Shown in pieces: positions 1-64,000 of a stretch of DNA of 64,000 nt; the first letter of the stretch is position 1; each line of letters starts with the position of its first letter. Made by a program: the position numbers and the translations under genes. The notes beneath the pieces are model-generated. The model did no database searches. It saw only the letters and a list, made by a program, of their open reading frames with translations, and was not told the origin of the DNA. Origin of the DNA: Polytrichum commune (lineage: Eukaryota; Streptophyta; Polytrichopsida; Polytrichales; Polytrichaceae); assembly GCA_950295325.1 (NCBI GenBank), contig OX485803.1, positions 74,603,554 through 74,667,553 on the forward strand. Reading direction: 5' to 3'.

Positions 1-480
1 GAAAGATCATGACAGAAATGCATGCAATAATCACATCCACTTTTGTTACTACTTCATTCTTGGGAGCAACAACATTCAATCTTTGCAACCTGGTGGATCT
101 AAGTTGTTTATAAAATGTTTTGCTCTCTAAGGGTTAAAGATTCATGAAGATAGTAGACACTATATTCATGCCTGTTATAATAGTCAAATGACAACTGCCA
201 AGGGTGATTGTAGTAAGTGTTCATTGTCCACCTTTACGGATGTTAAGAGTCAAGCAGTTTTAAGTATTCAGCTTCTTGTGTCATTGAAACTTACACAGTT
301 GACAGGTCAAAGCACCAACAATTATTTGCTTGGCACCTGGTTGATACGCTTACTTGTACCGTCTTGCTTCTTTGTTGTCGGATGGCTTTCATGCTACTTC
401 TTCAAAACGAATAGCTATTACAACTATGTGATGTGTTTCAAATTTACATTTTTGAATTCTTATTGTGGGTAGGTTGTGAT
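1..480. other. no gene recognised
   Basis: AT-rich sequence. A short open frame at 188-472 on the plus strand has no recognisable domain. The only signal is a candidate splice acceptor (ttgctgcag) at its right edge, which leads into the HARBI1-like fragment that follows. Confidence 0.4.
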
Positions 481-494
481 GCTCTTTGCTGCAG

Positions 495-686
495 GGGATG
501 CCTTTAAGGGAGTACATCATCAGGGATGAGGGGTACCCTCTCTTGCCATGGTTGATGAAGTGTGCTAGCGAGGCAGAACTTATATGTCAAAATGTAAGGG
601 CACATCCAGCTTTAAGCTTCCTGAGCAAGTTTGTACATGAGAAGCACAGAGTGAAGTGGTTCATTCAAAATTCAGACCATCCTTGA
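495..686 (+). pseudogene. HARBI1/ALP1-like transposase fragment (possible)
   Basis: After a candidate acceptor (ctttgctgcag) the frame reads G-M-P-L-R-E-Y-I-I and then D-E-G-Y-P-L-L-P-W-L-M. This resembles the block around the second catalytic Asp of Harbinger-derived nucleases (DDE_Tnp_4), which typically read GD-x-GYPLLPWLM. The match is short: the last ~35 residues show no Harbinger features, and no upstream exon with the first Asp or downstream exon with the Glu was found nearby. It is best read as a relic exon of a PIF/Harbinger transposase or a domesticated derivative. The assignment rests on about 20 residues. Confidence 0.35.
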
Positions 687-699
687 GCTTTCCGCATCG

Positions 700-2210
700 A
701 TTACTCGACCATAGTAAACTTCTGATGTGGTAGGGGATTATGATAGTGCACATCTAAATTTACTCTTTGTTCAAGTCAAAGGCCTGGATGTCGTTATCAT
801 GTCGTCTAGTCGAAATCTATCTTCCATTTCCTGGTCCTGGAAAATTGGACATTGAGCTCCAGGATCTTGAAAATTTGTAGCCTGGCAACTAGTTTGATAA
901 ATGTGTGCTCATTGTACTGAACCTGTAAAGAGCTATGTCTTTTCAATATCAGCTCGTAATCGATTTGTAATCGAGGATGAACCTCGACAGGACTTTCCTC
1001 TGCATTGGAAGAAGAGAAGAATATATACTCTGAACGTGCGCTGTGCACTTGCAATTGCTCCTCAGTTCATGTGGTGCAGCGTATTTACTCCTGCTTTAGA
1101 GGTTACATACATTCAGTCTGTCAAATTAGAATCATCACACGTATTGCACTTTTAAGAGTTAATGTCGCATTTTCTTACAAGAGCATTTATTTCTCACTCG
1201 CCTAGACACTTGCGATCCCTACGAAAGAACCTTGACGGCCCCATTCCTTTATTCGACATTGACTTCTTCCTTTGCTGGACTTTAAATTTCCAATACTTCA
1301 ATCGTCTTTTCATTAAGCCCTTCTGTGGAAGGTAATGAACAATACAATTGCGTTGTTGAATACAGCTGGCGCACCAGTATCCGGTCATACCTTTGCCTTT
1401 GGTAAGTTTCTTGACAAATCCTTCCCTGTATGCCACAGAAATAGGAATCGCCGACGTCATAATAAAGCCAGGATTCATGTGTAGGTTAGAGCGAGAGAAA
1501 GCAAGTTAGACATGGAAGGAGCATATCAGAGTTATCCTTTAATTCAATGGGACTTTTCCTCGAAGTTGGTCTCCTATGGATTTTGCATTGGTTGTTTTGC
1601 AAACCAATTGATTATCAATAATGTCTCTCTATTTCTTGTGCATGCTTGGAGGTCGTGTTTGAATTCAAATGAAGAGCAACCTATTTTGGTTCATTGAGGG
1701 CCAAAAGTTAGCACCTCTTGGCATGCCATAATGAGTTTGAGCATTCATGAGCCGATATAGAATGGTTTTCGTGCGAACTTCCACACTTCCTCTAAGCATG
1801 CACCGTAAGCTTACCGGACATGACAAAACAACCAACTCCGGACTAAACAGTCATGTTGAGTTAGAGGATAACTCTATTATTCTGTTCTTGGAGGCCACTT
1901 TCCCTTCTCAAGTGGCCATGAATTGTAAGTGCACTAGCATTGGTAGAGCACTCACTCGATTCTTACCTTGAGATTCCTGTCTCTGATGACCCAACGTCTC
2001 TTTATGTTCTGAAGAGTTTCATAGCTTGGAATTCCCTTTTATGGTGGTGGTACAGGTTTTTGGATCTTCCTTGTTCTCACTGTACGCCCACGAAGTACTT
2101 AATCATGTGCTTCATCGAGACTTTCTATCGTTGGGGGAGCATTCGAGGTTAGGGAACATCGAGCTTCTCGTTTTTTGTTTGGTGTTTGTGTGCTGGTTGG
2201 AGCTTGTTCG
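700..2210. other. no gene recognised
   Basis: Several 60-95 codon open frames on both strands have no recognisable motif, no coherent codon usage and no consistent splice signals. The longest is 1194-1478 on the minus strand. Confidence 0.4.
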
Positions 2211-2211
2211 G

Positions 2212-2950
2212 TTTGGGTTAACCTAAACGGTGACCTCGACTTCTTGGAGTTGCAAAATATTTGTTATTCGTGTCTTAGCAGTGAGGGAAGGGAAGGAAGG
2301 AGCAAGAGGTAATTCCGAAGATTGAGAAGTGGACGTTGTAGAAAATGTTAAGAGAATTTAGAGCTCTGTATGTTCTAGTGCTGTTTGGATTAGGGGTTGT
2401 GATGAAGAATTTGAAGAAGATGAAGCTTCTCCTCTCTGCATTATTTTAAATTTCGTGAGAAGAAGTGGCCACATGTCTCTGGTTATCTCTCTCCGCGGAT
2501 CATCTTCAGCTTATTCCATGCCAGAGTTTAACCTCTGCAAAATTCTGAACTTGGTCCCGAAAACTGTCCTGCGCAGTGCATCTTTGGTGCACGCGGTCAT
2601 TGAGGTGTATGAGATGTTTGGTTCAACCTAATGGTGACCTCAACTTCCTGGACTTGCAAAACATCGGTCTCTCGTGTCTTAGCAGTGACGGAAGGGAAGG
2701 AGCCACAGGAAAGTCTGAAGGTTGCTGCCCATTCTGTAAAATGACGAGTGGACGTTGCAGAGAACGTTGAGAGATTTCAGAACTCTGTCCTGGTGTTGTT
2801 CGATCAAGTTGTGGTGAAGAATCTGAAGAGGATGAAGCTCCCCCTCTGCATTTTTAATTTCATAATAAGAAATGGGCACATGTCTCTGGTTGTCTCCCGA
2901 GATCATCCTCAGCCATGGCAGAGTTTCACCTCTGCACAAATTTGATCTTA
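2212..2950. repeat. two-copy local tandem duplication (~390 bp unit)
   Basis: About 2212-2545 and 2616-2945 are diverged copies of the same sequence. Both contain the series 'aacctaa-ggtgacctc-acttc', 'tgtcttagcagtga-ggaaggga', 'gagatttcagaactctgt'-like and 'gtggccacatgtctctggtt'-like blocks in the same order. The copies differ by many substitutions and small indels, so the duplication is old. No coding function is evident. Confidence 0.65.
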
Positions 2951-4190
2951 GTCGAAGCTCTTATTTAACCCCAAAATTTCTCCTGTATTAACGCACTTCC
3001 TGTACTATTTTGTGGACTGCAACAACAACCTCTCTTGTCGTATAATTTCCAGATTTCTCCTGCTCATCCATTCGCACCCAAGTTCAGAAATCCAAGAATC
3101 GTCCCTAATGTTTCTAATTGAAGAAAGTATCGAGTTTTGCGACTAAACAACATTGCAAGGTCTGATTTGGTGACCAGTCCACCACGATTTGAACAAATAG
3201 TGCTGCCACAAAATCTCCTTAAAACGACACAATTTCCAACACAATTACACATATGAACAATATTATTACAAAGCGTCATTCCCAGTTGTTCCTAGCATAC
3301 GCAATGACCGGTCATAAATCACAAGGTGCAACAATATCAACCAAAAGTTATTGTTGATATTCGGAACGCATTCGCACCCGGATTAACTATGTCATGCTCT
3401 CTAGAACAACAAATAGACAAAACCTTAAGATCGTAAGAGTACTGCTACCTTCAGATTTCATTCCATGCCCACTTCCTGATACAACATGATCCTCACCATT
3501 ACACACCACTCAAAACTTTCATGACTTAAAACAAACTTGGAAGACACACAGGTACTCTCAATATATACTTATGTTGGTACACACTTCCCTCAAAAGTTAA
3601 TCATGGTCTCGCCTTGTAACTAAAGCCTTGTAACATATACCATGGTAGTTTTATTACAATAGGATAAGTTCAGGGTTTATTTTGTATGCTGAAGAATAAC
3701 TCATTAAATTTAATTCTTGCGTAGGGCGCCATTTCAAAAAAACTCAATTCCAGGAGGGTCCTAAATTGTTAGCACCTTACCTGCTCAAGCCGTGGGAAAG
3801 GAAGCCCCCGAATTCGAGTACACACCCACTGTGGCACATCTCCATAACCTTGCTGTCCTTTCCATAACATTGTGATGTTTCACTCACGATGAGTTCTTAT
3901 CTTCAGAGGCACGTGGGTCTGCTTGAGAAATGGGTACTTTTCCTCCACATTGGATTTAATTCTTGATAGGAATGTAACTGTTCTGTGTTCAGAAGCAAGT
4001 ATTCTCTTGTAGGTCATTGAACCAAGTCTAAGTGTACAACAATGATCTATGACCTGTTTTTTGGTGATAGGTGTCTAAATCAATGTTCCTTGTTCTCTTA
4101 GGAATATATTGTGCTCATAGAGCATAGTGACTACTTTGAAGCAGATCTCATGGCAATGAACATTCTAACCTAATGCTACCATCTCTTAAA
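2951..4190. other. no gene recognised
   Basis: AT-rich sequence without an open frame above ~70 codons that shows a domain. No splice-flanked coding block was found. Confidence 0.4.
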
Positions 4191-4229
4191 AATGACCTAT
4201 TCATTAACATTACTTCTGGCTGGTACAGG

Positions 4230-4330
4230 TTGTACATTTTGAAGCTGACGATATTGAATTCAGAATGAGACCACCAGGTGGCCAGAAACATGTTATGATT
4301 CAACATGTTGATGACCTCTTTACCAAATGA
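4230..4330 (+). other. possible orphan terminal exon
   Basis: After 'ggctggtacag' a frame of about 34 codons runs to a TGA at ~4328. It contains F-E-A-D-D-I-E-F-R-M-R-P-P-G-G-Q and ends V-D-D-L-F-T-K. The acceptor, the codon pattern and the clean stop resemble a last exon, but I cannot assign a family and found no upstream exon. It may be chance. Confidence 0.15.
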
Positions 4331-4920
4331 TATGCCATCAAAGTCTTGTCTGATTTGTCAGGAAGGAAGTGTAAGTCTCGTTACATCTGGTAGTCGTACA
4401 GGGGGAATCATTCAGTAGGAATACAAACTTGTAGGGAGAACTTTTACTGGGAGCTGAATCAGGGTTCTTTTGGTCATTAAAGAATCATGAATATAAACTT
4501 CAACACACATCCCTCAAAGTGTTATTTACAAATAAAAACGACACATCAAAGTTTTCTTGGGGCAAGTAGTAGCTAAATTATGGGAGTGTAGTATACTATG
4601 TGCCATCTGAGACATTCTCTTACCCCAGCCAATTGGACATCAGCACTAGGTTGTCCTCCCAACATAAATTGTACTTTTAGCATTATTGTATAGAGTGAAA
4701 TGGACTTGATCGACAATTTATCCTGCACTTCTGATGTTGTGTGCTGTTTGTAAAATGTTTCAGTTCATTATGCTTACTTGACTGTGCCTATGAAACCTAC
4801 ATGTTTGTGAATAAACCCGGTAATCTACCTGCATACACAAGTCCAAACTATTTGGAGAGGGGGAATTATTGCATACAAGTGTATATCTCATCCATCCAAC
4901 ATCAAAAATTGACCCTCTAT

Positions 4921-4986
4921 AGGTTTGTTGTTGATTCACCTAACTTGTAAATGTAGGTATAAACGAGGTGAATCAACAACAAACCT
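4921..4986. repeat. perfect 21-bp inverted repeat (hairpin)
   Basis: The 21 bases at 4921-4941 are exactly repeated as reverse complement at 4966-4986, leaving a 24-base loop. The arm begins AGGTTTGTTG and ends GATTCACCT. No coding sequence surrounds it. It could be a foldback element remnant or a transcript hairpin. Confidence 0.8.
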
Positions 4987-4989
4987 AAT

Positions 4990-5628
4990 TCACCTTATTG
5001 GTAAATTAACCCGGTCTACATTTTTATATAGCGATTACTTAATCCCTTATATGTTTATTGCTTATTCAACTCATCTATAGGTTCATATCTACATCATTTG
5101 AACTAATTTGGGAAACAAACTTAGATAATAAGGAGAAGTGATGTTGGCGTGGATGTTGGTATGAATAGCATGATTGTTTTGAATAGTTTTGCTATGCGTA
5201 TATTTTTCTAGTAAATAATGTTGGAATGAACAATGCTTCCTAGATCTTATGGTGGCTCTAATTTCATAGCATGAAGAAATTTAATATAACTTTATCCCAC
5301 ACGCACTATTATCCCACCCTCACTAAATGAGATAATTAGTGTAGTCAAGTGTTTGAGTTTTATAGCAAGCCTATGTTTATTTTTTCACAATGAAAAATTG
5401 CAGAAACACCCTATCACATTAGATAATCTAAGTCAACATGTAATTATACCTTAATGACATTATTCTAAGTTTTTTTTTAGTTTTTTTTTCCCTTTATTGA
5501 GCAGCTCATGATTGACTTCGGCCTTAACTTCACACCCGCATATGCACGTTGCCTTCCATATGAACCGCCTCTCCTACGAGGGGCCCTCCTCTTCCCACCA
5601 ACGGTGGGGCCTCGGCCCCGAGTGGCTC
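4990..5628. other. no gene recognised
   Basis: AT-rich spacer. At ~5570-5628 a short GC-rich segment, not found in the other LINE copies, abuts the end of LINE copy A. Confidence 0.4.
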
Positions 5629-5629
5629 G

Positions 5630-6566
5630 TTTTTTTATCATGTTTAAGGACATATTCACCAAGGTGCCGAATGGGGCCTTTGTTTGGCGTTTCTTGCATT
5701 GAGTGCCACCAATCTTTTTGGAGGTAGTATGGTGTAGGGTGTGCATGTTCGTATGTTGCTATGGCGTCTCTATGGTCTAGTTCACAACCCAATTTGGCTA
5801 GTGTGTTGGCTTGTACGTTACCATTTATGATCGTGTGGGCTTTGACTTTATGAAGTGTGGTGGTTTGTGTGCGGGATTGTAGCATTTTAATCATAGGTTC
5901 AAGTATATGTCTATATGGGTGACTGTTATGGAGGGCTGGGTGTTTGATTTGTGTATTTAGTAGGCATAGGACATTGAGGCAGTTTGTGAAGATATGTGCA
6001 GGTTCATCACGATATGTAGTGTTGAGGAGATGGAGGGTGTGGTGTATAGCCATCATTTCTGCTCGCAATATGTTTTATAAGCCCGGTAGCCTTTCTGCAA
6101 TCCTGAGATTCTTGAAGGGGTTGTATATGCCATATCCTACCTTTTTCTCGTTTCAAATGTCCTTGGGCTGTTTCTTTAGGCAATTTGAATGGCCCGTCTA
6201 TATAATAACAAAATTGGGGTTGGTATTTGAGGGGTAGACATCTATCTAGGTTTGTGATTAGTGGGGTATCAATGGTTTGGGTGATAGGTGGGTGGGGTGG
6301 GGGGGGGGGGTATATGAGTTTAGACCATGTCGTATTACAGTTTACTGGGTTGTTTATTCATGTAGGTGGTGTAATTTTGGTGAACATTGCTAGTATTTGT
6401 AGGATGTTAGCAATGACGTCCATTTGGTGGGTATATTCCCTTGATCCAACGGGTGAAGTCTTGTGGTGTATGCATAATATACGGATGGCAAGACTTTTTG
6501 TTCTTGGTTTAATTCGTAATTCTGGTGGTATTGTTGGTTCGTCGTATATGATGGTATGAACCTTGA
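5630..6566 (-). mobile_element. LINE copy A, RNase H part (truncated)
   Basis: The minus strand of 5630-6068 encodes an RNase H-like domain. Frame positions include R-A-E-M-M-A-I-H (second acidic residue) and K-V-K-A-H-T-I-I-N-G-N (catalytic His region). In place of the expected Asp before C-L-N is an Asn (T-N-C-L-N), so the copy is probably dead. The segment 6070-6566 matches 23690-24055 of copy C almost base for base and includes a G-homopolymer expansion near 6300. Copy A is truncated at both ends: reverse transcriptase and 3' tail are missing. It lies head-to-head with copy B. Confidence 0.8.
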
Positions 6567-6586
6567 AGTGTTTGGAATATTTGGAT

Positions 6587-7116
6587 CACTCGGAACTGCC
6601 TTTCAATATAAATGGAATGGAATCGGCTATGCGCACCCACACAACGAATAAATGGCTCAACAAGCAATACACTGGACTAGACTAGCAACCAAAAACGACT
6701 CAAACACCATTACATTACTAGTCATACCGGATATTAATTGGTACCAAAATTACTCACCACATACTGGACCATTCCTTGACACACACGTTCTAGCCCATTT
6801 TACCGCAAATACCATCACATACGACGAACCAACAAACCCGCAAATCATCAACAAACCGCGGATAGAATCATTAGCAATACACATATACTGCATCCACCAC
6901 CAAAACCACAACATTGGCACACCCAGCCAAATAAACACAATCAAAACAACAATAGAAAATCTACAAATAACACAATACCACATACAAAAAGCTTCACTCA
7001 CGCCCCAGAACACACCAGTAAACAAAAGCGCCAAATGGAATAAATTACTCTACCCACCCATCACAATTCGTCAAATATATATATATATATGCCACCATTA
7101 CCAAATTATGAAGTAA
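6587..7116 (+). pseudogene. LINE-encoded domain between RT and RNase H, methylase-like
   Basis: The frame reads F-G-S-L-G-T-A-F-Q-Y-K-W-N-G-I-G-Y-A-H-P, is interrupted by TAA, and resumes with an A-Q-Q-A-I-H-W-T-R-L helix and a hydrophobic T-I-T-L-L-V-I-P-D strand followed by N-W-Y-Q-N. Copy C has the same block at 24330-24150 on the minus strand, so it is a genuine conserved domain. The order FGS-x-G, then aromatic/Gly-rich, then P, then helix, then strand ending 'P-D-x-x-W' resembles N6-adenine methylases of the PCIF1/phage type, in which an NPPF-like motif sits where this family has A-H-P-H. That reading is inference; the catalytic motif is not clearly present. Confidence 0.4.
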
Positions 7117-8051
7117 ATACTACGTTAAAATTCCCACCACAATACAGCTACTACACCGACGGCTCCTTTGTTCCACCCAGACAAGACAACGACGGACACT
7201 GTAAACAAGAAAAAGTTGGCTACGGAATTCACAACCCCTCAAAAGTAAAAATACAAATATCAAATAGACTACCTGGACTTCAAACTAGCTTTAGAGCCGA
7301 ACTAATGGCCATACACAAAGCACTCAGATTAATTACAACCAAATACCCAAACAAACCAACACACATCTTCACTTACTGCCTCAACTATCTATACGTACTC
7401 TACACACAAATAAAACACCCAACCCACCATAACAACCATGCTGACAAAACCATATTACCATTTACGGTAGAAATGCTAAAAAAACGAACAGAACCCACTA
7501 CCATATACAAAGTCAAAGCACATTCAAACATTGACGGTAACGAACAGGAAGACCAACTTGCAAAAAACGGAGCCAAAAAAAGATACAGGTTCGCTTTCAA
7601 AACATATGAATTTGCACACACTACACCATACTACTTTCAAAAAGACACATGGCCCGGACCAAGCAAACGACCCGACAAAGGCCATGTCAGGTGCCTAGAA
7701 ACATATATCATTAAACACAACCGCGAAAACAACTTAGAAATAATGTCAGAACAATTCTCTAACATTAGTAAATGGACAATGAACCCCGACATAGACAATG
7801 AAGTATCCAATAATTTTTGGTCTAACCTAGAAATAACATATTCACAAAAAACAACCTTACTAAAATTCCGAACTGGACAATACATGGGCAATGCTAGAAA
7901 ACAACTACTATTTGGCATTGAAAGATTCTCATCTATCACATGCCCAATTTGCAACTCCCCGGATGCAGATACATGGCTCCATGTACTTTTAAAATGCAAT
8001 CAACACCACATACATGCCCTTAGAACTAAAAGGCATAACAAAGTAGTATAA
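7089..8051 (+). pseudogene. LINE RNase H domain with C-terminal zinc knuckle
   Basis: This is the longest open frame of the LINE family here (320 codons). The RNase H fold shows Y-T-D-G-S-F (first Asp, ~residue 23), F-R-A-E-L-M-A-I-H (Glu, ~70), F-T-Y-C-L-N where F-T-D-S-L-N is expected (third Asp replaced by Tyr), and K-V-K-A-H-x-N-x-D-G-N (His/Asp region, ~140). The C-terminus has C-P-I-C-N followed by W-L-H and K-C-N-Q-H-H, a zinc-binding arrangement typical of the end of LINE ORF2. RNase H removes RNA from the RNA/DNA hybrid in target-primed reverse transcription. Loss of the third Asp suggests decay. Confidence 0.75.
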
Positions 8052-8102
8052 GAACTAAGGAAATTAATTCTATCATCACAAAAATCAAGGTGCTACACCC
8101 TC

Positions 8103-8605
8103 ATGAATGCAAGAACATTTAACAACAACCCACAGGAAAACACAGTCTCAATATGGCTCTTACCCTGTACATGTGGACAACAAAGATGCCATTGCAACTC
8201 CAGATTTAAACCTGACCTCCTGTGTATTAAGGGACTCCCACACCAAAGTACACCACCACCACACACAACAGACAACCTCACGGTGCAATTTATTTAATTC
8301 ACATACACAAACGGTAGATTCTCACAAGATACAATTAACAATAAAACTCAAAAATACCAACCAGTACTTGATGACATCATCCAACAAGGATAGAAAGTAC
8401 ACCCACTCATTGTCATTGTGGCCGGTGCTAGAGGTACTACGCAAGCCCCATCATTGAAACATCTCGAACAAACATTCAAACTATTTGAAACTTCTGTGAA
8501 GCACACATTCAAAACAATAAACACTATAGCCATACAATATGCTGGCTCGATTCTTTTACACAAAAGGCAAATAGAAAACAACCAATCAATCCCGATAGAA
8601 TAAAA
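8103..8605 (+). pseudogene. LINE 3'-terminal PD-(D/E)XK-like endonuclease block
   Basis: After a C-T-C-G-x-x-R-C-H-C cluster the decoded sequence reads K-P-D-L-L-C (PD motif). In a shifted frame it continues Q-F-I-E-F-T-Y (E-x-x candidate) and T-Q-K-Y-Q-P-V-L (K-x-KY-like), then V-A-G-A-R-G-T-T and a long helix ending L-L-H-K-R-Q. Copy C (23110-22660, minus) conserves L-D-I-L-C, Q-F-I-K-F-A-Y, T-K-Y-Q-T-L-I, V-A-G-A-R-A-T-T and L-V-H-K-R-Q. R2-type LINE endonucleases have a Cys/His cluster followed by PD, an acidic residue and K-x-x-KY. The order matches, but the domain is assigned by eye. Confidence 0.5.
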
Positions 8606-8640
8606 GAAGAGATAATAATGAAAAAAAATATTAAACAAGA

Positions 8641-9830
8641 TGTAACCAATAGCTCAGGAAGGCGGGTAAGAGCGGGTTGGTTAGTATAATTTTGGGGAAA
8701 GTTAGTATGCGAGCGGAGAGCGGAGAGCGAAGACCGAAGAGCGGAGAACTCAATTTGAGACATGAAATGAGAGAGAAACTGCACCTATAACCGCGGGATT
8801 GAGGGAAAAATGTTGAACTATTTTTAGAAACTTTGGAGAGTTATGGACTCTATTACCGTGGAAATAAAGTAACATTTCCCTACTCATAAAGTTAATAGAT
8901 TTTTGAAACATAGAAATATTAAAATAAAATACAAAATTAGGGCTTACATCACTATGACGTCACAATTATAATTACCAAACTGGTGTACTATATTTTATAT
9001 TACGGTAAATTAAATAATATTTACTATTTGAACGTGACACGAAGGAGGTTGGCGAAAAAAATTCTCCACATACAGTCCACCCTCTATTACTGTTACACCT
9101 ATAAGTGTTAACCATTTCCAAATGTTCACTTTATTCTACTCCCTACATATTGCACACTATAAATGTTAAACCTATTAATTGTTAACAAAATGGTGTTCCC
9201 TTCTTTGTAAATTTGACTCTATAAATGTTAACGACTGAAATACATTCATAATTCACCCATGATTTGTAAACTTGATATTGAATAAAGTTTTGATTGGGTT
9301 TGCAATTTTGTGTATGGTATTCTCTCACAATTACTCTTCACAATTGCTTATAGTTAGGACATGTTAAGATTTGTATATTGCTCAAAGAAGTAATTTTATA
9401 ATTGTTAATTGTTAACACCTTTATACATGTAAAGTTCGATCCACTCCCGAGGGTTAACATTTATAGAGGGTGAACATTTGAGGGTGAACATTATAGATGG
9501 TGAACAAAAATGAAGAATGCAATGCGGGTAGTATGAATTGGAGTGTGTTGGGTGGTGTGCAACAAGTATTATTGAATACTTATGATTCAAGGAAACAAGG
9601 AGGAGGTGTGTGAGGCAACAACTTTTTATTGGAGTGGGTGGATGCTACATTGTTTTGTGACTAGCGGTTAAGATTGTGAGAAGATGGTGGACTACATTCT
9701 CTTTGGAGTATGACGACCACCAAGTGAAGCGTGATTTGAGAACAACGAAAAGATGCATTCAATGAGATAATTGGAATATTGAAATCCACACCACATTTTA
9801 TAAATCCAAATACCAATCAATCAAACCAAA
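8641..9830. other. no gene recognised; AT-rich
   Basis: At 8650-8760 a segment with a 'gcgagcggagagcggagagcg' type simple repeat resembles the reverse complement of 22026-22100, suggesting a shared short interspersed element tail. The remainder is AT-rich with short repeats of 'aagtgttaac' and 'gggtgaaca' type and has no credible coding frame. Confidence 0.4.
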
Positions 9831-9832
9831 AA

Positions 9833-10126
9833 TCAATCAACAATGAGGTTGTCACTACTAGATTCCCTACTTCCAAAGATACTCCCCTCATGGCCGCCAT
9901 CATCTGAAGTGGAATCTAAGCTATGGCACTCATTATCCACCTTTGCAAAAAGCTCGAATAAGTCTATGGCACGGGGGTCATAACGTGGAGACGGGGTACT
10001 AGCTTTGGTAGGAGAAGGTTGTGCCGCTAGGACCATCGCCATATCATGGGCATAGATTGGCAAAGTGAATCCCATGGTGGGAGTACCAAACACATCCGCT
10101 CCAAGGCCAAGTTTGAAAACAAGCAT
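9833..10126 (-). other. possible 3' exon of the methylase-like gene
   Basis: An open frame of ~97 codons lies just downstream of the methylase-like gene on the same strand. It is Ser/Pro/Asp-rich (P-S-P-T-K-A-S-T-P-S-P-R-Y-D, then S-R-E-S-S-S-D-N) and has no fold motif. A strong donor-like gtgagtatg overlaps the TAA at 10206-10208. If that TAA were a mutated sense codon, this frame would be the natural next exon. Otherwise it is chance. Confidence 0.25.
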
Positions 10127-10205
10127 GAAAATTGTAAGAAAGAGGATGGAAAGTGTAAAAGATGAGCGGACAAGGAAATGAAGCGAAGATGGTTATCATA
10201 CTCAC

Positions 10206-12078
10206 TTATTGCGAGGGTTGTGGCCTCGATCGCTTCAAGGCCGGCGGCCTCTTCTGCGTGCCTTGTGAAGACTGCGTGGCAGCAACAACAATGGATGGAG
10301 CCTTCACCGGAGGCTTAACACTCTTAAGTGGCTTAAGGACACGGTTGAAGGTGTCGTCGTCCTCCTCGAGAGCAACGATATGGCGCCCAAGCTGCCTGCA
10401 TGCATGGACAGAAGTCCCTGTTGCGAAGGAAAGGTTAGCAAAGATAAATAAAAGCAAACGTAGAAAGTGAAAACTAGGATATGATGGCAAGTGAAGTAGG
10501 ACATACCAACGCCTGCATTAACGTCCACCACGACCTGTCCAATGTCCGTAGTGGCCATGATCAAGGAGGACATGAAAGAAATATCTTTCTCCCGGGGACC
10601 ACGCCAAGCTTTGGAGCCGTCCATGAGAGGAGTTGTGGTATAATTCATAATGGCATCATCCATGTCGAGCTCAATGCCAAGAGCCTTGAGCTCATTGGCA
10701 TCGCGAAGGCGAAATGACGAGTGTCGGGGCCGCTTATCAAGGTCGGATCCAATTGTTTTCGTGGCACGAACAAGTAGTACAACTTGGAAGAGGTTGGTGG
10801 TCTTGTCCACATGCTTAGCTGACTGTAGGCGAAGACGGTTGACTCCCAACCACTCCTTGAAGATGGTGAACCCAAAAGCAGCGAAGTGGTCTTGAATGCT
10901 CTCCCTGAAGTCACCATTGTCATCTGGATGAAAGAGGAGGAGAGCTCCATCGTCATGCAGGATCTCGTCCGCGAAATCAAAGAGTTCACCAATAAAATCG
11001 GGATCTAATGCATTCCAGGAAGGTACACTATATGCAAGATCGGAGACATTGGGCACGGGCAGGTTCTCAGGGATGTCAGCAATGACAAGATCAGCCATGC
11101 CCACATCTGACCTCGTGAAGCCTAGAGCTCTCTTAGGATGGGAGGGTGGAAGAGAAAGGATGAAGTTTGAAACTTCCTGAAAATGACGACGTTGATGGAG
11201 AATGGAGGCATTCAAGATGCATTCTAAAACAACCGGAGGAGGATTGGCAGATGAAAGAACGGGCGGTGGAGGCGGCCTGGACAGAGTAGGTAATTGACTA
11301 AGAGTTGCAGGGAATGCAACAACCGCCTCAGGTGAAGCAGGGGGAGGGGGATCATCCTCCACAGTCTTGAGCTTCCTCGCGCGCTTCTTCAATGATGACT
11401 CGTCTTGAGTTGCACGCTTCCTCCTCTTGGACTTCTGTGTGTTGGCCTCATCGAGAGTCGCAACAACCTTATCCGCCTCCGGAAGTTGACTGTCAAGGAG
11501 AACAACCTCATCACTTTGAGCAGGAGGCAGGGGAGGCTCTCCACCGGAGAGCCGAATCTTCAACTCCGCCTCTTCATCCGGTTGCCACGTCCTCTTACAT
11601 TCCAAGTACCAGCAACACTCGCGGAGATGCGGGAGGGAAAAGTTGTGCTTTTGAGCCGGGGAAAATATGAAGGTGGGTGAAGAGGAATCTGACCATGCGT
11701 CTAGAAATGGAGGGAGCTTCTTCAAAGCCTTCTTCTTGAAAAGCTCGTGCTTGATGTACCTTGACAACGAAGGAGTGAGGCCAATCAGCAACTTAGAAAA
11801 CAAATGGTTCAAAATAAATGAGGTGAACAAAAGATTTTCCAACTAACGTACCGACAGATTAAGCGCTTGACAATGTTGTCAGCGCCTTTGACATCCTTCC
11901 ACCACGTCCCCTTTCGGTAGATATTTGACCCTGAAAAGTGACCAATAAACGCCTCATCCCAGAGACAGATTCGCCACTTCTCCAAGTACTCCGGCAATGA
12001 ATCAACTTCCACGTCTCCGTCAAACCCACCCAAGGCATTAAGTATATCGGGTAACTCCTTGACCGTGGCATCCTCTAG
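10206..12078 (-). CDS. DNA methyltransferase-like protein (permuted N4/N6 class), multi-exon
   Basis: Exons by splice signals and frame: 12078-11852, 11791-10507 and 10417-10206 (TAA at 10208-10206); a 5' exon is probably missing. The central exon has an acidic/basic low-complexity linker with an NLS-like K-S-K-R-R-K-R and then a Rossmann-like block. D-L-V-I-A-D-I-P-E-N-L stands where DNA amino-methylases have DPPY, followed by an amphipathic helix, a G-A-L-L-L-F-H strand and a second strand V-V-L-L-V-R-A. Joining the last two exons gives V-V-V-D-V-N-A-G-V-G-T-S, then A-C-R-Q-L-G-R-H-I-V-A-L-E, equivalent to DPFxGSGT...ALGR-x-x-x-GIE of the AdoMet site. The order (catalytic before AdoMet motif) is the beta-type permutation. 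The Pro-Pro-Tyr core is lost, so activity is doubtful. The join 11852/11791 does not phase cleanly. It is probably carried by a mobile element. Confidence 0.6.
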
Positions 12079-12169
12079 CTGTGGACAAATTCAAGGCCAA
12101 GATAAGAATCGCCACATTCCACCAAGATAAGTAACACTTGAGTTTAAAAAGGAAAACTCAAGAAAAGTT

Positions 12170-13981
12170 GGAGAGGTTCAGAGGCCCTCCCCTAACACCT
12201 CTCACAACCCCCCCCCCCTCAACCTAGCCCCTTAACCCGAAACCAGCATATAAACTCATTTCCCTACCTCAAATCAGACCACTCAACCTAGCCCCCTAAC
12301 CTCAAACCAGAATATAAACTCATTTTCCAACCTTAAATCAGACCACTCAACCTAGCCCCCTAACCTCAAACCAAAATATAAATACATTTCCCAACCTCAA
12401 ATCAGACCACTCAACCTAGCCCCCTAACCTCAAACCAGAAAATAAACTCATTTCTCAACCTCAAATCAGACTACTCAACCTAGCCCCTAAACCTCAAACC
12501 AGAATATAAACTCATTTTCGAACCTTAAATCAAACCACTCAACCTAGCCCCTAAACCTCAAAACAAAATATAAACTCATTTCCCAACCTCAAATCAGACC
12601 ACTCAACCTAGCCCCCTAACCTCAAACCAGAATATAAACACATTTTTCCACCTCAAATCATTACCTTACAGTGAGCTCACAGAGTTGAAAGTTAAAAAAA
12701 AAAACAATTTGAGAGGTTCGAAGGTGGCCCATAAAGGGCCTGTCGGATCCGACATGGCCTTAAGGCCCTCCCCTAACACCTCTCACACCCCCCTCAACCT
12801 AGCCCCTTAACCCGAAACCAGAATATAAACTCATTTCCCTACCTCAAATCAGACCACTGAACCTAGCCCCTAACCTGAAACCATAATATAAACACATTTT
12901 CCAACCTCAAATCAGACCACTGAACCTAGCCCCTAACCTGAAACCAGAAAATAAACATATGTTCCAACCTCACATCAGACCACTCAATCAAGCCCCCTTA
13001 ACCTGAAACCCAGAATATAACCATATTTTCCAACCTCACATCAGACCACTCAATCAAGCCCCTTAACCTGAAACCAGAAAATAACCATATTTTCCAACCA
13101 CACATCAGACCACTCAATCAAGCCCACTTAACTTGAAACCCAGAATATAACCATATTTTCCAACCTCCCATCATACCACTAAACCTAGCCCCAAAACTGA
13201 AACCAAAAAATAAAAACATTTTCCAACCTCACATCAGACCACTCAACCTAAGCCCCTAACCTCAAACCAGAAAATAAACTCATTTCTCAACCTCAAATCA
13301 GACCACTCAACCTAGCCCCCTAACCTCAAACCAGAAAATAAACTCATTTCTCAACCTCAAATCAAACCACTCAACCTAGCCCCTAAACCTCAAACCAGAA
13401 AATCAAAACATTTTCCCACCTCACATCAGACTATCAACCTAGCCCCTTAACCTCAAACCAAAAAATAAACTCATTTTCCAACCTTAAATCAGACCACTCA
13501 ACCTAGCCCCTAAACCTCAAACCAGAATATAAACTCATTTCCCAACCTCAAATCAAACCATTCAACCTAGCCCCTACACCTCAAACCAGAATATAAATTC
13601 ATTTCCCTACCTCAAATCATTACCTTACAATGAGCTCACAGAGTTCAAAGTTAAAAAAAAAACAATTTGAGAGGTTCGTTGGTGGCCCATAAAGGGCCTG
13701 TCGGATCCGACATGGCCTTAAGGCCCTCCCCTAACACCTCTCACACCCCCCCTCAACCTAGCCCCTTAACCCGAAACCAGAAAATCAAAACATTTTCCCA
13801 CCTCAAATCAGACTATCAACCTAGCCCCTTAACCCGAAACCAGAATATAAACTCATTTCCCTACCTCAAATCAGACCATTCAACCTAGCCCCCTAACCTG
13901 AAACCCAGAATATAAACATATTTTCCAACCTCACATCATACCACTAAACATAGCCCCAAAACTGAAACCAAAAAATAAAAA
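12170..13981. repeat. minisatellite, ~64-bp unit
   Basis: Tandem units contain CTCAACCTAGCCCC, a 'aacctcaaaccagaa' block, 'tataaactcattt' and 'ccaacctcaaatcagacca'. Successive 'gaccact' anchors lie 64 bases apart (for example 12277, 12341, 12405). Units differ by scattered substitutions and small indels. A longer interruption containing 'ggcccataaagggcctg' and a TGTCGGATCCGACA palindrome occurs at ~12700-12790 and again at ~13660-13750, showing a higher-order duplication of ~960 bp. Confidence 0.9.
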
Positions 13982-14930
13982 TGTCGCGCACCTCTCCATG
14001 AGGAGTGCCCGAAACACCATGGGCACAAGGGGGACCCCGGAGTGACACCCGGGACTTGTGGCGCCGTTGGTGAGAGGGCCCAAGTGATCCTAGTGTGGGT
14101 GAGGGCCCCGGGCGTTGGGAACGCCTCCCACCCACGAAGACTAGGAGGCATGAGGGTGAGGCCATGAGCTATGCGTAGCTCATGGCGTGGTGATTCTAGA
14201 ATGCTCAAGATCACCTCAATCGGAGGTGTGAGCTAGGAGTTATGGCCATTTGAGTGGGGTGCTGTCCCGGGACAGCGCCCTGGTACAGCAGTGCCTGGGA
14301 GTGATTCCCAGGACTGCCAAGGTTCAAACAGGCATAACTTCCTCAAGACTTGCCCGAATGGGGCAAGCGAGGAGTCCATCGGCATCTACGTGAAGCGTAG
14401 ATGAGGATGGAGTGGTTGGTTGTTATGATGGTCTGAAGCTGCTGGGGGGGTTCTAGGCCCAGCAGCTAAGGGAAAATGTCCACTTGGCCCCAACTCTTGG
14501 TAGAGAGACAAGAGGTTGGTTGGCGGTGGGGTAGGGGCTCCGTGTAGAGTCCTAGAGGCTTATATGGGTGAGGTGGTGTGGCCTCACCCACCCGAGGCCG
14601 AACGGCAAGGCCTCCATGGGCATTGGCCCATTGTGAGGCCATAGTTGCCTAGTATGGTTCGGGTTGTTGTAGTGTTGCTCCGGCAACGCGATGATCAACA
14701 TAGGATTGGACTTCCATGGATGGAAGTCCACATTGGGGAAATGGGTTACCGATTAAGGGGTGAGTCCTGAAAGCAAAGTAGGAGGGTTGGTTCCCTCCTA
14801 TGAACTATTGGTCCGGGGTTAGAGGAGCTAACCATTAGCATGGCGGTATGCGAAGGGTTAGCCACTCGTAACCTTTGCTAGAATTGAAAATTGGCAAGAT
14901 GGTCAAGGGGGGCTAGCAAGGGTTGCGACA
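13982..14930 (+). mobile_element. solo LTR (949 bp) inserted in the minisatellite
   Basis: The element starts TGTCGC and ends GCGACA, i.e. TG...CA with a 6-bp terminal inverted repeat. Both sides carry AAAAA (13977-13981 and 14931-14935), a 5-bp target duplication as expected of LTR retrotransposon integrase. The minisatellite resumes immediately afterwards. There is no internal coding region, so this is a solo LTR left by LTR-LTR recombination. A short TGTCGC-terminated DNA element is the alternative. Confidence 0.75.
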
Positions 14931-15325
14931 AAAAATATTTTCCAACCTCACATCATACCACTCAACCTAGCCCCTAACCTGAAACTAAAAAATATATACA
15001 CTTTCCAACCTCACATCAGACCACTCAATCAAGCCCCTTAACCTGAAACCAAAAAATAACCATATTTTCCAACCACACATCAGACCACTCAACCTAGCCC
15101 CTAACATGAAACCAGAAAATATATACATTTTCCAACCTCACATCAGAACACTCAATCAAGCCCACTTAACTTGAAACCGAGAATATAAAAACATTTTCCA
15201 ACCTCCCATCATACCACTAAACCTAGTCCCAAAATTGAAACCAAAAAATAAAAACATTTTCCAACCTCACATCAGACCACTCAACCTAGCCCCTAAACCG
15301 CAAACCAGAATATAAACTCATTTAC
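14931..15325. repeat. minisatellite, continuation after the LTR
   Basis: The same ~64-bp unit as at 12.2-14.0 kb, here with more 'acctcacatcagaccactcaatcaagcccc' variants. It ends at about 15325. Confidence 0.9.
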
Positions 15326-15605
15326 AGGCCATCAAAAATCAAAAGCGAGGTGTACATATCTGCCCCTAGAGGTCTGTCGGATCCGACAGTGCCCTTAGCT
15401 CTCACCTCTAACCTTACTAGGACCATCCAGCCACCATACAAAGCCACCAAAATTCAGATGATCCCCTCACATTTTTGCCCCCTAGCTCTAACTTCTAACT
15501 TCACTAAGGACCATCCAGCCACCCTGACAGGCCATCAAAAATCAAAAGCGAGGTGCACATATCTGCCCCTAGGGGTCTGTTGGATCCGACAGTGCCCCTA
15601 GCTCT
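15326..15605. repeat. ~207-bp direct repeat with palindrome
   Basis: 'aggccatcaaaaatcaaaagcgaggtg-acatatctgcccctag-ggtctgt-ggatccgacagtgccc' occurs at 15326-15395 and again at 15534-15600. Each copy carries CTGTCGGATCCGACAG or a one-base variant (15577 region). Confidence 0.75.
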
Positions 15606-16100
15606 GAACCCCCGAGCAGCTTCAGACCAACATAACTTCCCCATATGATGTCTGATGCTATCAAGTAACCACTCTATCATCACCTATTCTTTGTGTAGAT
15701 GCCAATGGACCCCTCACTTGCCCCATTCGGGCAAGTATTGAGGAAGTTATGGCTCTTCAAACCTTGGCAGTCCCGGGCACCACTCCCGGGTCAGTGTTGT
15801 CCCAGGGTGCTGTCCCGGGATAGCACCCCACTCAAATTGTCATATCTCCTAGTTCCCACCTCTGATTGAGGTGTTCCTTAGCATTCTAGAATTCCGCCGC
15901 CATAAGCTACTCATAACTCATGGCCTTAGCCTCATGACTCTTAGTCTCCATGGGTGAGAGGCATTCTCAACGCCCGGGGCCCTCACCCATACTAAGAGTA
16001 CTTGGGCCCTCTCACCAATGGCGCCACAAGTCCCGGGTGTCACTCCGGGGTCCTTGTGCCCATGGTGTTGCGGGCACTCCTCATGGAGAGGTGCGCGACA
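15606..16100 (-). mobile_element. truncated inverted copy of the LTR
   Basis: Read on the minus strand from 16100, the sequence starts TGTCGCGCACCTCTCCATGA and matches the first ~485 bases of the solo LTR at 13982, with scattered differences. The rest of the LTR and the GCGACA end are absent. Together the two copies form an inverted repeat about 1.1 kb apart. Confidence 0.85.
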
Positions 16101-16487
16101 CACGTGGTCTTTGGTGTATTTATAAGTACGTCACTCGGCATCCAGCCTCATGTTTGTTATTAATATATCTAATTTGGATTGGCATGTGATCATGACTAAC
16201 TTAAGTAACTGCTCCACTGCATTTTCAATTTTAATTCAAATTGCTCCGCCGTCTTTCATAGATTTCATCTTGTCATGGCCTTCTAATCACATCACTATAT
16301 ACACCGCCCCACTTTCAACTCACTTTAAGTCCATTGCCCATTTGGCCACTACCTTCTGTAAACTCGCATTTACAATTCTTCTACAATGGCCACCATCCGA
16401 GCACTGCACCATTCCATCCCGCTTATGATCCTTCTATGAGATGATGGTCTAGCCAAAGTCGCAGAGTCGTTCCTTAGTTTGAGGTTT
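16101..16487. other. left flank of CACTA insertion; no gene proven
   Basis: Immediately left of the CACTA element the plus-strand frame D-D-G-L-A-K-V-A-E-S-F-L-S-L-R-F is open and joins in frame, across the element, to the R-F-H-P-D that begins the transposase fragment at 17992. The element therefore probably landed inside an older coding region. Further left the frame is closed by TGA at ~16437. Confidence 0.4.
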
Positions 16488-16829
16488 CACTACTAGAAAA
16501 TCATGACCAAATCAACAAAAAATCAACAGATCTTTGTCGATCCGGGCACTGCAATGACCGATTTCACTGATTTTTGAATTTTTGTAAAAATCAACAGTTT
16601 ACTGCCTACATTTTTGTTGATTAGAATAGTACAATGACCAAATCAACAAAATTTTAGTAAATGTGAAATCTTTTTTGAATCTTTTTTGGAATATTCTAGG
16701 ATCTATTGGAATATTGTAAAATCTTTTTAATTTTTTGCAATTTATGGACTTATAAGTGTATGGGTATGGAAATAATTACGAATTCAAAGGTGTTTAAATA
16801 TTATAAATATTATATTAGTTGATAGTTAA

Positions 16830-17541
16830 TAATAATAATATATTAATATGTATAATATGTATATAATATATGTAACATATAATATATATGTATGTATATA
16901 TATAATATATGTAACATATATGTATATAATATATATAACATATATGTATATAATATATGTAACATATATGTATACAATATATGTATACAATATATGTAAC
17001 ATGTATGTATATAATATATAATATATAAATATGTATACATTTACAGTAAATATATACAGTATATAATTACAGTAATTATATACAGTATATATTTACTGTA
17101 ATTATATACTGTATATATTTACTGTAATTATATACTGTATATATTTACTGTAATTATATACTGTATATAATTACAGTAATTATATACTGTATATATTTAC
17201 TGTAATTATTTACTGTATGTATTTACTGTATGTATTTACTGTATGTATTTACTGTAATTATATACTGTATATATTTACTTTAATTATATACTGTATATAT
17301 TTACTGTAATTATATACTATATATATTTACTGTAATTATATACTGTAATTATATACTGTATATATTTACTGTAATTATATACTATATATATTTACTGTAA
17401 TTATATACTGTAATTATATACTGTATATATTTACTGTAATTATATACTGTATATATTTACTGTAATTATATACTGTATATATTTACTGTAATTATATACT
17501 GTAATTATATACTGTATATATTTACTGTAAATATATACATC
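16830..17541. repeat. AT-rich minisatellite / microsatellite
   Basis: 16840-17040 is (TATA/ATGTA)-type microsatellite. 17041-17541 is a ~26-34 bp unit built from TTTACTGTAATTATATACTG and TATATA, repeated about 15 times. 'TACTGTA' and 'TACAGTA' are near-palindromic, so the tract could extrude hairpins. It lies inside the CACTA element. Confidence 0.9.
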
Positions 17542-17607
17542 AAGTAGGTAGTAAAGAGAAATTAGTGGCCTTATTCTAGAAAGGTTTAAAACACTCCGTT
17601 TATATCA

Positions 17608-17830
17608 TGTGCGATGTGATGACCTAGTGGTTAAGGCACATGTGTGGGTACCATTAGGTGCAAGGTTCGATTCCTGTGGCCGACACCTTCGGCCTTGGCC
17701 TTGCCACTTATGTGAGTGGTAGGTAGTCTATACTTGTAGGTGAGGTATATGTTGAGGGTTACTTGGGAGGAGTTAGGAATTGCAGATCTGACATTTATTC
17801 ATTTTTTATTTTTTAATGTTATATATATAT
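17608..17830 (+). mobile_element. tRNA-derived SINE
   Basis: 'tgatgacctagtggttaagg' fits an RNA polymerase III A box and 'ggttcgattcc' at ~17668 fits a B box about 40 bases downstream. A tRNA-unrelated body and a T-rich tail near 17800-17830 follow. There is no tRNA cloverleaf or CCA end, so this is a SINE head, not a tRNA gene. It is nested in the CACTA element. Confidence 0.65.
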
Positions 17831-17988
17831 ATATATATAATAAGTTTTTTTTAAAAAATATTTTTGTGACCATATCAACAGAAAAAATCAACAAAATTGT
17901 GTTACATCATGTCCAGGTCAACGCGTCCTAAGTAACAACCGCGACCAACGCCTTTCTGTTGATCCGGACGCAAAATTTTCTACTAGTG

Positions 17989-20900
17989 TTTAGATTCCAC
18001 CCAGACTCAATTCATGTCGAGGAAGAAGTCTCTAATGCTAACGGTGACTTGAGTCACACTATCCTTCATATATCATTTCGCAATGACGATGGTAGAGTTT
18101 GGTTCTTGCTCCCTGGAACGTACAAGGCCATAGGCGTCACCGAGTCGGATATGGCCACCACAACTGTGTTGCTAACACCAGGTGTGTCCCTTACGTCCAC
18201 CACGCAGGTTCCTCTTCTCGCGACGGTCAAGAAGGAGCCCGGCATCGAAGAGGTTACCTTGCTCAGTGACTCAAATGATGATCTGCCACCTGCCTCTGAC
18301 GTTGCCTCACTTACCCCACCTCCATCGCAAGATCAACCCTTCATCAATCCTCTAAGGATTCCACAGTCGCCTATTGTAAGTCAACCATCTACTTTCAGAC
18401 CCCCAGTTCACCCAGGTGTTTCTAAAGATCGTCCGAGTGTTGTCCACCACTTGAAGTTGCTTGCAACCCGACCAGGGTCCAAGAACATACTCAAGAAGAT
18501 TGATTATGAATCTGTTAGGCATGAGAAGGTTGACTACCTCCCATCCGTTTTTGACGGCGACGTCATCTTTGAATTCCCTCCTCTCGGAGCTGATGCTCCC
18601 CATTCCCATGCTAAATTCATGTTCGGAATGGACAAGCGTTTCGACGGTCATGCTTGGTGTAGGACAAAGACGTCTAATATTACCAATGATCTCGGCTTCA
18701 CCTTCCGGTCCTCATGTTGTGTTGGCCATCTCCATTGTGATAACAAGGGATGTGATTATCTCAACCGCCCCAATCGAGCCACTGACGTCAACGAGACCGA
18801 ATGGGAAGGCTGTACCGCCTCACCCTACTCCGTAGGAGCTGATCCCCCATTTGGGTCATCTCTCGTTTGTAAGGTTTGTAAGACACCACCCTATTGTCTT
18901 GATACTTGCCAAGCTAAGATGTACTATGTTCTTGGCAAAGGTGACATGACCCGTGCATGCATCCATATGGGTCATCACCATCACCCCGTTTCGCAAGGTG
19001 TATGTAGAGAGTCTAAGGTCGAAATTCATGATCTCATTGGTAGAGAGGTTGAGAGGACTCCCACCGCCACCAACTCTGCGATTGCTTTGGCTGCAAGTAA
19101 AGAGTTCCTTGCCAAGTATCTTCTACGCACGGGTGATGATCCCAATAAAGTTATGGACCTTGAGTCCATGAAGTTTGTCATGGACAGGTACCAACACCTC
19201 AGCACCCCTAGTATTCGAAACACAGTCACTTCCTTCAAGCGCATTGGGCGAGGGGGGATCATTGACAGCATCACCGGACTCAGAGGTCATAGCAGTTGGC
19301 CCTATGTGCAAGAAAACAAATTCCCAGGCCAAGGAAAACTGTTGGAGAAAGTCTATGTATTCAAGATGTCCGAGGTGGGCCCTAGGTCTGGAGTTGACCT
19401 TGTCAGGAGAATGCAACCACACGGTGATTTGTAGGATGCTTGGGTCATGTTTGACCATGTCAAGCGTGTCAAGGGGTGGACAACCATGGCTTGCCATGTC
19501 TATGACTCGGCCTACTGCCGGGTTTTGACTATTGCAGTATGTGATATCTGAGGATGTCACGGCGCAGAGCCTTCTTTGGCATGGGCTCAATGAAGTTATG
19601 CACAGACATGGCATTGCTAAAGTTAACTTCAAAGGGTTCATGGCGGACAGTGCACAAGCCAATTGGAATGCAGTTAGGATTATCTATGGCAGTGGTGATC
19701 CCAAGGTTCTTATGGAGTCTCGCGAGAGGACATGTCTATTGCATTGGACAGTGTCTATGGAGCGCCACACCGCCACCCACATCAAGCCCGACCTCCAACA
19801 ACAACACAAGTTGTTATGCAAGCAGTACAAGGATGCCAAGACTCCTGAGCAGTCCGAGTCCCGTTATCTTGCCATCCGGGCTTGGTGGCTTTCCTCTGGA
19901 GCTGCATCCAAGGAAGGAATCAAGGACCTTGATACATGGCTTGCATTTTGGCACTTTCGTTACCGTCAATGGGGTGGTTTCATGCAACTAGTGAGTGTAC
20001 CATCCACTTTCTATTTCGCTTTTTGGTGTCAATATTTTTTTTGCCTATTAAGCCTCTTTTGTCATATGTTGTACATCTCCATAATACCAATATCAGTTTA
20101 GGCTTTTAGCCAAATTTTGTGCAAAGCGTACACACTACATTTTATTGATTTCTCTCATAATTTCACAGATTCCGAGTTGGTGGAGATGCCATCTTGCAAC
20201 CTCTCTGAGACAGTCCACAACAAATGGCTTCAGCAGTCTGGAAACCGTGGCTCTGATCTATATGTTGCCACCGTGGATGATTTCGTGAGGGCGTTCATGC
20301 AATGTACTAACTACTACGCCTACTTGAAGGGTGATCGCTCTAGTACTGGCCTAGGAAAAGAAGAACTCCGCCTTCGTGCTGCACAACGATCCGGTGACGC
20401 CAAGAGAATTGTTGCAGCCCTCGAGCACATGCTTGGAGCAGAGCATTGGTGCACCCGCAAACCCCAACTCGAAGGAGAGGAGGTCTTTGGCACCACCAAG
20501 CGCAAACTTGATATGCCCCCTGGTTCTGATAAGGATTCACATAGACTTGACAAGGTCAGCTTCTCTCATCCACGAGTGAGCACTAGGTCAACCAAGGCCC
20601 GTACTGATTCCGCCACACCATCAACCCTGCCCCTAACACAATCACCCGAGAAAGCGATTCCACAACGGGTCACCCACGTCAATAACATTCAGGAGACCCA
20701 CTGCGATGTCTCCAAGTGGCACATTTCTAGACTGCCCAAGACTTCCGCCAAGGCCTGCTTCGCCATGCAAGCTCGCACAAAGACCAAGTGCACCCAGAAG
20801 AATGTTCGGCATGGTAAAAATACTCCAGCTCCTACGTACACTGGCTACATGCGCGACTACAAGAAGAACAAGGAATTCTTGACACAGTTCTTCTTCTGCA

Positions 20901-21400
20901 ACGACGACATTGAGAGATGTGTCAAAGGCACTAGGAGGAAGTGGGTGCAACACCGTCCGGATGTCCCGGACGTCTGGCCTGTCCTCACTGGGACAAACCT
21001 CACTCTCCAAGAGGTTTTGGCCCTTGAAGAAGGGGGATTCCAACTTCAGCAGCGTCAAGATGTGTCACCCAGAAGACTCTTCGGTGACTCCTCCAATGTT
21101 GCCTCATCCATGGCCGAACTCCCTACCCTGGCCCAAGCCCATCAATACCCTACGCTCAGGTTTGGAAAGAAGATTCGGCGCAGTAACAACGGACCATGCG
21201 TCCAACAACGCAACAAGTGGGAGTCCGCCCTCAACGTCAATAGACAAATCACCTCCGTCACAATGATACCTCACCCAGGGATCGGGTGCATCATTCTCTT
21301 CCAGTCCCGAAAGAAGGCTAAGGCTAAAGGGTTTTGTCATTCAGACTATGTAGACTATGCACGACTACCGCATGTTACTAGCAGCTTAGGCAGAAAATAA
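17989..21400 (+). pseudogene. MULE-type DDE transposase with WRKY-GCM1-like zinc cluster, broken
   Basis: The N-terminal part (17992-19431) has a low-complexity region, then a zinc cluster: W-C-R-T-K around 18655, C-C-x-G-H-L-H-C-D-N-x-x-C-D-Y, a second C-x-x-C-K-T-P-P-Y-C, and H-M-G-H-H-H-H-P. This is like the WRKY-GCM1 superfamily used for DNA binding by Mutator-like transposases. The next block has a DDE-like core (G-F-M-A-D-S-A-Q-A-N-W; later L-H-W-T-V-S) and the C-terminal N-L-S-E-T-V-H-N-K-W-L-Q-Q-S-G. Breaks: TAG at 19432-19434 with homologous frame continuing (D-A-W-V-M-F-D-H-V), a frameshift at ~19545, and the 5' end cut off by the CACTA element. An intron runs from 19991 to ~20168/20176. 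Stop at 21398-21400. Long Lys/Ser-rich tail of unknown role. Confidence 0.7.
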
Positions 21401-22020
21401 TTATTTATAAGACTGCATAAATTTTCTGGAAATTCTTGATTATATTTGCCCAAAAACAACTAAATTAAATTAAATTATGAAACTGCCTAAACTTACATAA
21501 ATTCAAGTATAACTCATAAATCTCTTCCCTACATACCACAACCATTTCATACACGATAAAACTACATCACACAACAATAAGTCTGCTTAAGGTTACTAAT
21601 GCAAGTGATTAGGGTAACCATCCATTTTGAAAGTAACCCTAACCAGTTAGAAAACTGGATGAATGCCTAACTTATATTTAATTATAATTGAAAACTGCCC
21701 AACTTTGAGATATTATTTTTCAAATTGCCTAACCACTTTTTTCACTTTAATTAATTATTAGGCAAAAGAGTGCCTAAGCTGCTGGTAACACATATCGTAA
21801 ATCATACACGTAAATTTTTTTTAAAAAATCAACCAATATTAGTGGAAAGTGATAGCACGGTAATAGGAAAAAAAATAGGAATGTGTCAATTTTTAAACCC
21901 CCTGGGTCCATGGTTATAGGTCTCAACCCTTGGCCAAAAAAGAAATATTCACAGAATATTCTGAAATGCCTAAATTTCAAAACTAAATTTAGCATAAATA
22001 TTATATATTTGGATTGTGTT
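21401..22020. other. AT-rich flank; no gene
   Basis: Repeated 'ctgcctaa' words (21425, 21480, 21660, 21725, 21770) suggest the subterminal region of the preceding transposon. I could not define a terminal inverted repeat. Confidence 0.4.
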
Positions 22021-22025
22021 TTCTA

Positions 22026-22219
22026 GTTTCCGCTCTCCGCTCTCCGCCCATCGCTCGCATACAAGTCACGCTCGTATAATTTTCCTGCCTATGATAGCTC
22101 ACTAGCAGCACCAAGTCATGCACAACACCATTTAAACGATCAGACGGACTCAACGGGGATCGAACCCGGACCGCATAATGGCAACACAAAGAACCTCCCT
22201 CAACCAACCAAGGAAGCAT
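22026..22219 (-). mobile_element. tRNA-derived SINE (possible)
   Basis: On the minus strand 'ttggttggttgaggg' (A box-like) is followed ~40 bases later by 'ggttcgatccc' (B box). The body ends in 'gcgagcgatgggcggagagcggagagcgg', which resembles 8690-8750. No intact cloverleaf. Confidence 0.5.
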
Positions 22220-22650
22220 GACTTGGCAACCATCAACACAATAAAATCACAACTTATACTAAAACAAAAACGTAACTACCTATCAAAAGCCACGTTGAGC
22301 TTCTTTTACATGTTACTGGTTACTAAAGTGTCTATTCTTGAAAAACGAGAGTAGTCTTGCACCAATGTCCCTTTGCCCGGTGGGCACTGGCTCATTGTCA
22401 AGTCGAACAGACACTCTATTCACGCCGGCCTCTTATAGAGGACCAGAGTTTCTATCTATATGTTTGTTCGTAAAACATCCTTGGCCATACCCTAGGGTGA
22501 TGGCGTTAGATGTAAAACTACTTCACCCTTTGCAGGGAGTAGACACTATATTAATGACAATAGCCTTTACCGGTAACCGGTAACATGTGATCTTCAGTAG
22601 TGGTAGTCATCGTGGCACTACTACGGGGATGGATATATTGGGTTTGTAAG
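22220..22650. other. no gene recognised
   Basis: Spacer between the SINE and the 3' end of LINE copy C. An 81-codon open frame at 22338-22583 shows no domain. Confidence 0.35.
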
Positions 22651-22654
22651 TGTT

Positions 22655-24900
22655 TAGTTATGCCAACTCATGTAGGTTTGTGATAGGTTGTCTAGTTTCT
22701 AGTTGCCTTTTGTGAACTAATATTGTATGTGCATATTGTATGGCGATTATGTTGATTTGTTTAAATGTGTTTTTGATTTTTAAGGTAGGGAGTTTAAGTT
22801 TTGTTTCTAGTTCTTTCATTGATGGGATGTGAGTTGTGGCTCTTGCACCTGCGACTAAGACCATAAGTGGTGCTACATTCCATCCTCTCAATGTGACACT
22901 GTTGATGAGCGTTTGATATTTTGTGGTTTTTCTCTCTCGAATTTTTGCAGTAAACCTGTCGTTGCAATATGCAAATTTTATAAATTGTATGGTGATTTTC
23001 TGGTGTAGGGGCTTCATGTGGCGGATAGTTGTATGGGTGACCTGTGGTACACAATATGTCAAGTTTTAATTTGGCGTTGCAATGGCACCTTTGGGTACCG
23101 CATGGGCACGGCAATAGCCATGTTGGTACTATGTTTTCTTGAGGTGTGTAATGCCTTGATATTTTGTTTGAAATGAGAAGTTTACGTATTTCCCATACAA
23201 TTTTGTTATGTTTTTTTTATCATGTTTAAGGACATATTTACCAAGGTGCTGAATGGGGCCTTTGTTTGGCGTTTCTTGCATTGAGTGCCACCAATCTTTT
23301 TGGAGGTAGTATGGTGTAGGGTGTGCATGTTCGTATGTTGCTATGGCGTCTCTATGGTCTAGTTCACAACCCAATTTGGCTAGTGTGTTGGCTTGTACGT
23401 TATCATTTATGATCGTGTGGGCTTTGACTTTATGAAGTGTGGTGGTTTGTGTGCGGGATTGTAGCATTTTAATCATAGATTCAAGTATATTTTTATTTGG
23501 GTGACTGTTATGGAGGGTTGGGTGTTTGATTTGTGTATTTAGTAGGTATAGGACATTGAGGCAATTTGTGAAGATATGTGCTGGTTCATCACGATATGTA
23601 GTGTTGAGGAGATGGAGGGTGTGTGTATAGCCATCATTTATGCTCGTAATATGTTTTATAGGCCCGGTAGCCTTCCTACAATCCTGAATGGCCCGTCTAT
23701 ATAATAACAGAATTGCGGTTGGTATTCGAGGGGTAGACATCTATCTAGGTTGGTGATTAGTGGGGTATCAATGGTTTGGGTGATAGGTGGGTGGGGTGGG
23801 GGGGTATGAGTTTAGACCATAGCGTACTACAATTTACTGGGTTCCTTATTGGTGTAGGTGGTGTAATTTTGGTGAACATTGCTAGTATTTGTAGGATGTT
23901 AGCAATGGCATTCATTTTGGTGGGTATTTTCCCTTGATCCAACGGGTGAAGTCTTGTGGTGTATGCATAATATACGGATGGCAAGACTTTTTGTTCTTGG
24001 TTTAATTCGTTATTCTGGTGGTATTGTTGGTTCGTCGTATATGATGGTATCAACCTGAAGTGTGTGATAACGTGTGAATTTGGGAAGAGGCCATCGTGGG
24101 GGTTGAGATTGTGGTACCAGTTTGGGTCTGTTGTTATGAGTATTGTAATTGTGTCTGGGTTGTTTTTGGCTGTAAGTCTTGCCCAGTGGAGGGCTTGTTG
24201 GGCTACGTTTTCTGCATGTGGGTGGGTGTATCCGTTGCCTTTCCGTTTTTGTTGGAACATTGTTCCTATTGACCCGAATACTCTATCCCGGGGTAATGGG
24301 GAAGAAAATTGTCTAAGTGTGGTAGGGCATGTTACTAGCAACAAGAAATAGGAGTGTGTGATGTGGAAAGAAACGATGATGTGCTTAAGGATGATGTTGG
24401 GTAGTGTGTATTGTGAGAGTCTCTGAGGGTTGCTTTTGGGTATTTTGTATTTGTATCTCTGGTATAACCATGCGACTTCCGTTTCAAATGGTTGTGTGGG
24501 GGCTTCTAGAGTCTGTGATATATTTAACGCTACTTGGTATTGTTCCCATAGCCATTCTAGCCTTTGTTTAGGGATTAAGTGTCTACCAATGTTGTCGTCG
24601 ATGTGTGATACACCATGTTGGCTTTGAATGGTGCTTTGTGTGTGGGCAATGTCGTTCTCCGGGTTACATTCGTTATTGTTGATATGACATAAGGGTATGG
24701 TTTGTCGTGGGGGGGATGTATTGGGAGTCCCTCGTTTGCTCTTGGTTGAAGTTTGATTGTACTATGCCAGTGAAGTGTTGGTGTTGTTTGCGAGTGTACT
24801 ACTGCGTTAAGAGTAGAACGTTGTGGTTTATGGCATTTTGGTTGTTCCATGGGAACAAATTCTTTGTGGGGGAGCCATTTGGTATAAAGTATTTCGTTTG
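22655..24900 (-). mobile_element. LINE copy C: methylase-like, RNase H and endonuclease parts
   Basis: Reading 5' to 3' on the minus strand: a linker (24850-24350) that includes P-T-L-H-W-H-S-T-I-K; the methylase-like block (24330-24060) with R-D-R-V-F-G-S-I-G and A-Q-Q-A-L-H-W-A-R-L; a spacer; RNase H (23640-23200) with K-V-K-A-H-T-I-I-N-D-N; the Cys/His cluster P-C-P-C-G-T-Q-R-C-H-C (~23100); and the endonuclease block ending L-V-H-K-R-Q (~22700). Frameshifts and losses are frequent: the first RNase H Asp region is deleted between 23640 and 23740, where copy B has Y-T-D-G. It is 5' truncated before the reverse transcriptase. Confidence 0.8.
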
Positions 24901-25431
24901 AACACTATATTCGTTAAATTGAGACTTTCTCTAGTCTCAAATTAATATATGGATCAAACAACATTCCGTGTTCCGAAACTATATTGCGAACAATCTCAAA
25001 TATATTATATGTTCTAATATCCCAAATCTATGGGGTGTGGACATAAGCACATATGGTAGAGCACTGAACACCAACTTCATCAACAAAAACACTTTGGGTA
25101 GAGCACTCCAAACTAGTTTCACCCAAGAAACATATAAAATGATTTTCATTATTAGCATGGTCAATAAAATATAGACATTGCAACATACAAAGTACATGCA
25201 ATAAATGCATTTTTCTTCAATGGAAAATTTAGTCCCAAACTTAATAAAAAAATGAACTTCACAACTGTATTGAAATATAGTAAATGGATATTCATCCAAC
25301 CCCAAACAATATAGCATTCGCAAGTTCTACCCAAACTTTGCCCCAAGTTTGAGGAGCACACATATGAGTAATATATATTCGTCGAATTACATATTACACT
25401 ATAATCATGCTAACACAATCCTACCAACTTC
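24901..25431. other. no gene recognised
   Basis: AT-rich spacer. It carries a doublet of 'ggtagagcact' ~45 bases apart (25058 and 25101) and lies downstream of the DUF7869-type gene; it may hold its 3' UTR. Confidence 0.4.
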
Positions 25432-28400
25432 TCATTCAACGTGGGTTGCTTCTTCTGCGATCCGAGCAAGGTTGTCTTTTGCAAAAGTTATGTACTTTTG
25501 AGGGATGGACACTGATCCACTATGATTTTTCCGTGGTTTCCATGCTATGAATATGGAATCTGTATCTACCCAAGATGGACCGTGCTCAGAATCCACCTTC
25601 CACCGAAAGTTAGGGTTTGTATCCCAGCCTGTATAATGCCGAACAACATCTTCATTCCGTGCTGTCGGTCGGTAGTACTCTACTTGTATTTGTCGAAAAT
25701 GAGGGCTGGAAGTTACAAAATTTGGTTTGGACAAAGCTCTTGCCACCCATACTGGCTTTGCATAGGTCTCATCTCCAGGACGCAAAATGAGCATATAACC
25801 TTCATGACAATCCACTGCAATGCGGAAAGATGGTGGCGGACGACTACTAGCAGGTCCCACGTAATGGTCGTCCACATCAAACTCCTCTCGAACCTCTCCA
25901 TTTCCCAAAAGACTAGCCTCCGAAACTTGTACGTTGACACGTGTTTGTGGCCAAAACCCATGCCTTAAAGTAAGGGGTGTATCTTGATGAAGGTTTTCCA
26001 AAGCGCCACGAACACGTGTCCAATATTGTATCCAACTTCCATAACGAAGCCAACACGATCCACCAACATCCGCTACCCTCAAACTCTCCCAATATTGTAT
26101 GAAGCCTGATATGCCTTTACAAATGTCCTCCAAATTCTTCATGGGTATTGGTTTGCAAGGCTTAGGCTCTCCGTCAGGCAACATCGTCCTTCCCTCCCCA
26201 TCAACACGCCATACAAGGAGACCCTCCGGCGGGCTCCAGTCTTGTGACGTGCACAACAACTTGTATTGCATGACGGGGACACCATCGTCACGTACGTAGA
26301 ACCGAAATTGTTGTGCCTTCGTATGTCCGATCAATCGGTGAGCTCCGCTTCGAATATACGGTTCTATAAATGCCTTGAAGTCGGGAACCTCCTCGATCAT
26401 ATGGGGGATGATGAGAATGTTCTCCAAATCCATGTACGACTTCATCAACAATGGGATTGTTGGAAAATCCTCCTCGCGCAACTTCATGCTCCAACGCCCA
26501 AAAGATGCATCGATATCGTCGTGCGTGTGGCCTACCAATAGAAAGGACACAAAAACCTCCTTGAAATTGCCTTTCGCAACCAACAACGACCAATATGCAA
26601 AAACATATCTACTTTTATTGTCCTTCGCACAATTGTCCAATTGGACACGTAGAGTTGGGGGCAAATTCTTGGCTATCACATCTTCACTTGGTGGCTCCGG
26701 CAAGGAGTGCACGCATACATCTCTTCCATCCAAGACCGCTTCATATAGAGGTGTTGATCCCGAGTTTTCAAATAACAATCTTGATGAATAGGACGGCGGT
26801 TTCTCCAAATCACGTAAAAGCTTTGCAAATGACCCTATTGTGTGGTTTGAATCCGCCGGATACAAATCAAGAGCATAATGAGCATACTTGACATCACCGT
26901 GTCCATGTGCAATCATCCCTGCAAAGCCAACCCAATGGTTTAATATTCAACTATAACACCAAAAAATTCACATGGTGTACATCTATGGCCCCAAGTACAA
27001 ACCTAAAAGCACAAATTTGTGTTTAGGTAATGCAATGCAATTGTTATCGAAATCACCTGTAACCGATACAGGAAGCTTAAAAAGGCCGTCCGTGGCTTTG
27101 ATTCGATTTGCAAAACATGGTGAGGCTGTTTTGGCATGGTCCATTTTGTCATGGATGATTGTAAGGACCTCCAAAGGCCTAGAGATGGACAAAGCTCTAT
27201 TTGTGTAGTAATCATTACGGTGTGCCTCTTGCATGTTCACATGCTTGAAATAGTTCATTTGATATGCGGCATAGGACTCTGTCCCCATCGTGTGTGCATC
27301 TCGAAGGCGTTTCAACTTCTCGCATTTGGAACAACGGGCAAATTTATCGCCTCGTCTTTTTGTGATGTATTCGCTAAAGTGAGATTTTTTTATTGCACTC
27401 AGTTTCGACAACGAAATAGGGTCCAACCCAGCCTTCTCGCCAACTGCGTTTACGTCCAACAATATGTCTTTCCATTTCGTGCCTGTAGGAAGAACCTTCT
27501 CCACAACCTTTTCACCGGTTGAGAGTGTGCGTGTTTTGTGCGGCATTGCATCGGCAAGGGGGACAATGATGGTTGCCAGAGTGGCTGTTGCTTGTCTCGT
27601 TGCTTCCCTTGGTTTCTTTAAGCCCGTATTCCCATGGTGACGGGACCGGCGTCCTTCCTTGGCATACGCGGCTTGTCTATAAAATTCCGCTTTCGACACA
27701 CCGTGAATGGTGTACCATGCCGTACAACACACGCCTATGCTCTCAAGGGTGATGACCTTTCGACCCGCTCCGTTCACATGTATCGCCCTATGGACATCAA
27801 GCTTTTTGGTGGATCTTAAACGGAAATCTCCAAGCCACATTTCCTCGCGGATGGCCTTCAATTTATCCCTTGGGAACAATTGGCAACAACGATGTACACA
27901 ACAATCCTTTGTGGCAACTTCTCTAATAGACTCCTCACAGAGCAACCTTTGACGTTTACACTCATTTGCAGACGGAGTAGGACGTGCCAATGTATCGTAC
28001 TTCCGTAGGCCTTTACGTGGCCGAATGTTTGCTTGGAGCTCTTGTTGGATTTGGATGTGTCGTCGCTCATGCTCATGCAAATTAACCCTATCAATTGTCA
28101 CATTCCTCAACGGCCACCTTCGCAACGAGAACCTATGAGTTGGATTCACTTCGGAATGTACGAGTGATTCCAATATAACAACTCCAACGTCCTCGGTGCC
28201 AAGGGGGTTTTCATCAATGCAATCTTGTGGATGTGTGTTACGACAAATACCCTCCGCCACAGCAACTCCACTGTCATTAACAAGTACCACATCCAAATTC
28301 ACCCATGAAGCTCGTGAAAGCCCAGCACATTCCACAGTGGGGCAAGAAGGGGCAGATGGCGAAGGACTCCCCAAATGACCTTCATCTGCACTGTCACCAA

Positions 28401-28521
28401 AACTATCCTCCCCGACAATGTCTAGGTCATCCCCAGACGAAGAATGGGAGTTGCCCATGTCTTCAGAGAAGGCATCCCCTCTTCCACCAGCTCCCTCCAT
28501 TTCGCCTACACACATGCACAT
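25432..28521 (-). CDS. DUF7869-type DDE transposase-like protein, two exons
   Basis: Exon 1 runs 28521-27003 and exon 2 26918-25432. The intron has a gtttgtac donor and a ctttgcag acceptor and joins L-L-G to M-I-A-H-G-H-G-D-V-K in phase 1. In-frame ATGs at 28521, 28515 and 28500 are candidate starts; 'gtgtag' just before 28500 could be an acceptor. Together about 1,000 residues. Residues ~1-110 are acidic and disordered. A Cys/His region (~230-300: K-D-C-C-V-H-R-C-C-Q and F-A-R-C-S-K-C) is followed by the nuclease-like core: I-I-H-D-K-M-D-H-A-K, Q-L-D-N-C-A-K-D-N-K and V-G-H-T-H-D-D-I-D. These are the three conserved acidic blocks of the DUF7869 family, seen in algal, fungal and non-seed-plant mobile elements. 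Both exons are fully open, so this may be a recent or functional copy. A tandem inverted-repeat array lies directly upstream. Confidence 0.75.
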
Positions 28522-28689
28522 GAAACCTCAACAAACATGCACACCATGTAAGGGTTCAAAAGAATCAAATATCAAAAAATGCAAGACATCATGATAAATG
28601 GGGACACCGAGGATAAAGACATTTGCAACACAACTACAATGTGAACTCCCAATACTTTGCGCAAGTTCCAAAAAACATTTTGGGAGGGG

Positions 28690-29431
28690 GTTTGGGTCGA
28701 CCGACCCAAACCTTCTCATGGTCAACCTCCAGCCGGCCAAGATGGGGTTGGGGTTTGGGTCGGTCGACCCAAACATTGTATGTCAAGGGGTCGAGGGGTT
28801 TTGGTCAAGCCCGCCCACACTGGTCGAGGGGTTTGGGTCGACCGACCCAAACCTGATCACGGTCAGGCTGAACCCACCCACACTCGTGGAGGGGTTTGGG
28901 TCGACCGACCCAAACCTGGTAAGGGTCAGGTTGAAACCCTCCCACACTAGTGGAGGGGTTTCGGTCGACCGACCCAAACCTGGTAAGGGTCAGGCTGAGA
29001 CCCGCCCACACTAGTGGAGGGGTTTCGGTCGACCGACCCAACCTGGTAAGGGTCAGGCTGAAACCCTCCCACACTAGTGGAGGGGTTTCGGTCGACCGAC
29101 CCAAACCTGGTAAGGGTTAGGCTGAAACCCTCCCACACTAGTGGAGGGGTTTCGGTCGACCGACCCAAACCTGGTTTAGGGTTTAGGGTTAAACCCACCC
29201 ACACTAGTGGATGGGTTTCGGTCGACCGACCCAAACCTGTGTAAGGGTCAGGCTGAAACCCTCCCACACGAGTGGAGGGATTTCGGTCGACCGACCCAAA
29301 CCTGTGTAAGGGTCAGGCTGAAACCCTCCCACACGAGTGGAGGGGTTTGGGTCGACCGACCCAAACCTGTGTAAGGGTCAGGCTGAAACCCACCCACACT
29401 AACGGAGGGGTTTGGGTCGACCGACCCAAAC
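28690..29431. repeat. tandem array of 12 short inverted repeats (~64-bp period)
   Basis: Twelve units, each with a 10-base arm GTTTGGGTCG (or GTTTCGGTCG), two bases, and arm CGACCCAAAC. Starts near 28690, 28753, 28831, 28894, 28958, 29023, 29086, 29150, 29217, 29281, 29346 and 29410. The centre is AC except GT at 28753. Between them lies 'ctggtaagggtcaggctgaaaccctcccacactagtggagggg', which is also conserved, so this is a true tandem repeat. It begins ~170 bp upstream of the DUF7869 gene start. Open frames across it (V-W-V-D-R-P-K, F-G-S-x-D-P-N) are a by-product of the repeat. Confidence 0.95.
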
Positions 29432-29449
29432 CTGATAAGAGTCACACTA

Positions 29450-32140
29450 AAACCCTCAAAATCCGGCGGATAATGCGGCGGACAATCCGAAATCCCATAT
29501 GATTTTGAGCTCATTGCAAAGTTCCCGGTGGGCTTCCATGCTGTGGATAGGTGCTCATGAACTTGCATGCTGTGGATAAGTGGTAATGAACGGCAGCATG
29601 CACGAACCTTGAAGTATAGCTCCGACTAAGAGTTCTCTCTACGAATTCAATAGTGGGAGAAGAGCAAAAAAGGACAGAGTTTTGGGGGGTGCGTCCCTTT
29701 ATACTATCCACCTCCGTTTCTCTGACTTCCTCATTGGATGCCTTTCCCGCCTTGTTCTCCTGCAGCGGTTTTTTCAAACCTCCTGACATAATTCCCCGTT
29801 TTCTGTTTATAGTAGAAAATGCGCATCTATCAATGCCCCTCTCATACCCCAGCTGTCATATGACTTAGTCTATGATATTTAATCTTTTTTTTTTGTCTTG
29901 TGTGGATATGACATACGCCTTTGGGAGGAAGGGTGGCGGCCACATTAATTTTTTCAAGTATCATCAAGGTATATTTTAACCAATATGTAGACCCAAACAC
30001 AACTCCATTCAATGCTTTCAAGTGTAAACCTATTTAGGTGGGGTTTGGGCCATTTGGAGGCTGCAATTATGAGAGAGTTTCCAAGGCTTGAGGCCATTGT
30101 CATGATGAATAGAAATATTTATTTGTCTCCCCTAAACCCTAAACCCTAGAACCTTGCTCTATTATCTCGCATGCAAGAGTGGCAATGACGAACGTGTGTG
30201 GACGTTGTTAAGGGGATACTAACTACCAATGTCCCTTTTTAGTTCAATATTTTAATGTTACTTGAATCCATCCTCAAGTTCACTTCAAGTTTACTAATGT
30301 GTGAGAGCAAAACATCGAAGATTGGACCCTAAACCCTTATAACATCCACAACATGAAATACGCAATGACTAAATACAAAACCAATTAGGATATCATGTTT
30401 AAACGTCCCATATAACATATTAACATGATCAAGATTGTATTTACTATGACCTTCCGATTAGACTCTTCTTCATATTATGCAAACAATATCTGTTATATCT
30501 TCCTCCATTATCTAATACACGTGGAGAGAACAATGAATAACAACATGATGTTGTGCTTCTCCGATTTACTTTTACATCACATTCCATATATTAAATACAT
30601 CATGAACGATGGTTTATTAGCGACTAATATGTGATTCCCTAAAGTGAGCGAAACATCCAAAGTTGGACCCCTAGCCCCTATTAACATCCACAATATTTCA
30701 TGTTATTTGAATAAACACAAGACCAATCAATATATCGCGTTTAAACGTCTCAAATAAACACAATATCGTCTTCACTATAACCTTCCTATAAGACTCTTCT
30801 CACGAGTAAGACAATGTTATACATTGACATTGGATAGATTAATATGTTATAACCCTATCCCCTAAACCCTAAATCCTAAACCCTAAACACCAAAATTTAG
30901 TAGTGGTTCACTGATGCCCCCATATACAAACAACATCTATTTTAAACGTTCTTATTAAGTGTATCAAACACTAACTATCATATTGAGTGTAATTATCATA
31001 TTCATTGTAGTGACACTACAACACTTTCATTGACTAGATAAAACTAAATTGGATATATAGAGTTTGATACACTAAATATGAATGCATACACTAATTACCA
31101 ATATCCCTATGACAATATGTAAGGTTATATCTAAGGGGTTTTATTCTACTTGGAGTCAAACATTGTGGTATAATTCAAACAATATATTGACAAAAGAGGT
31201 GCCAATATTATAAAACCTCATATACTAAAAGTCACTAAATATAATAGTTAATGCAATTATTTAGACCCTCACATGAGGACTTATATTTTGAAAACAAGGA
31301 ATTGATGCCATGACAAAGTTGAATATTTTGGCCAACTTTCAATTTGCGCTAATCAAAAGGACATATGTTGTTTGTAATGTGTGCACACAACATTGCTCCA
31401 TCCTCAAGCATGCAAGTGTGACATTAACCTACGTATGTGGAAGTCATTAATGGAACCATAAATCACAAATGACATTTGTGAGTTCATTCTTTCGTGAATT
31501 AGGATGTTATGATGACAATATACATTTGTATTGAGAACTACAAGCACCAAGGCCCTGTCATTTGACGTGTGTGCCATTCATTTATGGTTTGTGGTGTTTA
31601 GGGTTTAGGCATCATCGAACAAAAAACTGAATGTTTAAATGGCTTCATATGATATGTGAAGTCCATGGGGTTGAAGTAGATACATTTGTTATCATTTTGT
31701 TTCTCCCATGTACTTCAAATTTGAGCTTCTAAGTACATATGTTAATGTTCACTGTAATGCTACTTGTTAGGGTATCCATTGTAGTCTAGAGCTTTGTCCT
31801 CTAACAACAACCATCATAGAAATTAGAATACATAACCCAATACCCTTAACCATGTGAACGGTTACCATATTTATATTATTGCACCGTGTAATTGCCTTTG
31901 AAGATTGCAATATAATTATGAATTACTCCTCTTAGATTTTGTAACACTCTCATATGATTCCATACGACTACATTATTGAAATACCAAAACAAATAATGGC
32001 TACGATGTTATCAATTATCAATTCCAATGGGCGATCATTCAATTCAACACCATTAAAATCAAAGTTGGCGATGGTGTAAATATTGTGCAACACCTTAGTC
32101 TATGTAGCTTTTTGAATGTTTTTGAATTGCCGGTAATGAA
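29450..32140. other. gene-free AT-rich stretch
   Basis: No open frame with a domain and no splice-flanked coding block was found. Short plant-type telomere motifs occur within it (listed separately). Confidence 0.5.
30130..30149. repeat. short interstitial telomere-type repeat
   Basis: Nearly three CCCTAAA units. More degenerate runs occur at 30860-30888 and, in the other orientation, at 29172-29190 and 31598-31610. CCCTAAA is the plant-type telomere unit. The runs are too short for a true telomere. Confidence 0.7.
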
Positions 32141-32147
32141 TACCGGG

Positions 32148-33037
32148 TTAGAATGCCGGGGCCGGGCGGCCAAGAGAGGCGCCGACCCTCCTATGTCCCG
32201 CCCCTAGAGGCAAGGACAATGCCGAAGGCAATGTCCATAGGGTGCCATGTGTCAACACCAGAAGCCGCGCGGGCAACCACCTCCACCAAGGAGGTTTGGA
32301 CACCTGGCAGGGTTTTGGCCCGCGAGGCTTCTGGGCCGTTGATGGGCCCGAGAAATCGCATGGCCAGGATTGTCTGAAGGGGAACCCCTTCGGCTCTCCC
32401 CTTCTCTCCCCTCCTCTTTCTCTCTTTCTCTCTTTCTCTCTTTCCTCTCCCTCCGCGCGAAGCGCCGCCGCTTTCCATAGCGACGCGCCAAGCGATTGTG
32501 AGTTTGTCTTTTCGCATAGCTTCTTGCGCTCATTGGGTATTGCTTGGACGCGCCGCTTCCCGCGAAGCGCCACTTTCCTCTTTGTCTTTCTCTTCACTTC
32601 TTCCTTTGCATTCTTCTTCTCCTCTCTGGTCCTTCGAGTCCTCTTCTAGGATTATAGGCTTATTCTCTCTTCCTGGTTCAGCGTGCACGCATTGAGTGAG
32701 TCCGGATCGCTTTAGTTGAGTGTCATTCATTTCTTATTGTAGAGTGGATGCAGTGAGTGACATCAGAGTTTTGTTGTTGTTGTGGAGTGATTTCAGGTTG
32801 TTATTAGTAGTGATCAGAAGGCTTGCAAGAATCAGGGTGTTTGTGAGAGGGTTTCAGAGTGCTTGTGAGATTCATAGTGATTTTTAGGTGTTTCTGAGTG
32901 TTGATTTTTAGTGATATCACAGAGTTTCTGGATTCTGGATCTAAGAATCAGCTTGTAAGAGCAGCTCACAAGAGTTTCTGGATTCTGGTTATAAGAATCA
33001 GCTTGTAAGAGCAGCTTACAAGAGTTTCAAACACAAG
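32148..33037 (+). promoter_or_regulatory. GC-rich leader / 5' UTR exon of the ParB-methylase-like gene
   Basis: A sharp switch from AT-rich to GC-rich sequence at ~32148 is followed by a pyrimidine tract of CTCTTT repeats (32395-32455), like the Y-patch or CT-rich leader of plant promoters. A 50-bp direct repeat ('agagtttctggattctgg...gtaagagcagct') occurs at 32921-33020. The region ends in 'acacaag' with a gtatat donor at 33038, giving a 682-bp 5' UTR intron that ends in the acceptor immediately before the ATG at 33720. The transcription start itself is not determined. Confidence 0.45.
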
Positions 33038-33222
33038 GTATATCATTTCACTCTACACAATTTGCTTCACTTCCTTTACGATCATGTTTCATATACAATG
33101 CATTGTATATGATATTTAAACATTAAACATGCCTCTGGAAACTAAGTAGTTTCGGGAGGCGACCCAAACCCCAATTTAAAATGTAACGAAACATTTAAAA
33201 TCAGCTTGAAAATTGATTAAAT

Positions 33223-33692
33223 GTTTGGGTCGTTCGACCCAAACCCCAATTCAAAATATAAAAAAACCCTTGAAACCATATTAAGAATTAATAAAATGTT
33301 TGGGTCGAGCGACCCAAACCACAGAGCCTCATGTTTGGGTCGCTCGACCCAAACCTCAATTAAAAAAAAAACTTGAAACCAGATTGAGAATTAATAAAAT
33401 GTTTGGGTCGAGCGACCCAAACCACAGAGCCTCATGTTTGGGTCGATCGACCCAAACCCCAATTTCAAATCTACTGAAACACTAGAAATCAGCTTTAAAA
33501 TTAATGAAATGTTTGGGTCGCTCGACCCAAACACTCTAGCCTCCACATTTAAAGAATACGAGCCACCAAGTGTTCAAGGTTTCGGTCGATCGACCCAAAC
33601 CTTGAATTCGGGCTAGTCAATAAAATACATTTGTTCCATTTCCACCAAATGTTAAATGCATTGTCGACTACTTTGGGTCGATCGACCGAAAC
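33223..33692. repeat. short inverted repeats in the 5' UTR intron
   Basis: Eight copies of the GTTTGGGTCG / CGACCCAAAC repeat start at 33223 (centre TT), 33298 (AG), 33333 (CT), 33401 (AG), 33436 (AT), 33511 (CT), 33579 (AT, one arm mismatch) and 33671 (AT, mismatches). A more decayed copy is at ~33148. Spacing is irregular; AG and CT centres are the same site in opposite orientation. Confidence 0.95.
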
Positions 33693-33719
33693 TAATAGTT
33701 TTAATTTCTGGACTTACAG

Positions 33720-36700
33720 ATGGCCCCCAAGAAGAGACCTGGAGAAAGGTTCTTTATGCTCGCGCCAGACATAATATAGCAGGAATATGAAACCCCCCAG
33801 GACGACTCATACGTGCCCAAGGATGGGCTTGTCCTTGCGTGGTCAGTTCAGGTTGTACAGGGCTCCCAGTTCAAGCTCCTATTCGTGGTAAAAGTAGGGA
33901 CCCACGAGAACCACACTTGGACAACGTTGACAGGATGGGAGGTTGCGTCTGTCCAAGCCCTCGGGAATTACGTGGACGTAATTCTCGAGAACTCCGCCGT
34001 GCACAACGCCCACATGTTCATGCACCAGTTCTCCGAGTCATTCGACACTATATACGCCAAGGAGTCATGCGTGGAGCCTGAAACAATTAAACCGGAGACA
34101 ATTTTCATAGATGGCAATGTAACCAACACGAAGGTTGCAAGTAGGTTTACAAAATTGAAACAGGCCATCACGGTCCTCAACAAGGCGCTGCAAAGTAAAG
34201 CCAAAACGCAGAAGCCTGTGAGGCGTAAGGCAACGGCGGAAGAAGGCGCAGGGTCGTCCAGACCCCAAACTGTGAGGATACCGTGTCCGGTCCCTGCAGA
34301 CTCTAGACGGCCTAGCACTACAGGAACGCCGGCTGACAGCGAGACGCCCACACCGTCCGGAAGCCGGCAGACGACCCCGTCGAAGAGGGCGAGAGACTCC
34401 TCCGTCATGACCACCGAGCCAGTTTCCCCGGAGCTGCGGATGCCAAAACCTGGCCAAGAGGTGGATGCAGGCGAGATACAGAAAATCAATGATAACTTCG
34501 AGACGAAGTGCCTGCATTGCTTCTTCATGGGCAGGGACTTCAAGTTCGAGGTGAACATTGCACAGTGCCACCTTGCGCCACCTGAGAAGTGTGTCCGAGC
34601 CAAGGAGGACGCCTACGTCGACTGGATGGTCGCTCAGATCTTGGGAGGGCAATTCAAAGACGACAGGCAGACAATTGTTGTCATGCCGCAAGGGCTGAAG
34701 AGAATGCCGACGCCTGAAATGTGGCCGACAATATGCAAAGGCGACTTCTGGCTGATTGACGGCCAGCACAGTGTGGAGGCGTCTAAAAAAATTCAGCTGA
34801 TGACCGAGTGGGACGACCCCAACAACCAAAAGGAGAAGCTAAAGGTGTGGAAGGCATTGGTGGTTTGGTCTGACAACGAGACCGTACTAACCGACATCTC
34901 ACGCTTCTTCAACATGGGAAACAAGAAGAGGGCGTACCAGGCATCCTGGATTCGGAACATCATGGCCTCGAGGGAGGTGTGGGAGTTTTACGGCAGGCCT
35001 CCCAAAGAAAAGGAGAATGCTAAAGACAAGAACCCAAAATGGGAGGTGAGTATGTTTGGGTCGATCGACCCAAACTCTTGAATTGTTTACCTTTTTTATT
35101 CAGGTTTATAGTTTGGGTCGATCGACCCAAACTCTTGAATTGCTTACCTTTTTTTATTCAGGTTTATAGTTTGGGTCGATCGACCCAAACTGTAACATTG
35201 CTTACTTTTTCTCGTGAGGTTTATAGTTTGGGTCGATCGACCCAAACTATAACATTGTTTACTTTTTCTCGTCATGTTTATAGTTTGGGTCGATCGACCC
35301 AAACTGTAACATTGCTTATTTTTTCTCGTGAGGTTTATAGTTTGGGTCGATCGACCCAAACTCTTGCATTCGCAGTTTTCTCACGTGTGTTATTTACTTC
35401 ATGTGCAGGACTTCAAATACCAGATGATCAACAAATTCTCCTCGATTGACAACGCTTCCCATAAGCAGAAGAAGTACAACGAGCTAAGAGGAGAAATTTA
35501 TTTGATCACAGCGTCTGACTCCGTGTGGGGGAGATGGAAGAGTGTTTTCGAGAAACACGAGATGGGGGACCTCATGGATCCCGACACCGGCATGCTCTTC
35601 AATCAGACTGCGCGCTTCAAGCAGATGAAGCCTTTGGTGAGGGAGTTCTTCAGGGCTCTTCAAGGTCTCTCGGAGACAGAGATGGGAAAGGCGGCGTCCC
35701 ACATCCTTCACGTGCAGCCGACGGCGAAGAGATGTTGGGTCCACCCGAAGATCGTCTTCATCAAGCCCAAAATCTTCGTCCCTTCATGCTACACCATGAA
35801 GGAATAGACGGAGAATAGGAAAAAGAAGACGACCATCGTCCAGGAGCTGCACAAGCTGGTGCCGGAAAGGAAACTCATAGTGGATGGAAAGGTCGACGAG
35901 GCGCACTGGAGGGCATTCAAAGCCGACTACAAGTTCACCAGTGCGTCAATGGCGGCACTCATTAGGGAGGCGGGAGACGACTTCCTGAAGTCCAAGCTTG
36001 TGAAGGGGGGGAGGAATCGAGCGCTTCCCGAATACTCCGCGCGTGCCTTCTCCAACTTTATAAAGGAGAAGAAGATCGTCAGCTTCGAGGGCGACGCCTA
36101 CTTCAACTTGGTCACCCTCGAGCCTCTCAAGATCCAAGGATGGCCGGGCTCTGATGCCAGGAAGGCTATCAGGACAAAAGCCGGGGACCGCTTCCCCTTC
36201 GGAATGATAGACTTCAGGAACATCCCTGGAGCCTCATTCGAGGGGACAATGAGCACCCCATTCTACGAGCCGTTCTTCACGAAGTTTGTGGATTACGGCA
36301 GCCCCAAATTCAGGGAGGTCGACGTCTGGCTGTGGATTGTCGAGGACAGGAGGGCAGAGCAGGTGTACGAGATCGTGCGGAAATTGCAGCCAGAGTACGC
36401 CGTCTCAAAATCTCACTACGTTGCTGTACCGGCGGAGGGGGCGTACAACACGCTGAAAGACAAGAAGACGAAGATCGTCAACGTGCTGTGCTTGTACTTC
36501 GTGTACAAAGCTGAGTTGCTTAAGGTGCCAAACCATCCCATAGCCAGGATGGAGAAGTTCTTCCAAGTCCAAGAAGGGTTGGGCACCAGCAGGAGCTTGT
36601 ACGACGAGGCGAAGTACGCCAACTACCCCGCGGATGAGCTGCGCATGGAGTTTTACCTGCGGATGATGAGGACCCTCACGAAGAGAGGGGACTGCATCTT

Positions 36701-39700
36701 CAACGTCTTCGGGGGCTCCAAACCGGTTTTCGCAGCCATGGTAAGCAAATAACCTGAAGGAACTATATGGACGGTTTGGGTCGAGCGACCCAAACTAGGG
36801 CATGCATGGTTTGGGTCGCTCGACCCAAACTAGGGGCACGGTCTGTTTGGGTCGAGCGATCCAAACTAGGGCATGCATGGTTTGGGTCGCTCGACCCAAA
36901 CTAGGGCATGCACAGTTTGGGTCGAGCGACCCAAACTAACTATTCTTATTTTGTTTTGGATGTCACTTTCCATTATTTGTTCATTTGGTGATACTAATAG
37001 TATTGATTCTGATTGTGCAGATGTCTGGGTTGAACATCTACTCCTATGTGGAGGATGCCGATGTTCAATTCTACAGGACCCAGAAGGCGCTGGCCAAGAG
37101 AATGGACATCCTCGACTGGATACCCGGATCCTACGTCGAAGAGATCGTCGAGGGGGGCGAGAATCCTTTGGATATGGCGAGGCGAATCAACCCGGGTGAA
37201 TTCGCCATGCGAGCCCCCGTTCAATTGCCAGAGCCGCTCATCGGGTTGCATCCGGGCAATCCCTCTATGGGAGCAGGTGGCGAGGTTGCGGAGGAGGGGG
37301 AGGAAGAGGAGGAGGAGGAGGAAGCAGAGAAAGTGGAGGGGGAGGTGGAGGAAGGGGCAACAGGATTCACTCAAGAATCCGAGGCCCCTCAGCGGAAGAA
37401 GGCCATGCGGGCTGCAACGCCCCAGAGCAAGCTAGTACCCGTCCTAACGGTGGCCGACGCGAAGGACATGTATTCGAGGGACGCGACGGCCACCTTCAGG
37501 GAGCGGCGAATGCTGAAGGGGAAGAAATTATACAGCGACTATGCGGTGGAGGAGACGATCGCCATAAGCTCCGAGGACGAGGATGACATGGAGCTCGCGA
37601 AGAGGCTGAGGTCGGATCCTGCCTCCCCCACAGCGTTCGCCGGGATGGTGAGGGTGAAACCCGAGGTCCTCACCGTGGAGGAGGCCAACGCGAAGATGCT
37701 CCGGGACGAGGAGCAACGCGTCCGATTGCAGAAGGCCGCCGCCGAGGAGCCCTCGGTCCGCAACGAAGTCGCGGAGTTGAGGGCTCTCCTGTTGGAGCAG
37801 GAGCGGCAAAGGGCGATGGCCCCACCTCCGTCCCAAGCGGACCTGATCACGCAAGTGATCCAGGGCATGCTAGCGCAGGGATTGGTGATGGCTCCCCCGA
37901 GTTCATTCCCTCACTTGCCCGCAGGCTTCCCTCCACAGGATATCCGCCCGCGGCTGGCGCCGCAGCAGTCCTTCAGCTTCGCGCATTTGCTGCAGCCGTA
38001 CGCCCGCCCTTACGCGCCCGTCCAGCAAGTGGACGACCCCAACCTTTGGCGCGTCCCCGGAGCTTCCAGCCCGTTGGCACCCCCGCCGCTCCGGCCTCCC
38101 ATCCTCTTGCCCCCACACCACCAGCGGGACGACCCCCACATGTTTGGGTCGTCCGACCCAAACAGTGCCGACGTTGCAGCGTCCCAGAGCGACGCTCGCC
38201 AACCAGCAGGGTTTGGGTCGGCCGACCCAAACCCCGTCCCCGACCAGACCCCGGTGGACGAGCCCATGTTAGACGTTGAAGGCCCGCAAGGGCCTGGTGA
38301 TACCTCTACTCCTAACCCAGTCGATGAACCAATGCATGATGCGCATGCGGAGGTTGGGTTGGGACAAAGGCCTGACAGTCAGCCTTTGCAGGAGCAGGTT
38401 GCGGCTGACGTCGTCGTCAGAGGCGGCGGTGACAGAGGTGGGGCAGCGCACGCGGTGACGGCATCCACGTCGTCGAGGCACGACCAAGGCGAGGTAATGC
38501 ACTGACCCCACTCAGTTTGGGTCGGTCGACCCAAACTCCATGGGTCTTTGTCTTCTTGCCTTGGTCGTGTCCCCTAACTACCCTAAACTCACGGACACGT
38601 CGCCCCCCCGGCACTCGCGCCCTTCGCCACTTCCCCCCGACCATTCGTTCGTCCACATACCCCCCGGCTTGCGACGAAGTCTTCATCACGGCGGCCCGTC
38701 TCTTCAATTTTTGCTAGATGTAGAAGTAGGCTAGTTTGAACGCATCGTTCAACGCGGCTCCCCCCAATCAAGATGTACATAGAGCATTGTATACAATATA
38801 ATCACCATTTTTTACTCCTATATACTCGTATCCTGTGTTTGAATGTATGTTGTATGCTCTTGCCTCTCTTGTGTCCCTTGTTGCACCCCCTCCAAAATGA
38901 ATCAAATGGTTTTGTGTTTGCACCGAGAACACTCGTTTCTTTAATGCTTCGTTTGGACATAGCATGACATAAGTCGCCCACCGTTTTCTCTCGATCGTAT
39001 CCGCAGAGCTCGGAGCATAGCGTAGCGGCTCCCCGACGCTCTTCTCCAAGGAGCAGAGAGGGCAGCGCGGCGGCGCCCCCGATTTTACCCGCCCCGCCCC
39101 CGCGGCCGAAGAAACGATTCCTGGTGTTAGACCTGAACGGGGTCCTCGTCCAATGCGTTCATTGCCCGAGGACCCCCACGGTGCCCTTTTGCAAGCCCGA
39201 GGACGCGAATTACGACGGCCCGCCCACGTTCATAAAGAGCAAGCTAGTTCACCTCCGCCCGTGGCTTCGGACCTTCCTCCAGATGGCCCAACAACGATGG
39301 TGGGTGGTCGTTTGGAGCTCCATGACGGCCAAGAACACCAATGCCGTTGTGGAGTTCATCTTCAAGGGCATCGAGCCCCCGTGCATGGTCCTAGCACAGG
39401 AAGCCTGTAGAATATTGTACACACCGGACGGCAAAGTCGTCAAAAAACCAAACAACCCCGCTTCCCCCCAATACCTCAAGGTTTTGAAGCCCATTTTTTG
39501 GGACCAACGACCGTCCTTGATAGGCGTCCCCTACGACGTCCGTCCCACCCGGGAGAACACGCTCATGATCGACGACAGCGCCGCAAAGAACATGTTGAAC
39601 CCAACGGCCAACCTCATAGTTTGCCCTACCTGGACGGTCGAGAAGGTCTGGGACCGATTTTTGTTAGACCTTGGTAAATACCTCCAGGCGCTCTGCGGAA

Positions 39701-39819
39701 GCGGACTGCCCGTAAACAATTTTGTTAGGAACAATCCGATAGGCGAGAGATACTTGGATCCACGAGACCATTTGTACAGAGAGTTGTTATCTCACGCGAA
39801 ATTTAACAAGCTCATTTGA
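33720..39819 (+). CDS. ParB/DGQH-like + DNA-methylase-like + FCP1-like HAD fusion protein
   Basis: Predicted exons: 33720-35045, 35409-36740, 37021-38493, 39007-39819. All introns are phase 0 with GT-AG ends, ~1,650 codons. ATG sits directly on the acceptor at 33720. Exon 1: Pro/Ser-rich linker, then D-F-W-L-I-D-G-Q-H-S-V-E-A-S-K (ParB/DGQH motif). Exon 2 ends with R-G-D-C-I-F-N-V-F-G-G-S-K-P, and exon 3 begins M-S-G-L-N-I-Y-S-Y-V-E-D. Together these match the DPFxGSGT...GRNxxGIE region of permuted DNA methylases, with Asp-Pro changed to Asn-Val. The rest of exon 3 is acidic and Pro-rich. Exon 4 is an FCP1/NIF-like HAD domain: F-L-V-L-D-L-N-G-V-L (second Asp replaced by Asn), V-V-W-S-S-M-T, L-M-I-D-D-S-A-A-K-N. 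It has no ATG of its own. Two in-frame TAGs (33777-33779, 35805-35807) break the frame. ParB plus methylase is a known phage/bacterial pairing; the HAD fusion is my inference. Confidence 0.55.
35054..35361. repeat. six regularly spaced inverted repeats filling one intron
   Basis: Copies start at 35054, 35111, 35169, 35226, 35283 and 35340, spaced 57-58 bases, and all have the perfect centre AT, making each a perfect 22-bp palindrome. The spacers read 'tcttgaattgcttaccttttttattcaggtttata' or 'tgtaacattgcttactttttctcgtgaggtttata'. The array occupies almost the whole intron 35046-35408. Confidence 0.97.
36774..36936. repeat. five inverted repeats with alternating centres in an intron
   Basis: Copies start at 36774 (AG), 36809 (CT), 36845 (AG, one arm mismatch), 36880 (CT) and 36915 (AG), spaced 35-36 bases by 'tagggcatgcat'-type spacers that are themselves palindromic (GCATGC). 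Because AG and CT are reverse complements, the sites alternate in orientation. They lie in the intron 36741-37020. Confidence 0.95.
38142..38232. repeat. two inverted repeats inside coding sequence
   Basis: 38142-38163 (centre TC) and 38211-38232 (centre GC) lie in exon 3 of the ParB-methylase-like gene and are translated as F-G-S-S-D-P-N and F-G-S-A-D-P-N in its Pro-rich tail. The insert keeps frame. A further copy with centre GT lies at 38515-38536 in the following intron. Confidence 0.95.
38494..39006 (+). other. intron between methylase-like and HAD exons
   Basis: Donor gag|gtaatg at 38494 and acceptor tatccgcag at 39006, phase 0. The unspliced frame ends at TGA (38503-38505), so an alternative reading is that the upstream gene ends there and the HAD domain belongs to a separate gene. 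Against this, the HAD exon has an open frame from the acceptor but no ATG before its first motif. Confidence 0.5.
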
Positions 39820-39834
39820 GACACTACGTGTGTT

Positions 39835-39860
39835 TGTATGTGTATGTATGTATGTATGTA

Positions 39861-39899
<39 letters not shown>

Positions 39900-39900
39900 A
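39835..39900. repeat. (TATG)n(TG)n microsatellite
   Basis: Runs of GTATGTAT and then GTGTGT, just after the TGA that closes the HAD exon. Confidence 0.95.
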
Positions 39901-40008
39901 CGCGCCCGTTCATTTTGTGTAATATATGCTTCATATGTATCTTGATTTTCACGCGCTCTAGCAAACCCTCCTCCCTTGGGTTTTGTTTCGTTTCCTTTTT
40001 TGCGCCAG

Positions 40009-40809
40009 CGTTTGGAGCCCTCGATTGACATCGTCAGCGAGTCGGACTTGGGGAGCTTCTTCTACGAGACCGTCTACGACACCGCGTCGACCATTGACTA
40101 CTCCAAGGAGCCTCTTGACGCCGGCGTCGTCGATAGCCCCCCACCCAAGCAAATCTTCCGGCATTCTCCGTCCCCGTCGCCGCTCAAGGGCATAAATCGC
40201 AAATGCGTCCGGACATCCCCCTCTCCGCCCGGCGGCAGTAGTACACCTCAACGGCGGCTGCGGATGGACGCTCGGCCAACGAAGAGTGGAACCCTTCCTA
40301 TTCCTTTGCGGGACGCATTGCCCCTCCTCGCCGACTCCGACGGGAACGCCCCCGGTGACAAGGTGAACCCCCCCCCCCAAACCTGGTTAACCGCGCATTA
40401 CAATCATTTTGCACTTAAAAAATGAACGTGTGACACGTTTGGGTCTTCCTCCCTAAACTAACACATGTGGTCTTGCATTGACGCGTTGCAGGTTGCTCCC
40501 ACCCGTAAACCTATGCGGTCTAGTGCGTCCATCGAGTTCGAGCGTATGTACGCCATGACCAGAAATGCGAGACAATCCACTTCATCGTATTCGAATTCTT
40601 CGACGTATATTTCGGGCGGCCGACGGACTCCAAAATGTGTTATGGATGGCGGTCACCCCAAGAATGGCTATAGTCGCGGGGCGGAGATTTTCAGGAATGT
40701 TGAAGCAATGCGAGCAAAAGAAGCTGCAGCAAAAGAAAAAGAGGCAAAAGAAAAAGAGGCAAAAGAAAATGAAGCAAAAGAAAAAGAGGTAGTATCCGAG
40801 GCTAGATAG
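40009..40809 (+). CDS. two further phase-0 exons, Ser/Pro-rich and Lys/Glu-rich
   Basis: 40009-40362 (acceptor gcgccag, donor aag|gtgaac) and 40492-40809 (acceptor gcgttgcag, TAG at 40807) are both open, GC-rich and whole-codon in length, like the exons upstream. The first encodes an acidic then Ser/Pro-rich segment (S-P-S-P-S-P-L-K), the second a basic segment with R-S-S-A-S-I-E-F-E-R-M-Y-A-M-T-R and a tail of A-K-E-K-E repeats, probably a charged helix. No fold recognised. They are either 3' exons of the preceding gene (requiring that TGA at 39817 is a mutated codon or is skipped by splicing) or a separate small gene whose first exon I could not find. Confidence 0.4.
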
Positions 40810-40984
40810 GCCATAGTAGGCGTAGGGTTTTGGGCCATAGGCAAGAACATTTTGGGTCGCACTATCCAATGGATGTGTGGTGTTAGCATGATATGCATTT
40901 TACATACCACACTTTGTATGTTTTTTTTTGCAATAATATAAGTTAGACATGATTTCCCCTTCCATATGGTCTAAGGTTTGGAGT

Positions 40985-41335
40985 GCCTTATTGTGTGCAT
41001 TAATATGAATGTTTTAAGATTTCCCCTTCAATAAGATCTATGGTTTGGAGTGCCCTACCTAAACCATATTCATACAAGCTCTCATATTTTGTGTGCATTA
41101 ATATGAATGTTTTAAGATTTTCCCTTCAATAAGATCTATGGTTTGGATTGCCCTACCTAAACCATATTCATACAAGCTCTCATATTTTGTGTGCATTAAT
41201 ATGAATGTTTTAAGATTTTCCCTTCAATAAGATCTATGGTTTGGATTGCCCTACCTAAACCATATTCATACAAGCTCTCATATTTTGTGTGCATTAATAT
41301 GAATGTTTTAAGATGTCCCCTTCAATTTGGTCTAA
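40985..41335. repeat. ~98-bp tandem repeat, 3-4 copies
   Basis: 'gtgtgcattaatatgaatgttttaagat' recurs at about 40994, 41091, 41189 and 41287, followed each time by 'ttcccttcaataagatctatggtttgga-tgccctacctaaaccatattcatacaagctctcatatttt'. The middle copies are nearly identical, so the amplification is recent. Confidence 0.95.
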
Positions 41336-41499
41336 GGTTTCGATTGCCCACCCTAAACCATCACAAATATGAGTTATTAATGGGGTTCTTGGTCTAAACA
41401 CCCGCTTCAAAGTGTTCGCATCTTACAACTTTCACCAATATGTGTTCCATTTATCCTTGTTCTTATTTCTATGAATGTCTCAAAATGCCCAAAAAGTCT

Positions 41500-43610
41500 C
41501 AATTTAACGAATATAGTGTTTTTGGTAATATCCATTGACATACGTAGGCCGTGTATGTTTTTGTGATTTTGTTTTTATCTTTGTATGTGCCGGGGTGGTC
41601 TTTTGTTATAGTGTATATGGGGAATTGTGTGTGGTTCTTCAGGATGTGTAGGGGTGGTTTTGGGTGTTCCAGTGATGATGGTGGTGGTGATGGGGGATGT
41701 GTGTTGTGTTCGCGTATTCTCGCATGTATGTTATGGTTTTGTATTTTATATTCATTTTTAAGGTGTTTGGTGCAGTGTGTGTTAAGCATATGTCCGGACA
41801 TTGGTTGTGATATGAGGTTTCACTAAGGAGTACTCTCGCGTGCTCTAAAGCGGTTTTTATTATTTTAGTAGGTGTGTTGTAGTAGTGTTTAAATTCATCA
41901 TTAGTTATTAGATGTGTGCCATTAGGGTGTGTTATGTATTTGAGTTTGGTTATATTGTGTAGTCTTAATTTTTGTAAATAATTTAGGAATAATGTGGGGG
42001 TTAGCGTTGATATATTATTTGCTTGACGCATCCATTGTGTTTCTAATGGTGTGGGTAGGAGGGAAAATTCCTTGAGTGTGCTTATAGGGTGGGTACCACT
42101 AGTTGTTTTGAATAGAAATAGGGTTCATGTGATTGGCGATCTTATGCAATCATGGTGTGATATGCGTGTTAGATTTTGTGCCCCTCCATGTTTGGCGAGT
42201 ACATGTCTTACTAATATGTTATATATTCTTCCGAGTCTACCTTTGTCGTTGAGGGCGTTAATGAGTTGTTCGCTTATACATGTGATGTATGAGTTTTTTG
42301 GTGAGAATATTTTTGTGCCAAACATGTTGTGTGGTAATTGTGTAACCGCACTTGACATACATTTTGGGAGACCACATATAGTTTTGTGTAGGGCAAATAT
42401 TTTTCTATCAAGTTTCTTGATGGCTGAGAGTGAGTATGGAATGGCGTAGAAACTATAGGCGATGCCATCTCGTATGACTGTGTCTACCATTTGTGTTTTT
42501 TGCGTTGCTTCATAGTGGCTAGGCATGTCACTAGTTGCTTACATTGTTTTACTAATTTGGCCGTTGTTATATGCGTTTGCATGTTCCATTATAATGATGA
42601 GACTAGGTTGATTCCAAGGTAGACATATGACTCGTGTTGGCTCGGTGCATATATAGGTTGGTTTCTAAAGTTTATATTTTTGTTATGTAGTTGTGTTTTA
42701 AAGGTTTGTGGACTTAGTTTTGATTTGTTGGGGCAACCCATGATCGCACATTTTGGGATGCCAAGCTTCATTCTTGCCCATGCATAATATTTATCGAGTT
42801 TGTTTAGTTGGTGTTGTAGGGATGTTAATTTATTGGCTAGGGCTGCTAGGTCATCTGCGTAGGCTGTAGAATTTATTTTTGTATTGGTGGTTTTGAAGGA
42901 GTATCTGTTATTTCCTCGTTGTAACCATTTGAGAAATGGTTCGAGAAGAATAATAAAGAGATATGGGCTTAGTGTGTATCTTTTTGTATGGTTCTTCTTT
43001 GTATGAGAATTGGTTGTGTTTTATCGAAGTATTCACCAACAAATGTTATGGTGGATTGTGAGAAAATACTATCTACCAGTGCTACGGCATCTTGTGGATA
43101 ACCAAGGTCTTTCAAAATGGCATAGAGTCTGGCATGGTCAATTGAACCGAATGCATTTTTTAAGTCGATATATAGTATAAAGATATCTTGGTTTGTGAGC
43201 CTAACATCTTCTAGTGCCGAGATGAGGGTTTGTAGTTGTCGCGAGGTGCATGTAGGATTTGGTGTCGTTCCCCATATGCAGAGAGTATACTCGTAAGCAC
43301 GCTAGTGAATGATTTATATATTGTGTTAGCAAGTGTTATTGGTCTATGATTGGTAAGATGATATGGGTTCATTTTTTTGTATAGAAGTATTCTAAGGCTT
43401 CTTTTCCAAGAATCTGGGATTTGTTTTTGTTTATAATAATAGGTGAAGAATAGTAAGAGGAGTGTGTGAAATCATGGTGGCATAGTTTTTAATATAATGT
43501 TGGGGATTTTATCTGGTCTAGGGGTTTTCCCAATAGCCAAGTGTTGAAGGCATATGTTGTATGTTTCTTGATTAAGGTAGGTATAAAGGAGAGTTAGTGG
43601 ATTGTCTTTT
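41500..43610 (-). mobile_element. LINE copy D: reverse transcriptase part
   Basis: On the minus strand, 43430-43290 encodes I-P-D-S-W-K-R-S-L-R-I-L-L-Y-K-K and H-R-P-I-T-L-A-N-T-I-Y-K, the N-terminal RT motifs of LINEs. 43250-43090 encodes Y-I-D-L-K-N-A-F-G-S-I-D-H-A-R-L (palm motif with catalytic Asp). After a frameshift near 43010 comes L-S-P-Y-L-F-I-I-L-L-E-P. 42861-42850 encodes Y-A-D-D, the catalytic core, and ~42625 gives Y-L-G-I. The thumb and linker follow down to ~41500, where the copy ends. The methylase-like, RNase H and endonuclease parts seen in B and C are missing. Several frameshifts make it inactive. Confidence 0.85.
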
Positions 43611-44880
43611 TTTTAAGAGCATATCCATCCATATCGTGCCAAGGGTATGGTGTGACTCCACATGTGCAGGGTTATAAATGATTATGTTGGTGGTAGCATG
43701 TTGGGACAATTGGTCTGTTGCTGATTGATTATTGGCCATACATTTCTTGTGCGATGTCTTCTGGGTTTGTAAGAATGCTGTTGAATTTGTTTATGAGACA
43801 ATCGAGTGGGGGAGGGGGGGGGTAATCATTGTTTTGAAGACTTTCCTATTTATTTTCTTGGGACTTTTGATAAACCTTCCAAATAAGCTTTCAAACATGG
43901 TTAGGATTAAAAAAAAATTGTTAATCTTTATTGAAAAATGTATAATTTTCAAGTTTGTGAGACTAAAAACATGCACGCAAGAGCAAGGAAGCCACATGAG
44001 AAAATGAAATTTTGGGTTGCACTTTCAAAAATTTATGACTTCCCAACATGCATTCAACTAACCTTTTAATTCAAAATTATTACCTTTTGTAACAAAGTCT
44101 CATGCAAAGGAAGGGGACATTTTTTAATGCGGATATTATCAAGTCAAAGTTTGTATACAAATTATGAGTTCCGAATAGGCAAGGATGTGCAAATGGGCGT
44201 GGCAAGGACCTTGGCAATCACATCACGTCATGTCACGTTGGGATGTGATGGTCCCTTATGTACTGAATTAATTTACTAGAGCAATGTTTTGTAAGAAAAG
44301 AAATTTATTTTTTGATCAATTTCTTTTAGCAATCAACTTTAAAAAAAGCATTCTATAGTAATTTAGGATTCTTAAATCTTATTGAATTTTTTATTATTAT
44401 TATTATTATTATATTTTCTTGGGTTTTCTAGAACTTGACTGCTAGTTACAATTGTGTAACCAACCGGTTGCTATAAGGGTTAGCTTCCATGTAGGCCGCT
44501 CGTCTAACAAATTCTAGCGGAAATGTAGATTCCACTAAAACTATTTCAAAATTATCCAAAATTCCAAAAATTAGACTATTAGATCTTGCATCCAAATTTA
44601 ATAGTCCATAATTTTTTTTGGAATTTTATTAAAAGATCTCTTGTAATTGATTTCTATTATTTGTAGTCAACCACCTTGTTGACTGCAAATTAGCGGTCGA
44701 CTAGACCGTTGACCAGGGTTTGACTATGTTTGCTTATCTTTGGGTAAATTGATAAACTTACCCCTCCAATATGATGTTTGGGTCCGGCATCACATTGCCA
44801 TCATAAGATGTGACGCAACACGATAGTTGTTGACATGAAGTCCTTGCTAGTAGGCTTTTAATTTTTCCTAAAGTTTTAAA
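43611..44880. other. no gene recognised
   Basis: AT-rich, with an (ATT)n run at ~44390-44412. The open frame 43732-44007 shows no domain. Confidence 0.4.
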
Positions 44881-44914
44881 ATTGTGCCTTTGTCAACAAA
44901 GGTACAATCCTCAA

Positions 44915-45400
44915 GTTTTACAAGTACCACAAGACATGTGCAAGGAGAGAGGACATTTGTGAAAGAAATAAATATCGGGTCAAAATTTTGGGGAATACAA
45001 GGCTTTCAAGGTTCCCTAAAAATACGAAATTGTACATGCATTAGCAAAGGTAGAATTTTTGAGTTTCGAGTACCAAAAGACTTGGGCAAAAGGAGGGCCA
45101 TTTGTGAAAGAAGAAACTATCGGGTCAAAGTTTTGGGAAATTAAGTTACCTTACGAGCTTTCAAGTTATCAAGTTTTTTTTATTACCAAAAGACATGTGC
45201 AAGGGGAGGGGGCATTTGTGAATGAACACATTATTGGGTCAAGGTTTTGAGATATTGTGATTTCTTAGCAAGGTCTTTCATGTTTACCTAAAACTTGAAA
45301 CTTGAACCTTTGTTAACGAATGTGCACTATTTGAGTTTCTTGAGTACCAAAAGACTCGTGCAAGGGGAGGTGACATTGATAAGAAGAAATTATTTGGTTG
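44915..45400. repeat. degenerate ~130-bp tandem repeat, four copies
   Basis: 'accaaaagac--gtgcaagg-gagg--catttgtgaa-gaa' followed by 'atcgggtcaaaattttggg' recurs around 44925, 45070, 45185 and 45345, with a possible fifth trace at 44095. Copies are diverged. Confidence 0.8.
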
Positions 45401-48400
45401 AAGAATTCATGGGAATTGTACCTTTGTCAATGGTATGGCATTCAAGTTAATATGATACACAAAGAGGTGCAAGGAGTGGAACCATGTTGGAATATAAAAT
45501 TTTGAGTTGAAGTCATATAGAAGTTTGAACATTTCATGTAGATATCCATGCCTTGCCGCATAACACTACAAAATCTATGACAATGGGTACTCATCGAAGC
45601 ATAGCATATAGGTGTTGGAAGTCCAAAGAATTCCTTCGCATGTGAAGTTTTTGTTGAGGTGTAGCTTTGCACAACATGCAAAAGGGTAAAGAGTGGGGTT
45701 TGGAATTAGAATTCTAGAGGTTACAAATTGAGTTGTGGATCCAAGTGTGTATTTGCAAGCTCTAGTCTACACCCTTAGAATTGTGCAAAGATAGGGAGAA
45801 AAGGCCAAAGATTACTTTTGTAGGCTACACTTTAATTGAAGTGCATGTTTTAGAAGGAGCTTTTAAGGCAACCAATGGGGTTGGAAAGTGGTAATATAAA
45901 GTGCATGGTCCATTTTGTAGCCCTTATTATTAAGAGGGCTACAAAAGAGGTAGCCCAATGTCAAAGATATTTTTCTTGGTTTGAAATGTGGTTGAAGTGT
46001 GAATTCCCACAAGCTCCGAGGGTAAGTAAGGGATAGCATAATATAATGTTCATAATGAGAGGATATTTTCCAACTACATTCATTTCCTTGAAGCATGCAG
46101 GGGCTCCACACCTTAAGGGCATCTTCACCAATCATGTAGCAAACTAAACCATTGAGTAAGCTTATATTAAGTGACCAAGTAAGTGGAGTTGCCAACTTAA
46201 ATAAAATTGCACATCCATTGGCCCTAACCAGAACCCCAAACAAGGGGATTTTCATTGCCCTCAACTTGGAACCAAAAACTTTCCCTTTGATTGAAATAAA
46301 TTGTTTGTTGCCCACTCTACGAAGAAAGTTCCAATTCCAACACCAAATCCATCCACCAAAGCACCCAACTATGACTCAACCTTCAATTCTTACAAAATTC
46401 CACCTATATTTGAAGGCACCCACACAAAATTGCAAGGCATCAAATATTCTAGAGCTAGTTGCAAGAATACTCAAATAATCAAACATAAAAAAACACAAAC
46501 AACCAAGAAATTAGTCGTTATTGTTGGATGTTGTCATTTTTTCATTACATTGAGCAAATGTTGTTTTTTGGGGGTATAATTGCCTACCTAAAGCTAGAGT
46601 GATTAATATGCAACCCAAGACTCTAAAAGAATCACCACAAAAACATTTCTAAACTACAAAAACAAGCCACAATCAATGTCAAACGAGAACTCATGATGTT
46701 GGCCATGGCCACCTTCTTGAGCTTCACCATATTTCTGTCCCCAAATTTGAGTGTTTTATGTTTTTTTAACAAGTGATTCCTCAACCCACATGTAGGGAGG
46801 ATCATCTCTCATTCGAATTATGCCTCTCTTCACATTCTTCCTTGCAATCATTATCACCCACCTCAACTGGATTTATCCTTGTGTTGGGTGAAGGATGTGT
46901 GTCAGCGTGAAGAGTAGGATGGGATTGAACATGATAGTAGGAGGTGAGTGTGAAAGTGGATTAGCCGGGACATCTACATCGAAGGCGGTGGAGAATATCG
47001 AATATGGTTCCAACAATTGCTTCTTCAATTTGGCAAGTTCTTCATCTTACAAGGCGTAGTACTCACATGCCATAGGATTCGCTATGGCATCAATGTTGAT
47101 ACCAAAAAATTGTTATGTGACGTGCCTTGTAAAATTTTGACCTTCATCTGAGTTGCGTGCGCCTTCTTTAATGAAGCTTGAGCTTGCGCACATGTTGTTT
47201 GCTCTCTAGTCCTTCCGTTGGCCAATTCATCCTTAGTTTTCATGGTGCCAAGTGGCTGATGAGTTAGTAGTTTGTTGGCTTGCCAATTTTGAAGCTTGTC
47301 GCGCAATGTAGGCTCCGCAACCTAATTCTCCAGAGGCGAATCTTCTTGTCCACCTGATGCATCCACAAACCTCTTCTTATGAAGTGATTTGGCAGTCTTT
47401 GCCAAATCATTGTGAAGCTCTGCCCAATGTGGTACCCCCTCAAAATGTGCCAAATAGTTTGTGGTTGGAGAGCCATTTCTTGATGTATGTGAAACTATAC
47501 TTGGCAAGGGTGGGTTTTCTTGTCCTATGCTCTTTATTGATATATGCATGTAGATTTCTAATTTCTCATGTATGTGTTGAAGTTGGGGGTGCTATTTAAC
47601 CAATAAGGAATTGTGTACCATATGTATGTGGGGGGTTGGGGTCTCTATGTCTTTGATGGCTCCATCATTTGGAAGTGCGTATGCTTTTTAGTTTCCCATA
47701 ATCCGAGTGTGTGCTCTTATTTTTTATATTGTTAATTTATGCTTGGTCAAGTAAATTTGGTGAACTATGTTGGCTATAAGTAGCTCGTCAAGGTGGTGAT
47801 TTTGTATGGAGGGGTGTTCAATATGGTTACTTGTTGAGTAGATATTGTTTAGGTTATATGTAAAGATATGATTTTTTAGTTGTGGTTGACTATGAGGATA
47901 GTAATCGTGTTGGTGTCTTACTTGGCCATCATTCGGGCCCCAACGTATGGCTTCAAGAGAAATGGTGTGATCAGTGGGGTGGCGTAGTCCATGGCTTGTC
48001 CATTTGGAAAAATCATGGCTTGTCCATTTGGAAGAATTAGCGTGTTATGTTGCTTTAAAGATGATGTCTTTGTTGTGAAAAGATTATAATGTTGAATTTA
48101 CATCGCGCAAGTTAGGAGTGAGGAGTAGTAGGAGTGTGTTATGTTGAATGATAGGAGTGTTATGGTGATTGTTGGGTGCATTGTGCGATGTTGGATGATT
48201 GGGTTCATGGTCTTAAGCTTCTTGGGTACGACAATTATGTATCTTTGGACTAGCCATAATAATACACTTTCGAAATTTTGGGAAAGAGGGGGGGGTCAAG
48301 AAGATTGTTTTTGTGATATGTGAATTTGGGAGGATTTGTTCCATAGCCACCTTACTCTTTCTACAGTGAGCATATCAATGAAGTTACCTTGTTGATCGTA

Positions 48401-49920
48401 TATGGGGCTTCAGTGTCTTGGATTTGAATAGTAGGTTGATTGGTGTTGACGTCCTTACATGGGTTGCATTCTTGGGTGCATAATGTTAGGTTCGTGATTG
48501 CAAGTGGTGGTTTGATGAACAATGTGTCCTTGGATTGAATTTGGCTAAAGCATTCTTCTTATGTGTTTAATGTTTGTTTGATGTGTGTTTGATTGATGTA
48601 GTTGTTGAGTAGGAATAAGTTATGGTCTAGTAGTATGTTGTTAAGGTTAAAATGTTATGTTTCTCCTCTTTAGTTGTATGGGTGTGTCAATGGCATAGGT
48701 AGTAGTGTTTTTTGATGGATTGTGCCCCCAAGAGTCTTTCTTGGTAACCATGTTGATGTTGGTAAATTTGTGAATTTTTATGCTAGCAATAGGGTGATGG
48801 TGACCTAAGGTGCAATGATTGGGTTTTGCATGGGGATTGTTGTGGAGGGGGGTGAGGTGTAGGCGGGAAGAAAGTGTTTACTAGTTGGAGGGATCCTTTC
48901 ATGAGCTTGGAGCATAAATTTTATATTTGTATCCAACTTCTCCCATGGTTAAGATGATGGTGTGGTTATGTAATTGGGGAAAGGTTGTGATGCCATACAT
49001 GTATAGTTCGTTGTTTAGGGTATTTTGTGGATTTCCTTTTGGTACTTGTGGTAGTGTTATAGAGATTGGTTTGGAGCACCATTCACTTTCTACTGAGGTG
49101 GTTTTGACAAGGCTTGTTCCATAGTGTCTACATCTCTTTCATATTCTCATTTTAGCATGAATAAGGCCCTAACTTTAGGTGATCATGCATGGTTTTTGGG
49201 TTTGTGTGTGTAGAGATCCTCCATATTTGGCTGCAATGTGTTTTGTTGACCCTTGGTAAATTACTCCTAGTTACTCTGTGTCTATCTTTCACAAGTTATC
49301 AAGAGCTTTCCAATGAGCTATCATTCATTACATATTCTCAAACTCAAATGCACACTCACCATTCACAAAACTACTTGGAAAAAGGTTGAGAACCTTCACA
49401 AAGTTGATGACATTGTCATCTAGAGTTTTGACCTTTCGTAGAAGTAGGTGAAGTTCTTAGTGCAACACCAACCCAGTTCAAGTTGGAGGAAAATTTCATA
49501 AATACAAATTTTTTACTCTATGAAGATGGCATTAAACTCAAAGATTACATTTGTTCTATACTTGCAGTACCAAGGTGCTTCATATCATCGTGCAAAAAGT
49601 GGTAAGGAGGAAAATGAAAGCATAAGTACTTGCCCTGCTACTGCAAATCAAACGATCAACTTAGTTGCTGGTTAAATATTATCCAGTTGCATCTGTTAGC
49701 ATGGTGGACTCACTGGGAAGTGCTAGAAGAAAAGTTGCGGGCTCACTCAGAAGAAATGTTGTGTAGCATCATAATGAAGCAATCCAGACGAGGTTCCTTC
49801 GACATATGTTGTCACCCATCCATCATTGAGGATGGACACCCAGTTCCATAGCTGCATCCCTTTGTGATTTACCTGTAAACCCTACTTCAAATTTTGTGAC
49901 ATAATGTCTTTGAAGATTTG
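45401..49920. other. long stretch without recognisable genes
   Basis: Mostly AT-rich or GT-rich on the plus strand. The C/A-rich minus strand of ~47600-48900 has the composition of LINE copies C and D, but I found no RT, RNase H or zinc motif in it. A minus-strand frame at 47082-47306 is Gln/Lys/Thr-rich without a family. Nothing here can be supported as a gene. Confidence 0.4.
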
Positions 49921-49928
49921 TTGGGTTA

Positions 49929-52900
49929 TCAATGTATGAACCGCACACCACGGTCCAAAATCTTCTGAAGAGCCTTGATTGCTTGGTCAAGAGTCTCAAC
50001 AGCATTCACTTCCTCAAAAGAGATACGTCGCACATTAAACTGCATGGATCATCAGAACAATAATCTTGAGCAAGGATGGGGAATTAAAAATATGTCACAT
50101 TCTACATGTAGATATTATATGCAGTTTTTAGGGTAAATCCGCACTTCAGGTACCCAAGATGAGTGTCAAAAGAATCAACAAATCTAAAAAGATGAAGGTA
50201 GAGAACTGAATAGGCTAGAATCAAATAGGTATGTCAAGGTGAGGTTGATACATACCTGTGCACCTTGGCGTACTCGAATGTCAACTCCTTTGCTGTCTAT
50301 GGAAATCAGGGCAGCATCATCCACTTCTGCCTCTGAAGCTAGAAGCTCTCTCAGCTTTTTTGAGAATCTTAGATTAAGTTCCTATGAAAAAAAACTACCA
50401 AATTTCAGCTTCCCTGACAACAGATGGAAATTGCACACTGGTGTACTATTGTTACATGATGTTAATTACATTTCACTGACCAAGAAAAACCAATACGGGA
50501 ATGGAAATATAAGAAATTCTAAATAATGACCCTAAATGGTGCTGATCCTTTCAGTATATCCACATCAACTATGAATAAGGCACACCTGCAGGGTTTTCTC
50601 GGCACCATTAGCAGCAATTATGTCAGGTCGAGCCATGTCGTACTCTTTCACATCCACCCATGCAACAGTGCCAAATCCTCCCACAAAGTAGATATCACTG
50701 GATTGAATACACACAAAAGTCCTTCATTTTTGAAACATTCTAGCAAAGATGCAGATCCACATTCCTTAAAAGCCAAACCTCATAACTAAATATTAGCAAT
50801 TCATATTCATCTAGGCCTGCTTAAAATCCTGCTCCGAAAGCTTTGGTAGCATCAGAAAGAAAAAGTGTACAGAATCTTTGATGAATTGCCTATCAAACAG
50901 CATCACTATCACCTAAAATCAGATATGTCCAGCTACATGATATGCTATGTAGATTCAAGGACATTGCGCAAACTGCATTTAAAGACATCATCCATCAAAA
51001 GATCACTGAGATTGTACCTGATATTTTCCATCCGGTAAAAAGTAAAATTACTCCACTGCTGTGATGCACCCTGCTGATGCTTGGCACGGTAATATTGGTG
51101 AGCACGTTCCTGCAACCATCAATTTTATCAGGAACCAACAAACTACATTGCATGGTATGCAGAACTGGATTACTCGGGACATCTATAAAAGAAATTACAA
51201 CACAAAAACTTCTGTTGCTCTCCAGTTGTATTCTTTACACATATTACCACACAAGTAACCTACAAGAAAATTAGTGCAAAGTGAACTAGATATTCATAGT
51301 CTACACCACAACACTGAGAATTACAAAAGTAGAATATTTAGCAATTCCTTGTAGGATTGTTACACCTGTGTCACTCATGCAATGGACAGTATTTAATAGA
51401 GGGTAAAATTGTGGGTACCTGCTGTTCATCAGGGAGAGGATAAACATCTCCAAATAATGTAACTCTTGCATTTGCAAGTCCACTCCATCCTGGAATCTGC
51501 CATCATCTCCTCACAGGTCAAAATTTCTTCAAATGCATATAATGAAGCAGAGCAGCAACTCCAACCACCAGAGCAGGAAATAGGTAATCAAGTCTTGCAA
51601 AATATGATAAAAAGGAGAAGAATAAGAAGAATTCCTAAAAGACTCTCAAAAAATCATGTTTTGGTAGGGAGTTTTGCCCCACTCTTGACAATTTGTGATG
51701 TTTAAGGAGTGTTCCAGTGGTGTCAGAACCCCCATTTTTGGTCAAATGAAGCGGAGGTGGTTGACTTTGGCCAAGAGACAGTAATACAAAAATGAACTCC
51801 TTGTCTAACTCTAGAGATCACCAAGTTAGGTGCCTTCAAAAGTTTGACATGAAAATCATTTCCAAATAGCCATCTTTTGGCCAAGGTCAAACACCTCCCC
51901 TTTATTCACCAAAATTGGGGGTTCCAACACCCCATGAACACTCCTTAACCATTTTCAATTGTGGAAAGTGGGGCAAAACTCCCTCGCAAGAGACTCTAAT
52001 AATCAGTTAAATTGTCAACTAAGTAGATTTGGGGAAGGCAAGAGAAGGAAGCGAATGCCAAACCCATGAAGCCCCTGACAATATGATTGAGATATTGAGT
52101 ATATCTTGATGGTTTACCTGGACAACCAAGGTGCAGCGAGGATCTGCAAGCAGGTTTCTTGTGTGAATGGCTAATGGTGACAGTGAGAAGATAGGATCTG
52201 CACAAGACAAAAGACAGCCATGTTATCAACAAGAATATCTTCCCCACTCATGATTCTTGGGAAGATTGCTATTCTATGCTGACGCTTAGCAGATTGGAAT
52301 CTCACGCGAGAAAGTTGTAGAAAGATCCAAGCACTTGTTGTACATGAAATGGTATTGAAACACTCAGTACTTAAAATATATATTCAGATTAGTAATAGTC
52401 AGAAGTGCAGAATGCATATTAACTGAAAAGACCCAGAATATGTACAAGTTCATACGTCCACAATTATCAGTTGCGAAATCCACAAGTGATCCAAACGGGT
52501 ATCCCCGGCGACGGTGATGCATGCGTGACATGATTGTGCACAGGTGTGCAAATCGAGCCTGCACAAAGTCACTCTCTTTGATGAAGTTTAGAGAACACAA
52601 GTTCATGCTTACATTTGCACCAAACCATATTCAAAGAATGGCCAAACCAATGAGTTGTCACAGAAGTGGCCTTACAGAGGAGGAGCAGGCTCAGCAGTAG
52701 ATATGAGTCATATTGATGGAGAAGTTCTTATATATTAAGGTTCAACCTAAAATTACATGTGCTATTCTTTGAGTTAAAAATCAGGGAATTTCAGAAAACA
52801 TACCCTCTAAATCATGGAGACAGCTTACCTGCTCAATGAGGTTGCGAACAGCAACAGCAGGGTGGGGCAAACCATGTGAAGAGGTAGCACTTTGCACTCC

Positions 52901-54264
52901 ACCTGAGATTGGTGTTCGAAAAAGTCCTGGTCGACTGCCATTAGAATTTTGTGTGACAGGAGTCACCAATGGACTGGAGTTCCCATTCGAGATTCCAGGT
53001 TCATTTATGTCAGCAGGCCTAGCATTCTTCACTTGCCATGTAAGAAATCAAAATTAGGTACAGCTTTCCATCATGAACTATCACAAACCTAACATTAACA
53101 GAATGGACTTCTGAGAGAACTGAATGCTTCCTACAGGAGCTCTTCTTGACACCAAAACAGAAAAGTTTAACTACTTTAATCCAGCCAGACATTATTTTTC
53201 AAACCACTGGAAAAAGCAAATAAATAAACAAATAAATAAATCTCTACATCATGCACATCAAGAGTGTAGACTAAAATGGATTGATAACTCAATGACCAAG
53301 AAAAGATCCACACTGCAAAGAAAACTGCTAGCACAACCCATACTGACACTGGCATGTGTTGAAGTTGATTCACCTCTAAAGAAGTAGGGGTTCCATTCTT
53401 CTCAGGACTAGGCTTTGAACCCTCACCCACTGGTCCATCCTTCTTTAAGGCAGCTTGAACAACATGGATGGCAGCAGACCAGCCTGAAGTACCACTGCGA
53501 TCATCTCTCCTCCTAAGCGAACTCCTTCCCCTAAAAAACATTCCAGTTCAACAAACTTCACAATCGCATACCTAATAAGCAACATCTCACTGAGTTAAAT
53601 TAGAATCAGTAAGAAAACGAGAAGCGATTCTTATACACCTAAAAAACAAGTTCCTGCCATCTACAAGTCACTGCTATCAAAACAATATCCACAATCATCC
53701 ACTTTTCACCATAGACAAAAACTAGTTCTGATCTTCTGAAATGCGTGGTGCAACACCGTTCAAGCAATGTCACCTTCATTGAAACTCAATGCATTCACTT
53801 CCACCTCAAAGAACAGATTGGTGCAAAATGTGACAAGATTTACACCCTGAAATCCTCTATTCGGACACTCACTCACATGCATACACCAGAAACGTCCTAT
53901 CCCAGTCTCAAAAACACGTCCAGCCAATTCCTTCATTCCCCTCGAGCTGCGATTCTTAAAAGCTCAATATATATTCACAAATTTCGAAGACCTTGGTGGA
54001 AACACCTCATTTCGTCTCCTGCTGGCGTTAAAATGCAGACGACTTCCAGAAAACAAACCTGAAGACTTTTAAAATCCTATTTAACTGAAGCACTGCAATT
54101 TACAGAGAAGATTCCAACCTCCAAAATGTTTTCGCCGTTAGGAACTCCCCGCCACTAAAGCTGGGAAATTTTTTATATCCCGGGGATGGTTTTGAATTTT
54201 GCAGCTCATTGCAAGGTGTCACCAGACTGGAAGTGCTGATCGAGGCCACCCGAGACACATCCAT
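49929..54264 (-). CDS. plastid HugZ-like protein (PNPOx-like split barrel + DUF2470), 10 exons
   Basis: Exons: 54264-54119, 53530-53374, 53026-52829, 52558-52456, 52197-52118, 51496-51419, 51109-51018, 50697-50586, 50381-50256, 50039-49929; total 1,203 nt, 400 residues, all phases consistent. Residues ~1-50 (M-D-V-S-R-V-A-S-I-S-T-S-S) form a Ser/Thr-rich likely chloroplast transit peptide. The FMN-binding split barrel starts at H-P-A-V-A-V-R-N-L-I-E-Q and includes Y-P-F-G-S-L-V-D-F-A, P-L-A-I-H-T-R-N-L, A-R-V-T-L-F-G-D-V-Y and Y-F-V-G-G-F-G-T-V-A-W. The C-terminal domain has V-D-D-A-A-L-I-S-I-D-S-K-G-V-D-I-R-V-R-Q-G. This is the plant HOMOLOG OF HUGZ group, related to bacterial heme-degrading HugZ and to the glutamyl-tRNA reductase-binding protein; a heme-linked plastid role is known for the group. 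The start is the first ATG in frame. Confidence 0.9.
51667..51983. mobile_element. foldback MITE in an intron of the HugZ-like gene
   Basis: The left arm beginning GGGAGTTTTGCCCCACT and the right arm ending AGTGGGGCAAAACTCCC are inverted repeats of ~115 bp (roughly 85% alike), enclosing ~85 bp. It sits between exons 5 and 6 (51497-52117). Target duplication is not clear. Confidence 0.85.
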
Positions 54265-55400
54265 ATCAAAACTTACTTCTTTTTTCTTCAAGGCTTTCTC
54301 TCACATTAGACGAATTCGAAGACAGAATCTCCGCAAGCTGCACTCGTAGCTGACAAAAGCCCAAAAGCCCATAAACCCTAAAACTTAAACATGGGGAAAG
54401 GAAACGAGAATGATAATTTTTTCTCCAAATACTTCTTCGCCCAGACACTAGCTTTAATGATGACGGATTCGTGCAGATAAGGGAGGATTTTCAGTTGAGC
54501 TTTAGTGTCATTGATCGCCCCATGGGAACATACCCCCAAATCCCTCCAAAGTTGATAAGCTGCACAAAGAATAAGCCAAATCGGAAGTGTGTTCTGCCAC
54601 TTCCAGTCCACTGGGTACGAGTTTCTTTTTTCCAAAGATGGTCGTTGAAATTCTATTTTTAAGTCACAGGAAGGTTTTGCTGGATTCCAGAAGAGTTGCT
54701 CTCGTCTGGGATTGCGAGCCGAGCGAGCGCCGGCCGGTGGTCCCTCGGCAACACAGGTGGAGAGGGTAACAACGAGAGGCCACCTTGGGAGAAACAACGA
54801 AAGTGGGGAACGCTCGTCGACGATCCGAGGGGACGTTTCGTTTGCCTTGAAGTGCGTGGATGAAGTTAGGGGGACATTCGTTGGCTGGAAGTAAGTGGAC
54901 GAAGTTAGCGGGCGTTCGTTGCTCAAGCTTGCAAGTTACGTGGGACCCAAGGTACAAAGAATTTGGAGACTTACATGTGCCCAAAAGGTGTAGGTTTTGT
55001 TAGTCCTTTTCCTTCATGCTTTAGATTCATATTTTGAGGGCCACTTTCACATTCGAGCCAAGGGAAGTGATCATATAACTGTGAGGGCCCTTGCTTCTCA
55101 TCCAAAGACCGTAACATGGTATAGGGGAATTTACATCAAGCTTATTTCTTGGAAGTGGACTTGACACAAATTTCAGTACATCATGAAACATTATTTATAA
55201 TTTGTCATGCAGGAATTGATGTAGACTTTTCATCCATGTTAATTTCTTTGGGCCCTTAGGTCTTCACCTTCTAGTGTAAAGTGAACTTAGACAATCTCAA
55301 TCCCGTTCAGTCTCGATTGTGAAGAGGCCCTGGGTTTTGGATTGACATGCAAGTTAGGGGAGATCTGATTGTTATTTTGCACCTATGTTTTCAATAAAGG
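54265..55400. promoter_or_regulatory. upstream region of the HugZ-like gene
   Basis: Holds its 5' UTR and promoter. A 182-codon minus-strand frame (54378-54926) lies here. It has Arg/Ser-rich sequence without a domain, and I treat it as chance. The repeat 'gtggacgaagttag-gggacattcgttgctg' occurs twice near 54855-54920. Confidence 0.35.
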
Positions 55401-55410
55401 AATTAACAAA

Positions 55411-55820
55411 CATACAGGATCTCACATTTAAATTAGGGGAGATCAGATTTTTTCGCAGATGTCTCATCTTAGATTTGCTTTTCGAACACAAGTTTCACTA
55501 GATGATAGTCACTCTTTTTTGAAGCAAGTGTAGCACATTCTCCAGCATCATCCTCCATAATATTCTTCCCACATAACCCACCATCATCTATCAGTTGTTT
55601 GACGATTTCAACATTGTTATGATGTGCTAAAAATTTGTACCATTTGTTTTGTGGAAGGATGAAGAAGCTTAAGTTGTGAGTTATACAAGTATTCAAAATT
55701 GCAATTCATGTCCCTACTCCAGATGTGCACTAAACAAAATCAGCATGTCCTGGGACACCAATCAGTGTACACAACAACTCCTTCCGAGACCACTCGATTT
55801 CAAATGTGAGATCCTGTATG
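55411..55820. repeat. segment bounded by a perfect 19-bp inverted repeat
   Basis: CATACAGGATCTCACATTT at 55411-55429 is exactly reverse-complemented at 55802-55820. The enclosed sequence carries the ankyrin-like relic (minus strand) and a copy of the 'caactcc...gtacacaacaac' dispersed repeat. It may be a small foldback element. Confidence 0.75.
55469..55640 (-). pseudogene. ankyrin-repeat-like relic
   Basis: The minus-strand frame contains A-H-H-N-N-V-E-I-V-K-Q-L-I-D-D-G-G and A-T-L-A-S-K-K-S-D-Y-H-L-V-K-L-V-F-E, two consecutive 33-residue ankyrin-like units with the H-x-x-x-x-V-V-K-L-L-L pattern. There is no full gene around it. It is probably a gene fragment captured by a repeat. Confidence 0.45.
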
Positions 55821-56225
55821 AGCTTGACAGTCCAGAGCTAAGTTTGGAATCAACAAAGCAGACTAAGTAAGGAACATTTCTATGTTTCGTAAGAATTTAT
55901 GTAAGTTGCCACTACTCCAAATCCACATATCGAATACAATGAGAAAGTTCGCTGAAATCATTCACTGTACACAACAGCAACCGCCGACACAAGTCTAAAA
56001 GACATTAATATACACACCTTGTATATAACCTTTATTCAGACTCAAGACGGCCCACCACCAAGTTTCGAATCAACAAATGGCAATGCCTCCAACAGAGCAC
56101 TCGAAGAAATCTTTTATATATGTTGCTAAACCACATCCGACTCTCAGAAATTGGTATTTCCTTACAGAAAGCCATCTTTTTAGCCTTTTTATTCACTTGT
56201 GGTAATCCTTCGGCTGACACTCCCA
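55680..56225. repeat. dispersed repeat, two adjacent copies
   Basis: ~55690-55870 and ~55910-56220 share 'ccactactcca-at', 'cactgtacacaacagc', 'gacaagtc' and 'caagtttcgaatcaacaaa-tggcaatgcctccaac' blocks. A third copy lies at 61070-61300. All have the same orientation and have drifted. Confidence 0.75.
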
Positions 56226-56867
56226 GCTATTGTTAAGCAGAGTGTCTCTGAACGCATGATTAAACAAATGCTCCATGGAATTTTGGTAGTATGATAACCA
56301 CTTGATCAGTGTACTGATGAGGACCTAGTGTACATGGGGAACCCTGTAATATCCACCATCTATATCCTGTCAATACCATATGTAACCCTGCAACTAATCT
56401 AATTCGAACTTTATGTTGAACCCGGTTTGATATACAACAGTTCTTTCAATTCGTGAGACGCAATTCAGATTACTTTCAAAATTACAAAAGAACGACAATC
56501 TACCATTAACTAACCAATCAACCACTGTCAGTCCCACCCAATACATAATGCATAAAATTGAGTCTTTGCATAAAATTTGGCAAAAGACGAGTAATGTTCA
56601 AACTAAATTTTTGGCGTCCTGCCGATCTCCATCATTACTTACCGAAACAAAAATATTCTCTTCCCAACCCATTTAGACCAGTGCTTACGAAATATATTGT
56701 GTTGGATGTTCCAGATTATGAAACAGCGGACCAATACAAAATAGGTCCACCACAAATCGCAATCACTACATTTCCGCCATACCCTTCACAACAAGCGGAG
56801 CTAACACTAACTACGGAATCTATGATTTCATTTCTTCGAAGTAAAAGCTGGATGTCAACGGCGCTCC
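56226..56867. other. 3' flank of methionine synthase
   Basis: Contains the 3' UTR of the methionine synthase gene on the minus strand. No other gene seen; the plus-strand frame 56558-56980 is a shadow of the last exon. Confidence 0.5.
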
Positions 56868-59800
56868 TCAAATATACTTGGCCAGCTCCGCACGCAACTG
56901 CTTGGCGGCGTTCACCAAGTTCGTCAATGCGGGTACCACCTCAGCGTACTTCCTCGTCTTCAAACCGCAGTCGGGGTTGATCCACAGAACCTTCGACTCC
57001 AGCACGGCCAACATCTGAAATACACACCCCACACCCTCCAGGCTCAACGACATGAAACACACAATGCCCACCAAGATTACACAAACCCAGCAAAATGGCA
57101 AACGATTTCTCAGCTCCCAATGCATACCTTGCGGGCACGCTCAGCCATCTCCTCGGTCGATGGAATACGGGGTGAGTGAATGTCGTACACTCCTGGCCCG
57201 ATGCCGGCACCGTAGTGCACGCCCTCACGGAACACGGACAACAACTTCTCGTCGGACCGTGAGTTCTCGATGGTGATAACGTCGGCATCCATGTCGATGA
57301 TGGAGTGGATGATGTCGTTGAAGTTCGAGTAGCACATGTGGGTGTGGATCTGGGTGGTGTCCTTCACTCCGCACGTCGTGATGCGGAATCCGTGCACGGC
57401 CCACCTCAAGTAGTCGGCGTGCTCGGACTTGCGCAGGGGAAGACCCTCGCGGAGGGCCGCCTCGTCGATCTGGATCACGGTGATCTTCGCGGCTTCCAAA
57501 TCCTCCACCTCGTCCTTGATGGCCAGGGAAATCTGGTAGCAAGTCTCAGACCTGGGCTGGTCGTTCCTCACGAAAGACCAGTTCAGGATCGTCACGGGTC
57601 CAGTCAACATACCCTTCATGGGCCTCTTCGTCACGCTCTGGGCGTAAGTCGACCAGTACACAGTCATGGCCTTCGGCCTGCTCACGTCACCGAAGATGAT
57701 CGGGGGCTTCACGCACCGGGATCCGTAAGATTGCACCCATCCGTTGGCGGAGAAGCAGAATCCGTCCAATTGCTCGCCGAAGTACTCAACCATGTCGTTC
57801 CTCTGCAATCCCACTCAATCCCCACCCGGTCGGCACATGCCCATACACAAATTCCCATCGCCGTCACGTTCATACAAAACTGACTTTCAACTGCCAAACA
57901 TCACATACCAAAACGCCTCGTGGGGGTCATTACCTCTGGCTCTCCGTGCACGAGCACATCGATGTCAAGTCCCTCCTGCAACTTCACGACGTTGTCGATC
58001 TCTGCCTTGATGACCTTGTCGTACTCTTCCTCCGAGATCTTCTTGCTCTTCACCTCGCGCCTCACTCTGCGGAGCTCGGGGGTCTGCGGGAAAGATCCGA
58101 TGGTCGTCGTGGGCAGGATGGGCAAGTTCAAAGACTTCTGTTGCTCCTCCAAACGGGTCGACACTGGGGTTGCACGTCTGTGCTCCGATCCCGCAAGACC
58201 GGCGGCCTGAAACAATCGTCCACATAATCTCATTAAATTACTGTCACTCTCATACACGACCCCGCCCGATGGGCAGTAAACTCCCATTTCATCTCTCCAG
58301 TATCCAAATTTTGCAACACAAAATTCAATTCACAAAGGCGGAGGGTACTCACCGCCTCCTTCACGGCCTTGTTGTGTACACGTGGGGAGTTCCTCCTCGA
58401 GTCCTGGGCGGCTGCATTGCTGGAGAAGAACTCCTCATCCTTCTTTCCAGACACGGCGTTGGCCAAAGCCACCACCTCGTGCAACTTCTGGGCAGCGAAT
58501 GCCATCCATGACTTCAGTTCCGCGTCCAACTTCGTCTCGTTCTTTAGATCCACGGCGGAGTGCAACAGCGAGCATGAGGTGGAAACCACCACATTCTCTG
58601 CGCCCAACTTGCTCTGCAAGTCCTCGATGATGGCCACGGAGGCAGCCAAATCGTTGGCCCAGATGTTCCTGCCGTCCACCACTCCTGCGAACAAGGTCTT
58701 TCCGGCGGGAATGCCGTGCTCCTTGATCAATTCAAGAGTCTTGGCTCCGCGTACCAGGTCCACACCGAAGGCGGCGACGGACTCCAGACCGATGAGGGTC
58801 CTGCCACGATCCATCCAAAATGTCAAAAACTCCCTTCTAAAAACACAGCAACCAAATACATGCAAGATTTAAGCAATGTCTCTGAAAACCAATGGACGCA
58901 ATAAACAATCTCTTACAGGTATGACTCTGCAGGGAGATCGGTGAAGTAAGTCTCAACAAGCAACTTCACTCCAGAAACCTCTCCAAGAACGGCGTACGCC
59001 TTTTTGAACGCATCATATTGGCAGGACTCGATGTCCATCACTAGCTTGGGCTCATCCAACTGGATCCATGAGGCCCCGGCTTCCTTCAACTCTGTTATCA
59101 CCTCCCTGCACCACATTTGGTTATACAATTTTAGTTTCTCTTCATAATTCTCACTCTCATCAACTGCCAACGCATCAAAAGCTCCACATCAACGGCTAAA
59201 AGAAAATTCTCACTTGTAGATTGGGAGGATGGCATCAAGGAGCGAAAGGATGTCAAATCCTTTAGGTGCGCTCTTGTCAGCCTTCGACAGCAGCAAGTAT
59301 GTCACTGGACCAACCAGCACGGGAACAGTATCGACTCCAAGCTGCGCAATTCAATATAAAGTGCTTCAATAGAAGACCATAACTGACCCTCAGAAATTGT
59401 TTCACCTCAAAACTTCACTAAATTGAAGATTCATGCAGCAGGAATTATTAGTCATGTCATCCTCACCTCTTTGGCTTCCTTGTATTCGCTGACTGCCTTC
59501 TTTGAGGCGTACTGGAACTTCGTCTCAGGGCCGAGCTCTGGGACAATGTAGTGGCTGTACGCAACGACAGCATTCCATCAGACCCTCACAAATTTCTCGT
59601 CTTGAAAGACACCCTCCGCTATCCCCCAAGCTCTCATAGCAAACACCTTCTAGCATCTCATAGCAAACAGAAGCAATGTAAATAACACTTACTAGTTGGT
59701 GTCGAACCACTTGGTCATTTCCATGGCGGGCTTGCTCGCGTTGCCGCGGGCCATGGAGAAGTACACATCATGGCCGATGTCTCCGCCTGTCCACTCGTAG

Positions 59801-60042
59801 CGAGAAGGCACGGCACCAACCATAGCGGTGGTGTCCAGAACCTGGTCGTAGTAAGAGAAGGTGTTGCTGGGAATCAGGGTCACTCCAGCCTCGCTCATCT
59901 GCTGCCAGATCGAGGCCCTCAACTCCTTGGCCACCTGCTCCAAGTCGGAGGCCTGGGTCTTGCCATCCCAGAAAGACTCGAGGGCAAACTTTAGCTCCCT
60001 CTCGGGGCCCATGCGTGGGTACCCGACCACGTGGGAAGTCAT
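56868..60042 (-). CDS. metE: cobalamin-independent methionine synthase
   Basis: Eight exons: 60042-59693, 59554-59467, 59341-59214, 59105-58917, 58800-58353, 58206-57934, 57802-57128, 57014-56868; total 2,298 nt, 765 residues, the exact usual length in plants. It transfers the methyl group from 5-methyltetrahydropteroyl-glutamate to homocysteine, in cytosol (and plastid isoforms), feeding S-adenosylmethionine. Motifs: start [12 protein letters not shown]; folate/homocysteine residues in W-I-Q-L-D-E-P; Zn ligands in H-T-H-M-C-Y-S (His and Cys), I-E-N-S-R-S-D-E (Glu) and N-P-D-C-G-L-K-T-R (Cys), all present. There is no N-terminal extension, so this is the cytosolic type. All splice sites are GT-AG and introns are 60-130 bases. 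GC-rich codon use in exons suggests strong expression. No break seen; the gene should be functional. Confidence 0.97.
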
Positions 60043-60054
60043 CTTCGCTGGTTC

Positions 60055-60751
60055 CTTAAATTGCAAATGCACCACATTCTCAGAATTATGCACAATGCTA
60101 AACCACACATAGTGCTAAGATATTATGGTCCTCTAATGCGCAACGCTTGCTACCCTTCGAATTACTTGAGCTATACATCACACCAGGACAATGCATGACA
60201 GAAAACATGTGTACGCATGCACTAAAGAGCTCCTATTACCGCAAATTCAAAGCAAAGAAGGAGAAAACATGGACACTAATGCAATACACCGTCCCCTCAT
60301 TAACTGTCGTCCATCTTGCTCTCCTCTCGAACCCGCACAAAAACAAAAACCACGAAATCTCTTTTCCGGCTCCAAATGCATCACCCAAAACCTTTAACAC
60401 TACTCCCAGATCGCCTCCTTAATAAACAAAATTTAAGGCATCAAAGATAGCTTGCACCCGCTCGGAGAAAACACTGAGACCTCCATGGCCAAACCTCTAA
60501 AATCCACCGCAAGAACAATGCGAGAGAGGCCAACTTCCAAGTGAGGCCCCAGGCACCTCGCTCCACCTAGATCTACACCCTAATTCAGCAAAATACAGCA
60601 CAAAGGCTTCCAAACTGAAGCTCCAACTGCCCATGCAACCGAATGCGGAAAAAACAAAACACAGAACCCCACCTACACCCCAAATCGAATCCGAGCTAAC
60701 CCGCAACAGAATGCTTGAGAATAAAACAGGGAGAGGGCACAGAAGACGCAC
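60055..60751 (-). promoter_or_regulatory. 5' UTR intron of methionine synthase
   Basis: On the minus strand, 'tttcag|gtgcgtc' gives a donor at 60751, and 'tttaag|gaaccagcgaag' followed by ATG gives an acceptor at 60055, leaving an 11-base leader before the start codon in exon 2. A leader intron is common in highly expressed plant housekeeping genes and often enhances expression. The first exon and promoter lie upstream to ~60930. Confidence 0.55.
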
Positions 60752-60939
60752 CTGAAAGGAAAGAAAGATGGGGTGATCTTAATCTGCTCAACAACTTCCT
60801 CCTTAGGAACGGTGTAGAGGAGGAAGAAGGATGAGCAGCAGAAGATGGAGAAGACGAAGGAGAGGACGGCCTTAAGAGAAGCCCTGTGTGTGCAGATGCA
60901 AGCTGTCGTCTTTACTATTTTTCCTCACAACTAAATTAA

Positions 60940-63900
60940 CTTCCTGGCCACTACCTTCGGAATGAAGTCTGATTTCTCATTAGATGATCTTTTCCCCATT
61001 CCCCTCTGCCATTCCTGTTTCTCATTCGCCTCTAGGAAGCAGGAGCATCACCATGATCTCGACGAGTACCAGTATGGAGGATTGCAACTCCAGATCCACA
61101 CATTGAACACAATTAGAAAGTCCTCCGAAACTGTTCACTGTATACAACAGCTTCCTCTGAGACAAGTCAAACGACACCAAAATACACCTTGCATGAACTC
61201 TTGTCCATACTTGGAGTTGCCCCTGAACCTAATTTGGAATCAAAAAATGCCAATGCCTCTAACATACACTCAAAGCAATCTTTTATGTTTCTACACCACA
61301 CTTGCCCCTCAGATTTCCATTCCAAAACTCCTTTTTAAAGCACTTACCCAGAAATTTTCAATTTTACCTGACTATACGCCATCTTTCTTACAGTCTGATG
61401 CTTTCTGTTGTGGAGCAGATACTATTGTTGACCAGAGTATCGGTCATTGCACGGTTGGACAATCTCTGATAGCATGATACCATAACATTGATACCTACTC
61501 AGTCAACCCAATAATGATCATCAACATCCAATTTCTGTCACTCCCATGTTGTAATTCAACCATGATTATCTGCAAATTCTACGATTTCAACTTTATTGAG
61601 TAGTGTAGGGCAAAGCTAACCTCCAGTGTCGAGCAGTTGTATGGAGATTGTTACAATAATCCCAGATGAGGGCGAACAATTCACGAATTTTCCAGAAATT
61701 GAAACAGTGTATCCTCCTGGAATTAATCCTTGGTACTCTGCTAAGTTTTTTCCTGGTTCCAGATTTGATCAAGCACCCACTTTATACACAACTGTGCAAG
61801 ATCACGTACACATACGCAAACATTCGTTAACGTATATCTTCATCCACGGTAAATACCCCCATGATACAAATAACCATGTGATTCAGTATAAATTAGTACA
61901 TAACCAATATTAATGCAGGAACCAGTTGCTGTTTAATTGCAGCTTAATGATGTACAATCTCGTTTCAGTTATAGCACGCCAGTTAAAATGGTATCAAAAA
62001 TGCAGAACAGATCAGTTAATGGTCAACTTTCCTCACAAGGGAAACTGGCAATTCAATGAACGTCTGAAGCAATAAATACCAAAAGCTGAAGGAAAAAATA
62101 AATAAATAACAATTGCAGTGTACATACGACGAGGCAGTACAAATCATCTGAAGCACGACAACTGAATATTCACGAACGAATCCAACCACACAGACATTCC
62201 CAATGTCACTTGTACGAATGCAAGTAACTGTACACAGTAAGCTCAATTCTAACAATCAACGTGACCACTACCGTATGCAGATGATTCATCTGTATAGAAT
62301 CAATTGATCAGTTGGACTTCGCCCTTGAGTTCGTTTTGCACTGATTGTACCAAATTCATGAGGCATTTAAGGTAAAAAGTGTCGGTTTGTCTCTCATGAA
62401 CCAAAATGTAAACTGTATCTGTTGTGCTGAGGCCTCCAAACCTTATGGATTATACTGTTGCAAACCGGAAGTGAGTCCATGAGAACAGAATGGCCAGATC
62501 GTTGCATTTTCAGTTACTACACTAAATATTGTCTTCAGTGTCACCAATTCTATTTGTCTTGCTCAATACTAAATGTTAACTGCCCGTGTACTGTCACCAA
62601 CACTAAATGTAAAATTAACATTATTTTTCATTCCTTGTAAAATAATTTGGGCATTATAAGTTTACAATGTTGCAATTACCGCCACTTCCTAACTAAAATT
62701 TTCGTCCAAAGTTTAACCATCCATGACAATATTGGTTTATGATCCAACCTTCCCATGTGAATTTGTGGTTTCAAATGTTTTCAATTATGTGGATCTACCA
62801 AGACCAACCATGTGAAAACGAACCTTATTACAAAATGCATCGTATCAAGAATTTCGGGACCCACCCTCTGGCAAAACTCAAAACTCTCATTTGCCTTAAT
62901 AAATATGCAAAAGGTGAAAAAATCAATTAAAACCCAATTGGCATCCACTCACATTTTACGTGTTTGCATCCTTATTTATTGGGTCGATTTAAAAATGTAC
63001 AAAATTTCCAATCATTTTATTATAAATGGAACCTTCCTTGGTGTCCTCCAATTTATTTTGGATTCATATATTGCAGCATGAAATATATTTTGCATTTGGT
63101 AGAGGCGTCTATGGATTAAACCTTTCACAAAATCCATAAAACTAATTGAGTTCAGAGGAAATGGTGTCACCACCTCATCGCATTTGAGGGAGAATGCCAT
63201 CTTCAATGCTACCCTAGCTCATGTATGTGATAATTTTCCTCCCCACATAACTAGAAGTACACCTTAGATGTCTCACTCTCTAATGACGACGCACCTATTC
63301 GGAAGGTTGCAAAGTGCTCTCACATTAGTAAGTTTGTCATATATTGTGTGTTGCCATTTGCTCCATGTTTGTTAGATTTTGAAGTCCTTCAACATGTTAA
63401 TATTCAATGGTGAATCTTGACCATATCTATTTTGTAGTTAGCAAAATGATGAATGTGTCTTCCCCTCCATGCTCAACACTTCTCCCATCATATCGTGAGG
63501 TTGTTGCAAAGGTTATGGCTACAACCTTTCCACGTAGTATTTATGTATCTTGTCCAGGATCCGGATATTCCCCATCATTCAGGCTGAATGTGAGACCCTG
63601 TCAGTTGAGGCTAGGGGGAAGTTGACATGCCAAGCCTATTGCCCGGTTCAGCCCATCCGCCATGTGGATGACACCCTGCCGGTGCCCGGTGCCCAAGGCC
63701 AATACCTACCACGTTATCAACAGTGTGTAAAGTAGAGGAGCTTATTTCCGATCAAGACCCATTATTAATCTACAAGGTATTGTAATTTCCATCAGGCCGG
63801 GATTGATTTTGATCATATGTTTTTGTAGGTGTTTAAAATGAGGTTCCGCGTTTCACGGCTTTGGCCCTTATGTAAATTACTTTGATTAGAGCATGAATTA

Positions 63901-64000
63901 GTGACAATGAGGGCTTGTATTAATGGAATTTGAATAATTGCAAATGGTTTGCAAACCAGTTTTTGATGGTTAAGATGGTCAAGGGAAAGTTTGAAAACCA
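60940..64000. other. no gene recognised
   Basis: AT-rich. Holds a third copy of the 55.7-56.2 kb dispersed repeat (61070-61300). Frames such as 60962-61477 overlap that repeat, and 61626-61913 shows no family. A GC-richer patch at 63560-63710 has no domain. Confidence 0.4.

Follow-up and report, generated by a model that had tools for sequence, protein, structure and literature searches.

The subterminal repeats of CACTA-type elements are read by the elements' own proteins, and the superfamily is marked by terminal inverted repeats (TIRs) that start with CACTA and by a 3-bp target duplication. In bacteria, ParB-parS is a palindromic-site system. In Arabidopsis, the available text of the published accounts describes VANDAL21 as carrying motif arrays in the introns of VANB and VANC and upstream of VANA (PMC5735166). 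VANC binds these motif arrays and methylation is lost. The motif differs between families, at 9 bp for VANC21 and 8 bp for VANC6, and an unrelated element carries the VANC6 motif too (PMC5735166, PMC10398659). Here we describe a palindrome, GTTTGGGTCG-NN-CGACCCAAAC, in a 64,000-nucleotide stretch of the Polytrichum commune genome (the window). It is 22 bp long, with two 10-bp arms around a 2-bp centre.

The first-pass annotation of the window had counted about 35 copies between 28690 and 38536. We found 34 matches at up to 3 mismatches, every one inside that interval, and none in 100 dinucleotide shuffles of the window. The genome-wide search that the same annotation proposed, for the arms with any 2-base centre, returned 9231 exact copies (408 Mb, 64 contigs), while the reversed pattern had no exact match in the genome. 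Spacing between the arms is rigid: allowing any value from 0 to 8 raised the count to 9235, only 4 beyond the 9231 at spacing 2. Tandem arrays are the setting of most palindromes, and array copy numbers change between element copies. Confinement to one tandem satellite, named at the outset as grounds against a special site, was not seen; the tandem units that contain palindromes are unrelated and range from 32 to 79 bp, other palindromes are single-copy, and two transposon families carry them. All seven clusters among the first 100 listed of the 9231 palindromes fall in family 1 or family 2 (six were read as fetched loci, and the seventh was assigned by its layout and a gene B exon).

The limits of the family-1 element in the window (Table 1) were set by comparison with two other palindrome clusters on contig 1. 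These two copies have 4-bp target duplications as well, AAGT and TTAT. Family 1 has two divergent genes, A and B. The gene A exon has at least 85 copies at 97-100% identity (the best 85 of 1868 first-look candidates), and the last exon of gene B has at least 150 at 94-100% identity (the best 150 of 1241 candidates). Subfamily B shares about 77% DNA identity with the window subfamily over much of gene B and 83-86% in protein, and a search with it gave at least 150 matches (the best 150 of 1246 candidates). In the window's copy of gene B exon 1, a frameshift and a stop separate the start from the frame. A Pfam scan of seven element reading frames found only DUF7869 and NIF above the cut-off. Searches of gene B against Pfam, NCBIfam and PDB sequences returned nothing above a curated cut-off or at E below 0.03 except NIF, and no named DNA-binding domain appeared in the profile searches. 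A phosphatase domain of the NIF/FCP1 type is the terminal part of a transposon gene here (window 38968-39819). The observed/expected CpG ratio is 0.85 in the element and 0.55 in the rest of the window; the element could be young or little methylated, and youth alone could be sufficient.

Table 1. Features of the family-1 transposon, in window coordinates.
Feature	Position	Strand	Evidence
Whole DNA transposon, family 1, 16,620 bp, flanking TTTG target duplication	24901..41520		Unit common to window and two copies; TIRs, duplications
5' terminal inverted repeat, 28 bp exact	24901..24928	+	Sequence comparison
3' terminal inverted repeat, 28 bp exact	41493..41520	-	Sequence comparison
Gene A, DUF7869 exon, candidate transposase by inference	25432..26946	-	Pfam PF25273, E 1.5e-40
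Gene A, upstream open frame	26983..28521	-	Open frame; no Pfam family at E up to 1
Array, 12 palindromes, ~64-bp unit, in predicted gene A 5'UTR intron (28506-29607, minus strand)	28690..29431		
8 palindromes in predicted gene B 5'UTR intron (33038-33719)	33223..33692		
Gene B exon 1, D-G-Q-H-S motif	33780..35045	+	Intact frame in copy a
6 palindromes, 57-bp unit, in predicted intron 35046-35408	35054..35361		
Gene B exon 2, one in-frame stop in window copy	35409..36741	+	
5 palindromes, 35-bp unit, in predicted intron 36742-37020	36774..36936		
Gene B exon 3, proline-rich, contains two coding palindromes	37021..38493	+	
Single-copy palindrome in coding DNA, reads F-G-S-x-D-P-N	38142..38163	+	
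Second single-copy palindrome in coding DNA	38211..38232	+	
Single-copy palindrome in predicted intron 38494-39006	38515..38536	+	
Gene B last exon, NIF/FCP1-type phosphatase domain	39007..39819	+	Pfam PF03031, E 8.7e-14

Within the element, 32 of the 34 sites lie in five introns, predicted from GT/AG and frame only, that make up 2.9 kb of its 16.6 kb (18%). Genes A and B each have one of these introns in the 5'UTR, and the remaining three also belong to gene B; the other two sites lie in coding exon 3 of gene B. The limits of the gene A intron and a TATA-like box by it are sequence-based predictions. At up to 3 mismatches, the outermost sites stand 3.8 kb in from one end of the element and 3.0 kb in from the other, and none is within 2.9 kb of either TIR. 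Degenerate sites with 4-5 mismatches occur nearer the 3' end, at 40437 and 41043-41260. A 98-bp tandem repeat near the same end (window 40991-41361) contains degenerate palindrome-like units, also with 4-5 mismatches, that are perhaps decayed sites.

Do the arms outlast their surroundings? We compared three single-copy sites, two in coding exon 3 and one in intron 4, across 43 rows (40 fetched segments, the window and two copies), of which 37 were used, 19 from the window subfamily and 18 from subfamily B. Six rows were dropped (L015, L019, L020, L035, L048 and L051) because the segment there is truncated, replaced or without similarity; L015 and L020 keep the intron-4 site, with one mismatch and exactly, respectively. 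Between the subfamilies, the arms of the three sites differ by 1.1, 1.3 and 1.1% (1.1, 1.4 and 1.1% with the 37 rows realigned alone). Centres differ by 47.7, 50.0 and 87.9% and 40-bp flanks by 44.5, 41.1 and 20.4%, in both alignments. Exact arms are present in 33, 33 and 34 of the 37 rows. The initial impression that the arms are kept while the centre varies, as opposed to equal decay of both, is borne out by this comparison. Moreover, only 1.3% of third codon positions differ between the subfamilies inside the arms, versus 37.6% outside. The constraint is on the DNA, because these positions stay although the peptide F-G-S-x-D-P-N has many possible spellings, of which almost only one is kept. 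Judged from these alignments, the arms are under selection at the DNA level, even within protein-coding DNA. Element copies share ancestry, and therefore we attach no probability to this test.

The central dinucleotide had been described as variable and free. Variable it is, but it is not free. Among 265 sites read in fetched loci (173+50+18+24, at up to 3 mismatches), all 12 centres other than pyrimidine-purine (YR) steps are present, and CA, TG, TA and CG are absent. Genome-wide, 5475 of the 9231 centres are purine-pyrimidine, 3718 are RR or YY (obtained by subtraction) and only 38 are YR, all CA/TG. Of these 38, 26 lie upstream of one of 31 compared gene B end exons, 25 of them at a distance of 10-13 kb, the position of the gene A intron array; the 38 may represent few independent events. 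We read the near absence of YR centres as a sign of indirect readout at the dimer axis. A general ban on YR centres across palindromes was rejected. Since another palindrome, GGTTTCGG-NN-CCGAAACC, has centre TA in 41 of its 267 genomic copies, the avoidance is a rule of GTTTGGGTCG-NN-CGACCCAAAC only. Uniformity of the centre within each array was also claimed; it holds at 35054-35361, where all six are AT, but fails at 33223-33692, where eight sites show four values.

The palindrome clusters whose units are 32 bp long (L005-L008) come from a different transposon, family 2. By eye it appears MULE-like, but the best hint, a SWIM match (E 0.035), does not reach the Pfam cut-off; the other family-2 exons gave weaker matches or none in profile searches. 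At one of these loci, L006, the palindrome lies in two predicted introns, and a divergent accessory gene carries W-D-G-N-H-R. Upstream of a TATA-like box, L006 also has arrays of a second palindrome, CCCTGTGCGTTAACGCACAGGG (4850-5875 of the locus; 444 exact copies genome-wide). Families 1 and 2 have different transposase candidates, and in a tblastn comparison of family-1 frames with L006 the best match apart from the palindrome arrays had E 0.033. Homology of gene B with the family-2 accessory gene is unsupported, as only a D-G-x-H motif is alike (D-G-Q-H-S in gene B). Because the two families share the palindrome without detectable protein similarity, the site and the accessory protein do not simply go together. 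Later accessory exons look methyltransferase-like by eye only; this reading had no library match and was set aside. Another transposon in the window, at 19036-20050, has a transposase that shares 50-60% identity with its family-2 counterpart; in the element's tandem arrays (12218-13979 and 14931-15323, 63-64 bp units) no long palindrome was seen.

Relatives of the family-2 accessory gene, with 43-45% identity, were fetched at four places (L056-L059), none of which has GTTTGGGTCG-NN-CGACCCAAAC at up to 4 mismatches. The relative at L056 adjoins the palindrome GG(T/G)TTCGG-GA-CCGAA(A/C)CC, those at L057 and L058 adjoin GGCATCTCGG-AT-CCGAGATGCC and the one at L059 adjoins a 19-bp palindrome with a 3-bp centre. 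Together with L006, the accessory gene and its ~44% relatives were thus fetched at five loci (L006 and L056-L059), and each of these has a palindrome. Genome-wide, GGCATCTCGG-NN-CCGAGATGCC has 36 copies, all with centre AT, and two clusters of TA-centre GGTTTCGG-NN-CCGAAACC adjoin accessory genes found in the search for relatives. When the palindrome was the sole criterion for picking loci, 5 of 8 fetched pieces contained an accessory gene, compared with 0 of 6 window controls. By centre, it was present in 3 of 3 TA pieces, 2 of 2 GA pieces and 0 of 3 AT pieces, where the gene may lie outside the piece.

What reads the palindrome? Selection on the arms at the DNA level, the rigid 2-bp spacing and the near absence of YR centres favor a palindromic binding site, one of the candidates put forward in the first-pass annotation. 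We consider it somewhat probable that the palindrome is the docking site of a dimeric sequence-specific DNA-binding protein, with VANC-like use by the transposon's own family most likely. This reading is favored by the concentration of sites in introns, the same palindrome in a second family, the other palindromes beside accessory relatives and the likeness to the VANDAL layout. The element's higher CpG ratio agrees with it, although youth could account for that too. Each subunit of the dimer would read one 10-bp arm, and the two central base pairs would not be read by identity, the flexible YR step being excluded by indirect readout. With arrays in first introns near two divergent promoters, which are predicted from sequence, and in later introns, the element would mark its own body. 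A transposon-encoded protein, for which the accessory (gene B) product is the best candidate, would bind the arrays and, once bound, would counter silencing or activate transcription of its own family. We infer the protein binding, the element-encoded reader and the anti-silencing or activating effect alike. However, several results count against a docking site. Gene B is without a named DNA-binding domain and shows no detectable relationship to its family-2 counterpart, the accessory gene, even though the palindrome is common to families 1 and 2; the three AT-centre loci had no accessory gene. No match with 3 or fewer mismatches falls in the intergenic region at ~29.7-33.0 kb, where the promoters are predicted, and at L058 one palindrome is inside the fetched piece and two more are just outside. 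Fold models of the accessory proteins are poor (pLDDT 40.3 and 30.6).

The reader could instead be a host transcription factor whose site both transposon families borrowed for expression. An identical site in two families without detectable protein similarity would fit such a factor, as would arrays in first introns near predicted promoters. However, all seven sampled clusters fall in family 1 or 2, and the accessory-gene relatives adjoin other palindromes; we think a host factor unlikely, though it deserves real weight. Confinement to transposons in the sample examined is also what a role in transposition would produce, with the sites serving transposase or accessory-protein assembly like subterminal repeats. 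Yet the sites with up to 3 mismatches are kilobases inside the ends rather than beside the TIRs, and the two families that carry them have different transposase candidates, so that we regard this role as improbable.

RNA hairpins had been suggested early on and are weakened by our results; as intronic structures, they would affect splicing or the fate of the RNA. The placement of 32 of 34 sites in predicted introns agrees with them, and on the transcript strand of family 1 there is a small lean to wobble pairs (C>T 21 versus G>A 11) that may be signal. However, the spacing of exactly 2 nt is too short for an RNA loop and speaks for duplex DNA. Pair-breaking arm changes outnumber wobble-keeping ones on the same strand (33 versus 21), two sites are in coding exons and a single compensatory pair, in L052, was found among the 265 sites. 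Hairpins thus seem to us quite improbable. The idea of serine-recombinase crossover sites with a free 2-bp core, also raised at the start from the layout of arms and core, is not supported. No recombinase was found among the seven frames scanned with Pfam, the 28-bp TIRs at the element ends do not resemble the palindrome, and the arrays retain tandem sites whose centres are the same; we give it almost no credence. It is equally hard to believe in a neutral satellite whose copies are kept alike by tandem duplication together with gene conversion. Most sites do lie in tandem arrays that vary in number between copies. However, the arms of single-copy sites are preserved despite divergence of the centre and flanks, gene conversion would carry the centre along, and equal divergence of arms and flanks, tested at the single-copy sites, was not seen.

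If a docking site is the right reading, it may extend beyond family 1. Tentatively, and with rather more doubt than conviction, we propose that several transposon families in this one genome have private palindromes of 18-22 bp, most with a 2-bp centre, that are read as dimers by their own accessory proteins (a G-N-H-R family and analogues), each family escaping silencing separately. One palindrome would be common to two families and protected even against synonymous change in coding exons, and together they would form an undescribed class of self-recognition. Among the papers listed in searches on the arm sequences, DUF7869, giant moss transposons and anti-silencing or palindromes, none describes the element. 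If the proposal is true, the escape from silencing that Arabidopsis VANDAL elements achieve through a private motif is matched in transposons of other kinds, which use different proteins and palindromic sites, and transposon self-recognition would look like a general, testable strategy. The genome would then also be a source of several DNA-binding proteins with long, distinct sites.

How does the element compare with described systems? The resemblance to ParB-parS is a likeness of one motif only: in families 2 to 4 a gene carrying a D-G-x-H-R-like motif lies close to a palindrome. The accessory protein has no ParB profile match at E up to 10, and its fold models are poor. Like CACTA elements, family 1 is a DNA transposon with repeated private motifs and a TIR that contains CACTA. 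However, its TIR begins AACACTA, its target duplication is 4 bp in three copies, its sites are intronic rather than subterminal and no named CACTA transposase domain was found. Nor is family 1 a VANDAL: unlike those MULE-type elements it has DUF7869 and a 4-bp duplication, and a Pfam scan of gene B exons found only NIF above the cut-off and no named VANC domain. Its site is a 22-bp palindrome with rigid spacing, unlike the VANDAL motifs, and occurs in coding exons too. Nevertheless, VANDAL/VANC anti-silencing is the closest known mechanism. In both systems a family-private motif is tandemly multiplied in introns or non-coding parts, and the motif also lies upstream of the transposase gene. As far as the available text of the VANDAL accounts goes, related families use different motifs and an unrelated element can share one, as is the case here. 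By analogy, the family-1 element may work likewise.
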